This document shows positions 1-64,000 of a stretch of DNA of 64,000 nucleotides, one piece after another. The DNA lies in the NCBI GenBank assembly GCA_963920635.1, contig OY987305.1, forward strand, positions 23,584,876 to 23,648,875, written 5' to 3'. The translations under genes were made by a program, and so were the position numbers. Source of the stretch: Pseudeuparius sepicola (lineage: Eukaryota; Arthropoda; Insecta; Coleoptera; Anthribidae). Under the pieces are notes generated by a model. It was not told the DNA's origin. It saw nothing but the letters and a program-made list of their open reading frames with translations, and did not search any database. Numbering within the stretch: position 1 is the stretch's first letter; each line of letters starts with the position of its first letter.

Positions 1-336
1 TAGCAAAAATCCATGCATGGCCGTGGCTAAAGGTCGACAGGGGGACGTCATGGCTTAATTACGATTTAGGGTTTTTATTAGTTGCGAGTCGTGACATGTC
101 ACAGCGTCGCGGCTGGGTCAACGGTCGGAGGGATAATGACGGGCACTTTGGCACCTCGGAGAAAGTCGAGCGCGCGAAGATCGTGGCAGGGGCGAAGGTC
201 AACGGTCGGCGCGATTGGCTGGGGGGCGTGGTTTGGGAGTGGAGGGGGTAAGTTTGGTCACGTTTTGACCACGTTTTAGCCCCCATAAGAAATACATGGG
301 GAAATTGGCCTTGAACGCACATAGCTATACTACTTT
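1..336. other. Spacer, nothing recognised
   Basis: Moderately GC-rich at 80-280, with short open frames on both strands that show no motif or conserved pattern. I see no gene or complete repeat here. Confidence 0.4.
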
Positions 337-588
337 AAAACGAATAAAATAAGTTTACGTTTTCGTAAAGATACAGCTTTTTTAAATCAAAAAGCATGTC
401 GCCAGAATTGTAAAAAAAACATACTTTGGCAAGTACATGCTTATCAACCAATCACTGTACCTACAATAAAATTAATTGGTACTTACTTTTATAACAATTT
501 CGCGAAACAAGCTTTTTGATTTAACAAGCTTGTCGCAGTTCGGCATTGAATTACATTAACGAAAACCTAAACTTATTTTATTCGTTTT
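337..588. repeat. Foldback/MITE-like element, 252 bp
   Basis: The outer arms at 337-366 and 559-588 are near-perfect inverted repeats (AAAACGAATAAAATAAGTTT and its reverse complement, with one or two mismatches). A second inverted pair lies inside (AATCAAAAAGC near 387 against its complement near 510). There is no coding capacity. I could not assign a target duplication with confidence. The structure fits a non-autonomous DNA transposon or a foldback element. Confidence 0.6.
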
Positions 589-1822
589 GGTACATGGTTT
601 AAATAAAAGCTTGTTTTTTATTATTTATTTAATTATTAACTATTATTTCGAAAGTGTGCTGAGAACTGCGAGGGAGCGTAGGTTTTTAGGCTCTTGTGGT
701 AACATTAGCACTTTTATTGCTATGCTTGTGGGGGCTTACCAAATTGTGTGGACATACACATATTCCCACAATTTAAAACGACCTTCCCACCATTTTCAAA
801 ATACAAATCGCCTACGATTTGCTTTATACCCCGCCCGATTTTCACGAGATCCGTTTTTCTTTTATTTATTTAAAATCTGACACTACTGCGTTAATGGGGA
901 CATCCTAACTAAAGCCCCCATATATCAGACTTGTTCAAAAAATATATAGAGAGTTCCGTTTTGCGGGGTGTTAAGGTTGAGCAAAATAGGAGTTTTACAA
1001 GCATCTGGTGAGTCAAGAGTGCCATGGAATTACTTTGAAACAGTTGGATGGTCAACAGGACCCCCCTCAAAACAGTTGAATTGTCATCACGACCATCCAA
1101 AGTGTATAAAGATTCAATGCAAAAATATAAGGGAATTTTATATCTTACCATCTTAGCGAAAACACAAAATTAAAACTAGCTTAATGTTGACCTAATTAAC
1201 ACCCCGTATAACAAATTAATATTTTTCTCAACGCGAACCTTCATTGCGAAGGAAGCAAAAACTTATGAAAAGTTACTTTCTTGCGGCCGTTTCACCTCTT
1301 GTAAACACTAACCGGGGGATATAGGTTTACATACAGGGTGTCTATTGATGGAACGCCACTCAACAATATCTCGACAAATATGTATTTTTCGGAGAATTTT
1401 ATTTGAAAGAAATTATTATTATAATTTTGATAGACAAGCTTTGTGTAAAAACATACTTGAGATTCATGACCTACTTTCCAAGACATTTTAGAAAAACCCT
1501 AAAAATGCCGTAAATTCTTCGGCTTAAACTCTGTGGAGAAAACTGATTGCTTTGAACCTACATTCGAATTTGGGAAAATGCTATGGTTTCGTGGGTGCTC
1601 CTGTAGCACTCAATTTATAGCCGGCATACTAGAAAATTTTAAAAATGTGCGAGATACACTGGTTTTCAGATTTAAGTCAGCACTATTCCTAACTTCGTTA
1701 TTATTGGAGCTACAAAGTCAGTTAAATAGGCTAGTATTATTCTTTCTACTGATAACGATGATGAAAACGGAATAAAAATCGAAATTCGCGAGTTATGTCA
1801 AAATGTTCCATTTTTTTCAAAT
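589..1822. other. AT-rich spacer with transposon-end fragments
   Basis: No gene is supported. Around 1,333 the sequence ACAGGGTGTCTATTGATGG resembles the CAGGGTG-type terminus of TA-inserting insect elements, but no partner end is visible. Short open frames on both strands lack recognisable domains. Confidence 0.4.
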
Positions 1823-2224
1823 GGGACACCCAGTACACAACATTCTCAATCGATAGGAAATTGAATTCTGAACAAAAATTGTTCTATGACCTTTTATCCT
1901 AAAATCAAAAATGACAAAGCAATTGGTGAATTTTCAAACTCGCTAAGGCGACTGTGTTAGTTGGCGTAACTTTGCCTTACCATGAAGTGTAGATGTCAAA
2001 CAGTATTTTTATTTTAAATTATTCTATAAACTTCAGCAACAAAATTTATATGTCTTGACGGCATTTATAAAATAAACGAATGTTGTTTGTGAAATAACAG
2101 CCACCTTGACGAATTTGAAAAATCATCAATAATTGGTTTGTTATTTTTTCATTTTACGATAAAAGGTCATAGGACAATTTTTGTTAAGAATTCTGTCGAT
2201 CGAGAATATTATACACTGTGTCCC
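1823..2224. repeat. MITE-like element with ~75-bp inverted arms
   Basis: The left arm at 1,823-1,903 (starting GGGACACCCAGTACACAAC) pairs with the right arm at 2,149-2,224 (ending ATTATACACTGTGTCCC). The arms share blocks such as the complement of GACCTTTTATC at both inner ends. The centre is non-coding. This is probably a non-autonomous DNA transposon; no family can be named from the sequence alone. Confidence 0.6.
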
Positions 2225-2309
2225 GGATAAGAATGAACAGCATGGGGATATTGCAAACGGTGAGAGATAGAGCAATGGTTAAATGGGGAAAAAGTTGCGC
2301 AATTTTGAG

Positions 2310-3383
2310 GTTAATAAAATGGCACAAAGAGATTTCTAATATTTTTTCATTTTTGAGTTATTTTGAAAAAAGTAAAATTTTGCATTTTCGATTTTATTTT
2401 TTCTGAACTTGTTATCACAGTTAGAACAAAAAGAAGAACACTTCCGTTTTTAGATTTGTTCTACAACGTTTCGTTTTTAAGAAACCATCTTTAACTTTAT
2501 TTTTTTAAATACGGACCTGGATTTTTTTTGCAGATTTTGAAATCACTTTTCATTGCAAATACCAAGATGTATGACACAAAATATTTTTAAAATGTTTTGA
2601 GACAATTATACTGAAAATTAATTTTTTTCCATTCATTTTTTTCTAATGCGGCCCTGTATTTAATAATAAGTCTAAATATTAATCAGTATTGTCAACAATT
2701 TAACTTACAACTGATCTTTCACTTGGAGAACTAAAAAAAGGACGGCAAAGACTAATAACAGTCACATACGATAATAAAGAATTAATAAAAATCCTCCACC
2801 TAGAAGGCTTAGAAACAACGAAACTAACCCCTTGTCATTTGTCATAACTCCCACTGTATCAGTTAGTTAACAATTTGTATCACTAGAAATGGAGGGTGCG
2901 CTTTTTTAAATGACGACAAATTTAACATGTCAGCATGTTATATCTTGTGTCACAGAAATAGTGTAGAGGCCGAACGAATGTATTGTCGCAATTAATATAT
3001 GGGAAAAGTTATTGGTTTCGTTGGCTTAAAGCTTTCTTCTCACAATTAGAAAAAGCGAAGAATTTACTCCAAAACACAATGCGACACTGTTTGCTGTGTA
3101 CAACAACAGAAAAACACTTACCAGACAGGGCCGTATTTAAAAATATGAAGTTTTCGAAGTCAAAATAAACGGTAAGTTAAATTGTTGTCAATAGTGATTA
3201 ATATTTAGACCTCTTATTATTAAATACAGGGCCGCAATAGAAAAAAATGAATGTAAAAAAAGGAATTTTCAGTATAATTGTCTCAAAACATTTTAAAAAT
3301 ATTTCGTGTTCTACTACTTTTTCAAAATAACTCAAAAAACGAAAAAAGATATTAGAAATCTGTTTGTGCCATTTTATTGACCG
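2310..3383. repeat. Large inverted-repeat element, ~1.07 kb
   Basis: Two matched blocks are inverted. Positions 2,310-2,375 (TTAATAAAATGGCACAAAGA onwards) match 3,318-3,383. Positions 2,574-2,712 (including GCGGCCCTGTATTTAATAA) match 3,170-3,308. About 190 bp of the left arm (2,380-2,570) is missing from the right arm. The centre is AT-rich, with no domain-bearing ORF. It is consistent with a foldback or non-autonomous transposon partly deleted on one side. Confidence 0.6.
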
Positions 3384-3403
3384 TTTGCGGATAAATAATG
3401 CCC

Positions 3404-4870
3404 CTAACGTGATCTAAAAATTAAGTTAGTTAGTTGTTCACGCGTGCACCACAATTTCTTAATCCAGTAACTTTGGAGATGATCTGGACTTGATGCCTTC
3501 CAGTTGTGGGAATTCTTGATGACATTGAAGACCTCATCGGTTGTGAATTGCTCATGTTGTATCTGGCTATAGTTCCGGCCTATCTCGCGTTCTTCATTGA
3601 TCCAACCGGCACTGACATTGCACGGAACTGGTGTGGCAAATTTATTTCTCCAGAAACCGTCAACCTGTTCTCTGCAAGGGTAACTCGTATTTGTGGCATC
3701 GGCGCTAGAATTCAAAGTACGGTAGAAACCTTTTTCTGATCGTTCAAAAAGTTCGTTGTCCCGTTTTCTGTTGTTACTAGCCTTGTATCTCCTCAGACGC
3801 CATGCGAAAACAGAAAGTTTTTGTTTTAAAGTATCAAGACATTGTTGAGCAGTGATGTTCGCGGGGTCATGCTGAGAATGCATTTCTCTCGATCTTCCCA
3901 TTGAGCCATTCGTAGTTCTGGTCTTGCACGATTCAATTCTTGGGCCGTTCGGATGTTGGATCCCATTACAGTGATGATTACCGTTGCGGCACAGTAGATT
4001 AACATGTGCATATGTTCTAGTGTTGGTGCCACTGAAACATAGTTAGGTAAAATTCTGGTGTTCATAAGATCGAGCAAGATTGCAAGCTTCCTGGAAGAAT
4101 TAAATCTTGGTGGCGGTGGTCTGCTCAGTGAGTCTGTGCCTTCGTATCGCAATACTGCCTTTCTCAGCTGTATGTCAAAGCTTTCAAAGTGTTCTTCGTT
4201 AACCGATTTGTTTTGCCGTTTCGTCTTCTTGTTGTGATCCCTGCTCTTGAATTTCCCCGTTGTTGTTATACATGTCTATGTGTTCGCCATGGATATCTAG
4301 CTCAACTTCCCGTTTGATATCGTTAAGTCGCGTTTCTGTGATTCTGACATTTCGTAGAATAGTTCGATACTGATATGACATGCTTTGTTCGGACACTTGC
4401 ATGTGTGGAAACTCCCTGCAGAACTCGGCATGCAGTTGTTGTCGGTAGCCGATCATCTCTTGTCCTAAGTTTGTCACCCTGTAAAAAATACGCATAATCG
4501 ATTTATTCATGCGTCGCAGTTGTAATCCCGCCTGAGTTAACGCTGGCTGAAGTTCCCGCGTAGCACCTTCGGTGGGTGGAACCCTAGTTCTCGTTTGGCT
4601 CCCATGTTGTAGCAGCGCCCTGTCACCGACGTCCCGCTCGCTGCCCAGCGCCGGCTCCAGACATGCCCTGGCGATCCCCAGGCAGCGGCCATATAACAAA
4701 TATTCTATGATTCTCCATATCCATTGGTTTCTCCCGTACCGTGGGAGTGACGGCCCTCGGTCGCGTTTTACGACTGGCGGAGCCACGGTAGGAGTATTCC
4801 AGACCCATTCCTGTGTAACCGGGAGTCGCGGGATTGTCACACCCGTAGGTCTGCCCCTGTCACAGGCCAA
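3404..4870 (-). pseudogene. Non-LTR retrotransposon (LINE) fragment, 5' and early RT part
   Basis: Three minus-strand open stretches lie in series: 4,870-4,199, 4,152-3,826 and 3,901-3,404. They form one interrupted coding region that changes frame twice. The last stretch has features of the region just before reverse transcriptase in insect non-LTR elements: a basic ARG/LYS-rich segment, an NELFERSEKGFYR block, and a NWKASSPDHLQSYWIKKLW block that looks like a degenerate 'KAPGPDxIxxxWIK' RT motif 0. No YxDD motif is present, so the element is truncated within RT at its 3' side (near 3,400). It is a dead fragment. The exact clade is uncertain. Confidence 0.6.
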
Positions 4871-5012
4871 GCCTCTCCATGCGTAACTGCGTAAATCGCG
4901 GGATCGTCACACCCGTGAATCTGCCCCTCTCACAGGTCAGACCCATCCCTGCGTAACTGGGGAGCGCGGGATCGTTACACCCGTGGATTTGCCTCTCTCA
5001 CAGGTCAGATCC
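4806..5012. repeat. Tandem repeat, ~69-bp unit, 3 copies
   Basis: The block CGCGGGATNGTNACACCCGT recurs at about 4,827, 4,897 and 4,965, each followed by CTGCCCCTCTCACAGGTCAG-like sequence. It abuts the 5' side of the minus-strand LINE fragment. It may therefore be that element's 5' UTR/promoter array, as tandem 5' UTR monomers occur in several LINE families. Confidence 0.7.
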
Positions 5013-8000
5013 CCCCTGCGCATTTATTATTATCATTATTACTGTTGAGAACCCAAACGTTCTTAGGGTCTAACGACTTGTCAATCGTTCATGTCTTCCG
5101 TGCTCCGTGTACAAAACATTCCAGGCGAATTAAACAGTGCTATAACCTTCTATCTATACAGTCAGAGACACTGTGACTGTTTATTTACAAAAGAAGTTAG
5201 AGAACAATAATTAAGAATGACTTAAAATTTATAAGAAATTATATAAATCCAAAAATAAAAATTAAATTAAATCCTATTGATACTATTAAGTATATTCCCT
5301 TTATATTATGCAATTAATCACCACTTTAGTTGACTAGTAGCGAGTCCAAAATAAATTAACTAAAGACAAGTTCGAAATAAAAAAAATATGAGATCACGGT
5401 TCTTTCAAAAATTACTTAAATTTGCATGAAACTACAACGATAATTGTTGGCCAAAATCAGCTATGAAAATAAGCTGCTCCCGGTGATATTTATCAAAAAA
5501 TTTACGTTAAACTTGACCAAAATAGTCTGAGAACTACAAAAATATTACAAAAAAACAGTGGCTCTCCGTCTGGTATCGACTTACTATGTGCATCGACTCA
5601 TGTGAATGAAAATACTACAAAACAAACTGAAAAATGCATAAACTTGAACTGCACAGGCCAGGGTAAAGGTGCTATGAAAGCGTAGAAATTAACTCTATCC
5701 AAGAAATATTCGTGCAATGGAGTGAGCTACAGGTGAGTTTTTAAATATGGATTCTACCAAAAAAATATCAAGATAACTTCAAAAAACTCACCTGTAACGC
5801 GTGATCCACTCCTGCCCTGTGCCTTGTCCAAGAAATGGAAATGCAAGATTCCCACGGCCACGCTTCAGCCGCGACCAACTAAAGGGTCGGCTGCTTGAAA
5901 CTCTAAAATTCAGGACGACCGGTATTCACATGAAAACAGAAAATATACCGTTAATCGGGTCCAGAAAATTAATCTACCAACAAATGCATATAATATAGTC
6001 GAAAGATAGTAGCCGGCAGGCGACAAAGTTAGATAAAAATCTGAATTGGAAAACTACCTGATGCTACCTTTTTACCTGACAGGACAGAACCACCGAGATG
6101 CTAATTGAAGAGAAGACCAAAATGAACAGCACGAGAGTGGTGGGAGGTGCTCTTTTACAAGGCCAGTTCCAAAAAACACCCAAGTTAGGTCCGTGATCTC
6201 CGGATGCCAGAACTCAAGAACCTCGAACCGTTCGAATGCTTAGAAGTGTAGCACCAAGTATATAAGAACAAGACCCGCAGATTGCACTGCGAACAGACCA
6301 CTTGAACTCAAGCACTGACTTCCACAGATCTGAATTTGTGAGTTCAGAACAAAATACTGAAATTATGTGTTCAAAGGTTGATAATAATTATTTAAAAACG
6401 TGGTAACGGAGTTTTAACGAAAAATTCCGTAACAACGTTCAATGCGTCGTGTATGATGTACGATTGCTAATTGCGAAAACAAATTCAATTTTCGCGACAT
6501 CGACGTTAATGACTAAAAATAAACGCAGGAAATGAGTATAAGTACCTACTTTTTGAATAGTTCTTCACGTACAGAGGGTAAATAAACGCTATTTTTGTTT
6601 ACTATTACGTGAATTGCAACATATGCGCCATACATAGGCGTACAAAACCATAAAATTGGTTATTACGCGTGGTAGGCGGGAAAAAACACTGGAAAGAGTG
6701 TAAGTACCTGTTTTTCCCCATGTTTTTCCCCATTTTAGGCAGTTTATAATTATTTCCTTGATTAATTATTAACATTCTGTTAACAATTCGGCCTTTAAGA
6801 TTTTTAATCCGCTACTTATAAATCATTTATTCGGATGTCTGGAGCGTATTTTAATTAAATAATTACCCGCCCTCATTTTTCAATTTGTTTAATTTTGGGA
6901 AAAGTAGTTTAAACAACAAAATAATATTTCTCTGGACTAATAGTAAAAGCTATCAATAATCAAGTTTAAATACTTACCTATAAGAAAAATTAAATTTACT
7001 TAATTACAGGGTGTCTCAACCAACTGATGCGCATTCCTCATTCTCTTACTGCCTCTATAGTCATTAATTATATTTCTAGTCAAAGTTCAACTTCGAAATT
7101 CAATGCAAAACTGTATACATATTTTGAGGTAACTTTCTCACAACTGTATAGTAATGGCTGCAGCGCCAGTGGATTCCTAATTATTTTCTGCCAATACCAA
7201 TGACATTAGAAAAGCTGTTATGTAGTACAGTGATTAATCAGGAACAGAATCGGCACCGTCTTAGAAGAGTTTAAAGCAAACGAATAGTCATGATATATCA
7301 AAGGAAAGGCTGAGGACACTTCGAGCCGAATACTTATGCCTTCAGAAAGGAAGGAACTGGAATAAGATGAGATAAACGATAGGATAAGTGGATTGAACGA
7401 GTGCAATAAAGTGATGAGAAAATTTTAAAGTAAGAACAGAATCTCTAAAAAATCTCTGCCTCATAACTGTCCTATTTTATTTCCAATAGGGCATAAAATT
7501 TGTATTAAAGAATTGGAAAATACTTAGAATTAGATTGATTTTTTTTACACTACAAGCATTTTTACTCCAGTGAACAGACCCAAGTAGGAAAAGATTACAT
7601 TGAAACCATAATCTTTACTAATATAATTATAACAGTTTGATATTGATCTTAGAAATTCACAAGGTTATAATATTTGAAAATACGTACACAATTTTTAAGG
7701 TCATAGGCGTACGTATTAAGATGCTGAGGGAGAGGGATGGGGGGCAAAACCTTTTAATTTCTCTTTTTAAGGTAGACAAATTATTAGATTATGTTTATGG
7801 AAAACTCATACCAAATTTGAGCAGAATATTTCAATAAACATGAATTTTTGTTTAGGGAAGTATAAAATAATAAAGAATCCCAACAAATAGCAATGTAAGT
7901 TGAAATATCTCGTGAATCAAATCTTAACACATGATTTTACAAGAGTAAACAAATTAATAAATAAAAAGTGTATATGCAGTTTGTTCCGTTTGTTCTTAGA

Positions 8001-8426
8001 TTTTTTTCTAAAATTACACAAAAAATATGTTTTTATAAGGAATAAATCTACGCTAAATTTACCACCCCATATCTTGAATCAGAGACGCGTCAATGACAAA
8101 TGGAATAAGATAAGTTCCATTTTTTAGTTCAAAGAATCTGTCGTCTAGTGCCAATTATGTTCTTTTGGTCTTATCGATAAAAACTTAATTATTGCATCGC
8201 TCAAGAAATTTTCTCTTTCTGGCTTTGGATTCTGGTTCACCGCAACACAGCCAATGCGAAAACATGTTCCATATAATGCTATGTTCGTATTTTTTTGGGG
8301 TACCAACTTGTTACATAATTTTTATTATTTGATATTTTTATGTGAAATACCCCATATATCCTGCATTTAAGCTGAGTTAAAAGGAAGCGCTTTGTAAGTT
8401 TCCAAATAATGGCAGACAATTACTGA
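5013..8426. other. AT-rich intergenic stretch, no gene recognised
   Basis: No ORF with domain features is found in 3.4 kb. A hairpin at 5,729-5,793 is formed by CAGGTGAGTTTTT and its complement AAAAACTCACCTG. A CAGGGTGTCTC motif at about 7,009 resembles a transposon end without a visible partner. The open frames here are short and low-complexity. Some could be decayed repeats that I cannot classify. Confidence 0.4.
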
Positions 8427-8632
8427 TGTTAGGGAATGTATACTATATCCACCAGAAGGAACATACACTACACCGGCTAGTTAGTTTTTATGAGATGAGT
8501 GTAATAGCTATTAGGATGATACAATCATTTTGTTCGTTTGTGAGTCAGTTGGTGATGTATACTTGAAGGGAATACAAGTTGTTGTTCTACGAACCTCTGG
8601 AGATATTATTTTATTCCCAAAGACCCCCAACA
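8427..8632 (+). repeat. 5' LTR of Ty3/gypsy element
   Basis: This 206-bp repeat begins TGTTAGGGAATGTATAC and ends CCCCCAACA. It is identical to the 3' LTR except for one C in the C-run near its end. A CT-rich run (8,684-8,699) and the gag ATG at 8,703 follow. I could not match the primer-binding site to a tRNA with confidence. Confidence 0.9.
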
Positions 8633-8702
8633 ACTCAGAAGTGGGATTTATACAGATAGTGTCCAAATTCGTACGATTTTTTTTCTCTCTCTCTCTCTCG
8701 CC

Positions 8703-9742
8703 ATGCCAAAAAGGAAGCGAAAAGTATCAACTTCAAGCTCATCAACTTCGTCAACTAGTACCAGTTCATCAAGTAGCAGCTCCCGCTCCGCTAGTAGTGA
8801 TAGAAGAAGGCGTTCTAAAAGAAAGGCAAAATATAGAAAAAGAAAGAACCGTGAGTCGAAACAAAAACAAAAGGACCTGAAGTTAATAGAGATTGGGGTA
8901 AGTACGGCTATGAAGTCATTGCGTGAACGAACATCTGCCCATAATCTGATCAATTTAGTGCCCCAGTTCGATCCCAAAAGGGACAATGTACAAGATTGGC
9001 TTAAAATATTGGACGAACATGCTAATTACTATAAGTGGGATGATAATACCATTAAATTTCAGGCGTTAAATAAACTAATAGGTACAGCAAATAGTTGGTA
9101 CAAAAATTTTATAAAAACTGAAATAGGTTGGGCAAATTTCACTTGGCAAAAATGGAAACATATCCTGCAATCAACTTTTACGTCACAAAAAACACTTATG
9201 AGCTATTTATGGGCATAGCAAACCATAAGCCAGTGCCAGGAGAATCCCTTTATTCTTTCCATTTCGACCATCTGGCAAAAATTGATGAATTAAAAGTTAA
9301 TTTTTCAGAAACCGATAAAGTTTCCTTGATAACGGGGGCGATAAATGATGTAACTGTTATATCGTCTGTAAAATCAGCAAACATGAGTAAACTAAGTGTT
9401 TTGGCAAATTATTTAAAAGATAGGACATATGAAATTCCGGGTACTAGCAAATCTACAAATTTATATTATTACAATAAAAATGCAAAATATAATAAAAATA
9501 ATCTAGATAACAAGATTGTTGAGCAAAAGAACAACCAACCAGGAAAAAGTAAAATGGTAACTTGTTTTTGCTGTGGATCAATGGATCATAAAAAAGCAAT
9601 GTGTAGATTTAATAATTCTCAGTGTACATTTTGCGGCATAAAAGGCCATACAGAAAATATATGTAGAAAGAAAAGGTACAGCAACATAAACATTAAAAAA
9701 AAAGAAAAAAACAGAGAAAAAAATAAACATTATTCAAAGTAA
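8703..9742 (+). pseudogene. gag: Gag of Ty3/gypsy element (frameshifted)
   Basis: The frame from ATG 8,703 encodes a basic, Ser/Arg-rich N-terminus and a capsid-like region with the RDNVQDWLKILDEHANYY and WQKWKHILQSTF blocks. Near the A-run at 9,187-9,192 it runs into a stop (9,216-9,218), while the continuation lies in another frame and ends at 9,742. That part carries two CX2CX4HX4C zinc knuckles (CCGSMDHKKAMC and CTFCGIKGHTENIC) expected of a nucleocapsid. One lost base in the A-run explains the break, so either a mutation or a homopolymer sequencing error is possible. Gag would form the virus-like particle and bind element RNA. Confidence 0.85.
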
Positions 9743-11405
9743 GAACTACAAAAACAAATGTATCTTCAATATTGGTATAAATGGTTGTAAAACTGTGGCT
9801 TTTGTCGATTTTGGCAGTGACTGCTCTATTTTACGGCACAGCAAAGCTACAGAAATGAATCTAAATGTTATGTCATTAGAAAAACCGGTGGTGATATCCG
9901 GATTTCTAGATAAAAGTACCGAAACATCAAAAGCAGTTTCCGCCTCAATTACTATAGGAGAAATAACATTACCATGTGTTCTTTATGTTCTTCCAGATAA
10001 TAATATAGATTTTGACTGTATTATCGGACGAAATTTTACTGAAAATAAAGCCATAAATTATTTTAGGGTGGGGGAGACACTTTCATTCGTTTATTCAAAG
10101 AACCATCCATCTGTGTATCGGATAACTGACTCGAGTAATGCAGACGTAACTACTATGGTCGATGTTTTGTTAAACAATTATAAAGACTGTATTTCTATGT
10201 CTTCATTTAAGAGCTTGGGTAAACTTGATTGTGTACCTATGAAGATAGAAGTAACAAGTAACAGACCGGTTGCACGTAATCCGTACAGAATGGCCGAAGC
10301 GGAAAAGATCACGCTTAATAAAATAATTGACGAGCTTCTAGACGCAGGAATTATAAGAGAAAGTTTTTCACCATATGCAAGCCCTGTTTTATTAGTTAAC
10401 AAGAGAAATAATGAGAAACGGCTATGCGTTGATTATAGAGCCCTTAATACTATAACGGTGAAAGAGAAATACCCTATTCCCAGAATAGACGATCTCATTG
10501 ATAAATTGGGTGGAAGTAAATATTTCACAAGTTTAGATTTTAAATCAGGATATCACCAAATAGTCATGCACCCGGACTCGATAGACAAAACGGCATTTAT
10601 AACACCCACTGGTCATTATGAATACACAAGAATGCCGTTTGGTTTATCAAACGCTCCCGCGGTATTCCAGAGAGCTATAAATAAAATATTCGAAGAAATT
10701 AAATCAAATAATATTCTTGTCTACCTTGATGATGTTCTGATTACTTCCAAAACACAAACAGAAGGGTTACAAATTTTAGAAGAAGTCTTTAAACTATTGA
10801 GAAAACATCACGTAACCATAAACCGATCAAAATGTTCGTTTCTCGAAACTGAAATTTCCTTTTTGGGTTATCGTATAACACGTGAAGGTGTCACTCCCGA
10901 CCAACGTAAAATAGATGCTGTACAAAATTTCCCACAACCTAAAAATATTCACCAGCTACGTCAATTTATTGGTCTAATAAGTTACTTTAGAAAATTTATA
11001 AATAAATTTGCACAAAAATGTAGTCTTTTAACAAAACTATTAAAAAAAAGATGCTGCTTGGAAGTGGACACACGAACATAGTGAAGTAATGAATTATTTC
11101 AAAAGTGTTCTAATAAATAAGCCAATATTAGTCATCTTCGATTCTCAATTAAAAACGATCGTGTACACGGACGCAAGCCGTGACGGGATAGGTTGCATTA
11201 TTGTACAAGTAACAGAAAAGGGCGAACAACCAGTGGCGTACTTTAGCAGACAAACTACGGGTTACGAAAAAAATTATCACTCTTTTGAATTGGAATGATT
11301 GGCGGTTGTGGTAAGTTTACAAAAATATAGACATTACTTATTAGGCATAGAATTTTGTATAAGAACTGATTGTAGTGCAGTCCGAAGTACCATGAATAAA
11401 AAGAA
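9726..11405 (+). pseudogene. pol: Pol, N-terminal part: protease, RT and RNase H (broken)
   Basis: The frame opens at 9,726, slightly overlapping gag, and runs to a stop at 11,079-11,081. The aspartic protease signature reads VDFGSDCS, a variant of the usual DTG/DSG. RT follows with RIDDLIDKLGGSKYFTSLD, MPFGLSNAPAVFQRAI and the catalytic YLDDVLI. At the A8 run (11,042-11,049) the frame changes; RNase H continues at 11,089-11,298 with YTDASRDGIG. A TGA at 11,296-11,298 then interrupts it. After about 11,405 a stretch of the RNase H-integrase linker appears deleted. The piece is inactive as it stands. Confidence 0.85.
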
Positions 11406-11429
11406 TTTAATTTTAAAATTGAACATAGA

Positions 11430-12750
11430 GCGGGTAGACAAATGTTACATGTCGACGCTTTAAGTCGTAATCCTCCGACCCAACCAACTACAGAAAAAGT
11501 CATGATGATTTCAGAGGGAGACTGGTTAGCGACAGTTCAAAAGAAGGATTTTGAAATTTGTAAAATAAGAAAAGTTCTTGAATCTGGTGATATTGAAAAT
11601 AATAGAGACATTTTTAAAAAATATGATTTAAGAGCAGGAAAAGTATTCAAATTAACAGAAAAAAGCAGACGGTGGGTTGTTCCTAAGAACTGTCGCTGGC
11701 AAGTAACTCAACAAAACCACGATGAGGTTGGGCATTTTGCTTTGGAAAAAACATTAACTAGAATGCAAGAAAAATGTTGGTTTTCTAAGATGCGAAGATT
11801 TGTGTCAAAATACATAAAATCTTGTCTAAATTGTCAATACCACAAAATCCCGTCTGGAAAAAAACCGGGATTTCTCTTTTCTATTGTAAAGCATGCTCGT
11901 CCTTTCCATACCATAGACCATTTAGGTCCATTTGTTGTGTCAAAAAAGGGCAACAGACATGTTCTAGTAATCGTAGATTCGTTCACGAAATATAGGTTTA
12001 TCAGTGCCGTACCCTCTACGGAAACCGCACCAGTGGTCGCAGAATTATCCAAGTTAGTAACAATATTTGGATCTCCTAAAAGAATTATATCAGGCAACGG
12101 CCGAGCATTTACCTCAAAACAGTTTCAACAGTTTTGCGATGAGAAAGGTATTCGTCATTATAAGACAGCTGTAGCCATGCCAAGAGCGAATGGTCAGGTG
12201 GAACGCTACAATAAAACAATCCTTGATGCAATGGCTACAATGGGAGCAAAGGGTGTTGCCGAAGATTGGGACATCAATTTGGACAAAATTCAACTTGGTA
12301 TAAATAGTACAAAGAACAAGACCATCCAAGCCAATCCTAGTGAAGTATTCTTCGGAATAGAGTTGGCAACGGAGGGAGATCGATATACTCGGCATGTCCA
12401 AACCGACAAAGATATAGATGTTTCCGAGCTTAGAAGGCAAGTAGCAGAGAGACTTGAGAGAAATAGAGAGAAGCAAGATGAACACTGCAATAAAAAAAGG
12501 ATACCAGGGCCTAAATTTGAAGTCGGCGATGAAGTATTAATTAAGGTCACCAACTTTCCCTATGATGGGAACACACATAAGTTAAAGAAAAATACAGAGG
12601 ACCATTCACAGTCACTGAAAGTCTAGGGAATGATCGATATCGAGTACGTGAACAACTAGGATCTGAAAGATGTGCCAATCAAACTCGTTACGAAGGTGTA
12701 GTAGCTGTAGAGCACATGAAACACTTTAGAGCAAGGAACGACGATGATTG
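11430..12750 (+). pseudogene. pol: Pol, C-terminal part: integrase (broken)
   Basis: The open stretch 11,442-12,626 starts in the conserved HVDALSRNP linker. It then has the HHCC zinc-binding domain (HFALEKTLTRMQ...CLNCQ) and the DDE core: HTIDHLGPF for the first Asp, and RANGQVERYNK for the Glu. The second position reads SGNGRAFTS, where family members have an Asp before NG/xG, so a catalytic acid is missing. The frame is lost in an A-run near 12,590. The GPF-type C-terminal module continues in another frame to about 12,751. The enzyme would insert element cDNA, but this copy is dead. Confidence 0.85.
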
Positions 12751-12782
12751 GTAATTACTTATTTCTCTCTTATTTTGAATTG

Positions 12783-12906
12783 AAGACTAAATGAGCCCTA
12801 GCGCTAGTTAGTCTAAAGATAAATATGGAGGCTAAATGAGCTTTAAGAGCTAGTTAGTCCAGTGAATATGCAGACTAAAGGAGCTGTGTTATGGCTAGTT
12901 AGTAAA
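12783..12906 (+). repeat. Three ~45-bp repeats before the 3' LTR
   Basis: Units starting at about 12,784, 12,830 and 12,871 share a GACTAAATGAGC...GCTAGTTAGTC layout. The first copy can pair GACTAA with TTAGTC to form a stem-loop; the other two keep the motif imperfectly. The repeats lie between the end of pol and the 3' LTR of the Ty3/gypsy element. Confidence 0.65.
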
Positions 12907-13027
12907 TAAAAATAAATTAAGATGATACAAAAAAACCTAAGATATGAAAAAGTATATAGAGAAACTAACCAGATTGAATATTATTCCAGATTCATTGAGG
13001 ACAATGGAGATTCTCAGCATGGCCGGA

Positions 13028-13232
13028 TGTTAGGGAATGTATACTATATCCACCAGAAGGAACATACACTACACCGGCTAGTTAGTTTTTATGAGATGAG
13101 TGTAATAGCTATTAGGATGATACAATCATTTTGTTCGTTTGTGAGTCAGTTGGTGATGTATACTTGAAGGGAATACAAGTTGTTGTTCTACGAACCTCTG
13201 GAGATATTATTTTATTCCCAAAGACCCCAACA
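13028..13232 (+). repeat. 3' LTR of Ty3/gypsy element
   Basis: This 205-bp direct repeat matches the 5' LTR, with a single-base difference in the C-run near its end. LTR identity implies a fairly recent insertion, which is at odds with the heavily damaged coding region. Confidence 0.9.
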
Positions 13233-13785
13233 CTACTGAAGAAAATATACCCAACTGGGGGTTTATGAGAACATATAAAAATCGATTGCCTTATGTCAAA
13301 AACAAACGGTTTCTAAATATGCCACGGAAAAACTGAACGAGGCACAGAACATCGCACGAGAAAAAAGGAAAATCGATTTTTTAATTCAGATAATCCGGAT
13401 ATTTTAACGAAGATCTCAGGCCACTTCGAAGTTAAAAATCGTAAAAAAGATACTTCAAACTCTGTTCTATATAGATAATTAAAAGGAGAGATTTATCTGG
13501 GAATTTTCAGTAAATGGAGAGATCCAATCGTAGAAAAAAGTCGGGACTTTAAGTGTAGGGGAATAAAATGCCTATAGTTGCCCTAAGCATTGCGCGTTCC
13601 TTTCTCAACCTTCTTTTTATATAGCTTGGTGTTGTACTATATGCCAGTACAATCACCTACAAAAAACAAGTGCTCTCCAAAAAACCTTTCCATTATAAAG
13701 AAAAATGCTTCTTGGTTGAAACGCCTATTTAAAGGCGCTCGCGATTTGAATCCTTTAGTTAGTGACATTTATAGAGGGCTTCGCC
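13233..13785. other. Spacer, nothing recognised
   Basis: AT-rich sequence with no domain-bearing frame and no clear repeat boundary. Confidence 0.35.
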
Positions 13786-14055
13786 CTCAAATCACTAAGA
13801 CTCGGTTGGCTTCTCTCAGAAAGAGGCGCTGGTCAACTGAGTGTTATCGAACCGTTCACCGAGGCCGGCGGGATATAAACCTGGCTAGGTGTCAAGGGCT
13901 AATGGCTGCATTTGTCAACCGTCCAATCGCACGGGATCTGCGGCCTTGTGGTCGCATTTCTATTTATATGCTGCTGTATTATGTCCCCGCCACTGAGCTA
14001 TGCCTACATCACGCAACATTTGATAAGATTTAATTCGGCAAATACCACGCGTTGA
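13786..14055. repeat. Interspersed repeat family, copy A
   Basis: Shares with 16,501-16,770 a series of blocks in the same order: CTCAAAT..TAAGA, ATCGAACCGTT, ATATAAACCTGGC, ATGGCTGCATTTGTCAAC (ATGGTTGCATTTGTCAAC in copy B), CCAATCGCAC, and ATTTGATAA.ATTTAATT. Copy A is GC-richer. No protein domain is evident. The family is unidentified and may be a fragment of a larger element. Confidence 0.6.
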
Positions 14056-14365
14056 TTCTGTTTCCGGACATTCCGAATGTTTGGTCGGCGGGTGTCAGGT
14101 GAGTGATGGTAGAAGCTGTAGCACCGGAATGAGGTTTAATTTAAACGGAAACAAACTGATTAAAAATAAGATACAATGGACAATTTTAGCCAATAATAGA
14201 GTTCCAGAAAGCTTTTACTGGCTACACGCTCAGCCTCGCTGCCGCAGACGAGTGAGAAAGAGGTCTCTTAAAATATTCATTAAATTATATCCATTACAGA
14301 AAAACCGAAGGAGTATGTATTGGTTGCCACATTTGCCGAAAATAACTGTACCTATAGTTCTCAGT

Positions 14366-15343
14366 CAAGAACGGTAGACGCACAGGATTGCTTGATCTCG
14401 TAAGCGTAGTGTTCGCCAGTCGGCAGATGGGTGTGACGTCAGCGCTAGACCAACGGTTAATTTGTATATCGTGCGGTGCGGGTTTTGCAGTGTGTTTCAT
14501 GTATTTTATTTAATCTGTTTTTAGGTTTCAAACTATTATTGGATCTTTATACTAAATTCGTACATCTTACGTAGTATTAAAAACGTAAGAAATAATATAC
14601 AAGATGATTTTTTAGGACTACTACCGCGATTTTCTCGCTTATTTTGCGCCCTACAAAAAAAATGTAAGAATCAAAAATGTGGAAATTTTGAACAGCTAGG
14701 AGGTGCTGAAAAACAAATCGGCATCCATCTTATCGCGCAAAAGTAAAGTAAAGTAAACAAAATATTATGACGATTTTGGAGCAATACTAAGAAACCCGCG
14801 GAAAGAGACAAAAATTTGCATGGCTTCAAGAGAGCTGAAGACCCTGTGTAATTTTCTGAACTTATCTGAATACCATAAACCATAAAGAACCTATAGCTGT
14901 CCAACATTGCCACATTTTTGTTTCTTACGTTTTTTTTTGTAGGGCGCAAAATAGGCGAGAAAATCGCAGTGGCAATCCCAAAAAAATAATTCTGTATTTT
15001 GTCAAATTATCTCTCCAATAGGTATCGAATGTGTTGTGCCATTATAGCTTAGAGGTTAGATTTGAGATCTCGTCGTCAGTCGTCATTGTCTTTGTTTTTT
15101 TTTGTAGCTACTGGGTGATTTAATACTTAGTCTTAATACATTCTAAGTAAAAAATAAAAGTTTTTTTAGTAGTATGTAAAAACCAAAGGATTGGCAAAAT
15201 TAGTTCAATAATACAGAATATCCACACTATATTTAAAATTTTAAAGGGTAGCGCCCGGCGCGCTTAGCATTTAGAGGTCTAGCGGTGACGTCACGCGGGC
15301 GGATAATTTTGTCGGATCGAGCAATCCTGTGCGTCTACCGTTG
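14366..15343. mobile_element. Foldback DNA transposon, 978 bp, 9-bp target duplication
   Basis: The termini are inverted: CGGTAGACGCACAGGATTGC on the left matches the complement at 15,322-15,341. A conserved GTGACGTCA.CGCTAGACC block lies inside both ends. GTTCTCAGT occurs at 14,357-14,365 and again at 15,344-15,352, giving a 9-bp direct repeat. A second inverted pair is nested inside (TTTTGCGCCCTACAAAAAAA near 14,640 against its complement near 14,930-14,960). No transposase is encoded. A 9-bp duplication is typical of Mutator-like elements; 8 bp would suggest hAT. Family assignment is inference. Confidence 0.7.
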
Positions 15344-15352
15344 GTTCTCAGT

Positions 15353-16500
15353 AATGCCCAAAACTCATCTCATTTTCTTCCCTAGAGTCATACAGTAACG
15401 ACGTAAAATCATTTCCCCCCCGAGTTTCCCCCCTATATAAAAATTTAAGGGAATGAAATATTTTAAATAAATTCAGGGCTGATTTACAAGACGGTATAAA
15501 AGTTTTCTACAAAGACAAAAAGGATAAAATTTTAAAGGCGCTGAAACAAAATGGGTGAAATTTAATACAATTCAAATTAATATTAAAATTTAAATAGGAA
15601 AAAATAATTGACACTGACCAAACCAAGGAAACATTCCCAATAGCTTTATCTAATTAATACAGGTCCGGATGGGACTATATAAATGTACAAGGAATTCACA
15701 TATAAATTGCTTTATATTTCAATTATTTGTAAAATTTTAGTACAATTTCAAAATGCTCCAAACATTAGAAAATATTAACATAATTTTACGTTGTTTTGAA
15801 AAAATATTTTTTGAATTAGCAAATAATAACGGAGTATTGTGGAGATAGCACACCCGAAAGTGCGTGACAAAGCCACTGGTATTGATTGGCAGAGTCATGT
15901 GACAAAAAAATAATACCGAGACCTTGGTATCAACCATCTGGCTTTTTGCCGCATCTTTGGGATTTCAATTGCCTATCCAAATATGGAAAAAAAGAGTTGG
16001 GCTTTAATTTCAACAAAAGTGAGGTTAGGTCCGTAACTTTTTTGTTTGATGCTCAATTGTTTTTTTTGACAGCAGATTCTGAAAATTTGGACAAAATTAG
16101 TAAAGAAATGCCTTTTCTCCGGTTGAAATACCCTAAAATTAAGAAAATAAATGGGGGTGGTACTCTTTGGGGGGTCACCCTGTACATTAATCTACACAGC
16201 GAAGAGATTGTATTAGAACCAAATTTATGCTTAAAATACTGTCTGCCTTTCTGTAAATTGAAATGGAGGCTCGTTTATTTCTGACACATGTCCGTAAGGA
16301 GGCATCTGTTGCAAAGCTATTTATTCTGTGGTGTCACGTTTGCGTTGGACAATGAATATTTCTCTAATCCCGCTTTCCGTATTTTCAAAATATTTTTTGC
16401 CTATAAGGTGTTCTGCTGTCCAGCTTGACCACCGTAACCCCTGAGATTAAAGCGGGACCATGAGCTATGGTCCAGGCCACCGGGAGTGACGTCGGGTCCC
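15353..16500. other. AT-rich spacer, no gene supported
   Basis: A 132-codon open frame (15,886-16,284) lacks recognisable motifs. It ends in sequence like a CACCCTGTACATT transposon terminus, so I do not call it a gene. The remainder is low-complexity AT-rich sequence. Confidence 0.4.
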
Positions 16501-16770
16501 CTCAAATTAGTAAGAATCGCCGGGCATCGCCTAAAATGACGCTTACTGCTTAGAGAGGCGTAGGCTTTATCGAACCGTTAACCAGAGCCAGGAGCCAGAG
16601 AGATAATATAAACCTGGCAAGGCATCGATAGATAATGGTTGCATTTGTCAACTGGCCAATCGCACCGTATCTGTGTCCCGACGGACGTATTTACATTCAT
16701 ACATATTAATATTATATTCCCATTCCGAGTATATCACGGCTTATTTGATAAAATTTAATTTAGAGCAATA
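16501..16770. repeat. Interspersed repeat family, copy B
   Basis: The collinear partner of 13,786-14,055, in the same orientation, with many substitutions and small gaps. It shares ATCGAACCGTT, ATATAAACCTGGCA and CCAATCGCAC blocks. The level of divergence suggests an old family. Confidence 0.6.
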
Positions 16771-17132
16771 CCAGTTGTTCATTGCCATTCATTTCAAAAA
16801 TAGGAAATTAAAGATAGGATATGCCATGTGAACGATTTCCGAGGTTTATTAGTAGTAGTTTATTAGCACAAAATTTTCTTTCCTCCTTTTCAACAGTTTA
16901 TGAGTAGGTACCTAATTTCCTTCTGGTTATAAAATTACATATCACCTATGTGTGGCTTTTTGAAAGCTGAAATTTCTGGTTATATTTAAAAAATATAGTT
17001 AGATGAAGATTACAGTTGGCATTTTTATTATGTGGAGAAAATCATAAAAAACATTTTTTGGTAGTTCTGTAAATTTTCAACATTAAGAAAATTCAGTGTA
17101 ACATTTCTACATTGTGGTGTCTGATCTTAGTT

Positions 17133-17249
17133 TAATAATAATAATAATGATAGTGATAATGATAATGATAGTGATAGTGATAGTGATGGTGATAGTGGTA
17201 GTGGTAGTGACAGTGGCAGTGGCAGTGGCAGTGGCAGTGGCAGTGGCAC
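17133..17249 (+). repeat. Compound microsatellite
   Basis: AAT triplets grade into GATAAT/GATAGT, then GGTAGT, and finally seven or so GGCAGT hexamers. The ORF across it translates to a run of Ile/Met/Val/Ala and is a by-product of the repeat. Confidence 0.9.
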
Positions 17250-17379
17250 ATAGCAGAAATACAAAATTTTGGGAGCATCAATATTGGCAAAGGATATTCA
17301 GTTACGCACTATGTAGCCCTAATCTGTGGATGCCTCATTAACCTAAAGGAAAATATGATTTGCAAAGCTGAGCTGGTTG

Positions 17380-18440
17380 TCAAACGTGATGCTCGGATCC
17401 CTCACAACAACACAACTAGAGACGCCATTCGGGGAGTATGTATGATAAGATAGGTACTTTCTTACATGTAAACGTAACAGCCTTACATTTGCTAATATTG
17501 AGCATTTATTAACTGTACACCACTCCTCAATAAGCCTAAAGTCATTCTTTAAAGCCTCACAGTAACAGGGAATACTGCTAAAGAACTTCGAGTCGTCGGA
17601 AAATATAAGTTTCGAAGCTTTACTATTAGCTGAAGAAGATTATTAATAAACATTTGAATTAGTAATGGTCCGAGGTTCGACCCTTGCGGGAGTCCAGATG
17701 AAGCTAGATATTCGAACAATTTGCGACCATTATAAAAGCAGATGGCAGCCTGTTAGTGAGATATGACTTCAGAATAACAATCAACGAATGATTAAAACCG
17801 AACAAGTTAACATTACATTAATACTGATCCGACCAAAGGCCTTTGCAAAATCGGTATACACTACATTTAACCTGCCCACCTCCGTCCAAAACATCTGCAA
17901 TACATTGGGTATGCGATGTCAAATTGGTCACTGTAGATCTTTTAAAACATAAAACTGAGCCGAGAATCTGAAATTAAATAATGTTAGACAGACGGAAAGT
18001 TCTGTTACATTCAAATACTTTTGAAAAATTATTTAGCACAGATAAGGGTCTAGAATTATTCGCATTAGACTGATACTGATATACATATTTTCACACGGGA
18101 TATACTCAAGCCGATTGCCAAAAATTAGGAAAAGATCAAACTGCTAGATTGAAAAGTTTGTACAGAGGTGAACACCAAACCTGTATGCAATCTCTAACTA
18201 GACATGAAAATATATGATCTCGTCCAGATGTAAATTTATCTTTTAGATCTTTGACACAAGCCGCAATCTCAATTTCTGTTATGGAATCAAACACAATATT
18301 ATTATTCAAGCAGGATGCTCCTCGATCATAAACTTCGTCATCAGTTTTGGAGTCTGTATTGCCTCTAAAAATATTGAGCAAAGACATGAACTATTTCTGC
18401 AGTTTGTCACACGAACATGATTCTACCTGGCATCCTAATA
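17380..18440 (-). pseudogene. Decayed LINE reverse transcriptase fragment
   Basis: The minus strand retains RT landmarks in order. At 18,387-18,136 there is an EIEIAACVKDLKDKFTSGRD block (RT domain 0/1, ending at LYKLFNLAV). A DFAKAF-like motif lies around 17,850, and a GLPQGSNLGP motif around 17,670-17,700. A FSDDSKFF version of the (Y/F)ADDxK catalytic motif lies around 17,585-17,620. Stops and frame changes separate them. It resembles Jockey/CR1-superfamily elements, but the clade call is tentative. Nothing downstream suggests a functional copy. Confidence 0.65.
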
Positions 18441-19649
18441 CAACGATTCCTAGAACCCACATAGCACCAACAGTTTAACACTTTCAAGGATCATGATCCA
18501 AAGCATTCTGAACACCTTAAGTATAATTACTGTAAGTGAGATTCAGTTGTTTTCTCTTAGTTACTGAATCACTGATTTTTTAAAAATAAGCTCTATCATT
18601 TGTTTGTACTTCCGTATAAGTTTTGGCCTTTACTTTATTATTTGAAATTATTTCAGATGTATACCATACAGAATATTCATGTCGAAATGTAGTGTAAATC
18701 ACATAAAATGCGTTTACTGTCAAATTAATATAAGAAAATGTGTCCAGAACTGACCTGTCGGTCTCGGTAAATGCCGCATATAATTCAACTTCGAACCAGA
18801 GTAGGCTTGGTGAATCTTCATGGAAAATCCCTATCTGCTAGTGTTTGTGTTGGTTTCAATGTTACTGTTATAGGTACTAATAGGTATATTATGTCTCCTA
18901 TAGTACATTACTTTGACATGGTGTTCTATAACGTAATTTTATATAGTTTTAACTTAAGTTATTTGGCAGCATCCTGTGTTTTTTTGGAAGTAGATACGTT
19001 ACAACCTAGGACGCAGAATCAGTGCCATTCTCTCTTATCTATTCATCTGTCGCGACCAGTGTATCCAGAAAAATTTTAGGAACAACATACTTGGCGCGGC
19101 GCAGGGTGTTCTCTCGGCAAAGGAAGGCACTACGAATTGTGCCTGAATTAAGAAAGCGATAGGATTGCAAAACACATTTCAAGTAGAATCTAGCAAGCTT
19201 TGGCATAAATAAAGTCACTCGGGAAATTAATACCCGAGGTAAGGAGGATACATCTGTGCCGCTGTGTCGGTTGAGAAGGTGTCAAAGCGGCCCTAGATAT
19301 CGTAAAATTCTATAATAAATTGACCAAGCAGATTAGCCAACTGGAATCCAAGAATTTCAAAGATAGTATTTTTAACATGCATGTGTTAGAAGCTTTTAAT
19401 GTACTTTTGTGATTCTATTATTGTTGACGGTTTAAGCTTATTACAAGCAGTGACATCAATAAACTGATTGATTGTAATGTATCCTAATTTTGTGTTAAGC
19501 AAATTTTCAACGTGATTTGGTTCGGGCGTTTTTTATATATAAAATTCTTAGATTATGATGGGATATTCATCCTTCGTAAATGACTCATGTTCAGTGGACA
19601 AGTAGAGGTTTTACTTCTTTACTTCTTTTAATCGATGACTGTATCCATA
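18441..19649. other. Spacer, nothing recognised
   Basis: No domain-bearing frame and no clear inverted or direct repeat. The 102-codon open frame at 18,771-19,079 shows no motif and I do not call it a gene. Confidence 0.35.
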
Positions 19650-21015
19650 AAAGTGAAATAAATAATATACACAATGCTTTTAACAGTTTTCATCCACGTT
19701 TACAATTTACGGTTGAATATGAAAAATAACAAAAGTATCGATTTCCTAGACTTAACGGTTAAATGTAATAATAAAGGAGATATAGAAACCAATTGGTACA
19801 CTAAAAAATATGGTCACAGAGATATTTCAATTTCAATTCAGATGTACCTTCCATTTACAAAAAGAGCGTTGTTAACAGTTTTACTCATAGGGTCATTACA
19901 CGTTCACACTACAAGAATAGACCAAAAATTCAAAAAAGAATGAACAATTTTTAAACCCAATTATCAAGAAAAAAACACACCAAATATATAACAATTCACA
20001 ATAATATAATAAAATAAAAACAAATAAAAATAATAATAAATACATTTCTATTCCATATGTAAGAGGTGTTTCTGAATGGCTTCAAAAGTTACTATCAAAA
20101 TATAATATTTCAGTTGCACATAAAATTACAAATGCAACAAAATCTTTGTTTACAAAACTTACACACAAAATTGAAATTAAAAATAAATCAAATCTTGTCT
20201 ATAAATGCAATTGTAATGATTGTCCTTCTACTCACATTTAACAAACCAAACAATACTTACATAAACGAATTTACAAACATAAATATGATAAATTAAAAAT
20301 TGAAAATCTTAAAGTCAAAACTCCACAAATAGTTTTTAATAAAATTAAAAACTGCAAAATCTGTCGAACCACTAGGGATTCATCTTCAGCAGTAAATTAA
20401 ATGTTAAGAAATATTGACAAAGCTTCCAAGAGATCAAATAATATCTTCTAAAGAAAATATTTATGTAAATAAAATTTTGCTGAAAAGGTTGAAAATAAAA
20501 TTTATTTTATTCCTTTCAACCTTTTCAACAAAATTTTATTTACACAAATATATAAAATAAAATTTATTTTATTCCTTTCAACCTTTTCAACAAAATTTTA
20601 TTTACACAAATATTTTCTTTAGAAGATATTATTTGATCTCTTGGAAGCTTTGTCAATATTTCTTACCATTTAATTTACTGCTGAAGATGAATCCCTAGTG
20701 GTTCGAAACATGTACAGATTTTGCAGTTTTTAATTTTATTAAAAACTATTTGTGGAGTTTTGACTTTAGGATTTTCAATTTTTAATTTGTCTTTTCACTC
20801 CACTGTAAGAAGATGGACTATTTTTTCAATATAAATATGATATTCGACAAAACAACACTGAAGCCACGGCACTTAGTAAGCACGCACTTGAAAATCTACA
20901 CTAGTTTAATTTTACCAACCCAGAAATTATAGCTTATGAGAATGATTTGACAAAACGAAATGATAAACATAAAAAACATAAAAGTAATATTAATTATAGA
21001 ACATATATGTAAATA
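19650..21015 (+). pseudogene. Penelope-like element fragment (RT end and GIY-YIG region)
   Basis: The plus strand encodes KNNKSIDFLDLTV and NWYTKKYGH near 19,715-19,815, like the end of Penelope RT. An IPYVRGVSEWLQKLL-like segment lies near 20,048. NLVYKCNCNDCP at about 20,190-20,220 matches the start of the Cys-bearing GIY-YIG endonuclease region. An ATALSKHALE-like stretch follows at about 20,855. These pieces are in different frames with stops. The last piece is separated from the rest by a large inverted repeat (20,291-20,788). Penelope-like elements use RT plus GIY-YIG for target-primed insertion; this copy is dead. Confidence 0.65.
20291..20788. repeat. Long inverted repeat inside the Penelope-like fragment
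   Basis: The left arm begins AATTAAAAATTGAAAATC at 20,291 and the right arm ends with its complement at 20,788; pairing extends about 200 bp inward. The centre has a ~62-bp unit repeated twice (TTATTCCTTTCAACCTTTTC onwards). The right arm holds CTGAAGATGAATCCCTAG then GTGGTTCGAAAC (20,681-20,709), a layout like a minimal hammerhead ribozyme. Penelope terminal repeats are known to carry such ribozymes. Confidence 0.6.
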
Positions 21016-21489
21016 ATTTACCTAAATTTTATAACATTTTAATTTAGCTAGAATGGACTAATATACTTTAATAATGAAAAAAAAAATTTTTTTGCATCGG
21101 AATTTGTAAAACATGTCTAGATAATCACGGAACTGCACAATTAGTTTGCTCAAAAATTGAAAAAAAACGGTCGCAAAAGTAGGGATTGTGACGTCACGAT
21201 CCCTAATTTTAATAAGTACCTGCTATTTTCTGAGTACTTATTTGGTCTTTTTTTATATAAACAAGCACTCCCAGGCAAATTATTAGATTCAGTTTGTATG
21301 CGCCTGAATCAAATTTTATAGCATTTCAAGGAAATATTTTTATTTTACTGATCCCATTCTGAACTTATTAGGTACCCCCTATAAAATATGACAGATGACA
21401 TATCACTCAATCCTTTAAGAAGAATCGTCGGCAACGCCGCCGCACTTTGCAGTTTGTGCGTTTATAACCTCACTTTCACTCGTGGAAAA

Positions 21490-21935
21490 AAGGTTAATAA
21501 CCTTATCGAAAAATAAATAAATAATTTCTGTTCTTAGTTTTAAGAATCTTGCTGTGAATACTTTATTTTTTCGGGTTATATTGAAGAAAAGATTTGTTAA
21601 AACTTGTCCTGATAACTGCATAGATTTTAATTTGGTGTGTCAATTTTATCAATAAAAACCGCGAGCAAAACATGGTGAAATGAAGAGTATGTTTGTTATT
21701 TGATTTGTATATTGTTTGAACCAAGGTTAATAACCTTAGCGAAAACTAAATAATTTCTGTTTTCAGTTTTAAGAATCTTGCTGTGGATACTTTGTTTCTT
21801 CGGTTTATAATGAAGTCAAGATTTGCTAAAGCTTGTCCTTGCATAGATTTTGATTTGGTGTGTTAATTTTATCAATAAAAACGGCGAGCAAAACATGAAG
21901 AAATGAAAGGGTAAGTATGTTTGTTATTTTATTTC
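21490..21935 (+). repeat. Tandem duplication, 233-bp unit
   Basis: AGGTTAATAACCTTA (itself a palindrome) occurs at about 21,491 and 21,724. Each copy is followed by matching blocks: AGTTTTAAGAATCTTGCTGT, GATTTGNTAAA, TTGGTGTGT, and ATTTTATCAATAAAAAC. The two copies are diverged. The 68-codon ORF on the other strand is not conserved between them. Confidence 0.7.
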
Positions 21936-22028
21936 TATATTGTTGGAATATACAGGGTTATATTGCTTCTGGGGTACTCCTAGTTTGGAGTATTGTGAGG
22001 GTGAGAATTATTATTATTATTATTATTA

Positions 22029-23429
22029 ACAAGAAAAAGTGATAATGGGCATAGCACTCAAAGTTAGAAAACAAAAAAACAAAAAAAAAATAGTAACCGC
22101 ATACACGTGTTTCATGCTATTTGGCAATCTTCAGTACGGTGTAACATCAACCAAATCGAAAAGATAGGAATGATTTGGGAAGCAACAAATGAAGTCCAGG
22201 CAGGAGCCAACAGCACATTTGCAGCTTCAGTCAGCACATCACCACTTCGGGGCTTGATACTAACATCGCCACGGAGGCTGATAAAGCGACCTACGTGGAA
22301 ATCTTCTCGCCCAAGATACAATGAAACAAAGAACGTAAGATTGTGAGTGTAGATGTAAAAACAATAAAAAGTGATAATGGGCATAGCACTCAAAGTTAGA
22401 AAACAAAAAAAACTAGTAACCGCATACACGTGTTTCATGCTATTTGGCAATCATCAGTACGGTGTAACATCAACCAAATCCAAAGGATAGGAATGATTTG
22501 GGAAGCAACAAATGAAGTCCAGGCAGGAGCCAACAGCACATTTGCAGCTTCAGTCAGCACATCCCAATTCGGGGCTTGATACTAACATCGCCACGGAGGC
22601 TGATAAAGCGACCTACGTGGAAATCTTCTGGCCCAAGATACAATGAAACAAAGAACGTAAGATTGTGAGTGTAGATGTAAAAACAAGAAAAAGTGATAAT
22701 GGGCATAGCACTCAAAGTTAGAAAACAAAAAACTAGTAACCGCATACACGTGTTTCATGCTATTTGGCAATCATCAGTACGGTGTAACATCAACCAAATC
22801 GAAAAGATTGGAATGATTTGGGAAGCAACAAATGAAGTCCAGGCAGGAGCCAACAGCACATTTGCAGCTTCAGTCAGCACATCCCAATTCGGGGCTTGAT
22901 ACTACCTTCGCCACGGAGGCTGATAAAGCGACCTACGTGGACATCTTCTGGCCCAGGATACAATGAAACAAAGAACGTAAGATTGTGAGTGTAGATGTAA
23001 AAACAAGAAAAAGTGATAATGGGCATAGCACTCAAAGTTAGAAAACAAAAAACTAGTAACCGCATACACGTGTTTCATGCTATTTGGCAATCATCAGTAC
23101 GGTGTAACATCAACCAAATCGAAAAGATTGGAATGATTTGGGAAGCAACAAATGAAGTCCAGGCAGGAGCCAACAGCACTTTTGCAGCTTCAGTCAGCAC
23201 ATCCCAATTCGGGGCTTGATACTACCATCGCCACGGAGGCTGATAAAGCGACCTACGTGGACATCTTCTGGCCCAGGATACAATGAAACAAAGAACGTAA
23301 GATTGTGAGTGTAGATGTAAAAACAAGAAAAAGTGATAATGGACATAGCACTCAAAGTTAGAAAACAAAAAAACTAGTAACCGCATACACGTGTTTCATG
23401 CTATTTGGCAATCATCAGTACGGTGTAAC
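22029..23429 (+). repeat. Tandem satellite, ~320-bp unit, about 4.3 copies
   Basis: The landmark GATAATGGGCATAGCACTC falls at about 22,041, 22,373, 22,695, 23,015 and 23,335, giving periods of 332, 322, 320 and 320. Units are nearly identical. The unit also contains CATACACGTGTTTCATGC, GAAGTCCAGGCAGGAGCC and CGTAAGATTGTGAGTGTAG. The array follows an ATT microsatellite and stops abruptly at CGGTGTAACA (23,429). The same unit recurs at 32,464-33,135 and around the Polinton. Open frames within each unit are repeat artefacts. Structurally it could be the tandem core of a non-autonomous element, for example Helitron-associated. Confidence 0.9.
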
Positions 23430-23990
23430 ACATCGAATTGATAAGTACAATGGAAATCGCACAGGTACCAGTTTCATTGTTGTTTGGGGCAGCCAACTCT
23501 AGAGAGAGATAGGTTTCAAATGGCAATAAGTAAGACAAGGACGCCTAATGAACGTGTCAGCTGATTCAGGCAAAGGAGGTATATAGGGATGTTGCATATT
23601 AATGAGCGAATTTAATGGGCATGTTCCGTAATTCTCTTTATTGTATGATCTGTATTCGGAAATTCGGGGCTTGTTTGTAGGAATGTGAATTTTTCTATAT
23701 AACCACAATTATGTAAATATTGCACAGAAAAAGTAGTGAATTGATTAAAAAAAATACATACATGGCAATTTTATGTACCTGGAAGTAAATTGAGACAAAT
23801 AAAATACAAATTCCAAAATAAGTTTATTTTAAAATAAAGGCGACAAAATATCTAGGATAAGGTATACATTTTCAACTTTAATTACTTACCTTAACTGATT
23901 TATTAATTTTAAAATTTAATTTAATAATAAAAGCATGTAAGACAGGTAGCTTTTACATATTTTTATATAATTTTTAATGTTTAGGCATCT
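23430..23990. other. AT-rich spacer
   Basis: No gene or repeat recognised between the satellite and the errantivirus-like element. Confidence 0.35.
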
Positions 23991-23994
23991 AACA

Positions 23995-24182
23995 AGTTAC
24001 GAGGCGGGTTGACGCAAAGTCGTTTTTAAAAAGAACTGATCTTTATTGAATACAAGTAGGAAGTGTTTGCTCTTAGTCTATGGCCCGTATATAATACCTC
24101 TGCTGGGCTTACATTGTATTTCCTTATCTTATGCTGCATATACAAGTTTCTATGCTACCTAAACAATATACAGCACATAACT
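23995..24182 (-). repeat. 3' LTR of errantivirus-like element
   Basis: 188 bp, plus-strand AGTTACGAGGCGGG...CACATAACT. Just inside it, reading the element strand, AGAGGGGAGG (complement of 24,183-24,192) is the polypurine tract that would prime plus-strand DNA. Confidence 0.93.
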
Positions 24183-24226
24183 CCTCCCCTCTTAGAAGGG
24201 CGTAAAACCCTAAAGGTTTTCACGAC

Positions 24227-25890
24227 CTAAATTATTATTTCGTTTTCATTTTCTTTGATAATGGTTTTTGGTTTAAAATATTTCATTTGAATAATAGGTC
24301 GTAAATACCTGTACAAAAGGTAAAATATGACAACTGATATGATTACATAAATTAAAATTGTCCAGACACTAATTTTATGATAATATACAGGGGTTGATAA
24401 TAAGTTTTCATTTTCTATTTTCTGATTTTCAATTTCCTTTATAATGCTATTAACTTTTTCAGTATGCAAGGTATTTAAACTTACTGGTGGAATGTTTCGT
24501 AGCTTTAGCGTTTTTTCACTGCCAAATTTTAATTTTGGCAATGGAATTATTTGAAAGTTATTTCTTTGGTTTTTATATGATTTTATAGTGATATCGTCTA
24601 GGGTTAATAAACATTGCATTTCTAGTTCTACCAAATATGTTCCTTTCATAAGTATATTATTTTTGTTATTTTCACATTCTTTGAAAGCTAATGTTTCTTT
24701 AGGAACTATAATAATCCATTTATTGATCTCAACATATTTAACTTGAATTTCCGTTATATTGACAGGAATCTGATTACAGGTGTTATTGTGTTTATATCTT
24801 AGCAATTCAATTTCGCAAGGGAAATTTGAAGAAAAACTTTCTGTATTTATATTAGTACATAAATATTCGTTATTTAATATTTTCTTACAAGGATTTGTTG
24901 AGAATCCATAAGATTTCTCATTATACAATAAGTAGTTAGAAGTTGGAAAAATTACTTTAAATAGGTTTTCATGTGGCGTGGGTAAAGGGAACATATGGAA
25001 TAAACTATAGGCTTTCTTTTCAGCTAAAGGTACTTCGATTATAAATATGATTTCTTCAAATTTTACATAACTTTTAATTTCTAAAATTTCTTCAAACATT
25101 AATGTGTTCTCTGCTACAGGCTCAAAGGGCAATTTTTCATTTTTTATTTTCGAAGCAACATTTTTGATTTCTTTTATTAATAATTTCGGGTGAATAATAG
25201 CATTATGAAAGTTATTTAATTTTGCAAAAGGTATAGCAACCTCAATTTCATCTAGGATATCGTATATGTTCTGATACATTAAATAGATTTGTGTTAAAAT
25301 AGTGTGTGTTTGTATCTTAAAAGACATATCAATTGCATCCAACTGATATTCTCTCATTATACTTATTATTTCATTTATTTTTGTTTCCAGGATTTGTTGG
25401 TTATGAGAAATATTTTTGGAGATACTTTGAAAGGTTTTAATGGAGTCGGACAATAAAGTTAATTGTTTCTGCATGGCTATTTTCAAGTTATTATGATTTT
25501 GTTTTAACGTTAAAATTTCTGTGTCATATCTTTCGGCGTCTTCTTGATCAAGGTTTCCTGTTATACTTTTAACTATGCTGCCTAAACCATTTATTAAACC
25601 GCGTTTATTCCGATGATTTAATAAGATTGAAGGAGTTATTTGAAATATTTGTTGTTCGATTTTTTCTTCTATATTATTTATTAAAACAAAAGAATTATAG
25701 TATTCATTATTCAATTCAGAGGTGTTCCGTAATGTAGCGATTAAATTTTTATATTTTAGGGATATATTTTTAAATTCCTTGATTATACTACTAATATTGA
25801 ATATTTGTACAAAAGTCCAATGATTTATAATTCTTTGAGCATTTCCTAACTTGTAGGGTAGTATACCTGGATTTTCATTCAGGATGTGGA
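24227..25890 (-). CDS. env: Env-like fusion glycoprotein of errantivirus-like element
   Basis: An open frame of about 500 codons ends at 24,227. It has RNKR, a furin-type cleavage site, directly followed by GLINGLGSIVKSITGNL, a glycine-rich stretch like the fusion peptide of errantivirus/baculovirus F-type Env. A long helical region follows, and near the C-terminus is one membrane segment (SVWTILIYVIISVVIFYLLY) with a short cytoplasmic tail. The frame stays open upstream to about 25,890, overlapping the end of pol, without an ATG or signal peptide. In gypsy elements env is made from a spliced mRNA, which would fit. No stop or shift is seen. Family function is membrane fusion/infectivity; activity here is unproven. 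Confidence 0.8.
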
Positions 25891-28800
25891 ACTGGGAATC
25901 GACTCGGGTGGAGCATCCAAGGATGAAGTAGGTCCATCTGTAATAAGTGGCCTTTTAAGTTCTTTTATATGTATAATTTCATGTTTAGTGGGATCGCCTA
26001 TTTTCTCGATTTTTACTTTATTATTTTCTATTATTTCGATTATTTTATAGGGACCACAAAATTTCTTTTTACTTTTGTTTCTAGAACTTGGAGAAAACTT
26101 TTTATAGACGGTTTGATTGAGTTTAAATTCGGTTTCATCGCCTTTTTTATTATGTTTCTCAAGCATTCTTATTTTTTGTGTTTCAGTATTTTGTAAAGCG
26201 GTTTCATATAATGTATCCAATTTTTCTTCATGGGAACTGACATAGTCTGTATAGAAAGTTGTAGATATTAAGTCAAAAGGATCTCGGGAGTTCGTATGAC
26301 CTAAAACTAGTTCATGTGGAGAAAATTTGGTTGTGTTATGAGTAGTGCTATTATAAGCAATTATTGCATATGGGATTATTTCTGAGATTGGTTTTGATTT
26401 TTCTTTTTGTCTTAGAATTCGTAAATGTTCAATTAAAGTAGAATGAAACCTTTCTACGGGAGAGTTAGATTCATGGTGACCTGTTGTCGTAAAGTGGATA
26501 TTAATTTTTTGTGTTTTTAAAAGCTCTTTTAAAAGATCGTTATTAAATTCTGTTCCTTTATCTGTAACTATATTTTCGGGACAGCCGAAAAATGAAAAGA
26601 ATAATATTAATTTATCGCATACAGATTTAGCGTTTTTGTCGTAAGGAAAAGCTTGTCCAAATTTGGAAAATTTATCAAATATAGTGAGAAAATTTTGATT
26701 CTCAAAAATAAAAGTATCCATATGTAGGATTTGAAAAGGTTTTGTAGGCGTTTCTGTTTTTACTAGAGGTACATACGATTTTTGTCTACTATATTTTAAA
26801 GTTTGACACGTTACACAGTCATTAATAAATTTTGTTACATTATCCTTTAAATGGGGCCAGTAATAATTTGACTTTACTCTTTCATAAGTTTCTGAAATAC
26901 CACGATGGTTTGTTTTACTTTCATGTTGGTGTAATAAAAGTAATTTTTTATCTTCTTCACTGGATACATTGTTTAGTAATTTTGTACAGCGTATTAATTT
27001 TAACTTTCTAAAATTTTTTAGATATACGTTATTGAATATATTAAATAAATCTTCTTCATAAAAATATAGATATGCTTGTTGTTTTCCTGAAAAATATTCT
27101 TTAATAAAATTTGAGATAATTTGTGGATTTTTAGGAATTTCGCAATGATTTATATTATGACTTTCAAATTTTTCAAAAGTAACTTTAATTCTTTCAAGGG
27201 GATTTTTTTTAATTAAATATTGATATGTTTTATTATTAATCATTTCGTCTAGTATAGGGATTCCGTCATTTTCAGTTTCGGTGTTAGTTGTATGAACAGT
27301 ATCAGATTTTTGTATGTTAGGAGGTCTTATTTGGATGTCAGAAATTATTTTTATTTTTCGTGAAGTCTCTGGAATAGGGTTTTCAGGTGGTTTGTCTTCG
27401 TCTAGTTCTGGATTTTCACAAATATTTTTTAAATAGTCAAAAATTTCTTTATTTACTTCGCCAGGGTTATTAATTGTTGATTGATTTTCGTAAATATGGA
27501 GTTGTATTCGCGATAGTGCATCTGCGTTTAAATTTTGAGAGCCTTTTTTATATATGATTTCAAAGTCAAATTCTTCTAAGCGTAGTCGCCAGCGTACTAA
27601 TTTCGAATTGGGTTCTTTTAGGTTGAAAAGCCATACGAGGGGTCTGTGATCAGTATAGATATAAAATTTACGTCCGAATAGGTAAGGCCGAAAATATTTA
27701 CATGCATAGACTATACTTAATAATTCTTTCTCAATAGTCGAGTATTTTATTTCGGATTCATTTAGGGTCCTAGATGCATAAGCTATTGGATTATCATGGG
27801 GAACTTGTCCTTGGGAAAGTACGGCTCCTAGGGCGTAATTACTCGCGTCTGTAGTCAAAATAAAAGATTTTGAAAAGTCGGGGTAAATTAATATAGGGTG
27901 ATTAATTAATAAATTCTTACTGTGTTCAAAAGCTTGCATAAATTCAGGTGTGTGCTCTATTTTCGCGTCTTTCTTTAAACACTTAGTCATGGGTTTTGTA
28001 ATCTTAGCGAAGTCTTTGATAAAGCGTCTGTAGTAACCGAGTAAGCCGAGAAAGGATTTAATTTCTTTACACGTTCGTGGAACGGGAAAATTTTTTACTG
28101 CTGCTATTTTGCTTGGATCGGGTTTAATACCATCTGTTGTAACCAGGTGACCTAAATATTGGACTTCCTTTCGTAGGAATTCTGATTTGTCGAGTTGGAT
28201 TTTGAATCTTGCATTTCGAAGCCTGGTAAAAATTTCGCGGAGTCTAGAGATGTGTTCTTGGAGGGATGTACTAAAAATAATAATATCGTCTAAATAGACA
28301 AAGCATATTTCATTTTGTAAGCCTCTTAATATGTTATTCATAACTCTTTGGAAGGTACTAGGGCTATTTTTAAGACCAAAAGGCATTCGTAGAAACTCAT
28401 AATGCCCGGTATCAGTACTAAATCCGGTTTTTGGACTATCGGAAGGGTTCATTTCGATTTGGTGAAATCCATTTGCTAAATCAAGTGTAGTAAAATAACA
28501 ACTGCGTCCTAGTTTATCTAAAATTTCAGTAATATTCGGGAGAGGGTATTTATCGTCAATTGTTTTTTGATTTAACTTTCTATAATCAATAACCATACGC
28601 CATTTGGTTTTTCCAGATGCGTCTTGCTTTTTAGGAACTATCCAGATTGGTGATGACCACGGGGAGTTTGAGTCTCGAATAATATTTTGAGCTAATAGTT
28701 TTGAAATTTGGGATTTAACTTCCTCACGATGTACTTCTGGCTATCGATAACTTTTTGTAAAAATAGGAGAATCATTAGTTAAATTTATATGGTGTTTAAT

Positions 28801-29197
28801 TTGGTTGGTAAAAGTTAAAGGAATATCCTCGCAATAAAAAATATCTTTGAATTCTAGGCAAAGTTTTCGAATTTGGTTGCGCTCTTCAGAATTGCAGTGT
28901 TGTAGACGTAAGTTTTTTAGATTTTCTTTTAATTTGTTCTCCAAGTGTATTTCTAAATTTTGGTAACTATCAGATTCATAATCGGAATTTTCTATAAAAT
29001 TTACTTCGTTAGCGTTGACAGGTTCGACTTCAAAGGGTTCAAAAATATCAAGTTGAATTGGGTTATCCGTAGGGTTTAAAATTGTAGTTAAAGCAAAATT
29101 ATCTTCTATATTTACTAAACAATGGGGAATTTCCATTTCATTCAATTGTGTGTAATTTAGAATACCTATGCCAGATTGTATATTAACAGGGATTTTA
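25879..29197 (-). pseudogene. pol: Pol: RT, RNase H and integrase (one stop, one shift)
   Basis: The main stretch from 28,740 to 25,879 carries RT (MPFGLKNSPSTFQRVM, catalytic YLDDIIIF), RNase H (LTTDASNYALGAVLSQ) and the ADALSRI linker. Integrase has HHCC residues (HRGIS...CVTCQ) and the DDE core: HMDTF, IVTDKGTEF, SNSPVERFHS. The C-terminus has a GPYKI-type module. The upstream part (29,145-28,741) is in the same frame and is cut by a TAG at 28,741-28,743, where relatives have an aromatic residue before the Pro. It joins protease only across a one-base shift at the homopolymer 29,199-29,205. Catalytic residues are otherwise present. Confidence 0.88.
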
Positions 29198-29680
29198 ATT
29201 TTTTTGTATTGTTCTTGGCGGTATAACTTCTGTTGTGGGTTTTAAAATTGGGTTCGGTTGTGGTAAATTTTCTTCGGTGATTTGCGAATATATCGGTATT
29301 TTCGCGTTTGGTGATTCTAAAGCTTTTTGACTAAATCGAATATCAGCATTTAATTGTTTTATTAGGTCTAGTCCAATTAATCCGTCAAATTTATCTGAAA
29401 AGTCGAAAATAAAATATTTATGATATCCTTCAGTGTTGAAAGTTGGAAATAAGGGTAAAATTGCTATTTGATCATGAAAAGAAGTAGCATGTGCGGTTTG
29501 CACCAAAAATATCTCATTTTGAATGTAATTTTGAAAATATGTATGCGCTAATTTTTTATTAATAAATGAACGTGTACTACCAGTATCTATTAGAAATTTT
29601 GCTTCGAGTTCGGGTAAATGTATATATACAAGGTTTATTGAAAGATTGTTTAAAACTATCACTTCGTATTGTTGGTCTGT
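29195..29680 (-). pseudogene. pol: Pol: aspartic protease segment
   Basis: Carries the FLIDTGSTRSFI active-site signature and a GLIGLDLIKQL block typical of retropepsin-like proteases. The frame opens upstream in a -1 relation to the gag frame, as expected for gypsy-type gag-pol expression. It ends at a stop that is created by the extra base in the A-run at 29,199-29,205, so protease and RT are not in one frame in this sequence. Confidence 0.85.
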
Positions 29681-29829
29681 CCAGTATTGGGAAAATCCAA
29701 AGGGATATCGGGATTAGTCTGGATATTAGTTTCAAAATTTTGAATTTCTTCGTTTTGGGTGTCGGGTTGTAAATAGTATAAATTATTGTAAAATTCGCTC
29801 ATGTCAAAAGAAGTATCTTCTTCGGGAGT

Positions 29830-30972
29830 TTATTCATAAGGGTTGTTATAAGTTTGTTCATTAGGTTGGTTTATGTTTTCGGTAGGGAATGATTCCATGA
29901 AATTGCTAAATAATCGAGTTTGATAAGGTTTTTTCTGTTGAGTTACATAAGTGGTTGTGTCCATTGGTTCGGGCTTAAAAGTATTTTTTGTTACAGTACT
30001 TTGCTGTGGAATTTTTTGATTTTGGAACATTGAAGGTCTCATTTGAAAGGTTGGTTTTTGGAAATTAGGTTGACTATTTTGAAAGGGTGGTCTTTGAAAA
30101 TTTGGTTGGTTATTTTGGAAAATTGGTCTTTGTAAGCTTGATTGATTTGTTTGAAAATTATTTTGAAAGGGAGGCTTGTACATAATTTGTGGAGAATATG
30201 GTTGTACGAAATTTGATGTACTTGGTAAGGATCTAAATTGTGGTGGTGGTGGAATTATATTATGATTGGCTGGTAAAAAGCTAGGTGTATAGGTAGGTAA
30301 TCTTGGTGGGAAAAATTTTGGTTTTTGGGTATTTATGGTACTGTAGGTTGGTTGTTTCAGATTTTGATTCTGAGATGTTTTAAAATATACGAAATTTTCT
30401 TCTTCGACTACAAATGACATTGCTTGCTCGAGAGAATTTGGATTTTTTAACCTTACTACCAGTTGCATGTTATAGGGTAAACCATTTATAAATGTTTTTA
30501 ACGCAAATTCATCGTAATGTGTAATTTTTACCAATTTAACGTTATTGTCTCGTTCAGAAGCATTCAATTTTGCAAAAAGTAAACTTCTCACATCTTGAAT
30601 TCTCATACCAAATTGAGTGGGTGTTTCATTTTTGAATGGCTTTAAATTGATTAAGTCTTGAATGATGCAATCGATAGATCTTTGATCTGCGAAAGTCGAA
30701 ATTAGGGAGGTTTTTACTAAATTCCATGTATTTAGTTCTGATCGCGAAGCAATCAAATCTGCTGCTCGATCTCTGAGTTTTCCTAAGATAGTGTCGAAAA
30801 TACAAATATTAATTGGATCGTTTAAATTTTGTAAATTTTGAAAAGCCTTAATAAAATTTTCACAAGAATTTACGAAACGTTGCAAAAGTCTGGGGTTTCC
30901 GTCAAATAAAGGGATATTGTCCGCCTGATATCTTAATAGATTATAATTAATTGCAGGAGCTCCGTTTGGCAT
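29830..30972 (-). CDS. gag: Gag of errantivirus-like element
   Basis: 380 codons from ATG 30,972. The N-terminal half (PLFDGNPRLLQRFVNSCENF, and the DLINLKPFKNETPTQF block) resembles the capsid domain of gypsy/errantivirus Gag. The C-terminal half is a Pro/Gln/Asn/Phe-rich low-complexity region with repeated QPNFQRPPFQN-like units, and there is no zinc knuckle, as usual in this group. The terminating TAA (29,830-29,832) is followed by about 58 further open codons in the same frame. The stop may therefore be a late nonsense change, or the natural end with the rest used only in the frameshift region. Gag assembles the particle. Confidence 0.85.
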   Translation of the reverse strand: MPNGAPAINYNLLRYQADNIPLFDGNPRLLQRFVNSCENFIKAFQNLQNLNDPINICIFDTILGKLRDRAADLIASRSELNTWNLVKTSLISTFADQRSIDCIIQDLINLKPFKNETPTQFGMRIQDVRSLLFAKLNASERDNNVKLVKITHYDEFALKTFINGLPYNMQLVVRLKNPNSLEQAMSFVVEEENFVYFKTSQNQNLKQPTYSTINTQKPKFFPPRLPTYTPSFLPANHNIIPPPPQFRSLPSTSNFVQPYSPQIMYKPPFQNNFQTNQSSLQRPIFQNNQPNFQRPPFQNSQPNFQKPTFQMRPSMFQNQKIPQQSTVTKNTFKPEPMDTTTYVTQQKKPYQTRLFSNFMESFPTENINQPNEQTYNNPYE

Positions 30973-31169
30973 TTTGAAAAATTATTTAAAAAATGACAAA
31001 AATGTGGAATTTGGAAAAATACAAAAAATACAGGAACAAACAAAAATTGTGCAAATATACAAAGCAAAGAAAAACTTACAGTTGTAAGAAAATCGAAGTC
31101 TTCATGTGATTTTTCTTCTTCGTTGTCTTCTTTTTCCGTCTTCTTAATCCTAAGGTCCTTAACTTAGCC

Positions 31170-31440
31170 TCTGGCAGTGCCGATGTGTGGATGCCAAAGG
31201 GGTGGAAACAGTGCCGATGTGGGGATGCTTCCGATGGGTGGTGACAGTGCCGATGTGTGGATGTCGTCCCCTGTGACGTTCCTCCTTGTCTTCTCAAGAA
31301 CCTTGGGCCAACTCCTCGGGGTGTGGAACCAGGTGTCCGTCCGCGACAGTGCCGATTTTTGGATAACGCGGCGGATCGCGAGATTCCGTTTTGGTTCTTT
31401 CTTGTGACTAAATCGTTGAAACGAACCGAAGGTGCCGAAT
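31170..31440. repeat. Repeated CAGTGCCGATGTGTGGATG motif in the 5' UTR
   Basis: The motif occurs at about 31,174, 31,209 and 31,244 (well conserved), and in weaker form at about 31,348 and 31,431. It lies between the 5' LTR and gag of the minus-strand errantivirus-like element. Gypsy carries its insulator (clustered protein-binding sites) in this position. Whether this cluster plays such a role is inference, since the motif does not match the Su(Hw) site that I know. Confidence 0.6.
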
Positions 31441-31463
31441 TTTGGACTTCGTGTCACGAAAAA

Positions 31464-31481
31464 AATCCGAACGACTGCGCC
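31464..31481 (-). other. Primer-binding site of errantivirus-like element
   Basis: Directly inside the 5' LTR, reading on the element strand, is GGCGCAGTCGTTCGGATT, preceded by the T of the LTR end (TGGCGCAGTCG). It would pair with a tRNA 3' end ending CGACTGCGCCA, a serine-type primer used by some errantiviruses. The tRNA identity is from memory and moderate in confidence. Confidence 0.65.
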
Positions 31482-31669
31482 AGTTACGAGGCGGGTTGAC
31501 GCAAAGTCGTTTTTAAAAAGAACTGATCTTTATTGAATACAAGTAGGAAGTGTTTGCTCTTAGTCTATGGCCCGTATATAATACCTCTGCTGGGCTTACA
31601 TTGTATTTCCTTATCTTATGCTGCATATACAAGTTTCTATGCTACCTAAACAATATACAGCACATAACT
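31482..31669 (-). repeat. 5' LTR of errantivirus-like element
   Basis: 188 bp, identical by eye to the copy at 23,995-24,182, and flanked by the AACA target duplication at 31,670-31,673. It should hold the promoter for the genomic RNA. Confidence 0.93.
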
Positions 31670-31673
31670 AACA

Positions 31674-32463
31674 AAAAGAATTACAAATAATTACCTTATT
31701 AAAGGGACCAGAACCTCAAGATTTGACTACGAAGAGCTAGGTTCGTTAGCACAAAATTTTGCCAGTTTTTCCCTTGATAGAGTTTCTATCATGACTTGGA
31801 AAATAAAAAACTGTAGTAATTACATATTTTTTAAGTTTGCGCTGCCCAAAATTCTGTGAAATTGCTCCCAATAAATTGTTGACTACAAATGCAAGTAAAT
31901 ACTTGTAGACGGTACAAAATTTTTCCTTTTTATTGCTGCAATCCACTTGCCTCTAATATCACCGTATCTTTTGGAAAACTGCAAAGTTATTAGCAAAGAT
32001 TTTTAAGACTTACGAATGAAAAGAAACCCCACTATTATTTTATTCTTTCCGCCCCGTTTGGTACACATCCAAATACACAACAGGAGTTGACCCTCTTTTT
32101 TGTAATTTACAACTTAAACAGACGGAATATAGCCACATAGCTAAATTAAATTTTCTCTCCGATCTAAAAATAATATTAAACTAAACACCAACTAAGACAC
32201 GACACGAACTCAAATCAAATATAAATAATACAATAATTACTCCTATTCGTACTGGGACTTGTACAGAAGGAAAATTAAAATGACGTTTGACAACGGAACT
32301 CGTTTGAAGCACAGTACACAAAAATAGAAAGTTAGCACAAACACCTCTTTTGTGTTATGTGGTTTTTGCCAGAATCAGCTGATTTATTTACTATTTCACT
32401 TACTCAAGTTTGGCTGCCAGTTTCTCTCTCTATACACTCCTTCCATCTACTTGTCAATTCAAT
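31674..32463. other. Spacer, nothing recognised
   Basis: AT-rich sequence between the errantivirus-like element and the satellite. No gene or repeat supported. Confidence 0.35.
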
Positions 32464-33135
32464 GGTGTAACATCAACCAAATCGAAAAGATTGGAATGAT
32501 TTGGGAAGCAACAAATGAAGTCCAGGCAGGAGCCAACAGCACATTTGCAGCTTCAGTCAGCACATCCCAATTCGGGGCTTGATACTACCATCGCCACGGA
32601 GGCTGATAAAGCGACCTACGTGGAAATCTTCTGGCCCAGGATACAATGAAACAAAGAACGTAAGATTGTGAGTGTAGATGTAAAAACAAGAAAAAGTGAT
32701 AATGGGCATAGCACTCAAAGTTAGAAAACAAAAAAACTAGTAACCGCATACACGTGTTTCATGCTATTTGGCAATCGTCAGTACGGTGTAACATCAACCA
32801 AATCGAAAAGATCGGAATGATTTGGGAAGCAACAAATGAAGTCCAGGCAGGAGCCAACAGCACATTTGCAGCTTCAGTCAGCACATCCCCAATTCGGGGC
32901 TTGATACTAACATCGCCACGGAGGTTGCTAAAGCGACCTACGTGGAAATCTTCTGGCCCAAGATACAATGAAACAAAGAACGTAAGATTGTGAGTGTAGA
33001 TGTAGATGTTGCTTCCCAAATCATTCCTATCTTTTCGATTTGGTTGATGTTAAACCGTACTGATGATTGCCAAATAGCATGAAACACGTGTATGCGGTTA
33101 CTAGTTTTTTTTGTTTTCTAACTTTGAGTACTATG
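32464..33135. repeat. ~320-bp satellite units, with an inversion, split by the Polinton
   Basis: About 1.7 units run in plus orientation from TGTAACATCAACC (32,464) to GTGTAGATGTA (about 33,005). The orientation then flips, and 33,007-33,135 is a minus-orientation piece (TTGCTTCCCAAATCATTCC to TTTGAGTACTATG). That piece continues without loss at 57,225 on the far side of the Polinton. Confidence 0.9.
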
Positions 33136-33845
33136 TACGATAGCGTAGAAGGGCCACCTTGTAAATATTTTTTCCCGAACTAAATTCCGACTTATAAGTC
33201 GGAATTCCGACTTACATCTCGGAATTCCGACTTATAAGTCGGAATAAGGTCATTCCGACTTACAACTCGGAATTCCTACTTACAAGTCGGAATTCTGACT
33301 TATAAGTCAGAATTCCGACTTACATCTCGGAATTCCGACTTACATCTCGGAATTCCCACTTACATCTCGGAATTCCGACTTATAAGTCGGAATAAGGTCA
33401 TTCCGACTTACAACTCGGAATTCCGACTTATAAGTCGGAATAAGGTCATTCCGACTTACAAGTTGGAATTCCGACTTATAAGTCGGAATTCGACAGTTAG
33501 TGCCTAATAGGTTAGGTTAAATTATTCTAGACGCACCAATCCGCGTTTGAAAAAATTTGGCGGACAAAACTACCCCCTGCATCCCTTTAAGGAAAAAAAT
33601 TGATAACTCCATTGTTTCTGCTCCGAATTTCGCCGTTTTCACAAGAACGTTCAAAAGAGTCTCAGAAGTGAAAAAATTGCCAGGTAAAAAACTACCCCTT
33701 CCCAGCCCCGAAGTTGTTTTTGGTCGAGTCTTGGCCATTTTCAGCAAGGACGTTCAAAATTATCCCAGATGCATCAATCCGCGGTTGAAAAAATTTGCCG
33801 GACAAAACTATCCCCTACACCCCTTTAGGGAAACATTTGATAACT
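33136..33845 (+). repeat. Left terminal inverted repeat of Polinton
   Basis: Matches the complement of 56,562-57,224 through GAAGGGCCACCTTGTAAAT, the palindromic array, and the GGCGGACAAAACTACCCCC block, as far as AAACATTTGAT near 33,841. The length difference comes mainly from repeat number in the array. Confidence 0.9.
33184..33491. repeat. Palindromic 20-bp repeat array in left TIR
   Basis: Tandem units based on CCGACTTATAAGTCGGAATT, each core being a perfect 16-bp palindrome. Variants read TTACATCTCGG or TTACAACTCGG, and the spacer AATAAGGTCATT occurs three times. About 15 units. Confidence 0.92.
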
Positions 33846-33915
33846 GTATTTTTTCTGGCCAGATTGTCGCCTTTTCACCAGGTAATTCTAAAGTCTCAGA
33901 ATTCAAAAACAAATT
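33527..33915 (+). repeat. Subterminal repeats of Polinton, left side
   Basis: Two copies of a ~240-bp unit: CCGCGTTTGAAAAAATTTGGCGG onwards, then CCGCGGTTGAAAAAATTTGCCGG. They share ACAAAACTA.CCCCT, TTTGATAACT and GTCTCAGAA. Related units occur inverted at 53,560-54,105 and 56,580-56,890. Confidence 0.8.
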
Positions 33916-33931
33916 TTTGGGGGATGCAGGG

Positions 33932-34822
33932 GAGTAGTGAGTCAAAGCGGGTCCCAGTCCAAAATGGCCGCCAAGGTCGTCGTTGTTGCGAAGTCGCGAT
34001 GGGGTGTTCAAGGTCAAGGGGCGTGGCTAGAATAGCTTCAAGGTTAATTTCCGAGAACCGCTTCAAGGTTAATTTCTGGGAATTGATGTACAAGGTCAAG
34101 GGGCGTGGCTAGAATAGCTTCAAGGTTAATTTCCGAGAATCGCTTCAAGGTTAATTTCTGGGAATTGAAGGGGGGCGTGTTTAGAATAGCTTCAAGGTTT
34201 CCGAGAATCTCAAGGTTGAATCGCGGAGGCTTAGAGGTCAAAGTGTGTGGCTTCTGGGAATTTGGGTGGGAAGGCATTTCCATTAGCCCCACCCCTCTAG
34301 CTTTGATAAAAGACAGAGTTTGCTGTTTGGAGTTCAGTAGCCGAAGATGGCTTGCAGCAAAATGGATTTGGAAACCATCAACAAAGTTGGTTGCTTGTCT
34401 CAGAAACCGACGGTAAAGTTAGTGGAATTGGAAGAAGGCGTGCCGATGAAAATTCTGTCGGGCAAGGTGGTGCAAACGACGTTCGGGGAGACCATTTTGC
34501 TGGAGTTGGAGGAGAGTGTCGTTTTCCTGCCGAACAGAGTGACACAGGCGTTCAAACCGTGCCTCGAACATTTTTCCAGTGAAAAATACGCGTTGGTTTA
34601 CAAAGGACAACTGGATATGGGAAAAAACAAGGCCAATCAGTTTGAAATATGGTCATTGGGGGAATAGAAAATTAACATGGAATTCTTCAAATAGTAATTT
34701 GTGTAATCTTGTATTAGTCATAAAACGTACTTAATAAAGGAATATAAAAGCATCATGCCTGTGTTTGAAAATATCTCATTATTTTTAATAAAGGTTTAAA
34801 CATCAGCCAGTCTTTTATTATG
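33932..34822 (+). repeat. Long inner inverted repeat, left arm (carries a gene)
   Basis: About 890 bp running from AGTAGTGAGTCAAAGCGGG to AGCCAGTCTTTTATTATG. It is near-identical to the complement of 52,656-53,549. It also contains short internal duplications of GGCGTGGCTAGAATAGCTTC. The arm includes a promoter and the 106-codon gene, so the element carries that gene twice in inverted orientation. Confidence 0.9.
34347..34667 (+). CDS. Small conserved Polinton protein, copy A (OB-like, function unknown)
   Basis: 106 codons from ATG 34,347. A TATA-like GATAAAAG lies about 40 bp upstream and AATAAAGG downstream (34,731). It has the pattern MKILSGKVVQTTFGETILLELEE then VVFLPNRV, and ends with LVYKGQL and FEIW; the alternating hydrophobic residues predict a small beta-barrel. 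I infer an OB-fold-like nucleic-acid-binding role. No family is firmly recognised. A second copy (52,814-53,134, opposite strand) differs at one residue that I noticed (Glu/Asp in LVEL-EGVPM). A divergent relative may be the gene at 41,783-42,094. Confidence 0.7.
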   Translation: MACSKMDLETINKVGCLSQKPTVKLVELEEGVPMKILSGKVVQTTFGETILLELEESVVFLPNRVTQAFKPCLEHFSSEKYALVYKGQLDMGKNKANQFEIWSLGE

Positions 34823-35361
34823 AGTAATGATAAACTGTTGTAAATAAAACAAATAATTCAAATTCCAATCTTTATTTGCTGTAAATAAACAACAATGGTA
34901 TGACTCACAAAGTAACTGGATCAAGCGATCCATAATTCGATAGCAATAAAAGACAGCAACGTACTCTGTTTAGAACGTGAAATAATAACCCATTCATAAA
35001 TAGCGGTTATGAGTCATCAGTTGCAACGCTCAATCTAAATTGAAAATTATACTACCTTAAATATTTACAGGCTACGTGCCAGTGTTTTAAACTTTATTTA
35101 AATTAAAATTAAGATTTATCCAGCGCAGACCTCGATGATTCGATGTTTATGTGGCGGTGAATTAAAGCGGGTGTGTAATAAAGTCGTTTTATTATACGAA
35201 ATTATACTGTACAGAATTTATATAAACACACTTTCCCGAGGTTCGTTTAAGTGAAATCTTAACGCGCTCGGATATAAATGTGGTAAACAGTTGAATAAAT
35301 TCAAGGAAAATAAATTGGAACTTATAAATATATTTTCATGTAAAGACCTGCATTCAGTCTA
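34823..35361. promoter_or_regulatory. Intergenic region with promoter of the PLA2/protease/capsid cluster
   Basis: Mostly AT-rich. GCTCGGATATAAATG at 35,266-35,280 is a TATA element about 85 bp upstream of the ATG at 35,362. A very similar CCCGGATATAAATG stands before the 160-codon gene (38,495-38,508). This suggests a shared promoter class for the structural genes. Confidence 0.6.
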
Positions 35362-36135
35362 ATGTTATCATTCACAGGAGACGGTTTGGTTAATACCCTT
35401 ATCAGTAATCTACCAGTTGAGTTGCACGTTCCTGGATACCAATATTGCGGACCTGGAACTAAGCTAAACAAGAGATTAGCTAGGGGAGACCCTGGCATAA
35501 ACCCTCTCGACGCTGCATGCAAGGAACACGACATAGAATATTCGAAATCTTCCTCTTTAGAGGATCGACATAAAGCCGATCGAGTGTTAGAAAATAAAGC
35601 TTGGCAAAGAGTTAAGTCTAAGGACGCAAAACTAGGTGAAAAGGCAGCTGCTTGGTTTGTTACTACAACAATGAAAACTAAACGCAAGTTAGGTATGGGC
35701 TTAAAAAAATCATTCAAACGCGATATAGTGAAAAAGGTTGAAAAATCATTGAAAAAATCATTTAACGGAAATCAACTTAATAATGAAAAAGGAATTAAGA
35801 AAACCACACTAGCTGCAATTAAAGCGGCACGTTTGGCAGTTAAAAAAGTAGGTGGAAAGAATAAAGTGCGAATCCCCAGAATAATTCCTTTTGAGGCGAG
35901 CGGTGGCTTTCTTCCTTTGATTCCAATCCTAGGTGCTTTGGGAGCTCTTGGATCGGTGGCAGGTGGTGCTAGCGCGATTGCTAAAACAGTTATCGCTGCG
36001 AAAGATATGCAGAAAAAGATGGAAGAACAAAAACGTCATAACAAAGCGATGGAAGCAATCGGATCGGGGCTTTACTTGAGAAAAAACAAGCGAGGCTTTG
36101 GTTTATTTTTAAGGAAACAAAAAAACTCCCAGTGA
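35362..36135 (+). CDS. Phospholipase A2 / adenovirus pX-like virion protein
   Basis: 257 codons. Residues 24-60 hold a PLA2 core: YCGPGT (28-33) as calcium-binding loop and DAACKEHDIEY (50-60) with the His56-Asp57 catalytic pair. The layout is close to the PLA2 of parvovirus VP1, which opens endosomal membranes during entry. The middle is Lys-rich. Residues 180-210 (SGGFLPLIPILGALGALG onwards) are a hydrophobic, glycine-rich segment like that of adenovirus core protein X. A GxGLYLR/GFGLFLR doublet ends the protein. I infer a virion core/entry protein. Its last codons hold A_AAA_AAC slippery heptamers (36,081-36,087 and 36,120-36,126) that point into the protease frame. Confidence 0.85.
   Translation: MLSFTGDGLVNTLISNLPVELHVPGYQYCGPGTKLNKRLARGDPGINPLDAACKEHDIEYSKSSSLEDRHKADRVLENKAWQRVKSKDAKLGEKAAAWFVTTTMKTKRKLGMGLKKSFKRDIVKKVEKSLKKSFNGNQLNNEKGIKKTTLAAIKAARLAVKKVGGKNKVRIPRIIPFEASGGFLPLIPILGALGALGSVAGGASAIAKTVIAAKDMQKKMEEQKRHNKAMEAIGSGLYLRKNKRGFGLFLRKQKNSQ
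36081..36135 (+). promoter_or_regulatory. Candidate -1 ribosomal frameshift region (two slippery heptamers)
   Basis: A_AAA_AAC occurs at 36,081-36,087 and 36,120-36,126, both in the phase of the PLA2/pX gene (codons AAA-AAC). The zero-frame stop TGA is at 36,133-36,135. A -1 shift at either site enters the protease frame, which is open from 36,042 and contains no ATG before residue 30 of the protease. I could not identify a downstream pseudoknot or stem by eye. Confidence 0.6.
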
Positions 36136-36491
36136 AGCTACCCAAGAGACCATTAACTAACGTTGACCTCGAAAAATTTGCCAGGAAATTAAAGTTGTCA
36201 TATTTTAGAGGTGTATTCATGAGAGATGCACTTCCAAGCAAACCACATGCGTATGAATCGGCAATTATTAATTTAGATGTTAAAAACAATAGAGGCACTC
36301 ACTGGGTAGCATATAAGAAAGATAATAATATTGTTGAATACTTTGATAGTTTCGGTAACTTAAAACCACCGACGGAACTTGTTAAATATTTCGGAAAAGT
36401 TAAGATTGTATATAATAACGATGCATATCAAAAATTTAATGAAATAAATTGTGGACATCTTTGTCTCGAATTTCTTTATAAAAAGAGCTGA
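36126..36491 (+). CDS. Adenain-like cysteine protease (Polinton maturation protease)
   Basis: Numbered from GTG 36,132, the 119-residue domain has the catalytic layout of adenovirus-type proteases: His57 in GTHWVAY, Asp72 in EYFDSFG, Gln100, and Cys107 in NCGHLC (Q-x6-C spacing). The N-terminal FRGVFMRDALP block is also typical. The enzyme would cleave capsid precursors during maturation. There is no ATG in frame before Met30, which lies inside the conserved N-terminal part. The frame instead continues upstream through the slippery A-runs of the PLA2/pX gene, so expression by -1 frameshift as a fusion is likely. A GTG or other non-AUG start, or a missing base in the A7 run, are alternatives. 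Confidence 0.88.
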   Translation, partial: LPVKLPKRPLTNVDLEKFARKLKLSYFRGVFMRDALPSKPHAYESAIINLDVKNNRGTHWVAYKKDNNIVEYFDSFGNLKPPTELVKYFGKVKIVYNNDAYQKFNEINCGHLCLEFLYKKS

Positions 36492-36511
36492 CCGACTTAA
36501 AACTATTAGTC

Positions 36512-37114
36512 ATGTCGTTGTTATTCACGTTGAAAGGCTACAACTCTGTGCTCTCGGTTGATTACAATAATTCCATTTATTTAGACCCAACTTTACAATA
36601 CGGGCTAGCGTTGCTCGGGTTTTATTCATATAATACGATACCGAATATTGAGACACCGAATAATAAATTTTATTTAATCGATCAAGCAAACGAATTGAAA
36701 GTTTTAGAAATACCCACAGGATCTTACGAAATTGCTGCCATAGAGACAACAATAATTAAAATTTTAAGAAATCTTAACGAAATACCTGATTTTTCATTGA
36801 AAGCCAATACTAATACTCTACAGTGTGAAATATACAGCGATAAATATACGATTGATTTTCGACCAAAAGATTCGATTGCCACATTGCTCGGTTATTCCAA
36901 TCGCTTACTACCCCCACTAAGTGTCCACGCATCAGATTTACCGGTGAATATCGTCAAAACCAGAACAATACATATTGACAGAAACCTACTTTACTTACCT
37001 GTCACTAAACGGGAAATAAATAATATAACCTTATCGATTTTGGATCAAAATTTTCAGTTAGTAAATTTCCGTGGAGAAGAAATAATTGTGAGATTAGAAG
37101 TAAAACCTTTGTAA
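36512..37114 (+). CDS. Minor capsid (penton-like) protein
   Basis: 200 codons from ATG 36,512, 20 bp after the protease stop. It has the N-terminal LDPTLQYGLALLGFYSYNTI block and a later beta-rich segment (LLGYSNRLLPPL; TIHIDRNLLYLPV). These correspond to the single-jelly-roll minor capsid protein found next to the major capsid gene in Polintons. It should form pentameric vertices of an icosahedral particle. Its stop overlaps the start of the next ORF (TAATG). The assignment rests on recalled family pattern and gene order. Confidence 0.85.
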   Translation: MSLLFTLKGYNSVLSVDYNNSIYLDPTLQYGLALLGFYSYNTIPNIETPNNKFYLIDQANELKVLEIPTGSYEIAAIETTIIKILRNLNEIPDFSLKANTNTLQCEIYSDKYTIDFRPKDSIATLLGYSNRLLPPLSVHASDLPVNIVKTRTIHIDRNLLYLPVTKREINNITLSILDQNFQLVNFRGEEIIVRLEVKPL

Positions 37115-37311
37115 TGGGTCTCGTTTTCGGTGAGGGTCTCACATATAAAAGTGAGTTAAACCACTTTATAAACACACTCTCGTCTGAACCTCACAAGCGT
37201 CAACCTCGCAACCTGACGCCTACACCTAAAAGCATAAATATTTTAAAGTCGCTCGGATATAATGTCGTTGGCACCAAATGTATTCGACGTGTATCAAAGT
37301 CCAAAGTATGA
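37114..37311 (+). CDS. Small ORF between capsid genes
   Basis: 65 codons, whose ATG overlaps the minor capsid stop (TAATG) and whose 3' end overlaps the major capsid start by 50 bp in another frame. It begins MGLVFGEGLTYKSELNHF and is Pro/Lys-rich later. Tight packing supports expression, but I recognise no family. It could be a small structural protein or a non-functional open frame. Confidence 0.5.
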   Translation: MGLVFGEGLTYKSELNHFINTLSSEPHKRQPRNLTPTPKSINILKSLGYNVVGTKCIRRVSKSKV

Positions 37312-38488
37312 TGAGTCAATCCAACGCATAGAAAGCCGTACTTACTATCCTTTCGTCAAGTCTTTTATGAATAATGACATCATTGAAATAACAATTAACC
37401 AGGGAGATGCTTGGTTGTTAATGTATGACGCCGCAATTTTTATTAAAGGAGAAATAAAACCTACACAAGGAGAAGGCACTTGTGAATTAGTTAATAATGC
37501 CGCGGCTTTCTTCTTCGACTCTATATCTTACGAACTCAACGGACAAGAAGTAGATTCTGTGAGGGACCCCGGCATTTTAAGCAGTATCAGAGCGTATCTT
37601 TGCTACAACCCCACCGATGAAAAACGCACCTCAAGTTGGTTGTACCCCGGGAAAAAAACTATTTTGAATAGAGATTCAACGTTTAGTGTTGGAGTTCCAC
37701 TTAAACACCTGTTTGGCATCTTTAACGATTACCAACATGCAATTTCTGGTAAACAAACAATACGGTTAACTAGAGCTCGAAATGACAAAAACTCTATATT
37801 GCTGGAACAAACACCTGGTACAACTCCAGATCTAAAGGTTGAAGTAGCCATTACTAACATCGAGCTGAAAGTAAAACATATAATACCAAACGATAAAATT
37901 AAGTATAACTTATTGCAAGCCCTCAAGAGTAATAAACCCATCTTGATACCGTTTCGCAAATGGGAGTTACATGAATTACCTAATCTGACCGTAAATGCAA
38001 CCAAAGGAATATGGTCCGTTAAAACCTCTGCCACAGTAGAAAGCCCAAGGTTTGTTATTGAGGGCTTTCAGACCGACCGCAAAGAAAATTCAAAAAAGGA
38101 CCCGACATACTTTGATCATGTAAATATTTCCGACGTACGCCTTATAATAAACGGTGAATACTTTCCGTTTGAACGCTTGCGGCAAGATTTCAATAGGGAT
38201 TACTTGGAAGTTTACAATAATTACAGAGACTTCTACCCAAGCTTTATGAATACGCGCGATAAGAGCCCACTACTTAATTATGCTGACTTTAAAGACCGGG
38301 CGACGCTGTTCGTTATTGACTGCTCACGTCGCAATGAAACAATTAAAATGAGCACTGTTGATGTTAAATTGGATATTGAGAGCTCTCAAGGATTTCCAGA
38401 TAAAACCCGTGCATATTGCATCATTATTCATGATAGAGTTGTGGAGTATTTGCCCTTGAGCGAAACTGTAAGAAGCTATATGATGTAA
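37262..38488 (+). CDS. Major capsid protein (double jelly-roll)
   Basis: 408 codons from ATG 37,262. It has FDVYQSPKYDESIQRIE near the start, then AAAFFFDSISYELNGQEVD and DPGILSSIRAYLCYNP. These are hallmarks of the Polinton/adintovirus hexon-like major capsid protein. The C-terminal half has LRQDFNRDYLEVYNNYRDFY and FVIDCSRRNETI. Six jelly-roll domains per capsomer (trimers) would build an icosahedral shell. No stop or shift is seen. The presence of both capsid proteins, protease and ATPase implies virion-forming capacity. Confidence 0.92.
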   Translation: MSLAPNVFDVYQSPKYDESIQRIESRTYYPFVKSFMNNDIIEITINQGDAWLLMYDAAIFIKGEIKPTQGEGTCELVNNAAAFFFDSISYELNGQEVDSVRDPGILSSIRAYLCYNPTDEKRTSSWLYPGKKTILNRDSTFSVGVPLKHLFGIFNDYQHAISGKQTIRLTRARNDKNSILLEQTPGTTPDLKVEVAITNIELKVKHIIPNDKIKYNLLQALKSNKPILIPFRKWELHELPNLTVNATKGIWSVKTSATVESPRFVIEGFQTDRKENSKKDPTYFDHVNISDVRLIINGEYFPFERLRQDFNRDYLEVYNNYRDFYPSFMNTRDKSPLLNYADFKDRATLFVIDCSRRNETIKMSTVDVKLDIESSQGFPDKTRAYCIIIHDRVVEYLPLSETVRSYMM

Positions 38489-38494
38489 ACAGAT

Positions 38495-38557
38495 CCCGGA
38501 TATAAATGCAGGGACATCAGCACCATACCAACAGTTTTATTCGAGAACTAAGTTAAG
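38495..38557 (+). promoter_or_regulatory. TATA promoter of the 160-codon gene
   Basis: CCCGGATATAAATGCAGG at 38,495-38,512 lies about 60 bp before ATG 38,558 and closely matches the element at 35,266-35,280. Confidence 0.6.
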
Positions 38558-39040
38558 ATGAAGATTGCTGTAATAGATATTCAAGGTTTCAAGGTGGAGA
38601 ATGAGTTTTATCCCAAGGAATTGACAATTAAAATTAATGGGCAAGTGATGCATATGGTTATAGCTCCCCCAAAAAGTTTTATGGCTCTTAACAATTTAAA
38701 TAAGAGGCATGTGCGAGTTATGGAAGAAAATTTTCTGGGGATAAAATATTCAAGTGGACATGTTGCGTATAACAAATTGGTTGAAATACTGCAAACTACT
38801 CTACTAGACGTTCACATAGTTTACGTGAAGGGACATCAAAAAGAACGTTTTCTACGTGAAATAATCAACAATAAAGTGGTTGATGTTGGAAATTTGCAAA
38901 ACAATTGGATAGAGGTGCCGCTATTTGAAAAAGACATTCCGATGTGCCTCCACCACAATGAAAATAAAAAATGGATGTGTAGCTTTAGGAATTGTGAAAA
39001 ATTATATTCTTGGTTAGAAAAATACTTAATCGATTACTAA
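38558..39040 (+). CDS. Accessory protein, possible RNase H-fold/exonuclease-like
   Basis: 160 codons. It begins MKIAVIDIQGFKVENEFYPKEL, an Asp-bearing first beta-strand followed by a KEL block. It then has HIVYVKGHQKERFLREII and a C-terminal HHNENKKWMCSFRNCEKLYSWL. This pattern, with Asp after a hydrophobic strand and then an acidic and a His-containing segment, resembles DEDDh/RNase H-fold proteins that I recall from arthropod elements. I cannot confirm all catalytic residues. AATAAAG at 39,060 may be its polyadenylation signal. Function unknown; the nuclease idea is inference. Confidence 0.6.
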   Translation: MKIAVIDIQGFKVENEFYPKELTIKINGQVMHMVIAPPKSFMALNNLNKRHVRVMEENFLGIKYSSGHVAYNKLVEILQTTLLDVHIVYVKGHQKERFLREIINNKVVDVGNLQNNWIEVPLFEKDIPMCLHHNENKKWMCSFRNCEKLYSWLEKYLIDY

Positions 39041-39139
39041 AAGTTGTAAGTTTTTACTTAAATAAAGACCTTTATTTGCATTTTGTTGTTTGATTCCTAT
39101 AAAAGAGAGAGACAACTTAAGTAGGACACACTTTCGAAA

Positions 39140-39463
39140 ATGATGTTGAGTGCAGAATACCTGTTACTTCATTCTCTGATTATCAATAACATAATATACG
39201 TCTATAAACCGTTTGACGTAAACGATGTTGCTATTTGTATGGATGATTCATTAAATTGCATTTCATTAACTCCTACAACTACCACTGATGAAGTTGTAAT
39301 GACAAAGATACCAAGTAATATCAAACAGTATAAACTTCGAATGATATTTGAAAATGGTACAGTTGCTGACACAGAGTGGGTTACACCAATTTCTAAAATG
39401 TTAAATGAACAAGTTGCAACAGGTCAATCCCTAGAAAGCGTGGTTTATTTTATTGCCACATAA
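39140..39463 (+). CDS. Small accessory protein, unknown
   Basis: 107 codons from ATG 39,140. CTATAAAAGAG lies about 42 bp upstream (39,096-39,106) and AATAAAG downstream at 39,538. It has a hydrophobic N-terminal stretch (YLLLHSLIINNIIYVY) and a Thr-rich middle. I recognise no domain. Its own TATA box and polyadenylation signal support a real transcription unit. Confidence 0.6.
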   Translation: MMLSAEYLLLHSLIINNIIYVYKPFDVNDVAICMDDSLNCISLTPTTTTDEVVMTKIPSNIKQYKLRMIFENGTVADTEWVTPISKMLNEQVATGQSLESVVYFIAT

Positions 39464-39622
39464 GTTGGTGGAAAATCAATGGATTAAAAAGCTAACATCA
39501 GTTATGGAGCTATAGTATTTGTGTAGTCTTAACACATAATAAAGTTATGAAAATAAAAGTAGTTTCATTTTTGTCAGCAATATTTTCGCCGGTATTCTGG
39601 CGGTCATTCCTTGAAAATAACC

Positions 39623-39957
39623 AAACATCTTATAAAAGCGGGCCGACGTGAGAGATCACATTAACATTCTCAGGGTTAACCATCTGTGTTTTTTAAACAT
39701 CGAAATTCTTTCAGACTAAACATCTTATAAAAGCGGGTCGACGTGAGAGATCACATCAACATTCTCAGGGTTAGACATCTGTGTTTTTTAAACATCGAAA
39801 TTCTTTCAGACTAAACATCTTATAAACGCGGGCCGACGTGAGAGATCACATCAACATTCTCAGGTTAGACATCTGTGTTTTTAAACATTCAATTGACGAG
39901 CTGAAATTTTGTCTCAAAAACATTCTCAGGGTTAACCATCTGCGTTTTGTAAACATT
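39623..39957 (+). repeat. 95-bp promoter-like tandem repeat, three copies plus a partial
   Basis: TATAAAAGCGGG/TATAAACGCGGG elements stand at 39,631, 39,726 and 39,821, exactly 95 bp apart. Each is followed by CCGACGTGAGAGATCACAT (TCGACG in copy 2), CATTCTCAGGGTTA and a T-rich TGTGTTTTTTAAACAT. A fourth partial copy (39,919-39,957) lacks the TATA part. The array precedes the three-exon gene starting at 40,261. It may act as a multiplied promoter or encode small RNAs. Confidence 0.8.
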
Positions 39958-40260
39958 GGAATCAACGATTTTGCATGCCCGAGGAGTGGGAATTCTGGTT
40001 AGCTCCACCCACTTGCACATGCGCAGCAAACCTTTAAGGAGATAAGCCCAACCCCTTTGTGGGAAAGACGCCTGCGCGTTTAGACGAAGAAAGTGTATGC
40101 ACTATGTGGATTGGCTTTTCGACACACCCACTGGTTCTTGAGTACCCCCTCAAGCTCAGTAATTTTTACACTATATATTCCCATAACTGCAAAGTTTGAC
40201 ATTATTCCATCTGAAAGTCTGATCAGTGAAATAACAGTGTTGTGCTTCATCATCATCAAA

Positions 40261-41330
40261 ATGAAAACACCAGTACCAGTGAGCAAATCAGCCCCCAACG
40301 TTGCATCTAATGGGATCTCCATGCTACAAGACTATCTTATAATAGTAAGCACTACTCTCCTAAATAAACTCTAAAGTTAATATTGCTATTTTTTACAGCC
40401 AGCTGGAAATCCTGAAATGAATCCTGAGATGGAATTATTCTCATTGTTGGGACCTGAATTAACACTCCAGCCGGTGACAAAAGGTGAGCCTCAACCCGGA
40501 CTATCGAATGCCCCCAACACCCTCGATGAATCCACCAGAGGTAACGACATACGAAGAATGCAGGCGACTCCCAAATCCAACAGCATGCAATCAGCCCCCA
40601 ACGTTGTAGATACAGGGATCTCTATACTACAGAACTATCTTATAAGAGTAAGCACTACTCTCCTAAATAAACTTTAAAGTTAATTACAAGAAAAGGTGAT
40701 AATGGGCAAACACTCAAAGTTAACAAAAAGAAAAAACTAGTAATAGCATGAAACATGTGTATGCTCATTATCACCTTTGCTTGTAATTATTACATTTACA
40801 CTCGCTAATCTTACATCTTTAAATTTAATATTGTTATTGTTTTACAGCCGGCTGGACATCCTGAGATGGAAGGAGTTTCATTGGGCCCTGAGGTAACAAT
40901 CCAGCCGGTGACAAAAGGCGAGCCTCAACCCGGACCGTCGAATGCCCCCAACACCTTCGCTGAATCCACCAGAGGGAAAGACATACGTAGGATGCAAGCG
41001 ATGCGAGATGATGATGACAACATCAGCATTTTTAGTGATGTAACAACCGAAAGTCAAGGTGAGGAAGAATATTCAAAGATAAGGGGTCAAAGTCCTACCG
41101 CATTTCTCCACAAATTAAAAGCGCAGGCAAATGTGTTTTGCAAGAGAAAATGTGGGGACATAAAGTCCCAAAAACATTTGCTAAGAGAGCAATTAAAAGT
41201 AGTGGTTGGACAAGTTCAACAACTGAAAGAAAGGGAAAAAAGGATCCTTTCAGAACTTGACAATTTAAATTCAGACGAGACACGAGTTGTGAAAATCATG
41301 CAAAGAGTGCAAGAAATTCTGAACGTTTAA
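40261..41330 (+). CDS. Three-exon accessory gene with a duplicated exon block
   Basis: Proposed exons: 40,261-40,344, 40,399-40,647 and 40,848-41,330, all joined in phase 0. Introns start GTAAGCACTACTCTCC and end TTTTTTACAG or GTTTTACAG, and splicing removes the in-frame stops. Exons 1 and 2 share SAPNV...GIS(M/I)LQ(D/N)YLI. Exons 2 and 3 share QPVTKGEPQPG and ESTRG(N/K)DIRRMQA. A block with its intron was therefore duplicated. Exon 3 adds an acidic DDDDN stretch and a C-terminal coiled coil (HLLREQLKVVVGQVQQL onwards). The total is about 271 residues. TATATATT at about 40,172 may be the TATA box. No known family is recognised; spliced genes are uncommon in such compact elements. Confidence 0.65.
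40682..40829. mobile_element. Short insertion in intron 2, related to the flanking satellite
   Basis: Intron 1 reads AAAGTTAATATTGCTATT. Intron 2 reads AAAGTTAA, then about 148 bp, then TTTAATATTGTTATT, so the extra block is an insertion bounded by TTAA. It contains GTGATAATGGGCAAACACTC and ACATGTGTATGCTCATTATC, matching parts of the ~320-bp satellite, and GCTAATCTTACAT as at the window's right end. TTAA flanks resemble piggyBac-type duplication, though the ends do not prove this. Confidence 0.7.
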
Positions 41331-41624
41331 TAGTCCCCACATTTTCTCTTATTTTAATGATATTATATTATTTTATTATATTATTTTATTATTGTATTAT
41401 AGTTATATTTTAATATACATATAATTTACCAATTTGATCATCATTTCTTAACCTAAAACACACATTTTGAAACTTAAATCTCATTAAAAAGAATTCAAGT
41501 GATCAGTGTCTAAGCAAAAACAATATTTTGAAATATTGATACTATCTGAAAGGAAGTGATAAGAAAAGAAAAGGTAGGTATACACTTTCATTTTCTACAT
41601 GAAACAGGTGAAAAAAAACAACAC
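41331..41624. other. AT-rich intergenic region
   Basis: Low-complexity (TATTAT runs near 41,360-41,400). Likely the polyadenylation region of the three-exon gene and of the converging minus-strand small ORFs. Confidence 0.4.
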
Positions 41625-41786
41625 TTACTTTTTAATAGTTTTTATTAAATTCAAATTAATATTAGCAATTTTCTTATTTATCTCATACATTTTAATTTCA
41701 TGCTTTAAATCATCTATAGATTTCAAATACATTTGAAGTTTCCTTCGATTGTACATACTCAGCAGTCTAATCTCGGAAGTTTTCAT
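41625..41786 (-). CDS. 53-codon ORF overlapping the end of the upstream gene
   Basis: The ATG at 41,786 overlaps the stop of the 103-codon gene (ATGA). It encodes MKTSEIRLLSMYNRRKLQ, then a Lys/Asn/Ile-rich amphipathic stretch likely to form a helix or coiled coil. No family is known. The stop-start overlap suggests coupled or bicistronic use, but the length makes chance possible. Confidence 0.4.
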   Translation of the reverse strand: MKTSEIRLLSMYNRRKLQMYLKSIDDLKHEIKMYEINKKIANINLNLIKTIKK

Positions 41787-42094
41787 TCTTCCAGGGAAAA
41801 TTCAAAATTCGTGGTTCTTCCTTCTGTTGGCCCAAGGCTTATTAAAAACACCTTCTGTCCACGCTCAATTTCCCTATTTATTTCTATAATTCGCTGCGTA
41901 GTGAATTTGTCTGTAAACCTTTGCGGTAGCACAGTGTAAAATGTAAAAAATTCCACAGAAACTCTTTCTGTATACTGCGTGCAAACTCTTCTAAACGATA
42001 ATACTTGAAGCTCGCATCCAATTTCTATACGTCGTGCCTTCATGAATGGTTTAATCAACGATTTCAGATTTAGTTGATTAAAGAACGTCTCCAT
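41783..42094 (-). CDS. Small protein, possible paralogue of the TIR-linked OB-like gene
   Basis: 103 codons from the first ATG (42,094). The segment from RRIEIGCELQVLSFRRVCTQ through FYTVLPQRFTDKFT to FLISLGPTEGR has the same order of features as the 106-codon protein: a conserved T-x-(F/Y), a 'LPxR' block, and a terminal glycine plus FE(F/I). I infer a shared small beta-barrel (OB-like) fold, perhaps single-strand DNA binding. It shares the divergent promoter region 42,095-42,237 with PolB, consistent with a replication role. No catalytic motif is seen. Confidence 0.6.
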   Translation of the reverse strand: METFFNQLNLKSLIKPFMKARRIEIGCELQVLSFRRVCTQYTERVSVEFFTFYTVLPQRFTDKFTTQRIIEINREIERGQKVFLISLGPTEGRTTNFEFSLEE

Positions 42095-42151
42095 TTCAAG
42101 GCGCAAAACTCACTGGAGAAATAAATGAACTCGTTAATGTATTTCAACTTG

Positions 42152-42237
42152 AATAAAAGAGTGGGGGAAACTTTACTATTTAAGTTATAACCTTCTCGGT
42201 TTTGTCTCATTGCTTTTTAATACTCACACATCTTAAA
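42152..42237 (+). promoter_or_regulatory. PolB promoter
   Basis: AATAAAAGAGTGGGGG near 42,152 is a TATA-like element about 85 bp before the first good ATG (42,238). The start at 42,238 is chosen because it is the first ATG downstream of this element. Confidence 0.5.
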
Positions 42238-45200
42238 ATGTCAGCAGAAATCGGGACGGTAAGTGATGACATTATTAAAACGCTTAAAAAAGTGTTTACG
42301 CTTATTAATAATTCTGATGACGCTACTTTAGAGCATTGGAAAAAAATAATAAATGTAAACATCCGGTTAGTTCATAAAGCATTGAAAAAGGCTGACTGTA
42401 ATCATGGCACTCGGATTAAATTGCAAACGAACTTGAGTCATTTGAAACGATTTAAAGTGTACTTAAAAAAATTACAACACGTTGGAACAGGTCAACGTAA
42501 GCGGGAAAGTAGAAGTGATAGGATAAAGTGGGAGGATATAAAATCAATTTTTAATAATCGTATACGCACGGGTGTTATAATTAATTTAAAGCACATAGAT
42601 ATTCTGCAGTTTTTTAAAGACGCGTTTTTTGTTTTTAAGACTCGCATTAATAGGATCTTAAGATCATTCAATATAATTAAAGTAAATGCTGTCTTTTGTG
42701 GGGAATTTATTAAAAAGTCTGGAGATCAGGAGATACTTGAGAATAAGTATTTTAATACAAACAATGAAATAATCGATCAAGGAACACAGTTAAAACAATG
42801 GTTTGAAAGCAATATTATTGAAAAAATTTTAGCTGCCATTGAGTCCTTCAAACATCAGGAGTCCGGTTGGACTCTTCACAGAATCTTAAGTTTGGAAGTT
42901 AACATAAACAAGGTAGAGATGGGAAACGGTGGTAGATCTTACATAAACCTCCCGGAATCAATACAATCTAAAAGAGCTTGTATTAACGTTCAAAATGATG
43001 ATAATCTTTGTTTTGCTTGGAGTGTTGTATCAGCTCTATATCCACCTGTTGGAAGACCACACCGTACATCCTCATATCCCCACCCTTCGACCGTTTTAAA
43101 CCTAGATGGCCTTGAATTTCCTATAACTCTAAGCCAAATAGCAAAATTCGAAAAACTGAATAATATATCGGTAAATGTGTATGTTCTAGAGTTAGTGTCA
43201 AATGAAGACAAATCAAGCTCTTTTAGAACTTCTCCGGCTCGCTTAACTAAAAACAAAATGGAAAAACATGCTAATTTACTTCTAGTTCAAGATACATATT
43301 TTCCGAAAGTCGGTGAGCATGAAGCTCTCCCTATCGATGAATCAACAACCGAAATCAATTATCATTACTGTTGGGTCAAACATTTATCGAGATTAATAGT
43401 ATCCCAAACTAATAAACATAAAGGTAGGATGTTTGTTTGTGATAGATGCTTAAATTATTACTCATCCCAAGAAAAATTAAATGAACATATTGAATATTGT
43501 CAAGACGTAAACAACTGCAAAGTATCATTTCCGAAAAATAAGTATATCGAATTTAAAAATTATATCCATAAGGAAAAAGTACCATTTATTATTTATGCTG
43601 ATTTTGAATCAATTCTAAAACCTTATGATGAATCACAGTGTTTAAATACTGCTAAATATCAGAAACATGAAGCTTTTAGCGCAGGCTACTATTTTAAATG
43701 TGATTATGACGATACATTATCTTTTTATAAGAGTTATCGTGGTATTGATTGCATGACTTGGTTTGCAAATGAAATGGAAAATATAGCACTCTCTGTTGCT
43801 TCAAAGTTAAAAAATAATGAGCCAATGAGTGAATCTATAAGTTTAAAAAATGCAAGTGCTACGTGTCACATATGTGAAAAACCGTTTAATTCTAACGATA
43901 TAATAGTACGTGACCATGATCATATGACATCACGTTTTCGCGGATACGCCCACCAAGCGTGTAACTTAAATTACAGAAACTCCTTTGTAGTACCCTTAGT
44001 ATTTCATAACTTTAGTGGGTACGACAGTCATTTTATTATAAGAGATCTTGCTAAAAAGCATAATGTGACATTGCTTCCAATAAACAAGGAAAAATATATT
44101 AATTTTACAGTTTCTGATACCGATACTGAAGTTAAATTTAGATTCATCGACTCCTTTAAATTTTTAGGCTTCTCGTTGGATACATTAGCATCGTCTCTCA
44201 ATAAAGGGGACTTTATTAATACCCAAAAGGAATTTAGTGATGTATCTTCAAACAATCTAGATCTGTTAACCAAAAAGGGGATATTTTGTTATGATTATAT
44301 CGATAACATAAATAAACTTAATGAAAAGTGTTTACCACCAGTCGAGCAATTCTATAGCAAGTTAAACGATACTCACATTAGTCAAAGCGATTACAGACAT
44401 GCTCAGTTAGTTTGGGATAAATTTAATATTCAAAGTTTAGGTGAATATAGTGACCTATATCTCAAGACGGACATTATGATACTTACCGATATCTTTCAGA
44501 ACTTTAGGAAAACTTGTATAAAGAATTATGGTTTGGATCCGGCTTGGTACTACACTTTACCGGGATATACTTGGGACTGTATGCTTAGATATACTGGGTG
44601 TCGATTAGAAACCTTTCAAGATATTGATATATTAATGTTTTTTGAGAAAGGAGTGAGAGGGGGGATAAGCCAATGTTGTAATAGATATTCTGAGGCAAAC
44701 AACAAATACATGAAAAATTATGATCCTAACAATCCTTCCAAATACTTACTTTATCTGGATGTAAACAATTTATACGGGTGGGCAATGGGGGAATCTCTTC
44801 CTTACGGTAACTTCCAATGGGTTGATACAAACATTAACGTGATGAATATTCCGGATAACAGTCCAGAAGGATACGTTTTAGAAGTCGATTTAGACTATCC
44901 GGAAAATTTACATGATCCCCATAAAGACCTACCGTTTTGCGCAGAACATTCTAAACCACCAAATTCTAAACTTCCCAAACTTATGACAACTCTCAATTCA
45001 AAAGAGAAGTATGTTGTACACTATAGGGCTCTTAAACAAGCGTTAAGTCACGGTTTAACTTTAAAAAAGATTCATAGGGTTTTAAAATTTAGTCAGTCTG
45101 CCTGGCTAGCTCCTTACATTAAATTTAATACAGAATTAAGGACAAAAGCTAAGTTTAATTTTGAAAAAACAGTAATTAAATTGATGGTTAATGCTGTATA

Positions 45201-45978
45201 CGGTAAGACCATGGAAAATATTCGCAAACATAGAAATGTAAAATTGGTTAGAAAATGGGAAGGTAGGTACGGAGCTAAGAATTTAATTGCTAGCCCGGCT
45301 TTTAACAGCCGATTAATTTTTGATACAGATTTAGTTGCAATTGAACTGAATAAAACTGAAATCGTTTTTACAAAGCCCCTGTACATCGGGATGGCTATAC
45401 TCGATATCTCAAAGACGTGTGTTTATAATTTTCATTATGATTACATGTTGCAAAAATATTCAACTGACCAGTGTAAACTACTTTATACGGATACGGATAG
45501 CTTACTTTATGAAATAAAATGTGATGATGTGTATGATGAAGTCATAAAGCGAGACTTGCATCGTTTCGATACCAGCGATTATTCGGTTGATAATCAGTAT
45601 AATATACCGCTTGTAAATAAAAAAGTACCAGGTCTTATGAAAGATGAACTTAATGGAAAAATAATGACTCACTTTGTCGGTCTTAGGTCAAAAATGTACA
45701 CGTTTCTGATTGAAGGCGAGCAATGTATTAAAAAATCAAAGGGTATTAAGTATGGTGTTGTTAAGAATTATCTAACTTTCGAGGATTATGCAAATTGCTT
45801 ATTTAAGAAGAAGCAAAAAACCGCTACTCAATGCACTATTCGTTCATTTGCTCATAATGTTTTCAGTATTAAACAAACAAAAATTGCACTCAGCCCTTTC
45901 GATGATAAGCGATACTTAGTTAATAATGTTGTCACTCTACCGTGGGGACACTACAGTATTCCACAAATCGAGAACTAA
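42238..45978 (+). CDS. polB: Protein-primed type family B DNA polymerase
   Basis: 1,246 codons. The N-terminal region has NVQNDDNLCFAWSVV, a Cys-bearing block conserved before Polinton polymerases. A C2H2 finger follows (FVCDRCLNYYSSQEKLNEH, ~397-420). Then come exonuclease motif I (IIYADFESIL, ~452), an embedded HNH/endonuclease VII-like zinc module (CHICEKPF...RDHDHMTSRFRG, ~543-580), exo II (NFSGYDSHF) and exo III (YLKTDIMIL). Palm motifs are LDVNNLYGWAM (A, ~838), KLMVNAVYGKT (B, ~981) and YTDTDSLLYE (C, ~1,082). All catalytic Asp residues are present. It would replicate the linear element from its ends. No frameshift or stop is seen; the length is usual for Polintons. Confidence 0.95.
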   Translation: MSAEIGTVSDDIIKTLKKVFTLINNSDDATLEHWKKIINVNIRLVHKALKKADCNHGTRIKLQTNLSHLKRFKVYLKKLQHVGTGQRKRESRSDRIKWEDIKSIFNNRIRTGVIINLKHIDILQFFKDAFFVFKTRINRILRSFNIIKVNAVFCGEFIKKSGDQEILENKYFNTNNEIIDQGTQLKQWFESNIIEKILAAIESFKHQESGWTLHRILSLEVNINKVEMGNGGRSYINLPESIQSKRACINVQNDDNLCFAWSVVSALYPPVGRPHRTSSYPHPSTVLNLDGLEFPITLSQIAKFEKLNNISVNVYVLELVSNEDKSSSFRTSPARLTKNKMEKHANLLLVQDTYFPKVGEHEALPIDESTTEINYHYCWVKHLSRLIVSQTNKHKGRMFVCDRCLNYYSSQEKLNEHIEYCQDVNNCKVSFPKNKYIEFKNYIHKEKVPFIIYADFESILKPYDESQCLNTAKYQKHEAFSAGYYFKCDYDDTLSFYKSYRGIDCMTWFANEMENIALSVASKLKNNEPMSESISLKNASATCHICEKPFNSNDIIVRDHDHMTSRFRGYAHQACNLNYRNSFVVPLVFHNFSGYDSHFIIRDLAKKHNVTLLPINKEKYINFTVSDTDTEVKFRFIDSFKFLGFSLDTLASSLNKGDFINTQKEFSDVSSNNLDLLTKKGIFCYDYIDNINKLNEKCLPPVEQFYSKLNDTHISQSDYRHAQLVWDKFNIQSLGEYSDLYLKTDIMILTDIFQNFRKTCIKNYGLDPAWYYTLPGYTWDCMLRYTGCRLETFQDIDILMFFEKGVRGGISQCCNRYSEANNKYMKNYDPNNPSKYLLYLDVNNLYGWAMGESLPYGNFQWVDTNINVMNIPDNSPEGYVLEVDLDYPENLHDPHKDLPFCAEHSKPPNSKLPKLMTTLNSKEKYVVHYRALKQALSHGLTLKKIHRVLKFSQSAWLAPYIKFNTELRTKAKFNFEKTVIKLMVNAVYGKTMENIRKHRNVKLVRKWEGRYGAKNLIASPAFNSRLIFDTDLVAIELNKTEIVFTKPLYIGMAILDISKTCVYNFHYDYMLQKYSTDQCKLLYTDTDSLLYEIKCDDVYDEVIKRDLHRFDTSDYSVDNQYNIPLVNKKVPGLMKDELNGKIMTHFVGLRSKMYTFLIEGEQCIKKSKGIKYGVVKNYLTFEDYANCLFKKKQKTATQCTIRSFAHNVFSIKQTKIALSPFDDKRYLVNNVVTLPWGHYSIPQIEN

Positions 45979-46059
45979 GCTATTGTATATAGCTAAGAAA
46001 CAATAATTGTTTCATTTAATCCCTCCCTGCTAATAGATTAGTCATACCTCCCACAACTT

Positions 46060-46116
46060 GCAGAGTATATATAGCACAGAAACCTAACAGTCTTTACAAC
46101 ATTATCCAAAGTCAAC
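46060..46116 (+). promoter_or_regulatory. TATA promoter of CHHC zinc-finger gene
   Basis: GAGTATATATAGCACAG at 46,062-46,078 lies about 50 bp before ATG 46,117. Confidence 0.6.
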
Positions 46117-46332
46117 ATGTTCAACCAACAGCTAGCAGACCAACAGGGATTGGTTTCCTGTCCATATGTCAACAGTCATAAAATTAAGAAGTCACGCCTA
46201 CGGATGCACTTGTTGAAATGTCGGAGGCAGTTAAATCATGTTCCCGAGGTCAACTGGCAAGAGTATTTCGAACGAATTAATAAAGAAGAATTAATCACCT
46301 TCAGGAATCCACCTCGGATTAGGCCAGAGTAA
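46117..46332 (+). CDS. Single CHHC-type zinc-finger protein
   Basis: 71 codons. VSCPYVNSHKIKKSRLRMHL then LKC gives Cys-x6-His-x9-His-x3-Cys, the CHHC finger of U11-48K and of GTSF1/Asterix proteins. GTSF1 is a cofactor of piRNA-guided silencing and binds RNA through such fingers; family members usually have two. The C-terminal WQEYFERI segment is acidic/aromatic. I infer RNA binding and speculate on interference with host small-RNA silencing. It is also possible that the finger only serves element RNA or splicing. It has its own TATA box. Confidence 0.7.
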   Translation: MFNQQLADQQGLVSCPYVNSHKIKKSRLRMHLLKCRRQLNHVPEVNWQEYFERINKEELITFRNPPRIRPE

Positions 46333-46405
46333 TTTTGTGTGAATATAAAAGAAGTTCCAATATTTGTTAACTTTATTAACACAAGTTCCAACTGAATACA
46401 ACACC

Positions 46406-46549
46406 ATGCCTGTGTCAATAAAATATAAATGTACAACATGCGGTGGGGCAACTGATACACCCAATACTTCATGTATTCCATGTAGCACCAAGAATTTATT
46501 CAAAGATGTGACAAAACACATTCCTTCACATTATTTTAGTCCTAAATAA
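46406..46549 (+). CDS. Small zinc-ribbon-like protein
   Basis: 47 codons from ATG 46,406 (MPVSIKYKCTTCGGATDTPN). CTTCGG and CIPC form two CxxC knuckles, consistent with a zinc ribbon. ATATAAAAG at 46,340-46,348 is about 60 bp upstream. AATAAA overlaps the stop (46,543-46,551). No family is recognised; the length is small but promoter and Cys spacing support it. Confidence 0.55.
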   Translation: MPVSIKYKCTTCGGATDTPNTSCIPCSTKNLFKDVTKHIPSHYFSPK

Positions 46550-46595
46550 ATGTATTAGGGTAATAAAAGATTTATTATGTTTGTGTGTTTTTTAT

Positions 46596-47273
46596 TTAAT
46601 AAAACCTCCTCCTATACAAATCAGCTAATACAAACTCCTCGTTGAATGAGAGAAGCTCAAAAATACAGTATGCATTAATATTATCTGATACAGTACATAG
46701 TGATTTTATAATATCTATAGCATTTATATTATAGTTGTATTTTAATAACAAATCATTCACTTCATCTAACATATTATAATAAAAATCCAATAAGTTATAT
46801 TTTAATATTAAATTAATTTTTGAGGTTATTTTACAATCAATTGTAAGCAATTGCATTACATCGTTAGCAGTGAAATAAAAATGAATATCATCTTTAGAAA
46901 GCACAATCATCAAATAGTTGACACCTGGGTACACGCTCAATTTCAAATTGGAGCTGAATTCTTTTGGTGGTATTGCAACATCTTCACCCAATTTTTCAAG
47001 GATTTTGTTGAATTCCACTGTTAACTGGAACCATTCAAAACGGTCCATGGATATAGGATTTGATGGATCGAGCAGGTTTATAATTTGCACTGCTGGTTTG
47101 AAGAATCGTAGAGGGCTGAGTCCACAGTTTATCACATACAGATTTTCCGGCTTGAGCACAAATTGTGTACTTAGCAACAGCTGCTTTTCATTGTGGACCG
47201 CTTCATCATAACTATTCAAAACACGATTAACCTCGTTATTTTCGCTGCTAGTGCTGTACCCCGATTCACTCAT
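46596..47273 (-). CDS. Polinton accessory protein, unknown
   Basis: 225 codons from ATG 47,273, converging with the zinc-ribbon gene. It is Ser-rich and acidic at the N-terminus (SESGYSTSSENNEVN). It then has alternating hydrophobic segments (ENLYVINCGLSPLRFF; VNYLMIVLSKDDIHFYF) and an Asn/Leu/Ile-rich helical C-terminus. It starts 4 bp after the integrase stop on the same strand, with no clear TATA box of its own, so it may be read from the integrase transcript. No family is recognised with confidence. Confidence 0.65.
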   Translation of the reverse strand: MSESGYSTSSENNEVNRVLNSYDEAVHNEKQLLLSTQFVLKPENLYVINCGLSPLRFFKPAVQIINLLDPSNPISMDRFEWFQLTVEFNKILEKLGEDVAIPPKEFSSNLKLSVYPGVNYLMIVLSKDDIHFYFTANDVMQLLTIDCKITSKINLILKYNLLDFYYNMLDEVNDLLLKYNYNINAIDIIKSLCTVSDNINAYCIFELLSFNEEFVLADLYRRRFY

Positions 47274-47277
47274 GGTG

Positions 47278-48222
47278 TCAAACTACATCTGTGGCCCTTA
47301 TCCAGGAGTCATGTGTTTTATCGAAACCCAACCAGCGAACCAGCACTTTATCCCCCCTCCTTCTTAAAACTTTCTCCACAAGGTAAACATTTGGATTCGC
47401 TGCTTTTTGCAATTCCTCGCTGTAAAAGCCGCCCTTTATCGGATTCCCCTGCACATCTTCAAGCAAATAAGTTATGGGTGTGGTTTTTTGAATTTTAACA
47501 ATTTTAAATAATTCCGTGCTCCAATTAGGGGTGTAGCTCTTCTCAAAAACATGCTTGGCTTTGCTGATGCGAACCATATCGCCCTTTTTGAACTTTGATA
47601 TTTTAAAAACTGTAGGATAGCTGAAGGTTCTAAGTAAAGCAGCCTCGTTACTTTTATTAACATCTTTTGGCCTCATTCCAGTAGTTCTATGTCTTCTGTT
47701 ATTGTATTTATCAACAATTGTAGATAATATATCAATCCACTTATATGTGCCATTTAGGCTAAAGTATTTAAATAATCGTTCCTTTAACGTACGTATAACC
47801 CTCTCCACTATTGCAGCTTTTGTTATGCTAAAGGTACTATAATGATTAATTTTAAACTTTTTCATGAGATTTTGAAAATGGGAGTTGTAGAATTCTTTTC
47901 CATGATCACTTTGCAAGTTTCGTGGATGCCGTTGAGAGTTTTTCAGTATTTTATCAAAGGCCTTTGTCACTTCTTCACCAGTCTTAGATTTAAGGGCTTC
48001 GCACCAAACGTACTTGGAAAAACAGTCAATTACTACAAGAATAAACTTAAATTTGTTATTGTGAGCTGTATATTGATCTAACTGGGCGAGGTCAACCTGC
48101 CAGAGGTCATCCAATCCTTTAATAATGGTCCGACGACGAGGGTATTTTTTCAATGCTCGTCTGTGTAATTCATTCACAATTTGAATCTTTTCTTTACTAT
48201 GCTTTGTTTTCGTTGCTTTCAT
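47278..48222 (-). CDS. int: Retroviral-type integrase with C-terminal chromodomain
   Basis: 314 codons. The catalytic triad is Asp44 (WQVDLAQ), Asp106 (QSDHGKEF) and Glu140 (AAIVERVIRTLKE), spaced D-61-D-33-E by my count. A YNNRRHRTTGMRP block follows. The SH3-like part has FKKGDMVRISKAKHVFEK. The chromodomain covers about residues 278-313 (VYLVEKVLRRRGDKVLVRW, LGFDKTHDSW). There is no N-terminal HHCC zinc domain in this frame. It would cut and join the element ends, giving the 6-bp duplication; the chromodomain may guide site choice. Its start overlaps the previous ORF by 26 bp. No damage is seen. Confidence 0.93.
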   Translation of the reverse strand: MKATKTKHSKEKIQIVNELHRRALKKYPRRRTIIKGLDDLWQVDLAQLDQYTAHNNKFKFILVVIDCFSKYVWCEALKSKTGEEVTKAFDKILKNSQRHPRNLQSDHGKEFYNSHFQNLMKKFKINHYSTFSITKAAIVERVIRTLKERLFKYFSLNGTYKWIDILSTIVDKYNNRRHRTTGMRPKDVNKSNEAALLRTFSYPTVFKISKFKKGDMVRISKAKHVFEKSYTPNWSTELFKIVKIQKTTPITYLLEDVQGNPIKGGFYSEELQKAANPNVYLVEKVLRRRGDKVLVRWLGFDKTHDSWIRATDVV

Positions 48223-48502
48223 TATGTTTTTGATATTCCAAAACCCTTATTCTATACAAAATTTCACGCAGTTGTTTTTCCTGAATTTCAATATGTGACT
48301 CTAAGGCTTTTTTTATTTCAGAAAGTGAATCATCAATGTATTTTTTGTTAGTTGCATCACCTAATACTTTCGGAGCCTTAAGATTGCTGATTTTTAAATT
48401 TCTCGCATCTATATGACCTTCAGGAGTAAAAGTTAAACCGCCTGTGTGAACACTTGGCCGTGAATAAATTCTTGAATACTGACCAAACTTATTAATACTC
48501 AT
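48197..48502 (-). CDS. Fibre-like coiled-coil protein
   Basis: 101 codons from ATG 48,502. GGLTFTPEGHIDARNLKISN then DATNKKYIDDSL resembles short repeats in phage and viral tail-fibre shafts. It is followed by a heptad-like coiled coil (IKKALESHIEIQEKQLREIL). A trimeric fibre or attachment protein is plausible but unproven. ATATAAATACAAG (complement near 48,541) is a TATA box about 40 bp upstream. Its 3' end overlaps the integrase ORF. Confidence 0.6.
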   Translation of the reverse strand: MSINKFGQYSRIYSRPSVHTGGLTFTPEGHIDARNLKISNLKAPKVLGDATNKKYIDDSLSEIKKALESHIEIQEKQLREILYRIRVLEYQKHNESNENKA

Positions 48503-48529
48503 GTTGTGACTGGTGATAACCTTGTAATG

Positions 48530-48543
48530 CGCTTGTATTTATA
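48530..48543 (-). promoter_or_regulatory. TATA box of the fibre/integrase cluster
   Basis: On the minus strand TTAATATAAATACAAG precedes the ATG at 48,502. Three ORFs (101, 314 and 225 codons) follow without a further obvious TATA box. Confidence 0.5.
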
Positions 48544-49352
48544 TTAAGAAATGATGTGAGCCTCTTTTAATTCTGTCTCTATAGCAGTTATTTCATTATC
48601 GTGAGAGGTGTTTCCAGCATTTTTAGAAGCAATAAGAAGCATTAATCTATCCACTAATTCATTCACATCATCCCAATAAATATACTCGATTGGTTTTTTA
48701 TTGTAAATTAAATGCATACCAGTACCCGAACGTGTTTTTGGTTTAGCTGGAGATTTTCCTGGTTTGAAAATAGGCCTAATAATTTTAAAATATTTTGATA
48801 GTTTTGAGCTTTTTAATTTGCCTCTGGTATCAAGATGTGCCCCAGTTAATTTTAAAATATCGATATATTTTGCAAAGTCTTCGTCTGTGTATTTTGGATC
48901 AGTATAAAAAATCAAATCGTATAGTCCTGATGTTCCCTCAAAATTCTTTCCCTTAACAATTATATCTCCACTACTATCAAAATCAATATTTTTACCGGCT
49001 AGCAAAAATTTTGATTGAGATGCGTCATAAACAGGACCATATACTTTATCAATTTTCTTTGAATTATCATGGTAGTCTTGTATATATTGTTTTGCTATAT
49101 TAGGATAGGAAACATCTTCAGGTTCACTATTTTGTACATCGGAATCGAAAAAATCAGCCTCCTTTTTTAACTGTGGGCTTTCCGGTTCTTCTTTTTTATA
49201 TTTTTTGGTGTGAACATTTTTTTAATCGATTCGTCTTCTTCAATTTTACCTAATTTGAGTGCCACATACTTTTTTCTAACAGCGCGAGCGAGTTCACTGA
49301 CTTTCTTCGCACGCTGCATTTTAAATAATTGATCTTGCGTTTTTGATGGCAT
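48544..49352 (-). pseudogene. Accessory gene split into two frames (61 and 153+ codons)
   Basis: ATG 49,352 begins MPSKTQDQLFKMQRAKKVSE, a basic helical N-terminus that stops at 49,167. The downstream frame is open from before that stop to 48,544 and has no good ATG near its start. It contains GTSGLYDLIFYTDPKYTDED, then an SKYFKIIRPIF block and a charged helix. This resembles a family widespread in arthropod genomes (I recall it as DUF8207; unverified). The two frames meet at AAAAAAG (minus strand, about 49,191-49,202). A one-base loss there, or a -1 shift at A_AAA_AAG, would connect them. Either a mutation, an assembly error or frameshifting is possible. Confidence 0.65.
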
Positions 49353-49379
49353 GATTCAAAATTAGTTAATCCAGCTGAG

Positions 49380-50069
49380 TTACAGCTTTATATACTTATC
49401 AAATCCATTTCTGTAACGCCCATTTTTTAACTCAAAATCTTTTACAATTACTAAAGTACCGTAAGCATTATTCCAGCACTCGCTACACATAACTTTAAAT
49501 TGATCATAAGTTAAATCCGGAGACACATGCTCATCAAAAACATGACGTAAGTTCATATCATCCTGTCGAAATAGTACAATAACATTACAGTTATCGCGGA
49601 CCAGCTGTTTAGGTATTTTCGAGTAAGTCTGACAAAGATATATGACATCAACGCCTTTGTGCCGTCCCATCGAATAAAACTCACGTATCTTATCTTGCCG
49701 ATCACAACTCACATCATCGAAAATAAAAACTGAATTTTCCAAGGCCTCGGATGGTGGAATGACATCATCATTAGCTTTAAATGGAAAATATCCGATTTTA
49801 GGAACTTTTTTTAAGACATCTTGTAGTAACTGATATTTTGGCTGATATAAGCTTTTACTATAAACGTAGATATTCTCAAACTTCAGACCATTTTTGTTAA
49901 ATATTATACTTAAAAGGGCATTTGTTTTACCACAGTTGCTAGGTCCTATGAACGCAGCTCTAACGGACTCTGGAAACAGTTTACCATGCTTAGATGCCTG
50001 TCTGATCCCTGTATCTGCAACGTCTAAGTTTTCAATAGGGAGAGAGCTTTGTTGTTGCCTTATTTGCAT
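49380..50069 (-). CDS. Genome-packaging ATPase (FtsK/HerA superfamily)
   Basis: 229 codons from ATG 50,069. Walker A is GPSNCGKT (residues 42-49). Walker B is SVFIFDDVS with Asp118/Asp119. It has a sensor-like VIYLCQTYSKIP block and a VIVLFRQDD segment. This is the A32-like packaging ATPase found in Polintons, adintoviruses and large DNA viruses, and it would pump DNA into the capsid. The TATA box AGTATAAATAGACA (complement near 50,110-50,123) lies about 40 bp upstream. The length is normal and no break is seen. Confidence 0.93.
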   Translation of the reverse strand: MQIRQQQSSLPIENLDVADTGIRQASKHGKLFPESVRAAFIGPSNCGKTNALLSIIFNKNGLKFENIYVYSKSLYQPKYQLLQDVLKKVPKIGYFPFKANDDVIPPSEALENSVFIFDDVSCDRQDKIREFYSMGRHKGVDVIYLCQTYSKIPKQLVRDNCNVIVLFRQDDMNLRHVFDEHVSPDLTYDQFKVMCSECWNNAYGTLVIVKDFELKNGRYRNGFDKYIKL

Positions 50070-50154
50070 TTTGGACTCTTTTAAAATTAATAAGACATTT
50101 GATGTCTATTTATACTTTCAAAGTTATCTTGTAAAAAAATTCAAAATCATTTAA

Positions 50155-50773
50155 AAATTGTCGGCCTTTTTAGTGTGATCCTTTTCCTAACGTGTGATAA
50201 TCTACAACACAGTGACCTCTCCTGAACATAATAAAAGAAAAAATACCGAGCGCTACTTGAATCTAAGAATCGACAATTGCCCGGCTTCACCCGGGATTAT
50301 AATCTCACCGCGTCGGCTTTCGCCTTCGCCCGCATCACAAGCAATTTTAAAGTCGGGTCGAGTTGGGTGATAGTCAACTGGTCTCATAATTACGTAATGC
50401 GCTTGAAAGTTGAATATCTTATAAACTAAGGAATCTACAAAAAAATGTTTCAAATAAAAGTCGTAGCATATCAAAGGGGCTAATCAAATGTTTATAAAAG
50501 AAAATTTACAGATGACGTTTTCAAGGTCATATGACAATTAAGTTGGTTTTTTCAATGACACCCTGCTGTTTTTATTTGATAAAAGCATTTAGCTTCCTTC
50601 TCGGAATATATTTCATTAGAAACATTTTTTTCTAGATTGTAGGTTTCAAGGACATGAATTTTTGCTTCGTTGCAAAATTAAATTTTCTAGCGGTTGCGCC
50701 TTGGTATATAAAGAGCGGATGGTTTATAAACATAGCAGAGCAAACACTGAACCACATCGACATATTCGTAAAT
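50155..50773. other. Divergent intergenic region between ATPase and the 236-codon gene
   Basis: Contains a GC-richer block at 50,270-50,370 (CCCGGCTTCACCCGGGATTA) with a short inverted repeat, otherwise AT-rich. TATATAAAGAGCGG at 50,694-50,707 is a TATA box 70-80 bp before ATG 50,774. Confidence 0.5.
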
Positions 50774-51484
50774 ATGAGTGCCTTTGTAAATATCGACTTT
50801 AAGGCGTATCTTGCCTCACACAGAGGGTTATTTCAGCATTGCCATGGTGATTCATTGACTTATATACTACAAAAACAAGATTTTATTATCCCAAACGAGT
50901 GGTTTGAAAAAGTTGCCAAGCAAGAACTCCATGAAATTTGTACCTATCGTTTAATGTTGGAAAAAAAACAGCATATTGATAATTACGTGATACAAATCAT
51001 TAATATATGTGACGCAGAAAACATTGAACAAATAAATTATTTTACGCTTGATGGACTTCTGAAGAAACATGGTTTGGACTCTGGGCTCCAATATAAGATG
51101 TATATTCTTAACATATTAAGTGAAGAATACCTTTTAGAACAGTCGTATCCTACCAAAAACTTAACAAATTATAGAGATTTATTAATATGTATTGATGATT
51201 TTATATGTGCCGCCGCTTATATTACAAGATATGAAAATTTGAGGGATTTTACAAAGGCACTAAATGATATGAAATTAACCTATAAATTTGAACCTATACA
51301 TAATGAGCGTCATATGCATATTTTGAAATGGCTACAAAAGAATATAAAAAAATATGAAGAGAATTCAGAAGCCATTCTAGGATGGGAGTGTGGACCAGAC
51401 TCTGGTCATTGGCCATCTACCAAAGTGGACGATTATAAAATGACAATTTCGTTATTATATACATTTGTAGTTAATACTTTTTAA
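50774..51484 (+). CDS. Accessory protein, unknown
   Basis: 236 codons from ATG 50,774. I chose this start over an upstream ATG (50,654) because the TATA box at 50,694 lies between them. It begins MSAFVNIDFKAYLASHRGLF and is rich in aromatic, Leu/Ile and acidic residues with helical blocks (YNILSEEYLLEQ-like; CIDDFICAAAYITRYENLRD). The C-terminus has WECGPDSGHWPSTKVDDYK. AATAAAAC follows the stop. No family is recognised. Confidence 0.65.
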   Translation: MSAFVNIDFKAYLASHRGLFQHCHGDSLTYILQKQDFIIPNEWFEKVAKQELHEICTYRLMLEKKQHIDNYVIQIINICDAENIEQINYFTLDGLLKKHGLDSGLQYKMYILNILSEEYLLEQSYPTKNLTNYRDLLICIDDFICAAAYITRYENLRDFTKALNDMKLTYKFEPIHNERHMHILKWLQKNIKKYEENSEAILGWECGPDSGHWPSTKVDDYKMTISLLYTFVVNTF

Positions 51485-52655
51485 AAATAAAACTGCTTTT
51501 AACCTACTTGTCTGATTTTGTTCCTTAAAGGAGATATCCATTTATATCTACCAAATTCAAATTATGGCGACTGCGGCGGGGTACATAGATTCTCACATAA
51601 ATAGCGAAGAGGTTCTCTTAACGAACTAGAGTTCAAATTATGTTGACCGCATCGGGATATTAGACATGTGAATTCTAATTTTTAATGGACTTCGCTTGTA
51701 TCAGATATTTGACTAAATTTTGTTTATTTCTGGCGAGGTGGTCTGGTAGAAATGCGACGTGAAGGTAGTTCGTATTCCCAGATTTGAAACTCAGCTATGG
51801 CAGTGGCTGGGAAAGGTGACCGAGGACTTTTTTTAAAAAAAGTTCGAGATCAGATGTTTTTTAACATTGTCACTGCGCGTTCCTCGCTGCAATGCCTTGA
51901 ACTGTGTGGGGCAGTGACGAGAGTTTGTAAACACCATTAGGTTTAATTAGTTTAAGTTTACTTTAGGTTAATGTTACTTTAGCATAAGTTTACTTTAAGG
52001 TACTTGGTGTTTCTTGGATCTGCCTGTACCCACCCGTCGAAAACAAATATGCGTTTGTATATACTGACCGTACAAGTACCATTAGTTTTCGGTAAATTGA
52101 GGTGGCACAGAAAGTTTGAGGTATTGAATTACGACGTAAGGATAGGGTCCGCCCCTACCCAGAGGTAGAACCGCTTACGTCGGACCTCGTAATTCCTTTG
52201 GGTATGGGGGGGATCCGGCCCCTTGTCAAAATGGCAGGGGGTTTTGCTGCCGCGGCATTTGGCAGGGGGCTTGGACCCAGGCCCCGACCGCCGATTTGCA
52301 AGCCCCTTTTCCAAGCATTGCGCTACGCTTGGACCTTTTCCGAAAGCCGACGCCGCCGCCGCTGAGCTGCCACGCCCGCGCTGGCTGTCCGACGCCGCTC
52401 CCGGGTTGCCCGATCACCGCCGCTGGCAGGCCGCCGCCGCCCGTAGCCAAACACCGCGGCGCTTAGCAGGAGCCTCGCCCAGCGTAGCTCCCGACTGTGT
52501 AAGATGCAAGCGCCACAGCTTCCGTTTGTTACGGTCGGGCGATGGAGTAAACATCGTTAAGTGCTGGGATATGTATACGCTACAGTTTCATTTATTTAAT
52601 TCATAGCAAATAAAGATTGAAATTTATATGATTCGTTTCAATGCTATGTTACTCG
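51485..52655. other. Non-coding stretch with a GC-rich insert and a possible SINE-like piece
   Basis: Positions 51,733-51,805 (GGTGGTCTGGTAG, later CAGATTTGAAACTC) loosely resemble tRNA A and B boxes and could be a SINE head. Positions 52,125-52,520 are strikingly GC-rich (CCGACGCCGCCGCCGCTGAG), with GAATTACGACGTAAGG near 52,128 facing its partial complement near 52,175. Open frames across the GC block exist on both strands and show no motif, so I do not call a gene. Confidence 0.45.
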
Positions 52656-53549
52656 CATAATAAAAGACTGGCTGATGTTTAAACCTTTATTAAAAATAAT
52701 GAGATATTTTCAAACACAGGCATGATGCTTTTATATTCCTTTATTAAGTACGTTTTATGACTAATACAAGATTATAACACAAATTACTATTTGAAGAATT
52801 CCATGTTAATTTTCTATTCCCCCAATGACCATATTTCAAACTGATTGGCCTTGTTTTTTCCCATATCCAGTTGTCCTTTGTAAACCAACGCGTATTTTTC
52901 ACTGGAAAAATGTTCGAGGCACGGTTTGAACGCCTGTGTCACTCTGTTCGGCAGGAAAACGACACTCTCCTCCAACTCCAGCAAAATGGTCTCCCCGAAC
53001 GTCGTTTGCACCACCTTGCCCGAGAGAATTTTCATCGGCACGCCTTCATCCAATTCCACTAACTTTACCGTCGGTTTCTGAGACAAGCAACCAACTTTGT
53101 TGATGGTTTCCAAATCCATTTTGCTGCAAGCCATCTTCGGCTACTGAACTCCAAACAGCAAACTCTGTCTTTTATCAAAGCTAGAGGGGTGGGGCTAATG
53201 GAAATGCCTTCCCACCCAAATTCCCAGAAGCCACACACTTTGACCTCTAAGCCTCCGCGATTCAACCTTGAGATTCTCGGAAACCTTGAAGCTATTCTAA
53301 ACACGCCCCCCTTCAATTCCCAGAAATTAACCTTGAAGCGATTCTCGGAAATTAACCTTGAAGCTATTCTAGCCACGCCCCTTGACCTTGTACATCAATT
53401 CCCAGAAATTAACCTTGAAGCGGTTCTCGGAAATTAACCTTGAAGCTATTCTAGCCACGCCCCTTGACCTTGAACACCCCATCGCGACTTCGCAACAACG
53501 ACGACCTTGGCGGCCATTTTGGACTGGGACCCGCTTTGACTCACTACTC
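52656..53549 (-). repeat. Long inner inverted repeat, right arm (carries a gene)
   Basis: Complement of 33,932-34,822 over about 890 bp with very few differences. Includes the same promoter, gene and downstream sequence. Confidence 0.9.
52814..53134 (-). CDS. Small conserved Polinton protein, copy B (OB-like)
   Basis: 106 codons from ATG 53,134 on the minus strand; the inverted duplicate of the gene at 34,347. The only residue change I noticed is Asp for Glu in the LVEL-EGVPM segment. The same upstream GATAAAAG-type TATA is present. Retention of both intact copies suggests a useful gene, or recent copying between the arms. Confidence 0.7.
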   Translation of the reverse strand: MACSKMDLETINKVGCLSQKPTVKLVELDEGVPMKILSGKVVQTTFGETILLELEESVVFLPNRVTQAFKPCLEHFSSEKYALVYKGQLDMGKNKANQFEIWSLGE

Positions 53550-53559
53550 AGGGGTAGTT

Positions 53560-54105
53560 TGTATCCGGCAAATTTTTTCAACCACTGATTGGTGCGTCTG
53601 GAATACTTTTGAACGTTCTTGCTGTAACTGGCGAACATGGCGAACAACTTGGGGGGTGGGAAGGGGTAGTTTTTTCCGGCAATATATTTTTGCTTCTGAG
53701 ACTTTTTTGAACTTCCTTGTGAAAACGGCGAAAATCGGACCAGAAACAATAGAGTTATCATTTTTTTCCTAAAGGGATGCAGGGGTAGTTTTGTTTTTCA
53801 AAGTTTTTCAACCGCGGATTGGCGCATCTGTAATAATTTTGAACGTCCTTGCTGAAAATGGCGAAGATCCGATTAAAAACAACTTCGGCGGTGGGAAAGG
53901 GTAGTTTTTTACTTATGAGACTTTTTCAACGTCCTTGTGAAAACGGCGAAAATCGGACCAGAAAAAATGTAGTTATCATTTTTTTTCCTAAAGGAATGCA
54001 GGGGGCAGTTCTGTCCGGCAAATTTTTTCAACCGCGGATTGATGAGTGCGTCTGGAATAATTTTGAAGGTCCCTGCTAAAAATGGCGAATGCATTTTGAA
54101 TTTCT
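53560..54105 (-). repeat. Subterminal repeats of Polinton, right side (inner part)
   Basis: Two to three copies of the ~240-bp unit, marked by CAACCGCGGATTG, GAACGTCCTTGCTGAAAATGG, GTGAAAACGGCGAAAATCGG and CCTAAAGG.ATGCAGGG. They are separated from the rest of the right TIR by 2.4 kb of inserted sequence. Confidence 0.75.
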
Positions 54106-54150
54106 GAAATATTGTTTCGAAACAGTGATGCATACGCACGGCACATTGTA

Positions 54151-55452
54151 CAGGGTGTTTCAAAACTATGCGGCACCCTTTTAAGGGTCTACTTTACTCA
54201 TTAAAATAAGACGAAAAGTTCATATTAACATGGGTCCCAAAACTCTTCGTTACGAAGATACAGGGTGATTAAACTTCCAAAAAAATATCGATTTTTCTTT
54301 ATATAACCAAATTTGGTACACAATAAAACCATCATAGGGTGGCATAAGAAATGATAATATCAGGTCTCTAAAGTACCCAGTGGCTGAGCTAAGGGTAATC
54401 GGTACCATAAATTAAACAAAAAAAATACTATGGCCCTGTACAATACAACAATTTATTATGTTGTTGAATAAACAATACAGTTTGGAATTTAATTTTTTTC
54501 ATATCTCTCTCCCTTTTGCGGAAAATTTGAGTTTTCGGTCTTTTTGGACGCTTTTTCGGATTGAAGTATTATAGTCAAATTTTGTTAAGAGTCCTTACTG
54601 GGACTGTCAATTGGTAATTTCGACATCCTAAGTTGGCATCAATGGAGCAAAAAAATGCAACCGGGTCATAAGTTCAGGTCAGTAACGAGCCCATTTGCAC
54701 AATGAATATAACTACTAATAACACGCGCGAAAAGAAACAAAACAAGAACAACACAGATAACGGTAAAACTCACGAAACGTACAAAACCCGCGAATATTTT
54801 CACTGCCCAAAGTGTGAATCACTTTGAACGATCCGGAAAACCTTCATTGTCACTTTCACAACGAAACAAAATTTGCCTGAGTCCGGCCCGCACCATAGAC
54901 GCTGCCGCAAGCAGATGATTATACCAAAATACCAAAATGACGTTTGAAATTACTATTGAAATGAGTTGTAGTAATAGTTATTTTTATTTGTAGCGGTATA
55001 ATCGTGATTGCAATAGGGTTTTTATTTTATTATGCTCCTTTTTCGTATCACTTGGGTAACTTTTCAGATCATAAATCAATGAGTGAAACACATATTATAC
55101 CCGTGGTTAACAGAAAATTCCTATGGATTTTGTGGAGAATGTCATCTGACAAAATCGGGACTTCTTACAGTAATCGGGGTATATTATGTAACAATGATTA
55201 TTTTAACTAAACGAAATGATTTTCAAATGGAATGGCAGTAGGAGTATGTAATTTTTGTTACTAATAAGGCGCTAAGGCATAAAAATAATAGCATTAAAGC
55301 TTGTTAGGTAATTGTTATTTTTTTGAATGTTTAATCACCCTGCATCTTCGTAACGAATAGTTTTTAAACCCATATTAATATGAACTTTCCGTCTTATTTT
55401 AACGAGTAAAGTACGCCCCTGAAAGGGTGCCGCATGGTTTTGAAACACCCTG
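54151..55452. mobile_element. TA-flanked DNA transposon inserted in the Polinton
   Basis: The ends CAGGGTGTTTCAAAACTATG and its complement (CATGGTTTTGAAACACCCTG at 55,433-55,452) are part of ~125-bp inverted arms (54,151-54,275 and 55,325-55,452). TA dinucleotides flank both sides, as in Tc1/mariner-type insertion. The interior has no transposase. It lies within the right subterminal region, so it inserted after the Polinton. Confidence 0.75.
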
Positions 55453-55454
55453 TA

Positions 55455-56561
55455 TAATTCCATAAACGCGTGGCTATACATACGTTTTGTTTTATAAGGC
55501 ATACTTAAGACAGGGTGCGGGCCCGGCCGACCCTGCCGCCCTTGTAGAGCTGCCACTGTATTCTACCACCACAAAATATGCAGATACTACAGTATTCTGC
55601 TCCGGAAAAAGAAAAAGGTACCTAGATCCAATAATGATATAATATTTGTATTGATGATTCTCTCCTTAGCAGTATTACCAAAGTCTAGAGAATACTATAA
55701 GTCGGGGCACTCGGCCTTGTATAAACAAACGTTTCCCCCTTGCCCTCTCCCGCTCCCTCGGCCCGCCGTCATCGGAGTACGGCGATCGATATCTTATTTA
55801 ATAAGAAAATAAGCTTACACAGTATAGCCGAGAGCGGTTCGAGGCTGATTTACGACCAGCCGCAAAAAAATTTTTTTCCGAGAGAACAAAGAAGTGAGCC
55901 GACTTATAGTATTCTCTAGACTTTGGTATTACCACTGTCAGTACGTTCGTACTAGAATCTAGTACTATTTTTTAAAATTTAATACGCTTGTACGCCGCTC
56001 TAAAATCTAGCACTTTTTTTTCTATCCTTCCTTGAGCCAAGATGGCCCTGGATTACAAAAAAAGAAAAGAAAATAGATCTCTGTTTCCATTAGTTCTGTG
56101 TTCTAAGTTAGAAAGTTTGTTCGCATTTCGTTCCCAAATATCAAAATACACACCCTCTGTCTAGCGAAATGAACCCTAGGGCACGTTCACTGCTGTAAAT
56201 AATATGTGTTGACGGACGAGGTCCAGTTTTGTAGATCTTTTGAAGGCGAAAAAAACTTTACTTTTTTATTGTGGACAACCTGATTTTTCGTTAAAATATA
56301 AAATAGTAGTTTTTATGGGCCTGTAAACAATAATTTTACCCTCCGACTTTAGGCTACGGGTAGTAGCAAAGATTAGGTAGTAGGTAATTGCTATCATGTT
56401 ATGTCACCCTATATTTTTATTTTTGACTTCAGAAACCAAAGTTCAATATAAAAGTTGTAAAGGGTGGTCCACTGCACTGGTTGTTATTTTTGAGCTAAAA
56501 GTAAAATTTAAAGGAGAATTTTATGGCGAATCCGAATATTATTTCAGGTTTTTTGTTATGG
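55455..56561. repeat. Non-coding insert with an inverted repeat
   Basis: TACCAAAGTCTAGAGAATAC near 55,676 and its complement near 55,909-55,928 form an inverted pair (~33 bp) around a GC-richer centre with CCCTCTCCCGCTCCCTCGGC. This is probably another non-autonomous element or foreign insert within the right end of the Polinton. Nothing coding is seen. Confidence 0.5.
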
Positions 56562-57224
56562 AGTCATCAAATGTTTCCCTAAAGGGGTGTAGGGGGTAGT
56601 TTTGTCCGGCAAATTTTTTCAACCGCGGATTGATGCATCTGGGATAATTTTGAACGTCCTTGCTGAAAATGGCCAGGACTCGACCAAAAACAACTTCGGG
56701 GCTGGGAAGGGGTAGTTTTTTGCCTGTCAATTTTTTCACTTCTGAGACTCTTTTGAATGTTCTTGTGAAAACGGCGAAATTCGGAGCAGAAACAATGGAG
56801 TTATCAATTTTTTTCCTTAAAGGGATGCAGGGGGTAGTTTTGTCCGCCAAATTTTTTCAAACGCGGATTGGTGCGTCTAGAATAATTTAACCTTACCTAT
56901 TAGGTACTAACTGTCGAATTCCGACTTATAAGTCGGAATTCCGAGATGTAAGTCGGAATGACCTTATTCCGACTTATAAGTCGGACTTCCGAGATGTAAG
57001 TCGGAATTCCGAGATGTAAGTCGGAATTCCGACTTGTAAGTCAGAATTCCGACTTGTAAGTCGGAATTCCGAGTTGTAAGTCGGAATGACCTTATTCCGA
57101 CTTATAAGTCGGAATTCCGAGATCTAAGTCGGAATTCCGAGATGTAAGTCGGAATTCCGACTTATAAGTCGGAATTTAGTTCGGGAAAAAAATATTTACA
57201 AGGTGGCCCTTCTACGCTTTCGTA
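56562..57224 (-). repeat. Right terminal inverted repeat of Polinton
   Basis: Complement of the left TIR, ending TACGAAAGCGTAGAAGG when read inward. The palindromic array lies at 56,915-57,176. Scattered substitutions relative to the left TIR show that the arms have diverged. Confidence 0.9.
56915..57176. repeat. Palindromic 20-bp repeat array in right TIR
   Basis: About 13 units of the CCGACTTATAAGTCGGAATT type with GAGATGTAAGTCGG variants and AATGACCTTATT spacers. It is two or so units shorter than the left array. Confidence 0.9.
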
Positions 57225-57292
57225 GCTATGCCCATTATCACTTTTTCTTGTTTTTACATCTACACTCACAATCTTACGTTCTTTGTTTCATT
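57225..57292 (-). repeat. Continuation of the satellite unit split by the Polinton
   Basis: GCTATGCCCATTATCACTTT onward is the complement of the satellite landmark GATAATGGGCATAGC and continues exactly from 33,135. Confidence 0.9.
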
Positions 57293-57299
57293 ATTATTA

Positions 57300-57449
57300 T
57301 TATTGGTAATTCGATACATTCCTTTGGAGATGTGATAGGGGAGGAGGTAAGGAGTAAATTTAATCCTATATGCATTATGCAATACTCTTTTTTTATATTT
57401 TTGATAACTTTTTATTTAAAATTTTCCTATGCTCTAAATGTTGAATAGT
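57300..57449. repeat. Partial copy of the MITE at 62,148-62,525
   Basis: GGTAATTCGATACATTCCTT and TATGCATTATGCAATA, then TTTTTATTTAAAATTTTCCTA, match the left half of the complete element. It joins the satellite through an ATT microsatellite. Confidence 0.7.
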
Positions 57450-60400
57450 TATGGACTAGGTATATTATGTTGTAATTACCCAGCAATAAAGCAGATTAGT
57501 CCTAAATTGTACACATACATAGATACAGCTTTTGTGCTTCTAGTTTAGTCGCTAGTACAGTGATGAAATACTTATTACGGATATGGGGGAGGGGTGTGCG
57601 GGTGTCGCACACCCCAATGTTTAAATCAATCATCAAAACAAGAAATCAAGCGTTTATAAAAACGATCGTTGATACCTACATGTGAAAACCATGATTCAGA
57701 ACGAATTTAAATAATCTAAAGTCAATGCAACTTCGACAGCAGAGTTTCATCCGATATCAAGTAAGTATTTAAGTAATTGAGTCCGTAGTTTGTAACTAGA
57801 CCTGACATGGTGTGGAAAATATGTTTTTTTATGAGCATGCGGAAAAGTGCACTTTGTCGCATCCATTTTGATGGGGTTGATTAAGTTGTACTTTTCCGCA
57901 CTAGTGACATTAACTTTGTCAAGTAATAATAGGTTTGTCATATTTTTGCAGGTATCTACGTTAGTGTTTTATTTTTTTATTGCCATAGCTTGTCTCTATA
58001 TTATAACCAATTTATAAACAAAAACCTTCAAGTCAGAGTCAGAGTAGCATCAACGTTTTCAAGTTTTAAATTGAAGAAAAAAAATTGCCGATAGAAAATT
58101 GTTGTTCCTAATTCATGTAAAAAGTGTCTTCTCCACACTAGACTGCACTACCAAGCAACGCGAAAAGCTCCACTTTCAGCACTTGTTGAGTAAATAACTA
58201 CGACACATTACTACTTTCAAAATCTAGGGTGCCATGAAAATTTAGTTTGTGGCATCGTTTGTAAGTCGCAGTGTTGTGAAAATCCTAAGTAACTCTCTTC
58301 AAAAATAAGTGAGATTCTCTGCAAAAGTTTCGAAAAGGGGACATCTTGTACTAGCAAGTAGTACCGCATGTAATGTGTAATAATCTAGAGTAATTGTCGT
58401 CAAGTAAGTCAAAATTATTTTGAATTCCTCAATATATAAATAAAGCGAGGTGCGAATATGTGGACCACCAGTTGCACCTTTATCATGAATTTTTATTTTG
58501 TCAAATTAAACTCAAAACGTCAGTATTATTTACAAAATTTAATAAAAGTTTCAAAGGCACATATTTTGCTAAGAACGTCTATTGGACCTTATTCGCAGCT
58601 CGAAGGAACAAAACAATGTGCAATCTTATTTAGGGTTTATGAAATAATTTCCTATTTAAAAAATAACTAAATAATTTCAAAACCTATTTAGATTCAAAGA
58701 TTCGAACGCTTCTTATAAAAAATCTGTGATAAAAGAGTAGTTGGTAATCTGATTTACAAAAGATAATAATTTTATAAACGAAAATACAGGAATAAATAAT
58801 CTTACCAAAGTTGCAGGAATTGATGATGCTCTCTTATAAGCGGGAATTAGCATCACATCCATCTATAGCAACATCTTCATAACTGGTCCATACAGCCACT
58901 AAACAGGTTCAGTAATTTATTTTAAATTATGGGAGATATTATTAAGAAAGTTTTTATGACTTTTTTTATTTTTCTTACCCTCTTGGGAAAATTATCTTGT
59001 TGCTTTTTTTTTGTTTTTGGTTTGGTCTTTGGCTATCCATCAGCATTCAAAGGAATCGATTTATTATATTTATAACAGATTCCGTTAATAAAATATAATA
59101 GGTTATATTATTACATTGGAAAACTAACAAATTTGACACATATATTTTTTAAAGAGTAAAAACTTTTTACAATAGTTCATTATTTTAAAATGAAATGTTA
59201 AAGAATAATAACTCTGGAGACAACAATATGCATATATTTTAGTAAGAACAGAAAAATTAAATTAAGAAAATCCCAGACACTTTTGAAAAACTATTATTAT
59301 CATTAGATACAAAGGGCAATAAATTAGTAGAGGTCTTTGGCGATCAAGTACGTGACTATGACGGATTATCCCGTCCGAAGCAGAAGCCATGTTGGCATAA
59401 ACACACAGGTTAGAACGAAAAAATCTGTTTGAAAAATTACAGATCTATGGAATAAATAGGAAGTCTGTCGTGTCTAAAATGCGAAATATAATCGATTTTG
59501 CAGTGGCATATTTATCATGTTTTTGGAAGTAGTATAGCAAGTGGCTGGAATATAGAAGCCTTGGCAGTAATACCTTCACAAGCACGGGAGCAACATAAAC
59601 TTAAAATATTGCATACAGGCTTCTAGTTTATTGAGTAATTGCAGCGACGTTACTGCCAATGCCGGGTATAAATTTCACAGAGTCCCTATTAGGATATAGG
59701 CTCCCTATACAGTATGCGGCAACCTACTTACACTGTGTAGAGTAAATTAGCAATGTGAAATTGACTCTCGTTCGAAAGTGAATTGTGTTCCTTCAACTTG
59801 TTAGACATAATTTTGCTCTTTTGAAGGTAAAAAATCAAGTATTGTTTGTAGCCCGCATTACTTTATGGATCTTTATGTTTTTTCTTAAAAATGTATGTCA
59901 TATGACCAATTGCATATACAATTCCGGTTCAAATAGAATCCTGTAAAATACAGTTAATAGCAATCCTGCAAAATATAATGCATTTAGAATATAATACATA
60001 CTTTTTAGTTTCTACTAAGGTAAATATACCATATATAAAAAAATATATTATATATATAATATCATTTCTGCATCATTTTATCACACCATCATTTTTGCGT
60101 CTACCAGAAAGAGTAGAGTATATCCATTTCTGATTTTATTTTCTGGAATAGATTGGGTCCATGAACATCTGTACCGCAACAGATTTTAATATACATTAAC
60201 ATTTAAACTTTTTGTTTTCCTGTACATTTGATCGACAATTTTGCATCTGCCATATGCTCGGCCATATGATGTCGATAATTGTGCGTCCATCTGTATATAC
60301 AAGTATTTCTGCGTCCCTATATGTATATTATTTATACCGGCAGCCGTTTTCTGCATCCACCATGTTGCCAAATTTCGACTGTTCTATTTTCATAATTTAT

Positions 60401-60786
60401 TAGATGGGCAAATATAAAAATAAGGTTTGCTCGCTCGCGGCGGACGCACAGTTGCAAGAAGAAACTATAGGAAACTAACAAGCACAATAGCACAATACAA
60501 TGTATCCACGTTACGAAATTCCCACTGTTGTATTTTCTTTATTTGTGAACCGATATTCAAAACCTTTTTTTTTGTTAGATATAGGTCTTCCTAGCCTTTT
60601 TTTTTTGGGAACAAATATGAGATTTTTGGAAATGAATGGGCTAAAACCTTTTTTATTATTAGTTTTTGTCCTCCTCAAAAATATTCTAAATGAAAGGGTG
60701 AGGAACTCCTTAACGTGGACACACTGTATATGGCGCAAGTGTACTTTTTTATTTCTTACCAGCAATACACAGATAGTATACCTATA
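57450..60786. other. AT-rich intergenic stretch, no gene recognised
   Basis: A hairpin at 57,838-57,903 pairs TGCGGAAAAGTGCA with TGTACTTTTCCGCA. Open frames (e.g. 58,458-58,670 and 60,500-60,805) lack domains and look like chance frames. No LTR or coding RT/transposase signature was found. Confidence 0.4.
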
Positions 60787-61654
60787 CAGGGTAAGTCATA
60801 AATAGTACGACATAGACCAGCTGCATATATTTTGGACCAAATTATTATCCGATTGAGGCTAATATGCCTTACAGAAATGTTGTTTGTTTAAGGGAATTTG
60901 GAAAAATGTACCTCCAAAACACCTGTTGACTCCAACATTTGAAAAATAAAATTTGTACCGACCACTTTCAAATGTTACAAATCAACTGTACCATTTAAAG
61001 TGAGAAAAAAGTCACGATTAACAATGTACCAAAAATGTATCGTTTTCAAAATGAAATGGATTCAAACTCGGCAAAATTTGGACACTCTATTTCACGAAAA
61101 AGAATGGTGTTTTGACCAATGCCTTTCTTTATTCACTTTGAATGTACAGTAAAGTTGATCTGTAAGATTTGAAAGCGGTAGCTGAAAATTGTTTGTTTTG
61201 AATGTTGGAGTTAACAGGTGTTTTGGGGCACATTTTGCCAATTTCAACGCCAAGAGTTGATTTTATCGTTATGAAACAAGAGTACCTTTTTGTTGCAGAA
61301 TGAAAAGATGCACTAAATGATGAACCCGCGACACCAAAAAGATAACTTCAAAAAAGTTAGGAGCAAAAGCGCGGTTTTAAAACAGAGCAAGTGGCGCCTA
61401 TATTAAGATACGTAGAAACTGACATTTCAGCTTATTCTCCATCCACAAAAACATATAAGTGCTAAATTTCAGTTCAGCAGCTGCCTATTTTGGAATATGT
61501 AGCCAAAATGCAATTTCAAAAAACAAATTTCAACGCCCTGTATCTCTTAAACAAACGACATTTCTATAAGGTATATTGGCCTCAATCGTAATATTTTGGT
61601 CCAAAATATATGCAGTTGCTCCATGTGCCATTATTTATGACATGACTCATCCCG
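60787..61654. mobile_element. TA-flanked foldback DNA element, ~870 bp
   Basis: CAGGGTAAGTCATAAATA on the left faces the complement of TTATGACATGACTCATCCCG on the right, with matching arms of ~110 bp (GCATATATTTTGGACCAAA against its complement). Inner inverted blocks (CACCTGTTGACTCCAACATT) make most of the element palindromic. TA occurs at both junctions. No transposase. Confidence 0.7.
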
Positions 61655-62147
61655 TATACCTACTTATTTCATTCTTGCCACATTTATTAGATACATGAAC
61701 AAGACACATTTGTAAAAGCGGTGTGTACTGCGTTCAGAAGTGCAGAAAGTGGATTTTAGTACCTACTGGAAATGTATTGAAATCTCGAATAAATCGTAAA
61801 AGTAAAAATTAGGTAGGTAGGTACTAGCTAACTAGGTACATAGTTACATACATACAGGTAACTTGTTTGATCTTCAGGACGATTTTATTATAACGGTCAG
61901 TTTTAAAGTGGCATGTAAGTTTATAAAATAATGAATTAACTACATTTTCACGAGATTTTTGGTCTCGTGACCTCAAAATCTGATTGTAAATCTCGTGGAG
62001 TTACAGCACTCGCCGCTGCGCGGCTCGTGTGCAACTTTTCCACTCTCCTTATACAACTTTACAACTCTCGTTATGTAATATATTATTTGACTGTTTCTCA
62101 CCATTCTGGACTGCTTGTATTGCAATAACAGACCTATTAAAATTATA

Positions 62148-62525
62148 CAGGGTTATTGCTTATGGCAATTCGATACATTCCTTTGAAGATCTGATAGGGG
62201 AAGGGGTAAGAAGTAAATTTAACCCTATATGCATTATGCAAAACCCAATTTAATTAAATATGTTTGACTTTTTATTTAAAATTTTCCTACGATCTAAATG
62301 TTTCCGGACTTTTTCCATTTCAAACATAAAACCATCACAGTGTTTGGTAAGTAATCCAGTTAAAAAGTTTTAAAAAAGTTCCGTAGATTTTTTTGTCTAC
62401 TAAGAAAAATTTAAATATCTCAAAAACTATTGAGTTTTGCATAATGCATATTAGGATTAAATTTATTCCTTACCTCCTCCCCTATCACATCTCCAAAGGG
62501 ATGTATCGAATTACCAATAACCCTG
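62148..62525. mobile_element. TA-flanked MITE, 378 bp
   Basis: CAGGGTTATTGCTTATGGCA then ATTCGATACATTCC on the left pairs with the complement ending ATTACCAATAACCCTG. Inverted arms are ~100 bp (GCATTATGCA within both). TA flanks both ends. A half copy lies at 57,300-57,449. Confidence 0.75.
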
Positions 62526-62668
62526 TATAATTGTTGAAATAAGTAACGTTACTGTATATGAAAAGCTAACAGGTGCTACAGTTTTTAAATTTATAGATAT
62601 ATTATGATAGATAAGCAAGGTACAATGATAGAGAAACAAGGTACATAATTCTTTACTCAGTTAAGAAG

Positions 62669-63695
62669 AAAAATGTTATGTTTTTATTGGGGATGCAGTC
62701 AACAGGCAACATAAGAAAACTCTTTTACTTTTTTTATAATAGTCAAGCTTTCGGAATAATTTATTACATCTTCAGGACAACTACAAATGGTAGGTATAAA
62801 GGAATATTATAAAAACTAAAAGACTAGTTACTAAATTGAGGTTGTATAAATTCGCAAAATGTGAAACAGTGAAGCCTTTAAAATAATGTATAAAACTACT
62901 ATACAGGGTGTTCCGCATAAGAACCGACACAGAGCAGGGGCATACAGGGGAGCCCAAAATAAGGTGATTAAACATTTAAGGCAACTTACCTCTATACTAA
63001 GTTGTACACTTGAAAAGTTATAGGCCTTGAAAGTGGGCTTTGTAATTTCTAAAAAACAATATATCAGTTATTTTTGAAGTTCGAAAAACAAAATTTGGCA
63101 CACACTGTTGCAAGGGCATTAATCGACAGACAACATAGTTCAATTGTACCATTTAAAGGGTTGATACAGAGTGATGCACCTTAAAAATGTGACAGAACTT
63201 TTTTGTCCATTGGCGGACTGACACAATTGGTAGGTACTTTGTGTTATGAATAATTTAATTCTAGTACTTTTTTTACTCTTGTTATTTTTCGAAAGACTTT
63301 ATCACTTACGCCAAAAACGTGAATAACTGAAAACACGTGTTGCATATTATGTGACATTTAAAATCTTTGAAAATTCAAAAGTTGCCTATGAAATTAAACG
63401 TCAAACTTGAAAAGAAATTGAATGGAAAAAGAATTCAAATAAATGGATTGGAAGAGGAAATAATTGCCCAAAGAAAGAAGTCACATTTATTTGGATTCTT
63501 TTTACATTAAATGGTTTTTGCGAATTTATACAACCTAAATTCAGTAAGTAGTCTTTTAATTTATATAATACTCCTTTGTTTAAATATTACCATTTGTAGT
63601 AGCCCTGATAAATTACTCCGAAAGCTTGACTACATAAAAAAAGAGTTTTCTTATATTAATTCTTGACTGCATGCATCCCCACTAAAAACATAGCA
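62669..63695. repeat. Inverted-repeat element with Penelope-style motif
   Basis: Arms of ~200 bp: 62,669-62,900 matches the complement of 63,490-63,695 (GTCAAGCTTTCGGA, TAAGAAAACTCTTT, GGTTGTATAAATTCGCAAAA). On the minus strand at 62,748-62,777 is CTGAAGATG...CCGAAAG, the same arrangement as at 20,681-20,709. The centre includes an ACAGGGTGTTCCGC segment (about 62,903), probably the end of another element. Confidence 0.6.
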
Positions 63696-63934
63696 TTTTT
63701 CGTATTAAGTGAGTGAGTCCAGACTCATATACCTTGCTTCTCTATCAAAGCAGTCCGGAATGGTGAGAAACATTAAAAAACCATGCGCGACGTTGCCAAC
63801 TTTCTTGGATGCAGAAAACGCGAAGACATGTAATAAATATACACGAACGCGTATATTACCGGTGGCTTCAGCAGCGCCCTCGTGGCGGATTCCACGAACT
63901 AAAATATACACGTTTTTTCATCTCAACGACAATT

Positions 63935-64000
63935 CGACGATATATATATATATAGGATGTAAGATTAGCGAGTGTAAATGTAATAATTACAAGAAAAGGT
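63935..64000. repeat. TA run and start of a satellite-related repeat
   Basis: A TATATATATA run is followed by GATGTAAGATTAGCGAGTGT and AATTACAAGAAAAGGT. This is the same terminal sequence as the insertion in Polinton intron 2 (on the opposite strand there). The copy is cut by the window end. Confidence 0.7.

What the first reader, a model, noticed from the sequence alone, without database searches (positions are those of the whole stretch)
36042..36491. Protease of the Polinton appears to be expressed by -1 frameshifting from the PLA2/pX gene
The protease frame has no ATG before residue 30, which is inside its conserved N-terminal block. Its frame is open from 36,042. Two A_AAA_AAC heptamers (36,081-36,087 and 36,120-36,126) sit in the codon phase of the PLA2/pX gene, and the second is 7 nt before its stop. 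A -1 slip at either enters the protease frame. The predicted product is a PLA2-pX-protease fusion, a gag-pro-like strategy I do not know from Polintons. Caution: one missing A in the A7 run would give the same picture.
Basis: partly seen in the sequence, partly recalled or inferred. Interest (0 to 1): 0.88.

Follow-up and report, generated by a model that had tools for sequence, protein, structure and literature searches.

The report
Polinton protease made by ribosomal frameshift
A virus-like transposon in what is probably a beetle genome appears to make its capsid-maturation protease only when ribosomes slip back one base at the end of the preceding gene, as some retroviruses do, and the slip site is kept in distantly related elements.

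Summary
The PLA2/pX gene (35362-36135) overlaps an adenain-like protease frame (open 36042-36491) in -1; the first AUG of that frame (36219) lies inside the folded core; A_AAA_AAC (36120-36126) sits in pX phase 6 nt before the stop. It is not a one-base error: the host assembly has 144 pattern-matched copies, and of the 100 listed 85 have this A7 run while one has the length that makes the frames continuous. In nine Polinton families of this genome (protease identity 48-76% among the eight compared, silent sites largely randomised) at least one copy keeps A_AAA_AAC in phase with the protease in -1; so does a distant IMG/VR contig. Other conserved Asn and Lys codons of the same gene vary. 110 of 120 listed pX homologues end in K-N plus 0-3 residues. 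Best explanation: -1 programmed ribosomal frameshifting that yields a minor PLA2-pX-protease product. Against it: no shared downstream RNA structure, an AUG in the overlap in three families, run-length variants in some copies, and no translation data. Only the second heptamer is conserved. In print I found one speculative line on adintovirus Penton and Hexon-Adenain slips, none on PLA2-pX-protease.

The parts
33927..33932 (.). left target-site duplication CAGGGG
33933..34822 (.). left terminal inverted repeat
   Evidence: near-identical to the right arm
35362..36135 (+). PLA2/pX-like gene, zero frame of the predicted slip
   Evidence: PF08398, E 1.4e-12
36042..36491 (+). open protease frame, -1 to pX; read after the slip from codon 36126
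36081..36087 (+). upstream A_AAA_AAC, in phase, not conserved in other families
36120..36126 (+). conserved slippery heptamer A_AAA_AAC in pX phase
36133..36135 (+). pX stop codon TGA
36219..36221 (+). first ATG of the protease frame, residue 60 of that frame, last residue of predicted strand 55-60
36512..37114 (+). 200-aa ORF at the place of the minor capsid protein (inferred from position; no Pfam hit)
37262..38488 (+). double jelly-roll major capsid protein
   Evidence: PF21738, E 4e-69
42238..45978 (+). long ORF taken as DNA polymerase B from a YTDTDS motif read by eye; Pfam gave no polymerase domain
47278..48222 (-). rve integrase
   Evidence: PF00665, E 9.6e-14
49380..50069 (-). A32-type packaging ATPase
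   Evidence: PF04665, E 4.4e-9
52656..53548 (.). right terminal inverted repeat
53549..53554 (.). right target-site duplication CAGGGG

Best explanation
The protease is expressed by -1 programmed ribosomal frameshifting. Most ribosomes finish the PLA2/pX protein at TGA 36133. A minority slip back one base with the Lys and Asn tRNAs on A_AAA_AAC (36120-36126) and read on in the protease frame, giving a minor PLA2-pX-protease product. Shown: the sequence arrangement and its conservation. Inferred: that the slip happens, its rate, that the fusion brings a low dose of protease into assembling particles, and that it is cleaved later.
For: No AUG before the core in the window family. The confidently modelled domain starts at about residue 31 of the frame, just after the slip point at residue 29. 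Same A7 run in 30 of 30 fetched copies and 85 of 100 listed of 144. In-phase A_AAA_AAC in at least one copy of each of nine families, 10 of 16 loci and 13 of 20 stretches; 20 of 20 family B, 11 of 11 family E and 7 of 7 family G copies. Silent sites randomised: identical residues share the codon in 28-63% of cases between families, the RHN Asn is AAC in four and AAT in four families, the GLYLK Lys varies, while the terminal pair is AAA-AAC in the representatives of all nine. Same arrangement in the distant contig L032. 110 of 120 listed pX homologues end in K-N plus 0-3 residues, each after a residue whose codon can end in A, against 605 of 746 for residues before other K. All seven pX changes shared by a sublineage are synonymous.
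Against: No downstream structure common to the families: fold z-scores between -1.2 and +1.7 except family H (-1.8 and -2.4), no consensus structure for eight families and no simple pseudoknot in nine sequences by a crude script. Families D and F have an AUG 27 nt before the heptamer, family I one at the stop. Run-length variants: 13 of 100 listed family A copies differ in length and 2 carry a G in the run; D, E, F and I also contain copies without the intact heptamer (L066, L071, L075, L076, L078, L082); the nine representatives were chosen among copies that keep it. In the sublineage two of three protease changes are not synonymous. No RNA or protein data.
Confidence: 0.78

Rival explanations
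1. Termination-reinitiation: ribosomes finish pX and restart at a codon overlapping the stop (GTG in the window, TTG in B and C, ATG in I).
For: NTGA overlap in families A, B, C and I; families D, E and F have a CTG right after the heptamer. 7 of 13 JGI-sourced protease homologues start with V or L rather than M, which fits loss of AUG but not a choice between mechanisms.
Against: No NTG at the overlap in G and H and stops other than TGA in D-H, whereas the heptamer stays. It gives no reason for AAA-AAC being fixed.
Confidence: 0.09
2. Sequencing error, or a mutated A run in an element whose true gene is one continuous ORF.
For: Continuous versions exist: L044, L058, L071 and the homologues P0027 and P0064; the A run varies between copies.
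Against: 85 of 100 listed copies share A7 and 1 has the continuous length; nine families and L032 repeat the -1 arrangement; pX changes in the sublineage are all synonymous.
Confidence: 0.04
3. Transcriptional slippage on the A run makes a mixed mRNA population, part of it with the frames joined.
For: Runs are A7 in the window, A8 in B and A11 in L032.
Against: Runs are only A6 in C, G and H; the phase and the following C are kept, which polymerase slippage would not need.
Confidence: 0.05
4. A separate or spliced transcript starts or joins the protease.
For: Families D and F have an AUG 27 nt before the heptamer; some NCBI gene models join the two genes (P0149, P0175, P0177, P0204), how was not examined.
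Against: No AUG between frame opening and core in the copies examined of families A, B, C, E, G and H; splicing does not explain the fixed heptamer.
Confidence: 0.04

Closest known systems
gag-pro -1 frameshifting of MMTV, HTLV-1/2 and BLV
   Same: Same heptamer AAAAAAC in the table of PMC3835772 (passages); a structural protein is extended into a protease in the -1 frame near the end of the upstream gene.
   Different: Retroviral aspartic protease (recalled) against a C5-type cysteine protease here; retroviral sites have a downstream stem or pseudoknot, none found here; here a DNA element.
Hypothesised -1 slips in adintoviruses: Penton isoforms and Hexon-Adenain (Hexain) fusions
   Same: A virion gene of a polinton-like virus proposed to slip -1, in one case into the adenain-type protease (PMC11071296, section 16 read; passages).
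   Different: There the upstream gene is Penton or Hexon, from KnotInFrame, offered as a hypothesis without a conservation test in the section read; here it is PLA2/pX, with conservation shown.
Spodoptera Mavericks Sf 1 and 2
   Same: PLA2-containing CAP and adenain-like PRO ORFs (PMC5803895, passages).
   Different: CAP and PRO are treated as separate ORFs; the passages mention no frameshift link.
Adenovirus protease (adenain)
   Same: Profile hit 1avp E 1.9e-5; top structural hits.
   Different: Own gene and own start, recruited by DNA and a peptide cofactor (recalled).

Membership tests
Polinton/Maverick | TIRs and 6-bp target duplication | tested here: met
   TIRs 33933-34822 and 52656-53548, CAGGGG on both sides
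Polinton/Maverick | rve integrase, A32-type ATPase, double jelly-roll MCP | tested here: met
[quoted passage not shown]
   1246-aa ORF with a YTDTDS motif read by eye; Pfam returned no polymerase domain
Adenain-like C5 protease | fold and conserved His and Cys | tested here: met
   H87 and C137 invariant in 24 sequences; 1avp profile hit; adenovirus proteases top of the fold search; Pfam C5 hit itself below its cut-off
-1 programmed ribosomal frameshifting | X_XXY_YYZ heptamer in zero-frame phase before a -1 ORF | tested here: met
-1 programmed ribosomal frameshifting | site conserved beyond codon and protein constraint | tested here: met
   nine families with internal codon controls and L032; representatives chosen among copies that keep the site
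-1 programmed ribosomal frameshifting | downstream stimulatory structure at a spacer of about 5-9 nt | tested here: not met
   a usual but not universal feature (recalled)
-1 programmed ribosomal frameshifting | fusion product made at a defined ratio | not testable with these tools
   needs reporter, ribosome profiling or mass spectrometry

The most novel reading that the evidence does not exclude
Gag-pro-like -1 frameshifting from a PLA2 virion protein into the maturation protease is an old, shared strategy of a Polinton lineage that reaches beyond this host (L032), works on a nearly bare A_AAA_AAC beside the stop codon without RNA structure, and sets protease dose and packaging in a double jelly-roll DNA virus lineage.
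Probability: 0.4. Interest if true: 0.85.

Novelty: new variant of a known kind. Interest (0 to 1): 0.74.

Why it matters
It would give a virus-like DNA transposon the protease-dosing device known from retroviruses, reached independently, and would tie the PLA2/pX protein to virion assembly. It also means that gene callers will start this protease in the wrong place or merge it with pX. It predicts one testable thing: a junction peptide of pX and protease.

Tried and rejected
Artefact of one missing base: contradicted by copies and families. Upstream heptamer as the main site: not kept in families B, C, D, I. Stimulatory structure: not found; the pseudoknot scan is a crude script of my own that returned no pseudoknot for all nine natural sequences, so it is weak. 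IMG/VR: profile A1 gave one PLA2 fragment (L031), A2 gave L032, L032's protease gave only itself, MCP and ATPase gave no relative. Prokaryote contigs: 40 pattern matches, no relative. Protein search with the L032 pX: only itself. In one search the script took the upstream heptamer for the window and found no site for L081 (its protease core motif is missing after a deletion), so the window's numbers rest and family I. One search counted 111 of 120; one (P0149) matches at the protease end, so 110 is right. A further family search (query P0031) did not complete, so families with a separate protease may have been missed.

Full report
What is there. The window lies in a 769 Mb assembly of 16 contigs. 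The nearest named PLA2/pX homologues are from beetles (Leptinotarsa, Diabrotica, Diorhabda, Exocentrus, Aethina, Anoplophora), so the host is probably a beetle (inference). The element runs from 33933 to 53548 between CAGGGG duplications, with near-identical inverted repeats of about 890 bp. It carries an rve integrase, an A32-type ATPase and a double jelly-roll capsid protein; the polymerase is assigned from a motif read by eye, since Pfam gave no polymerase domain. The protease has only a sub-threshold Pfam hit (E 0.0078), but a profile of 24 sequences matches adenain (1avp, E 1.9e-5) and the predicted fold's best PDB matches are adenovirus proteases (E 3.4e-6).

The overlap. pX ends CAA AAA AAC TCC CAG TGA. 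The protease frame is -1, opens after TAA 36039-36041, and has no ATG before 36219. In the AlphaFold model (mean pLDDT 87.7) the three blocks of ten residues before the slip region score 59-65 and the blocks from residue 31 on score 83-98; the slip point is residue 29. So the confident domain begins about where a slipped ribosome would start reading. The first AUG is residue 60, the last residue of strand 55-60, and a start there would lose helix 40-49.

Copies. The 40 best of 1084 candidate copies all align over the full 1130 bases at 99-100%; the 30 fetched are identical over 36110-36139. Fourteen of the 30 (L017-L030) form a sublineage with nine shared differences from the window and a tenth in twelve of them. 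The seven in pX are all synonymous; of the three in the protease one is synonymous and two are not. A gapped pattern finds 144 copies in the genome, reversed control 0; of the 100 listed, 85 have A7, 11 A6, 1 A8, 1 A9 and 2 a G at the end of the run (hand count). Seven of the A7 belong to one tandem array on C6. The 44 unlisted ones were not seen.

Families. At 16 loci chosen from the 30 fetched, 10 keep the heptamer in phase, 4 are A6 copies of the window family, 2 are continuous (L044, L058). At 20 stretches chosen for variety from the 142 scored, 13 keep it (in L069 and L072 the pX frame is broken further upstream), 3 have a run one shorter (L066, L079, L082), 1 is continuous (L071), 1 has AAG for AAC (L075), 2 are otherwise altered (L076, L078). 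At least one copy of each of nine families keeps it: A window, B L052, C L055, D L064, E L073, F L074, G L077, H L083, I L081; E is close to D and F by eye. Protease identity among the eight families compared (E left out, no usable stretch) is 48-76%, and identical residues share the codon in 28-63% of cases, so silent sites are largely randomised. As internal controls, the RHN Asn is AAC in A, E, F, H and AAT in C, D, G, I (B lacks the motif) and the GLYLK Lys varies, whereas the terminal pair is AAA-AAC in the representative of every family; these representatives were picked among copies that keep the site. Further copies: family B 20 of 20 (near-identical, hence not independent), E 11 of 11, G 7 of 7; two more family A copies are A6. 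From heptamer to stop there are 3 nt in B, D, E, F, H, 6 in A, C, I, 9 in L032 and 30 in G.

Beyond this genome. IMG/VR contig L032 has a protease 40% identical to the query profile's first sequence, an upstream ORF ending AAA AAA AAC CCA GAG TTT TAA, and a -1 protease frame that opens only within the A run, with no AUG before FRGVFM. Of the 120 listed among 2009 pX homologues, 110 end in K-N plus 0-3 residues, and in all 110 the residue before K can be coded with a final A; for residues before other K in the preceding 40 positions it is 605 of 746. These are related proteins without DNA, so this supports but does not prove the site. Continuous pX-protease proteins also exist (P0027, P0064).

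Mechanism. What stays fixed is the heptamer and its phase. The codon overlapping the stop is GTG, TTG, TTG and ATG in A, B, C and I and no NTG overlaps the stop in D-H, although D, E and F have a CTG directly before it; the run is A6 to A11. This favours ribosomal slippage over reinitiation and over polymerase slippage. A_AAA_AAC is named among the most shift-prone heptamers on mammalian ribosomes in PMC5009743 (passages) and is the site listed for MMTV, HTLV and BLV in PMC3835772 (passages). Against an efficient event, no downstream structure is shared; family H alone folds somewhat better than shuffles (z -1.8 and -2.4). A low rate would suit a catalytic product, but that is inference.

Novelty. 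Full-text searches for Polinton+protease+frameshift (17 papers), adintovirus+frameshift (11 papers, 10 listed), ribosomal frameshifting with DNA transposon or Polinton (214 papers hold two of three terms, 20 listed), ribosomal frameshift with Maverick or virophage (64, 10 listed) and Polinton+slippery+frameshift (1) gave one relevant text, PMC11071296: its section 16 (read) speculates on Penton slips and on potential Hexon-Adenain fusions. Passages of PMC8097293, PMC10120064, PMC5803895, PMC8363768, PMC12567637, PMC12721341 and PMC11071308 speak of no such protease slip. The founding adintovirus paper is not held and was not checked.

Noticed in passing
L032 2291-3339 (IMGVR_UViG_3300046323_000841): Distant polinton-like contig with the same heptamer and a -1 protease frame without AUG, followed by an A32-like ATPase ORF.
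   Followed up: yes
L044, L058, L071; proteins P0027, P0064: pX and protease lie in one continuous frame in single copies or homologues.
   Followed up: partly
L034, L035, L048, L059, L079, L122, L123: Window-family copies with an A6 run; L035 also has an ATG at the stop overlap.
   Followed up: partly
G000:C6:46730678-46748608: Seven copies of the junction at a constant spacing of 2984 bases, a tandem array of a Polinton piece.
   Followed up: no
family B, e.g. L084-L103: About a hundred near-identical hits, a recent burst of a second Polinton family.
   Followed up: no
window 8703-12626 and 24227-30972: ORFs whose translations look like gag, reverse transcriptase and integrase of LTR retroelements (read by eye).
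   Followed up: no
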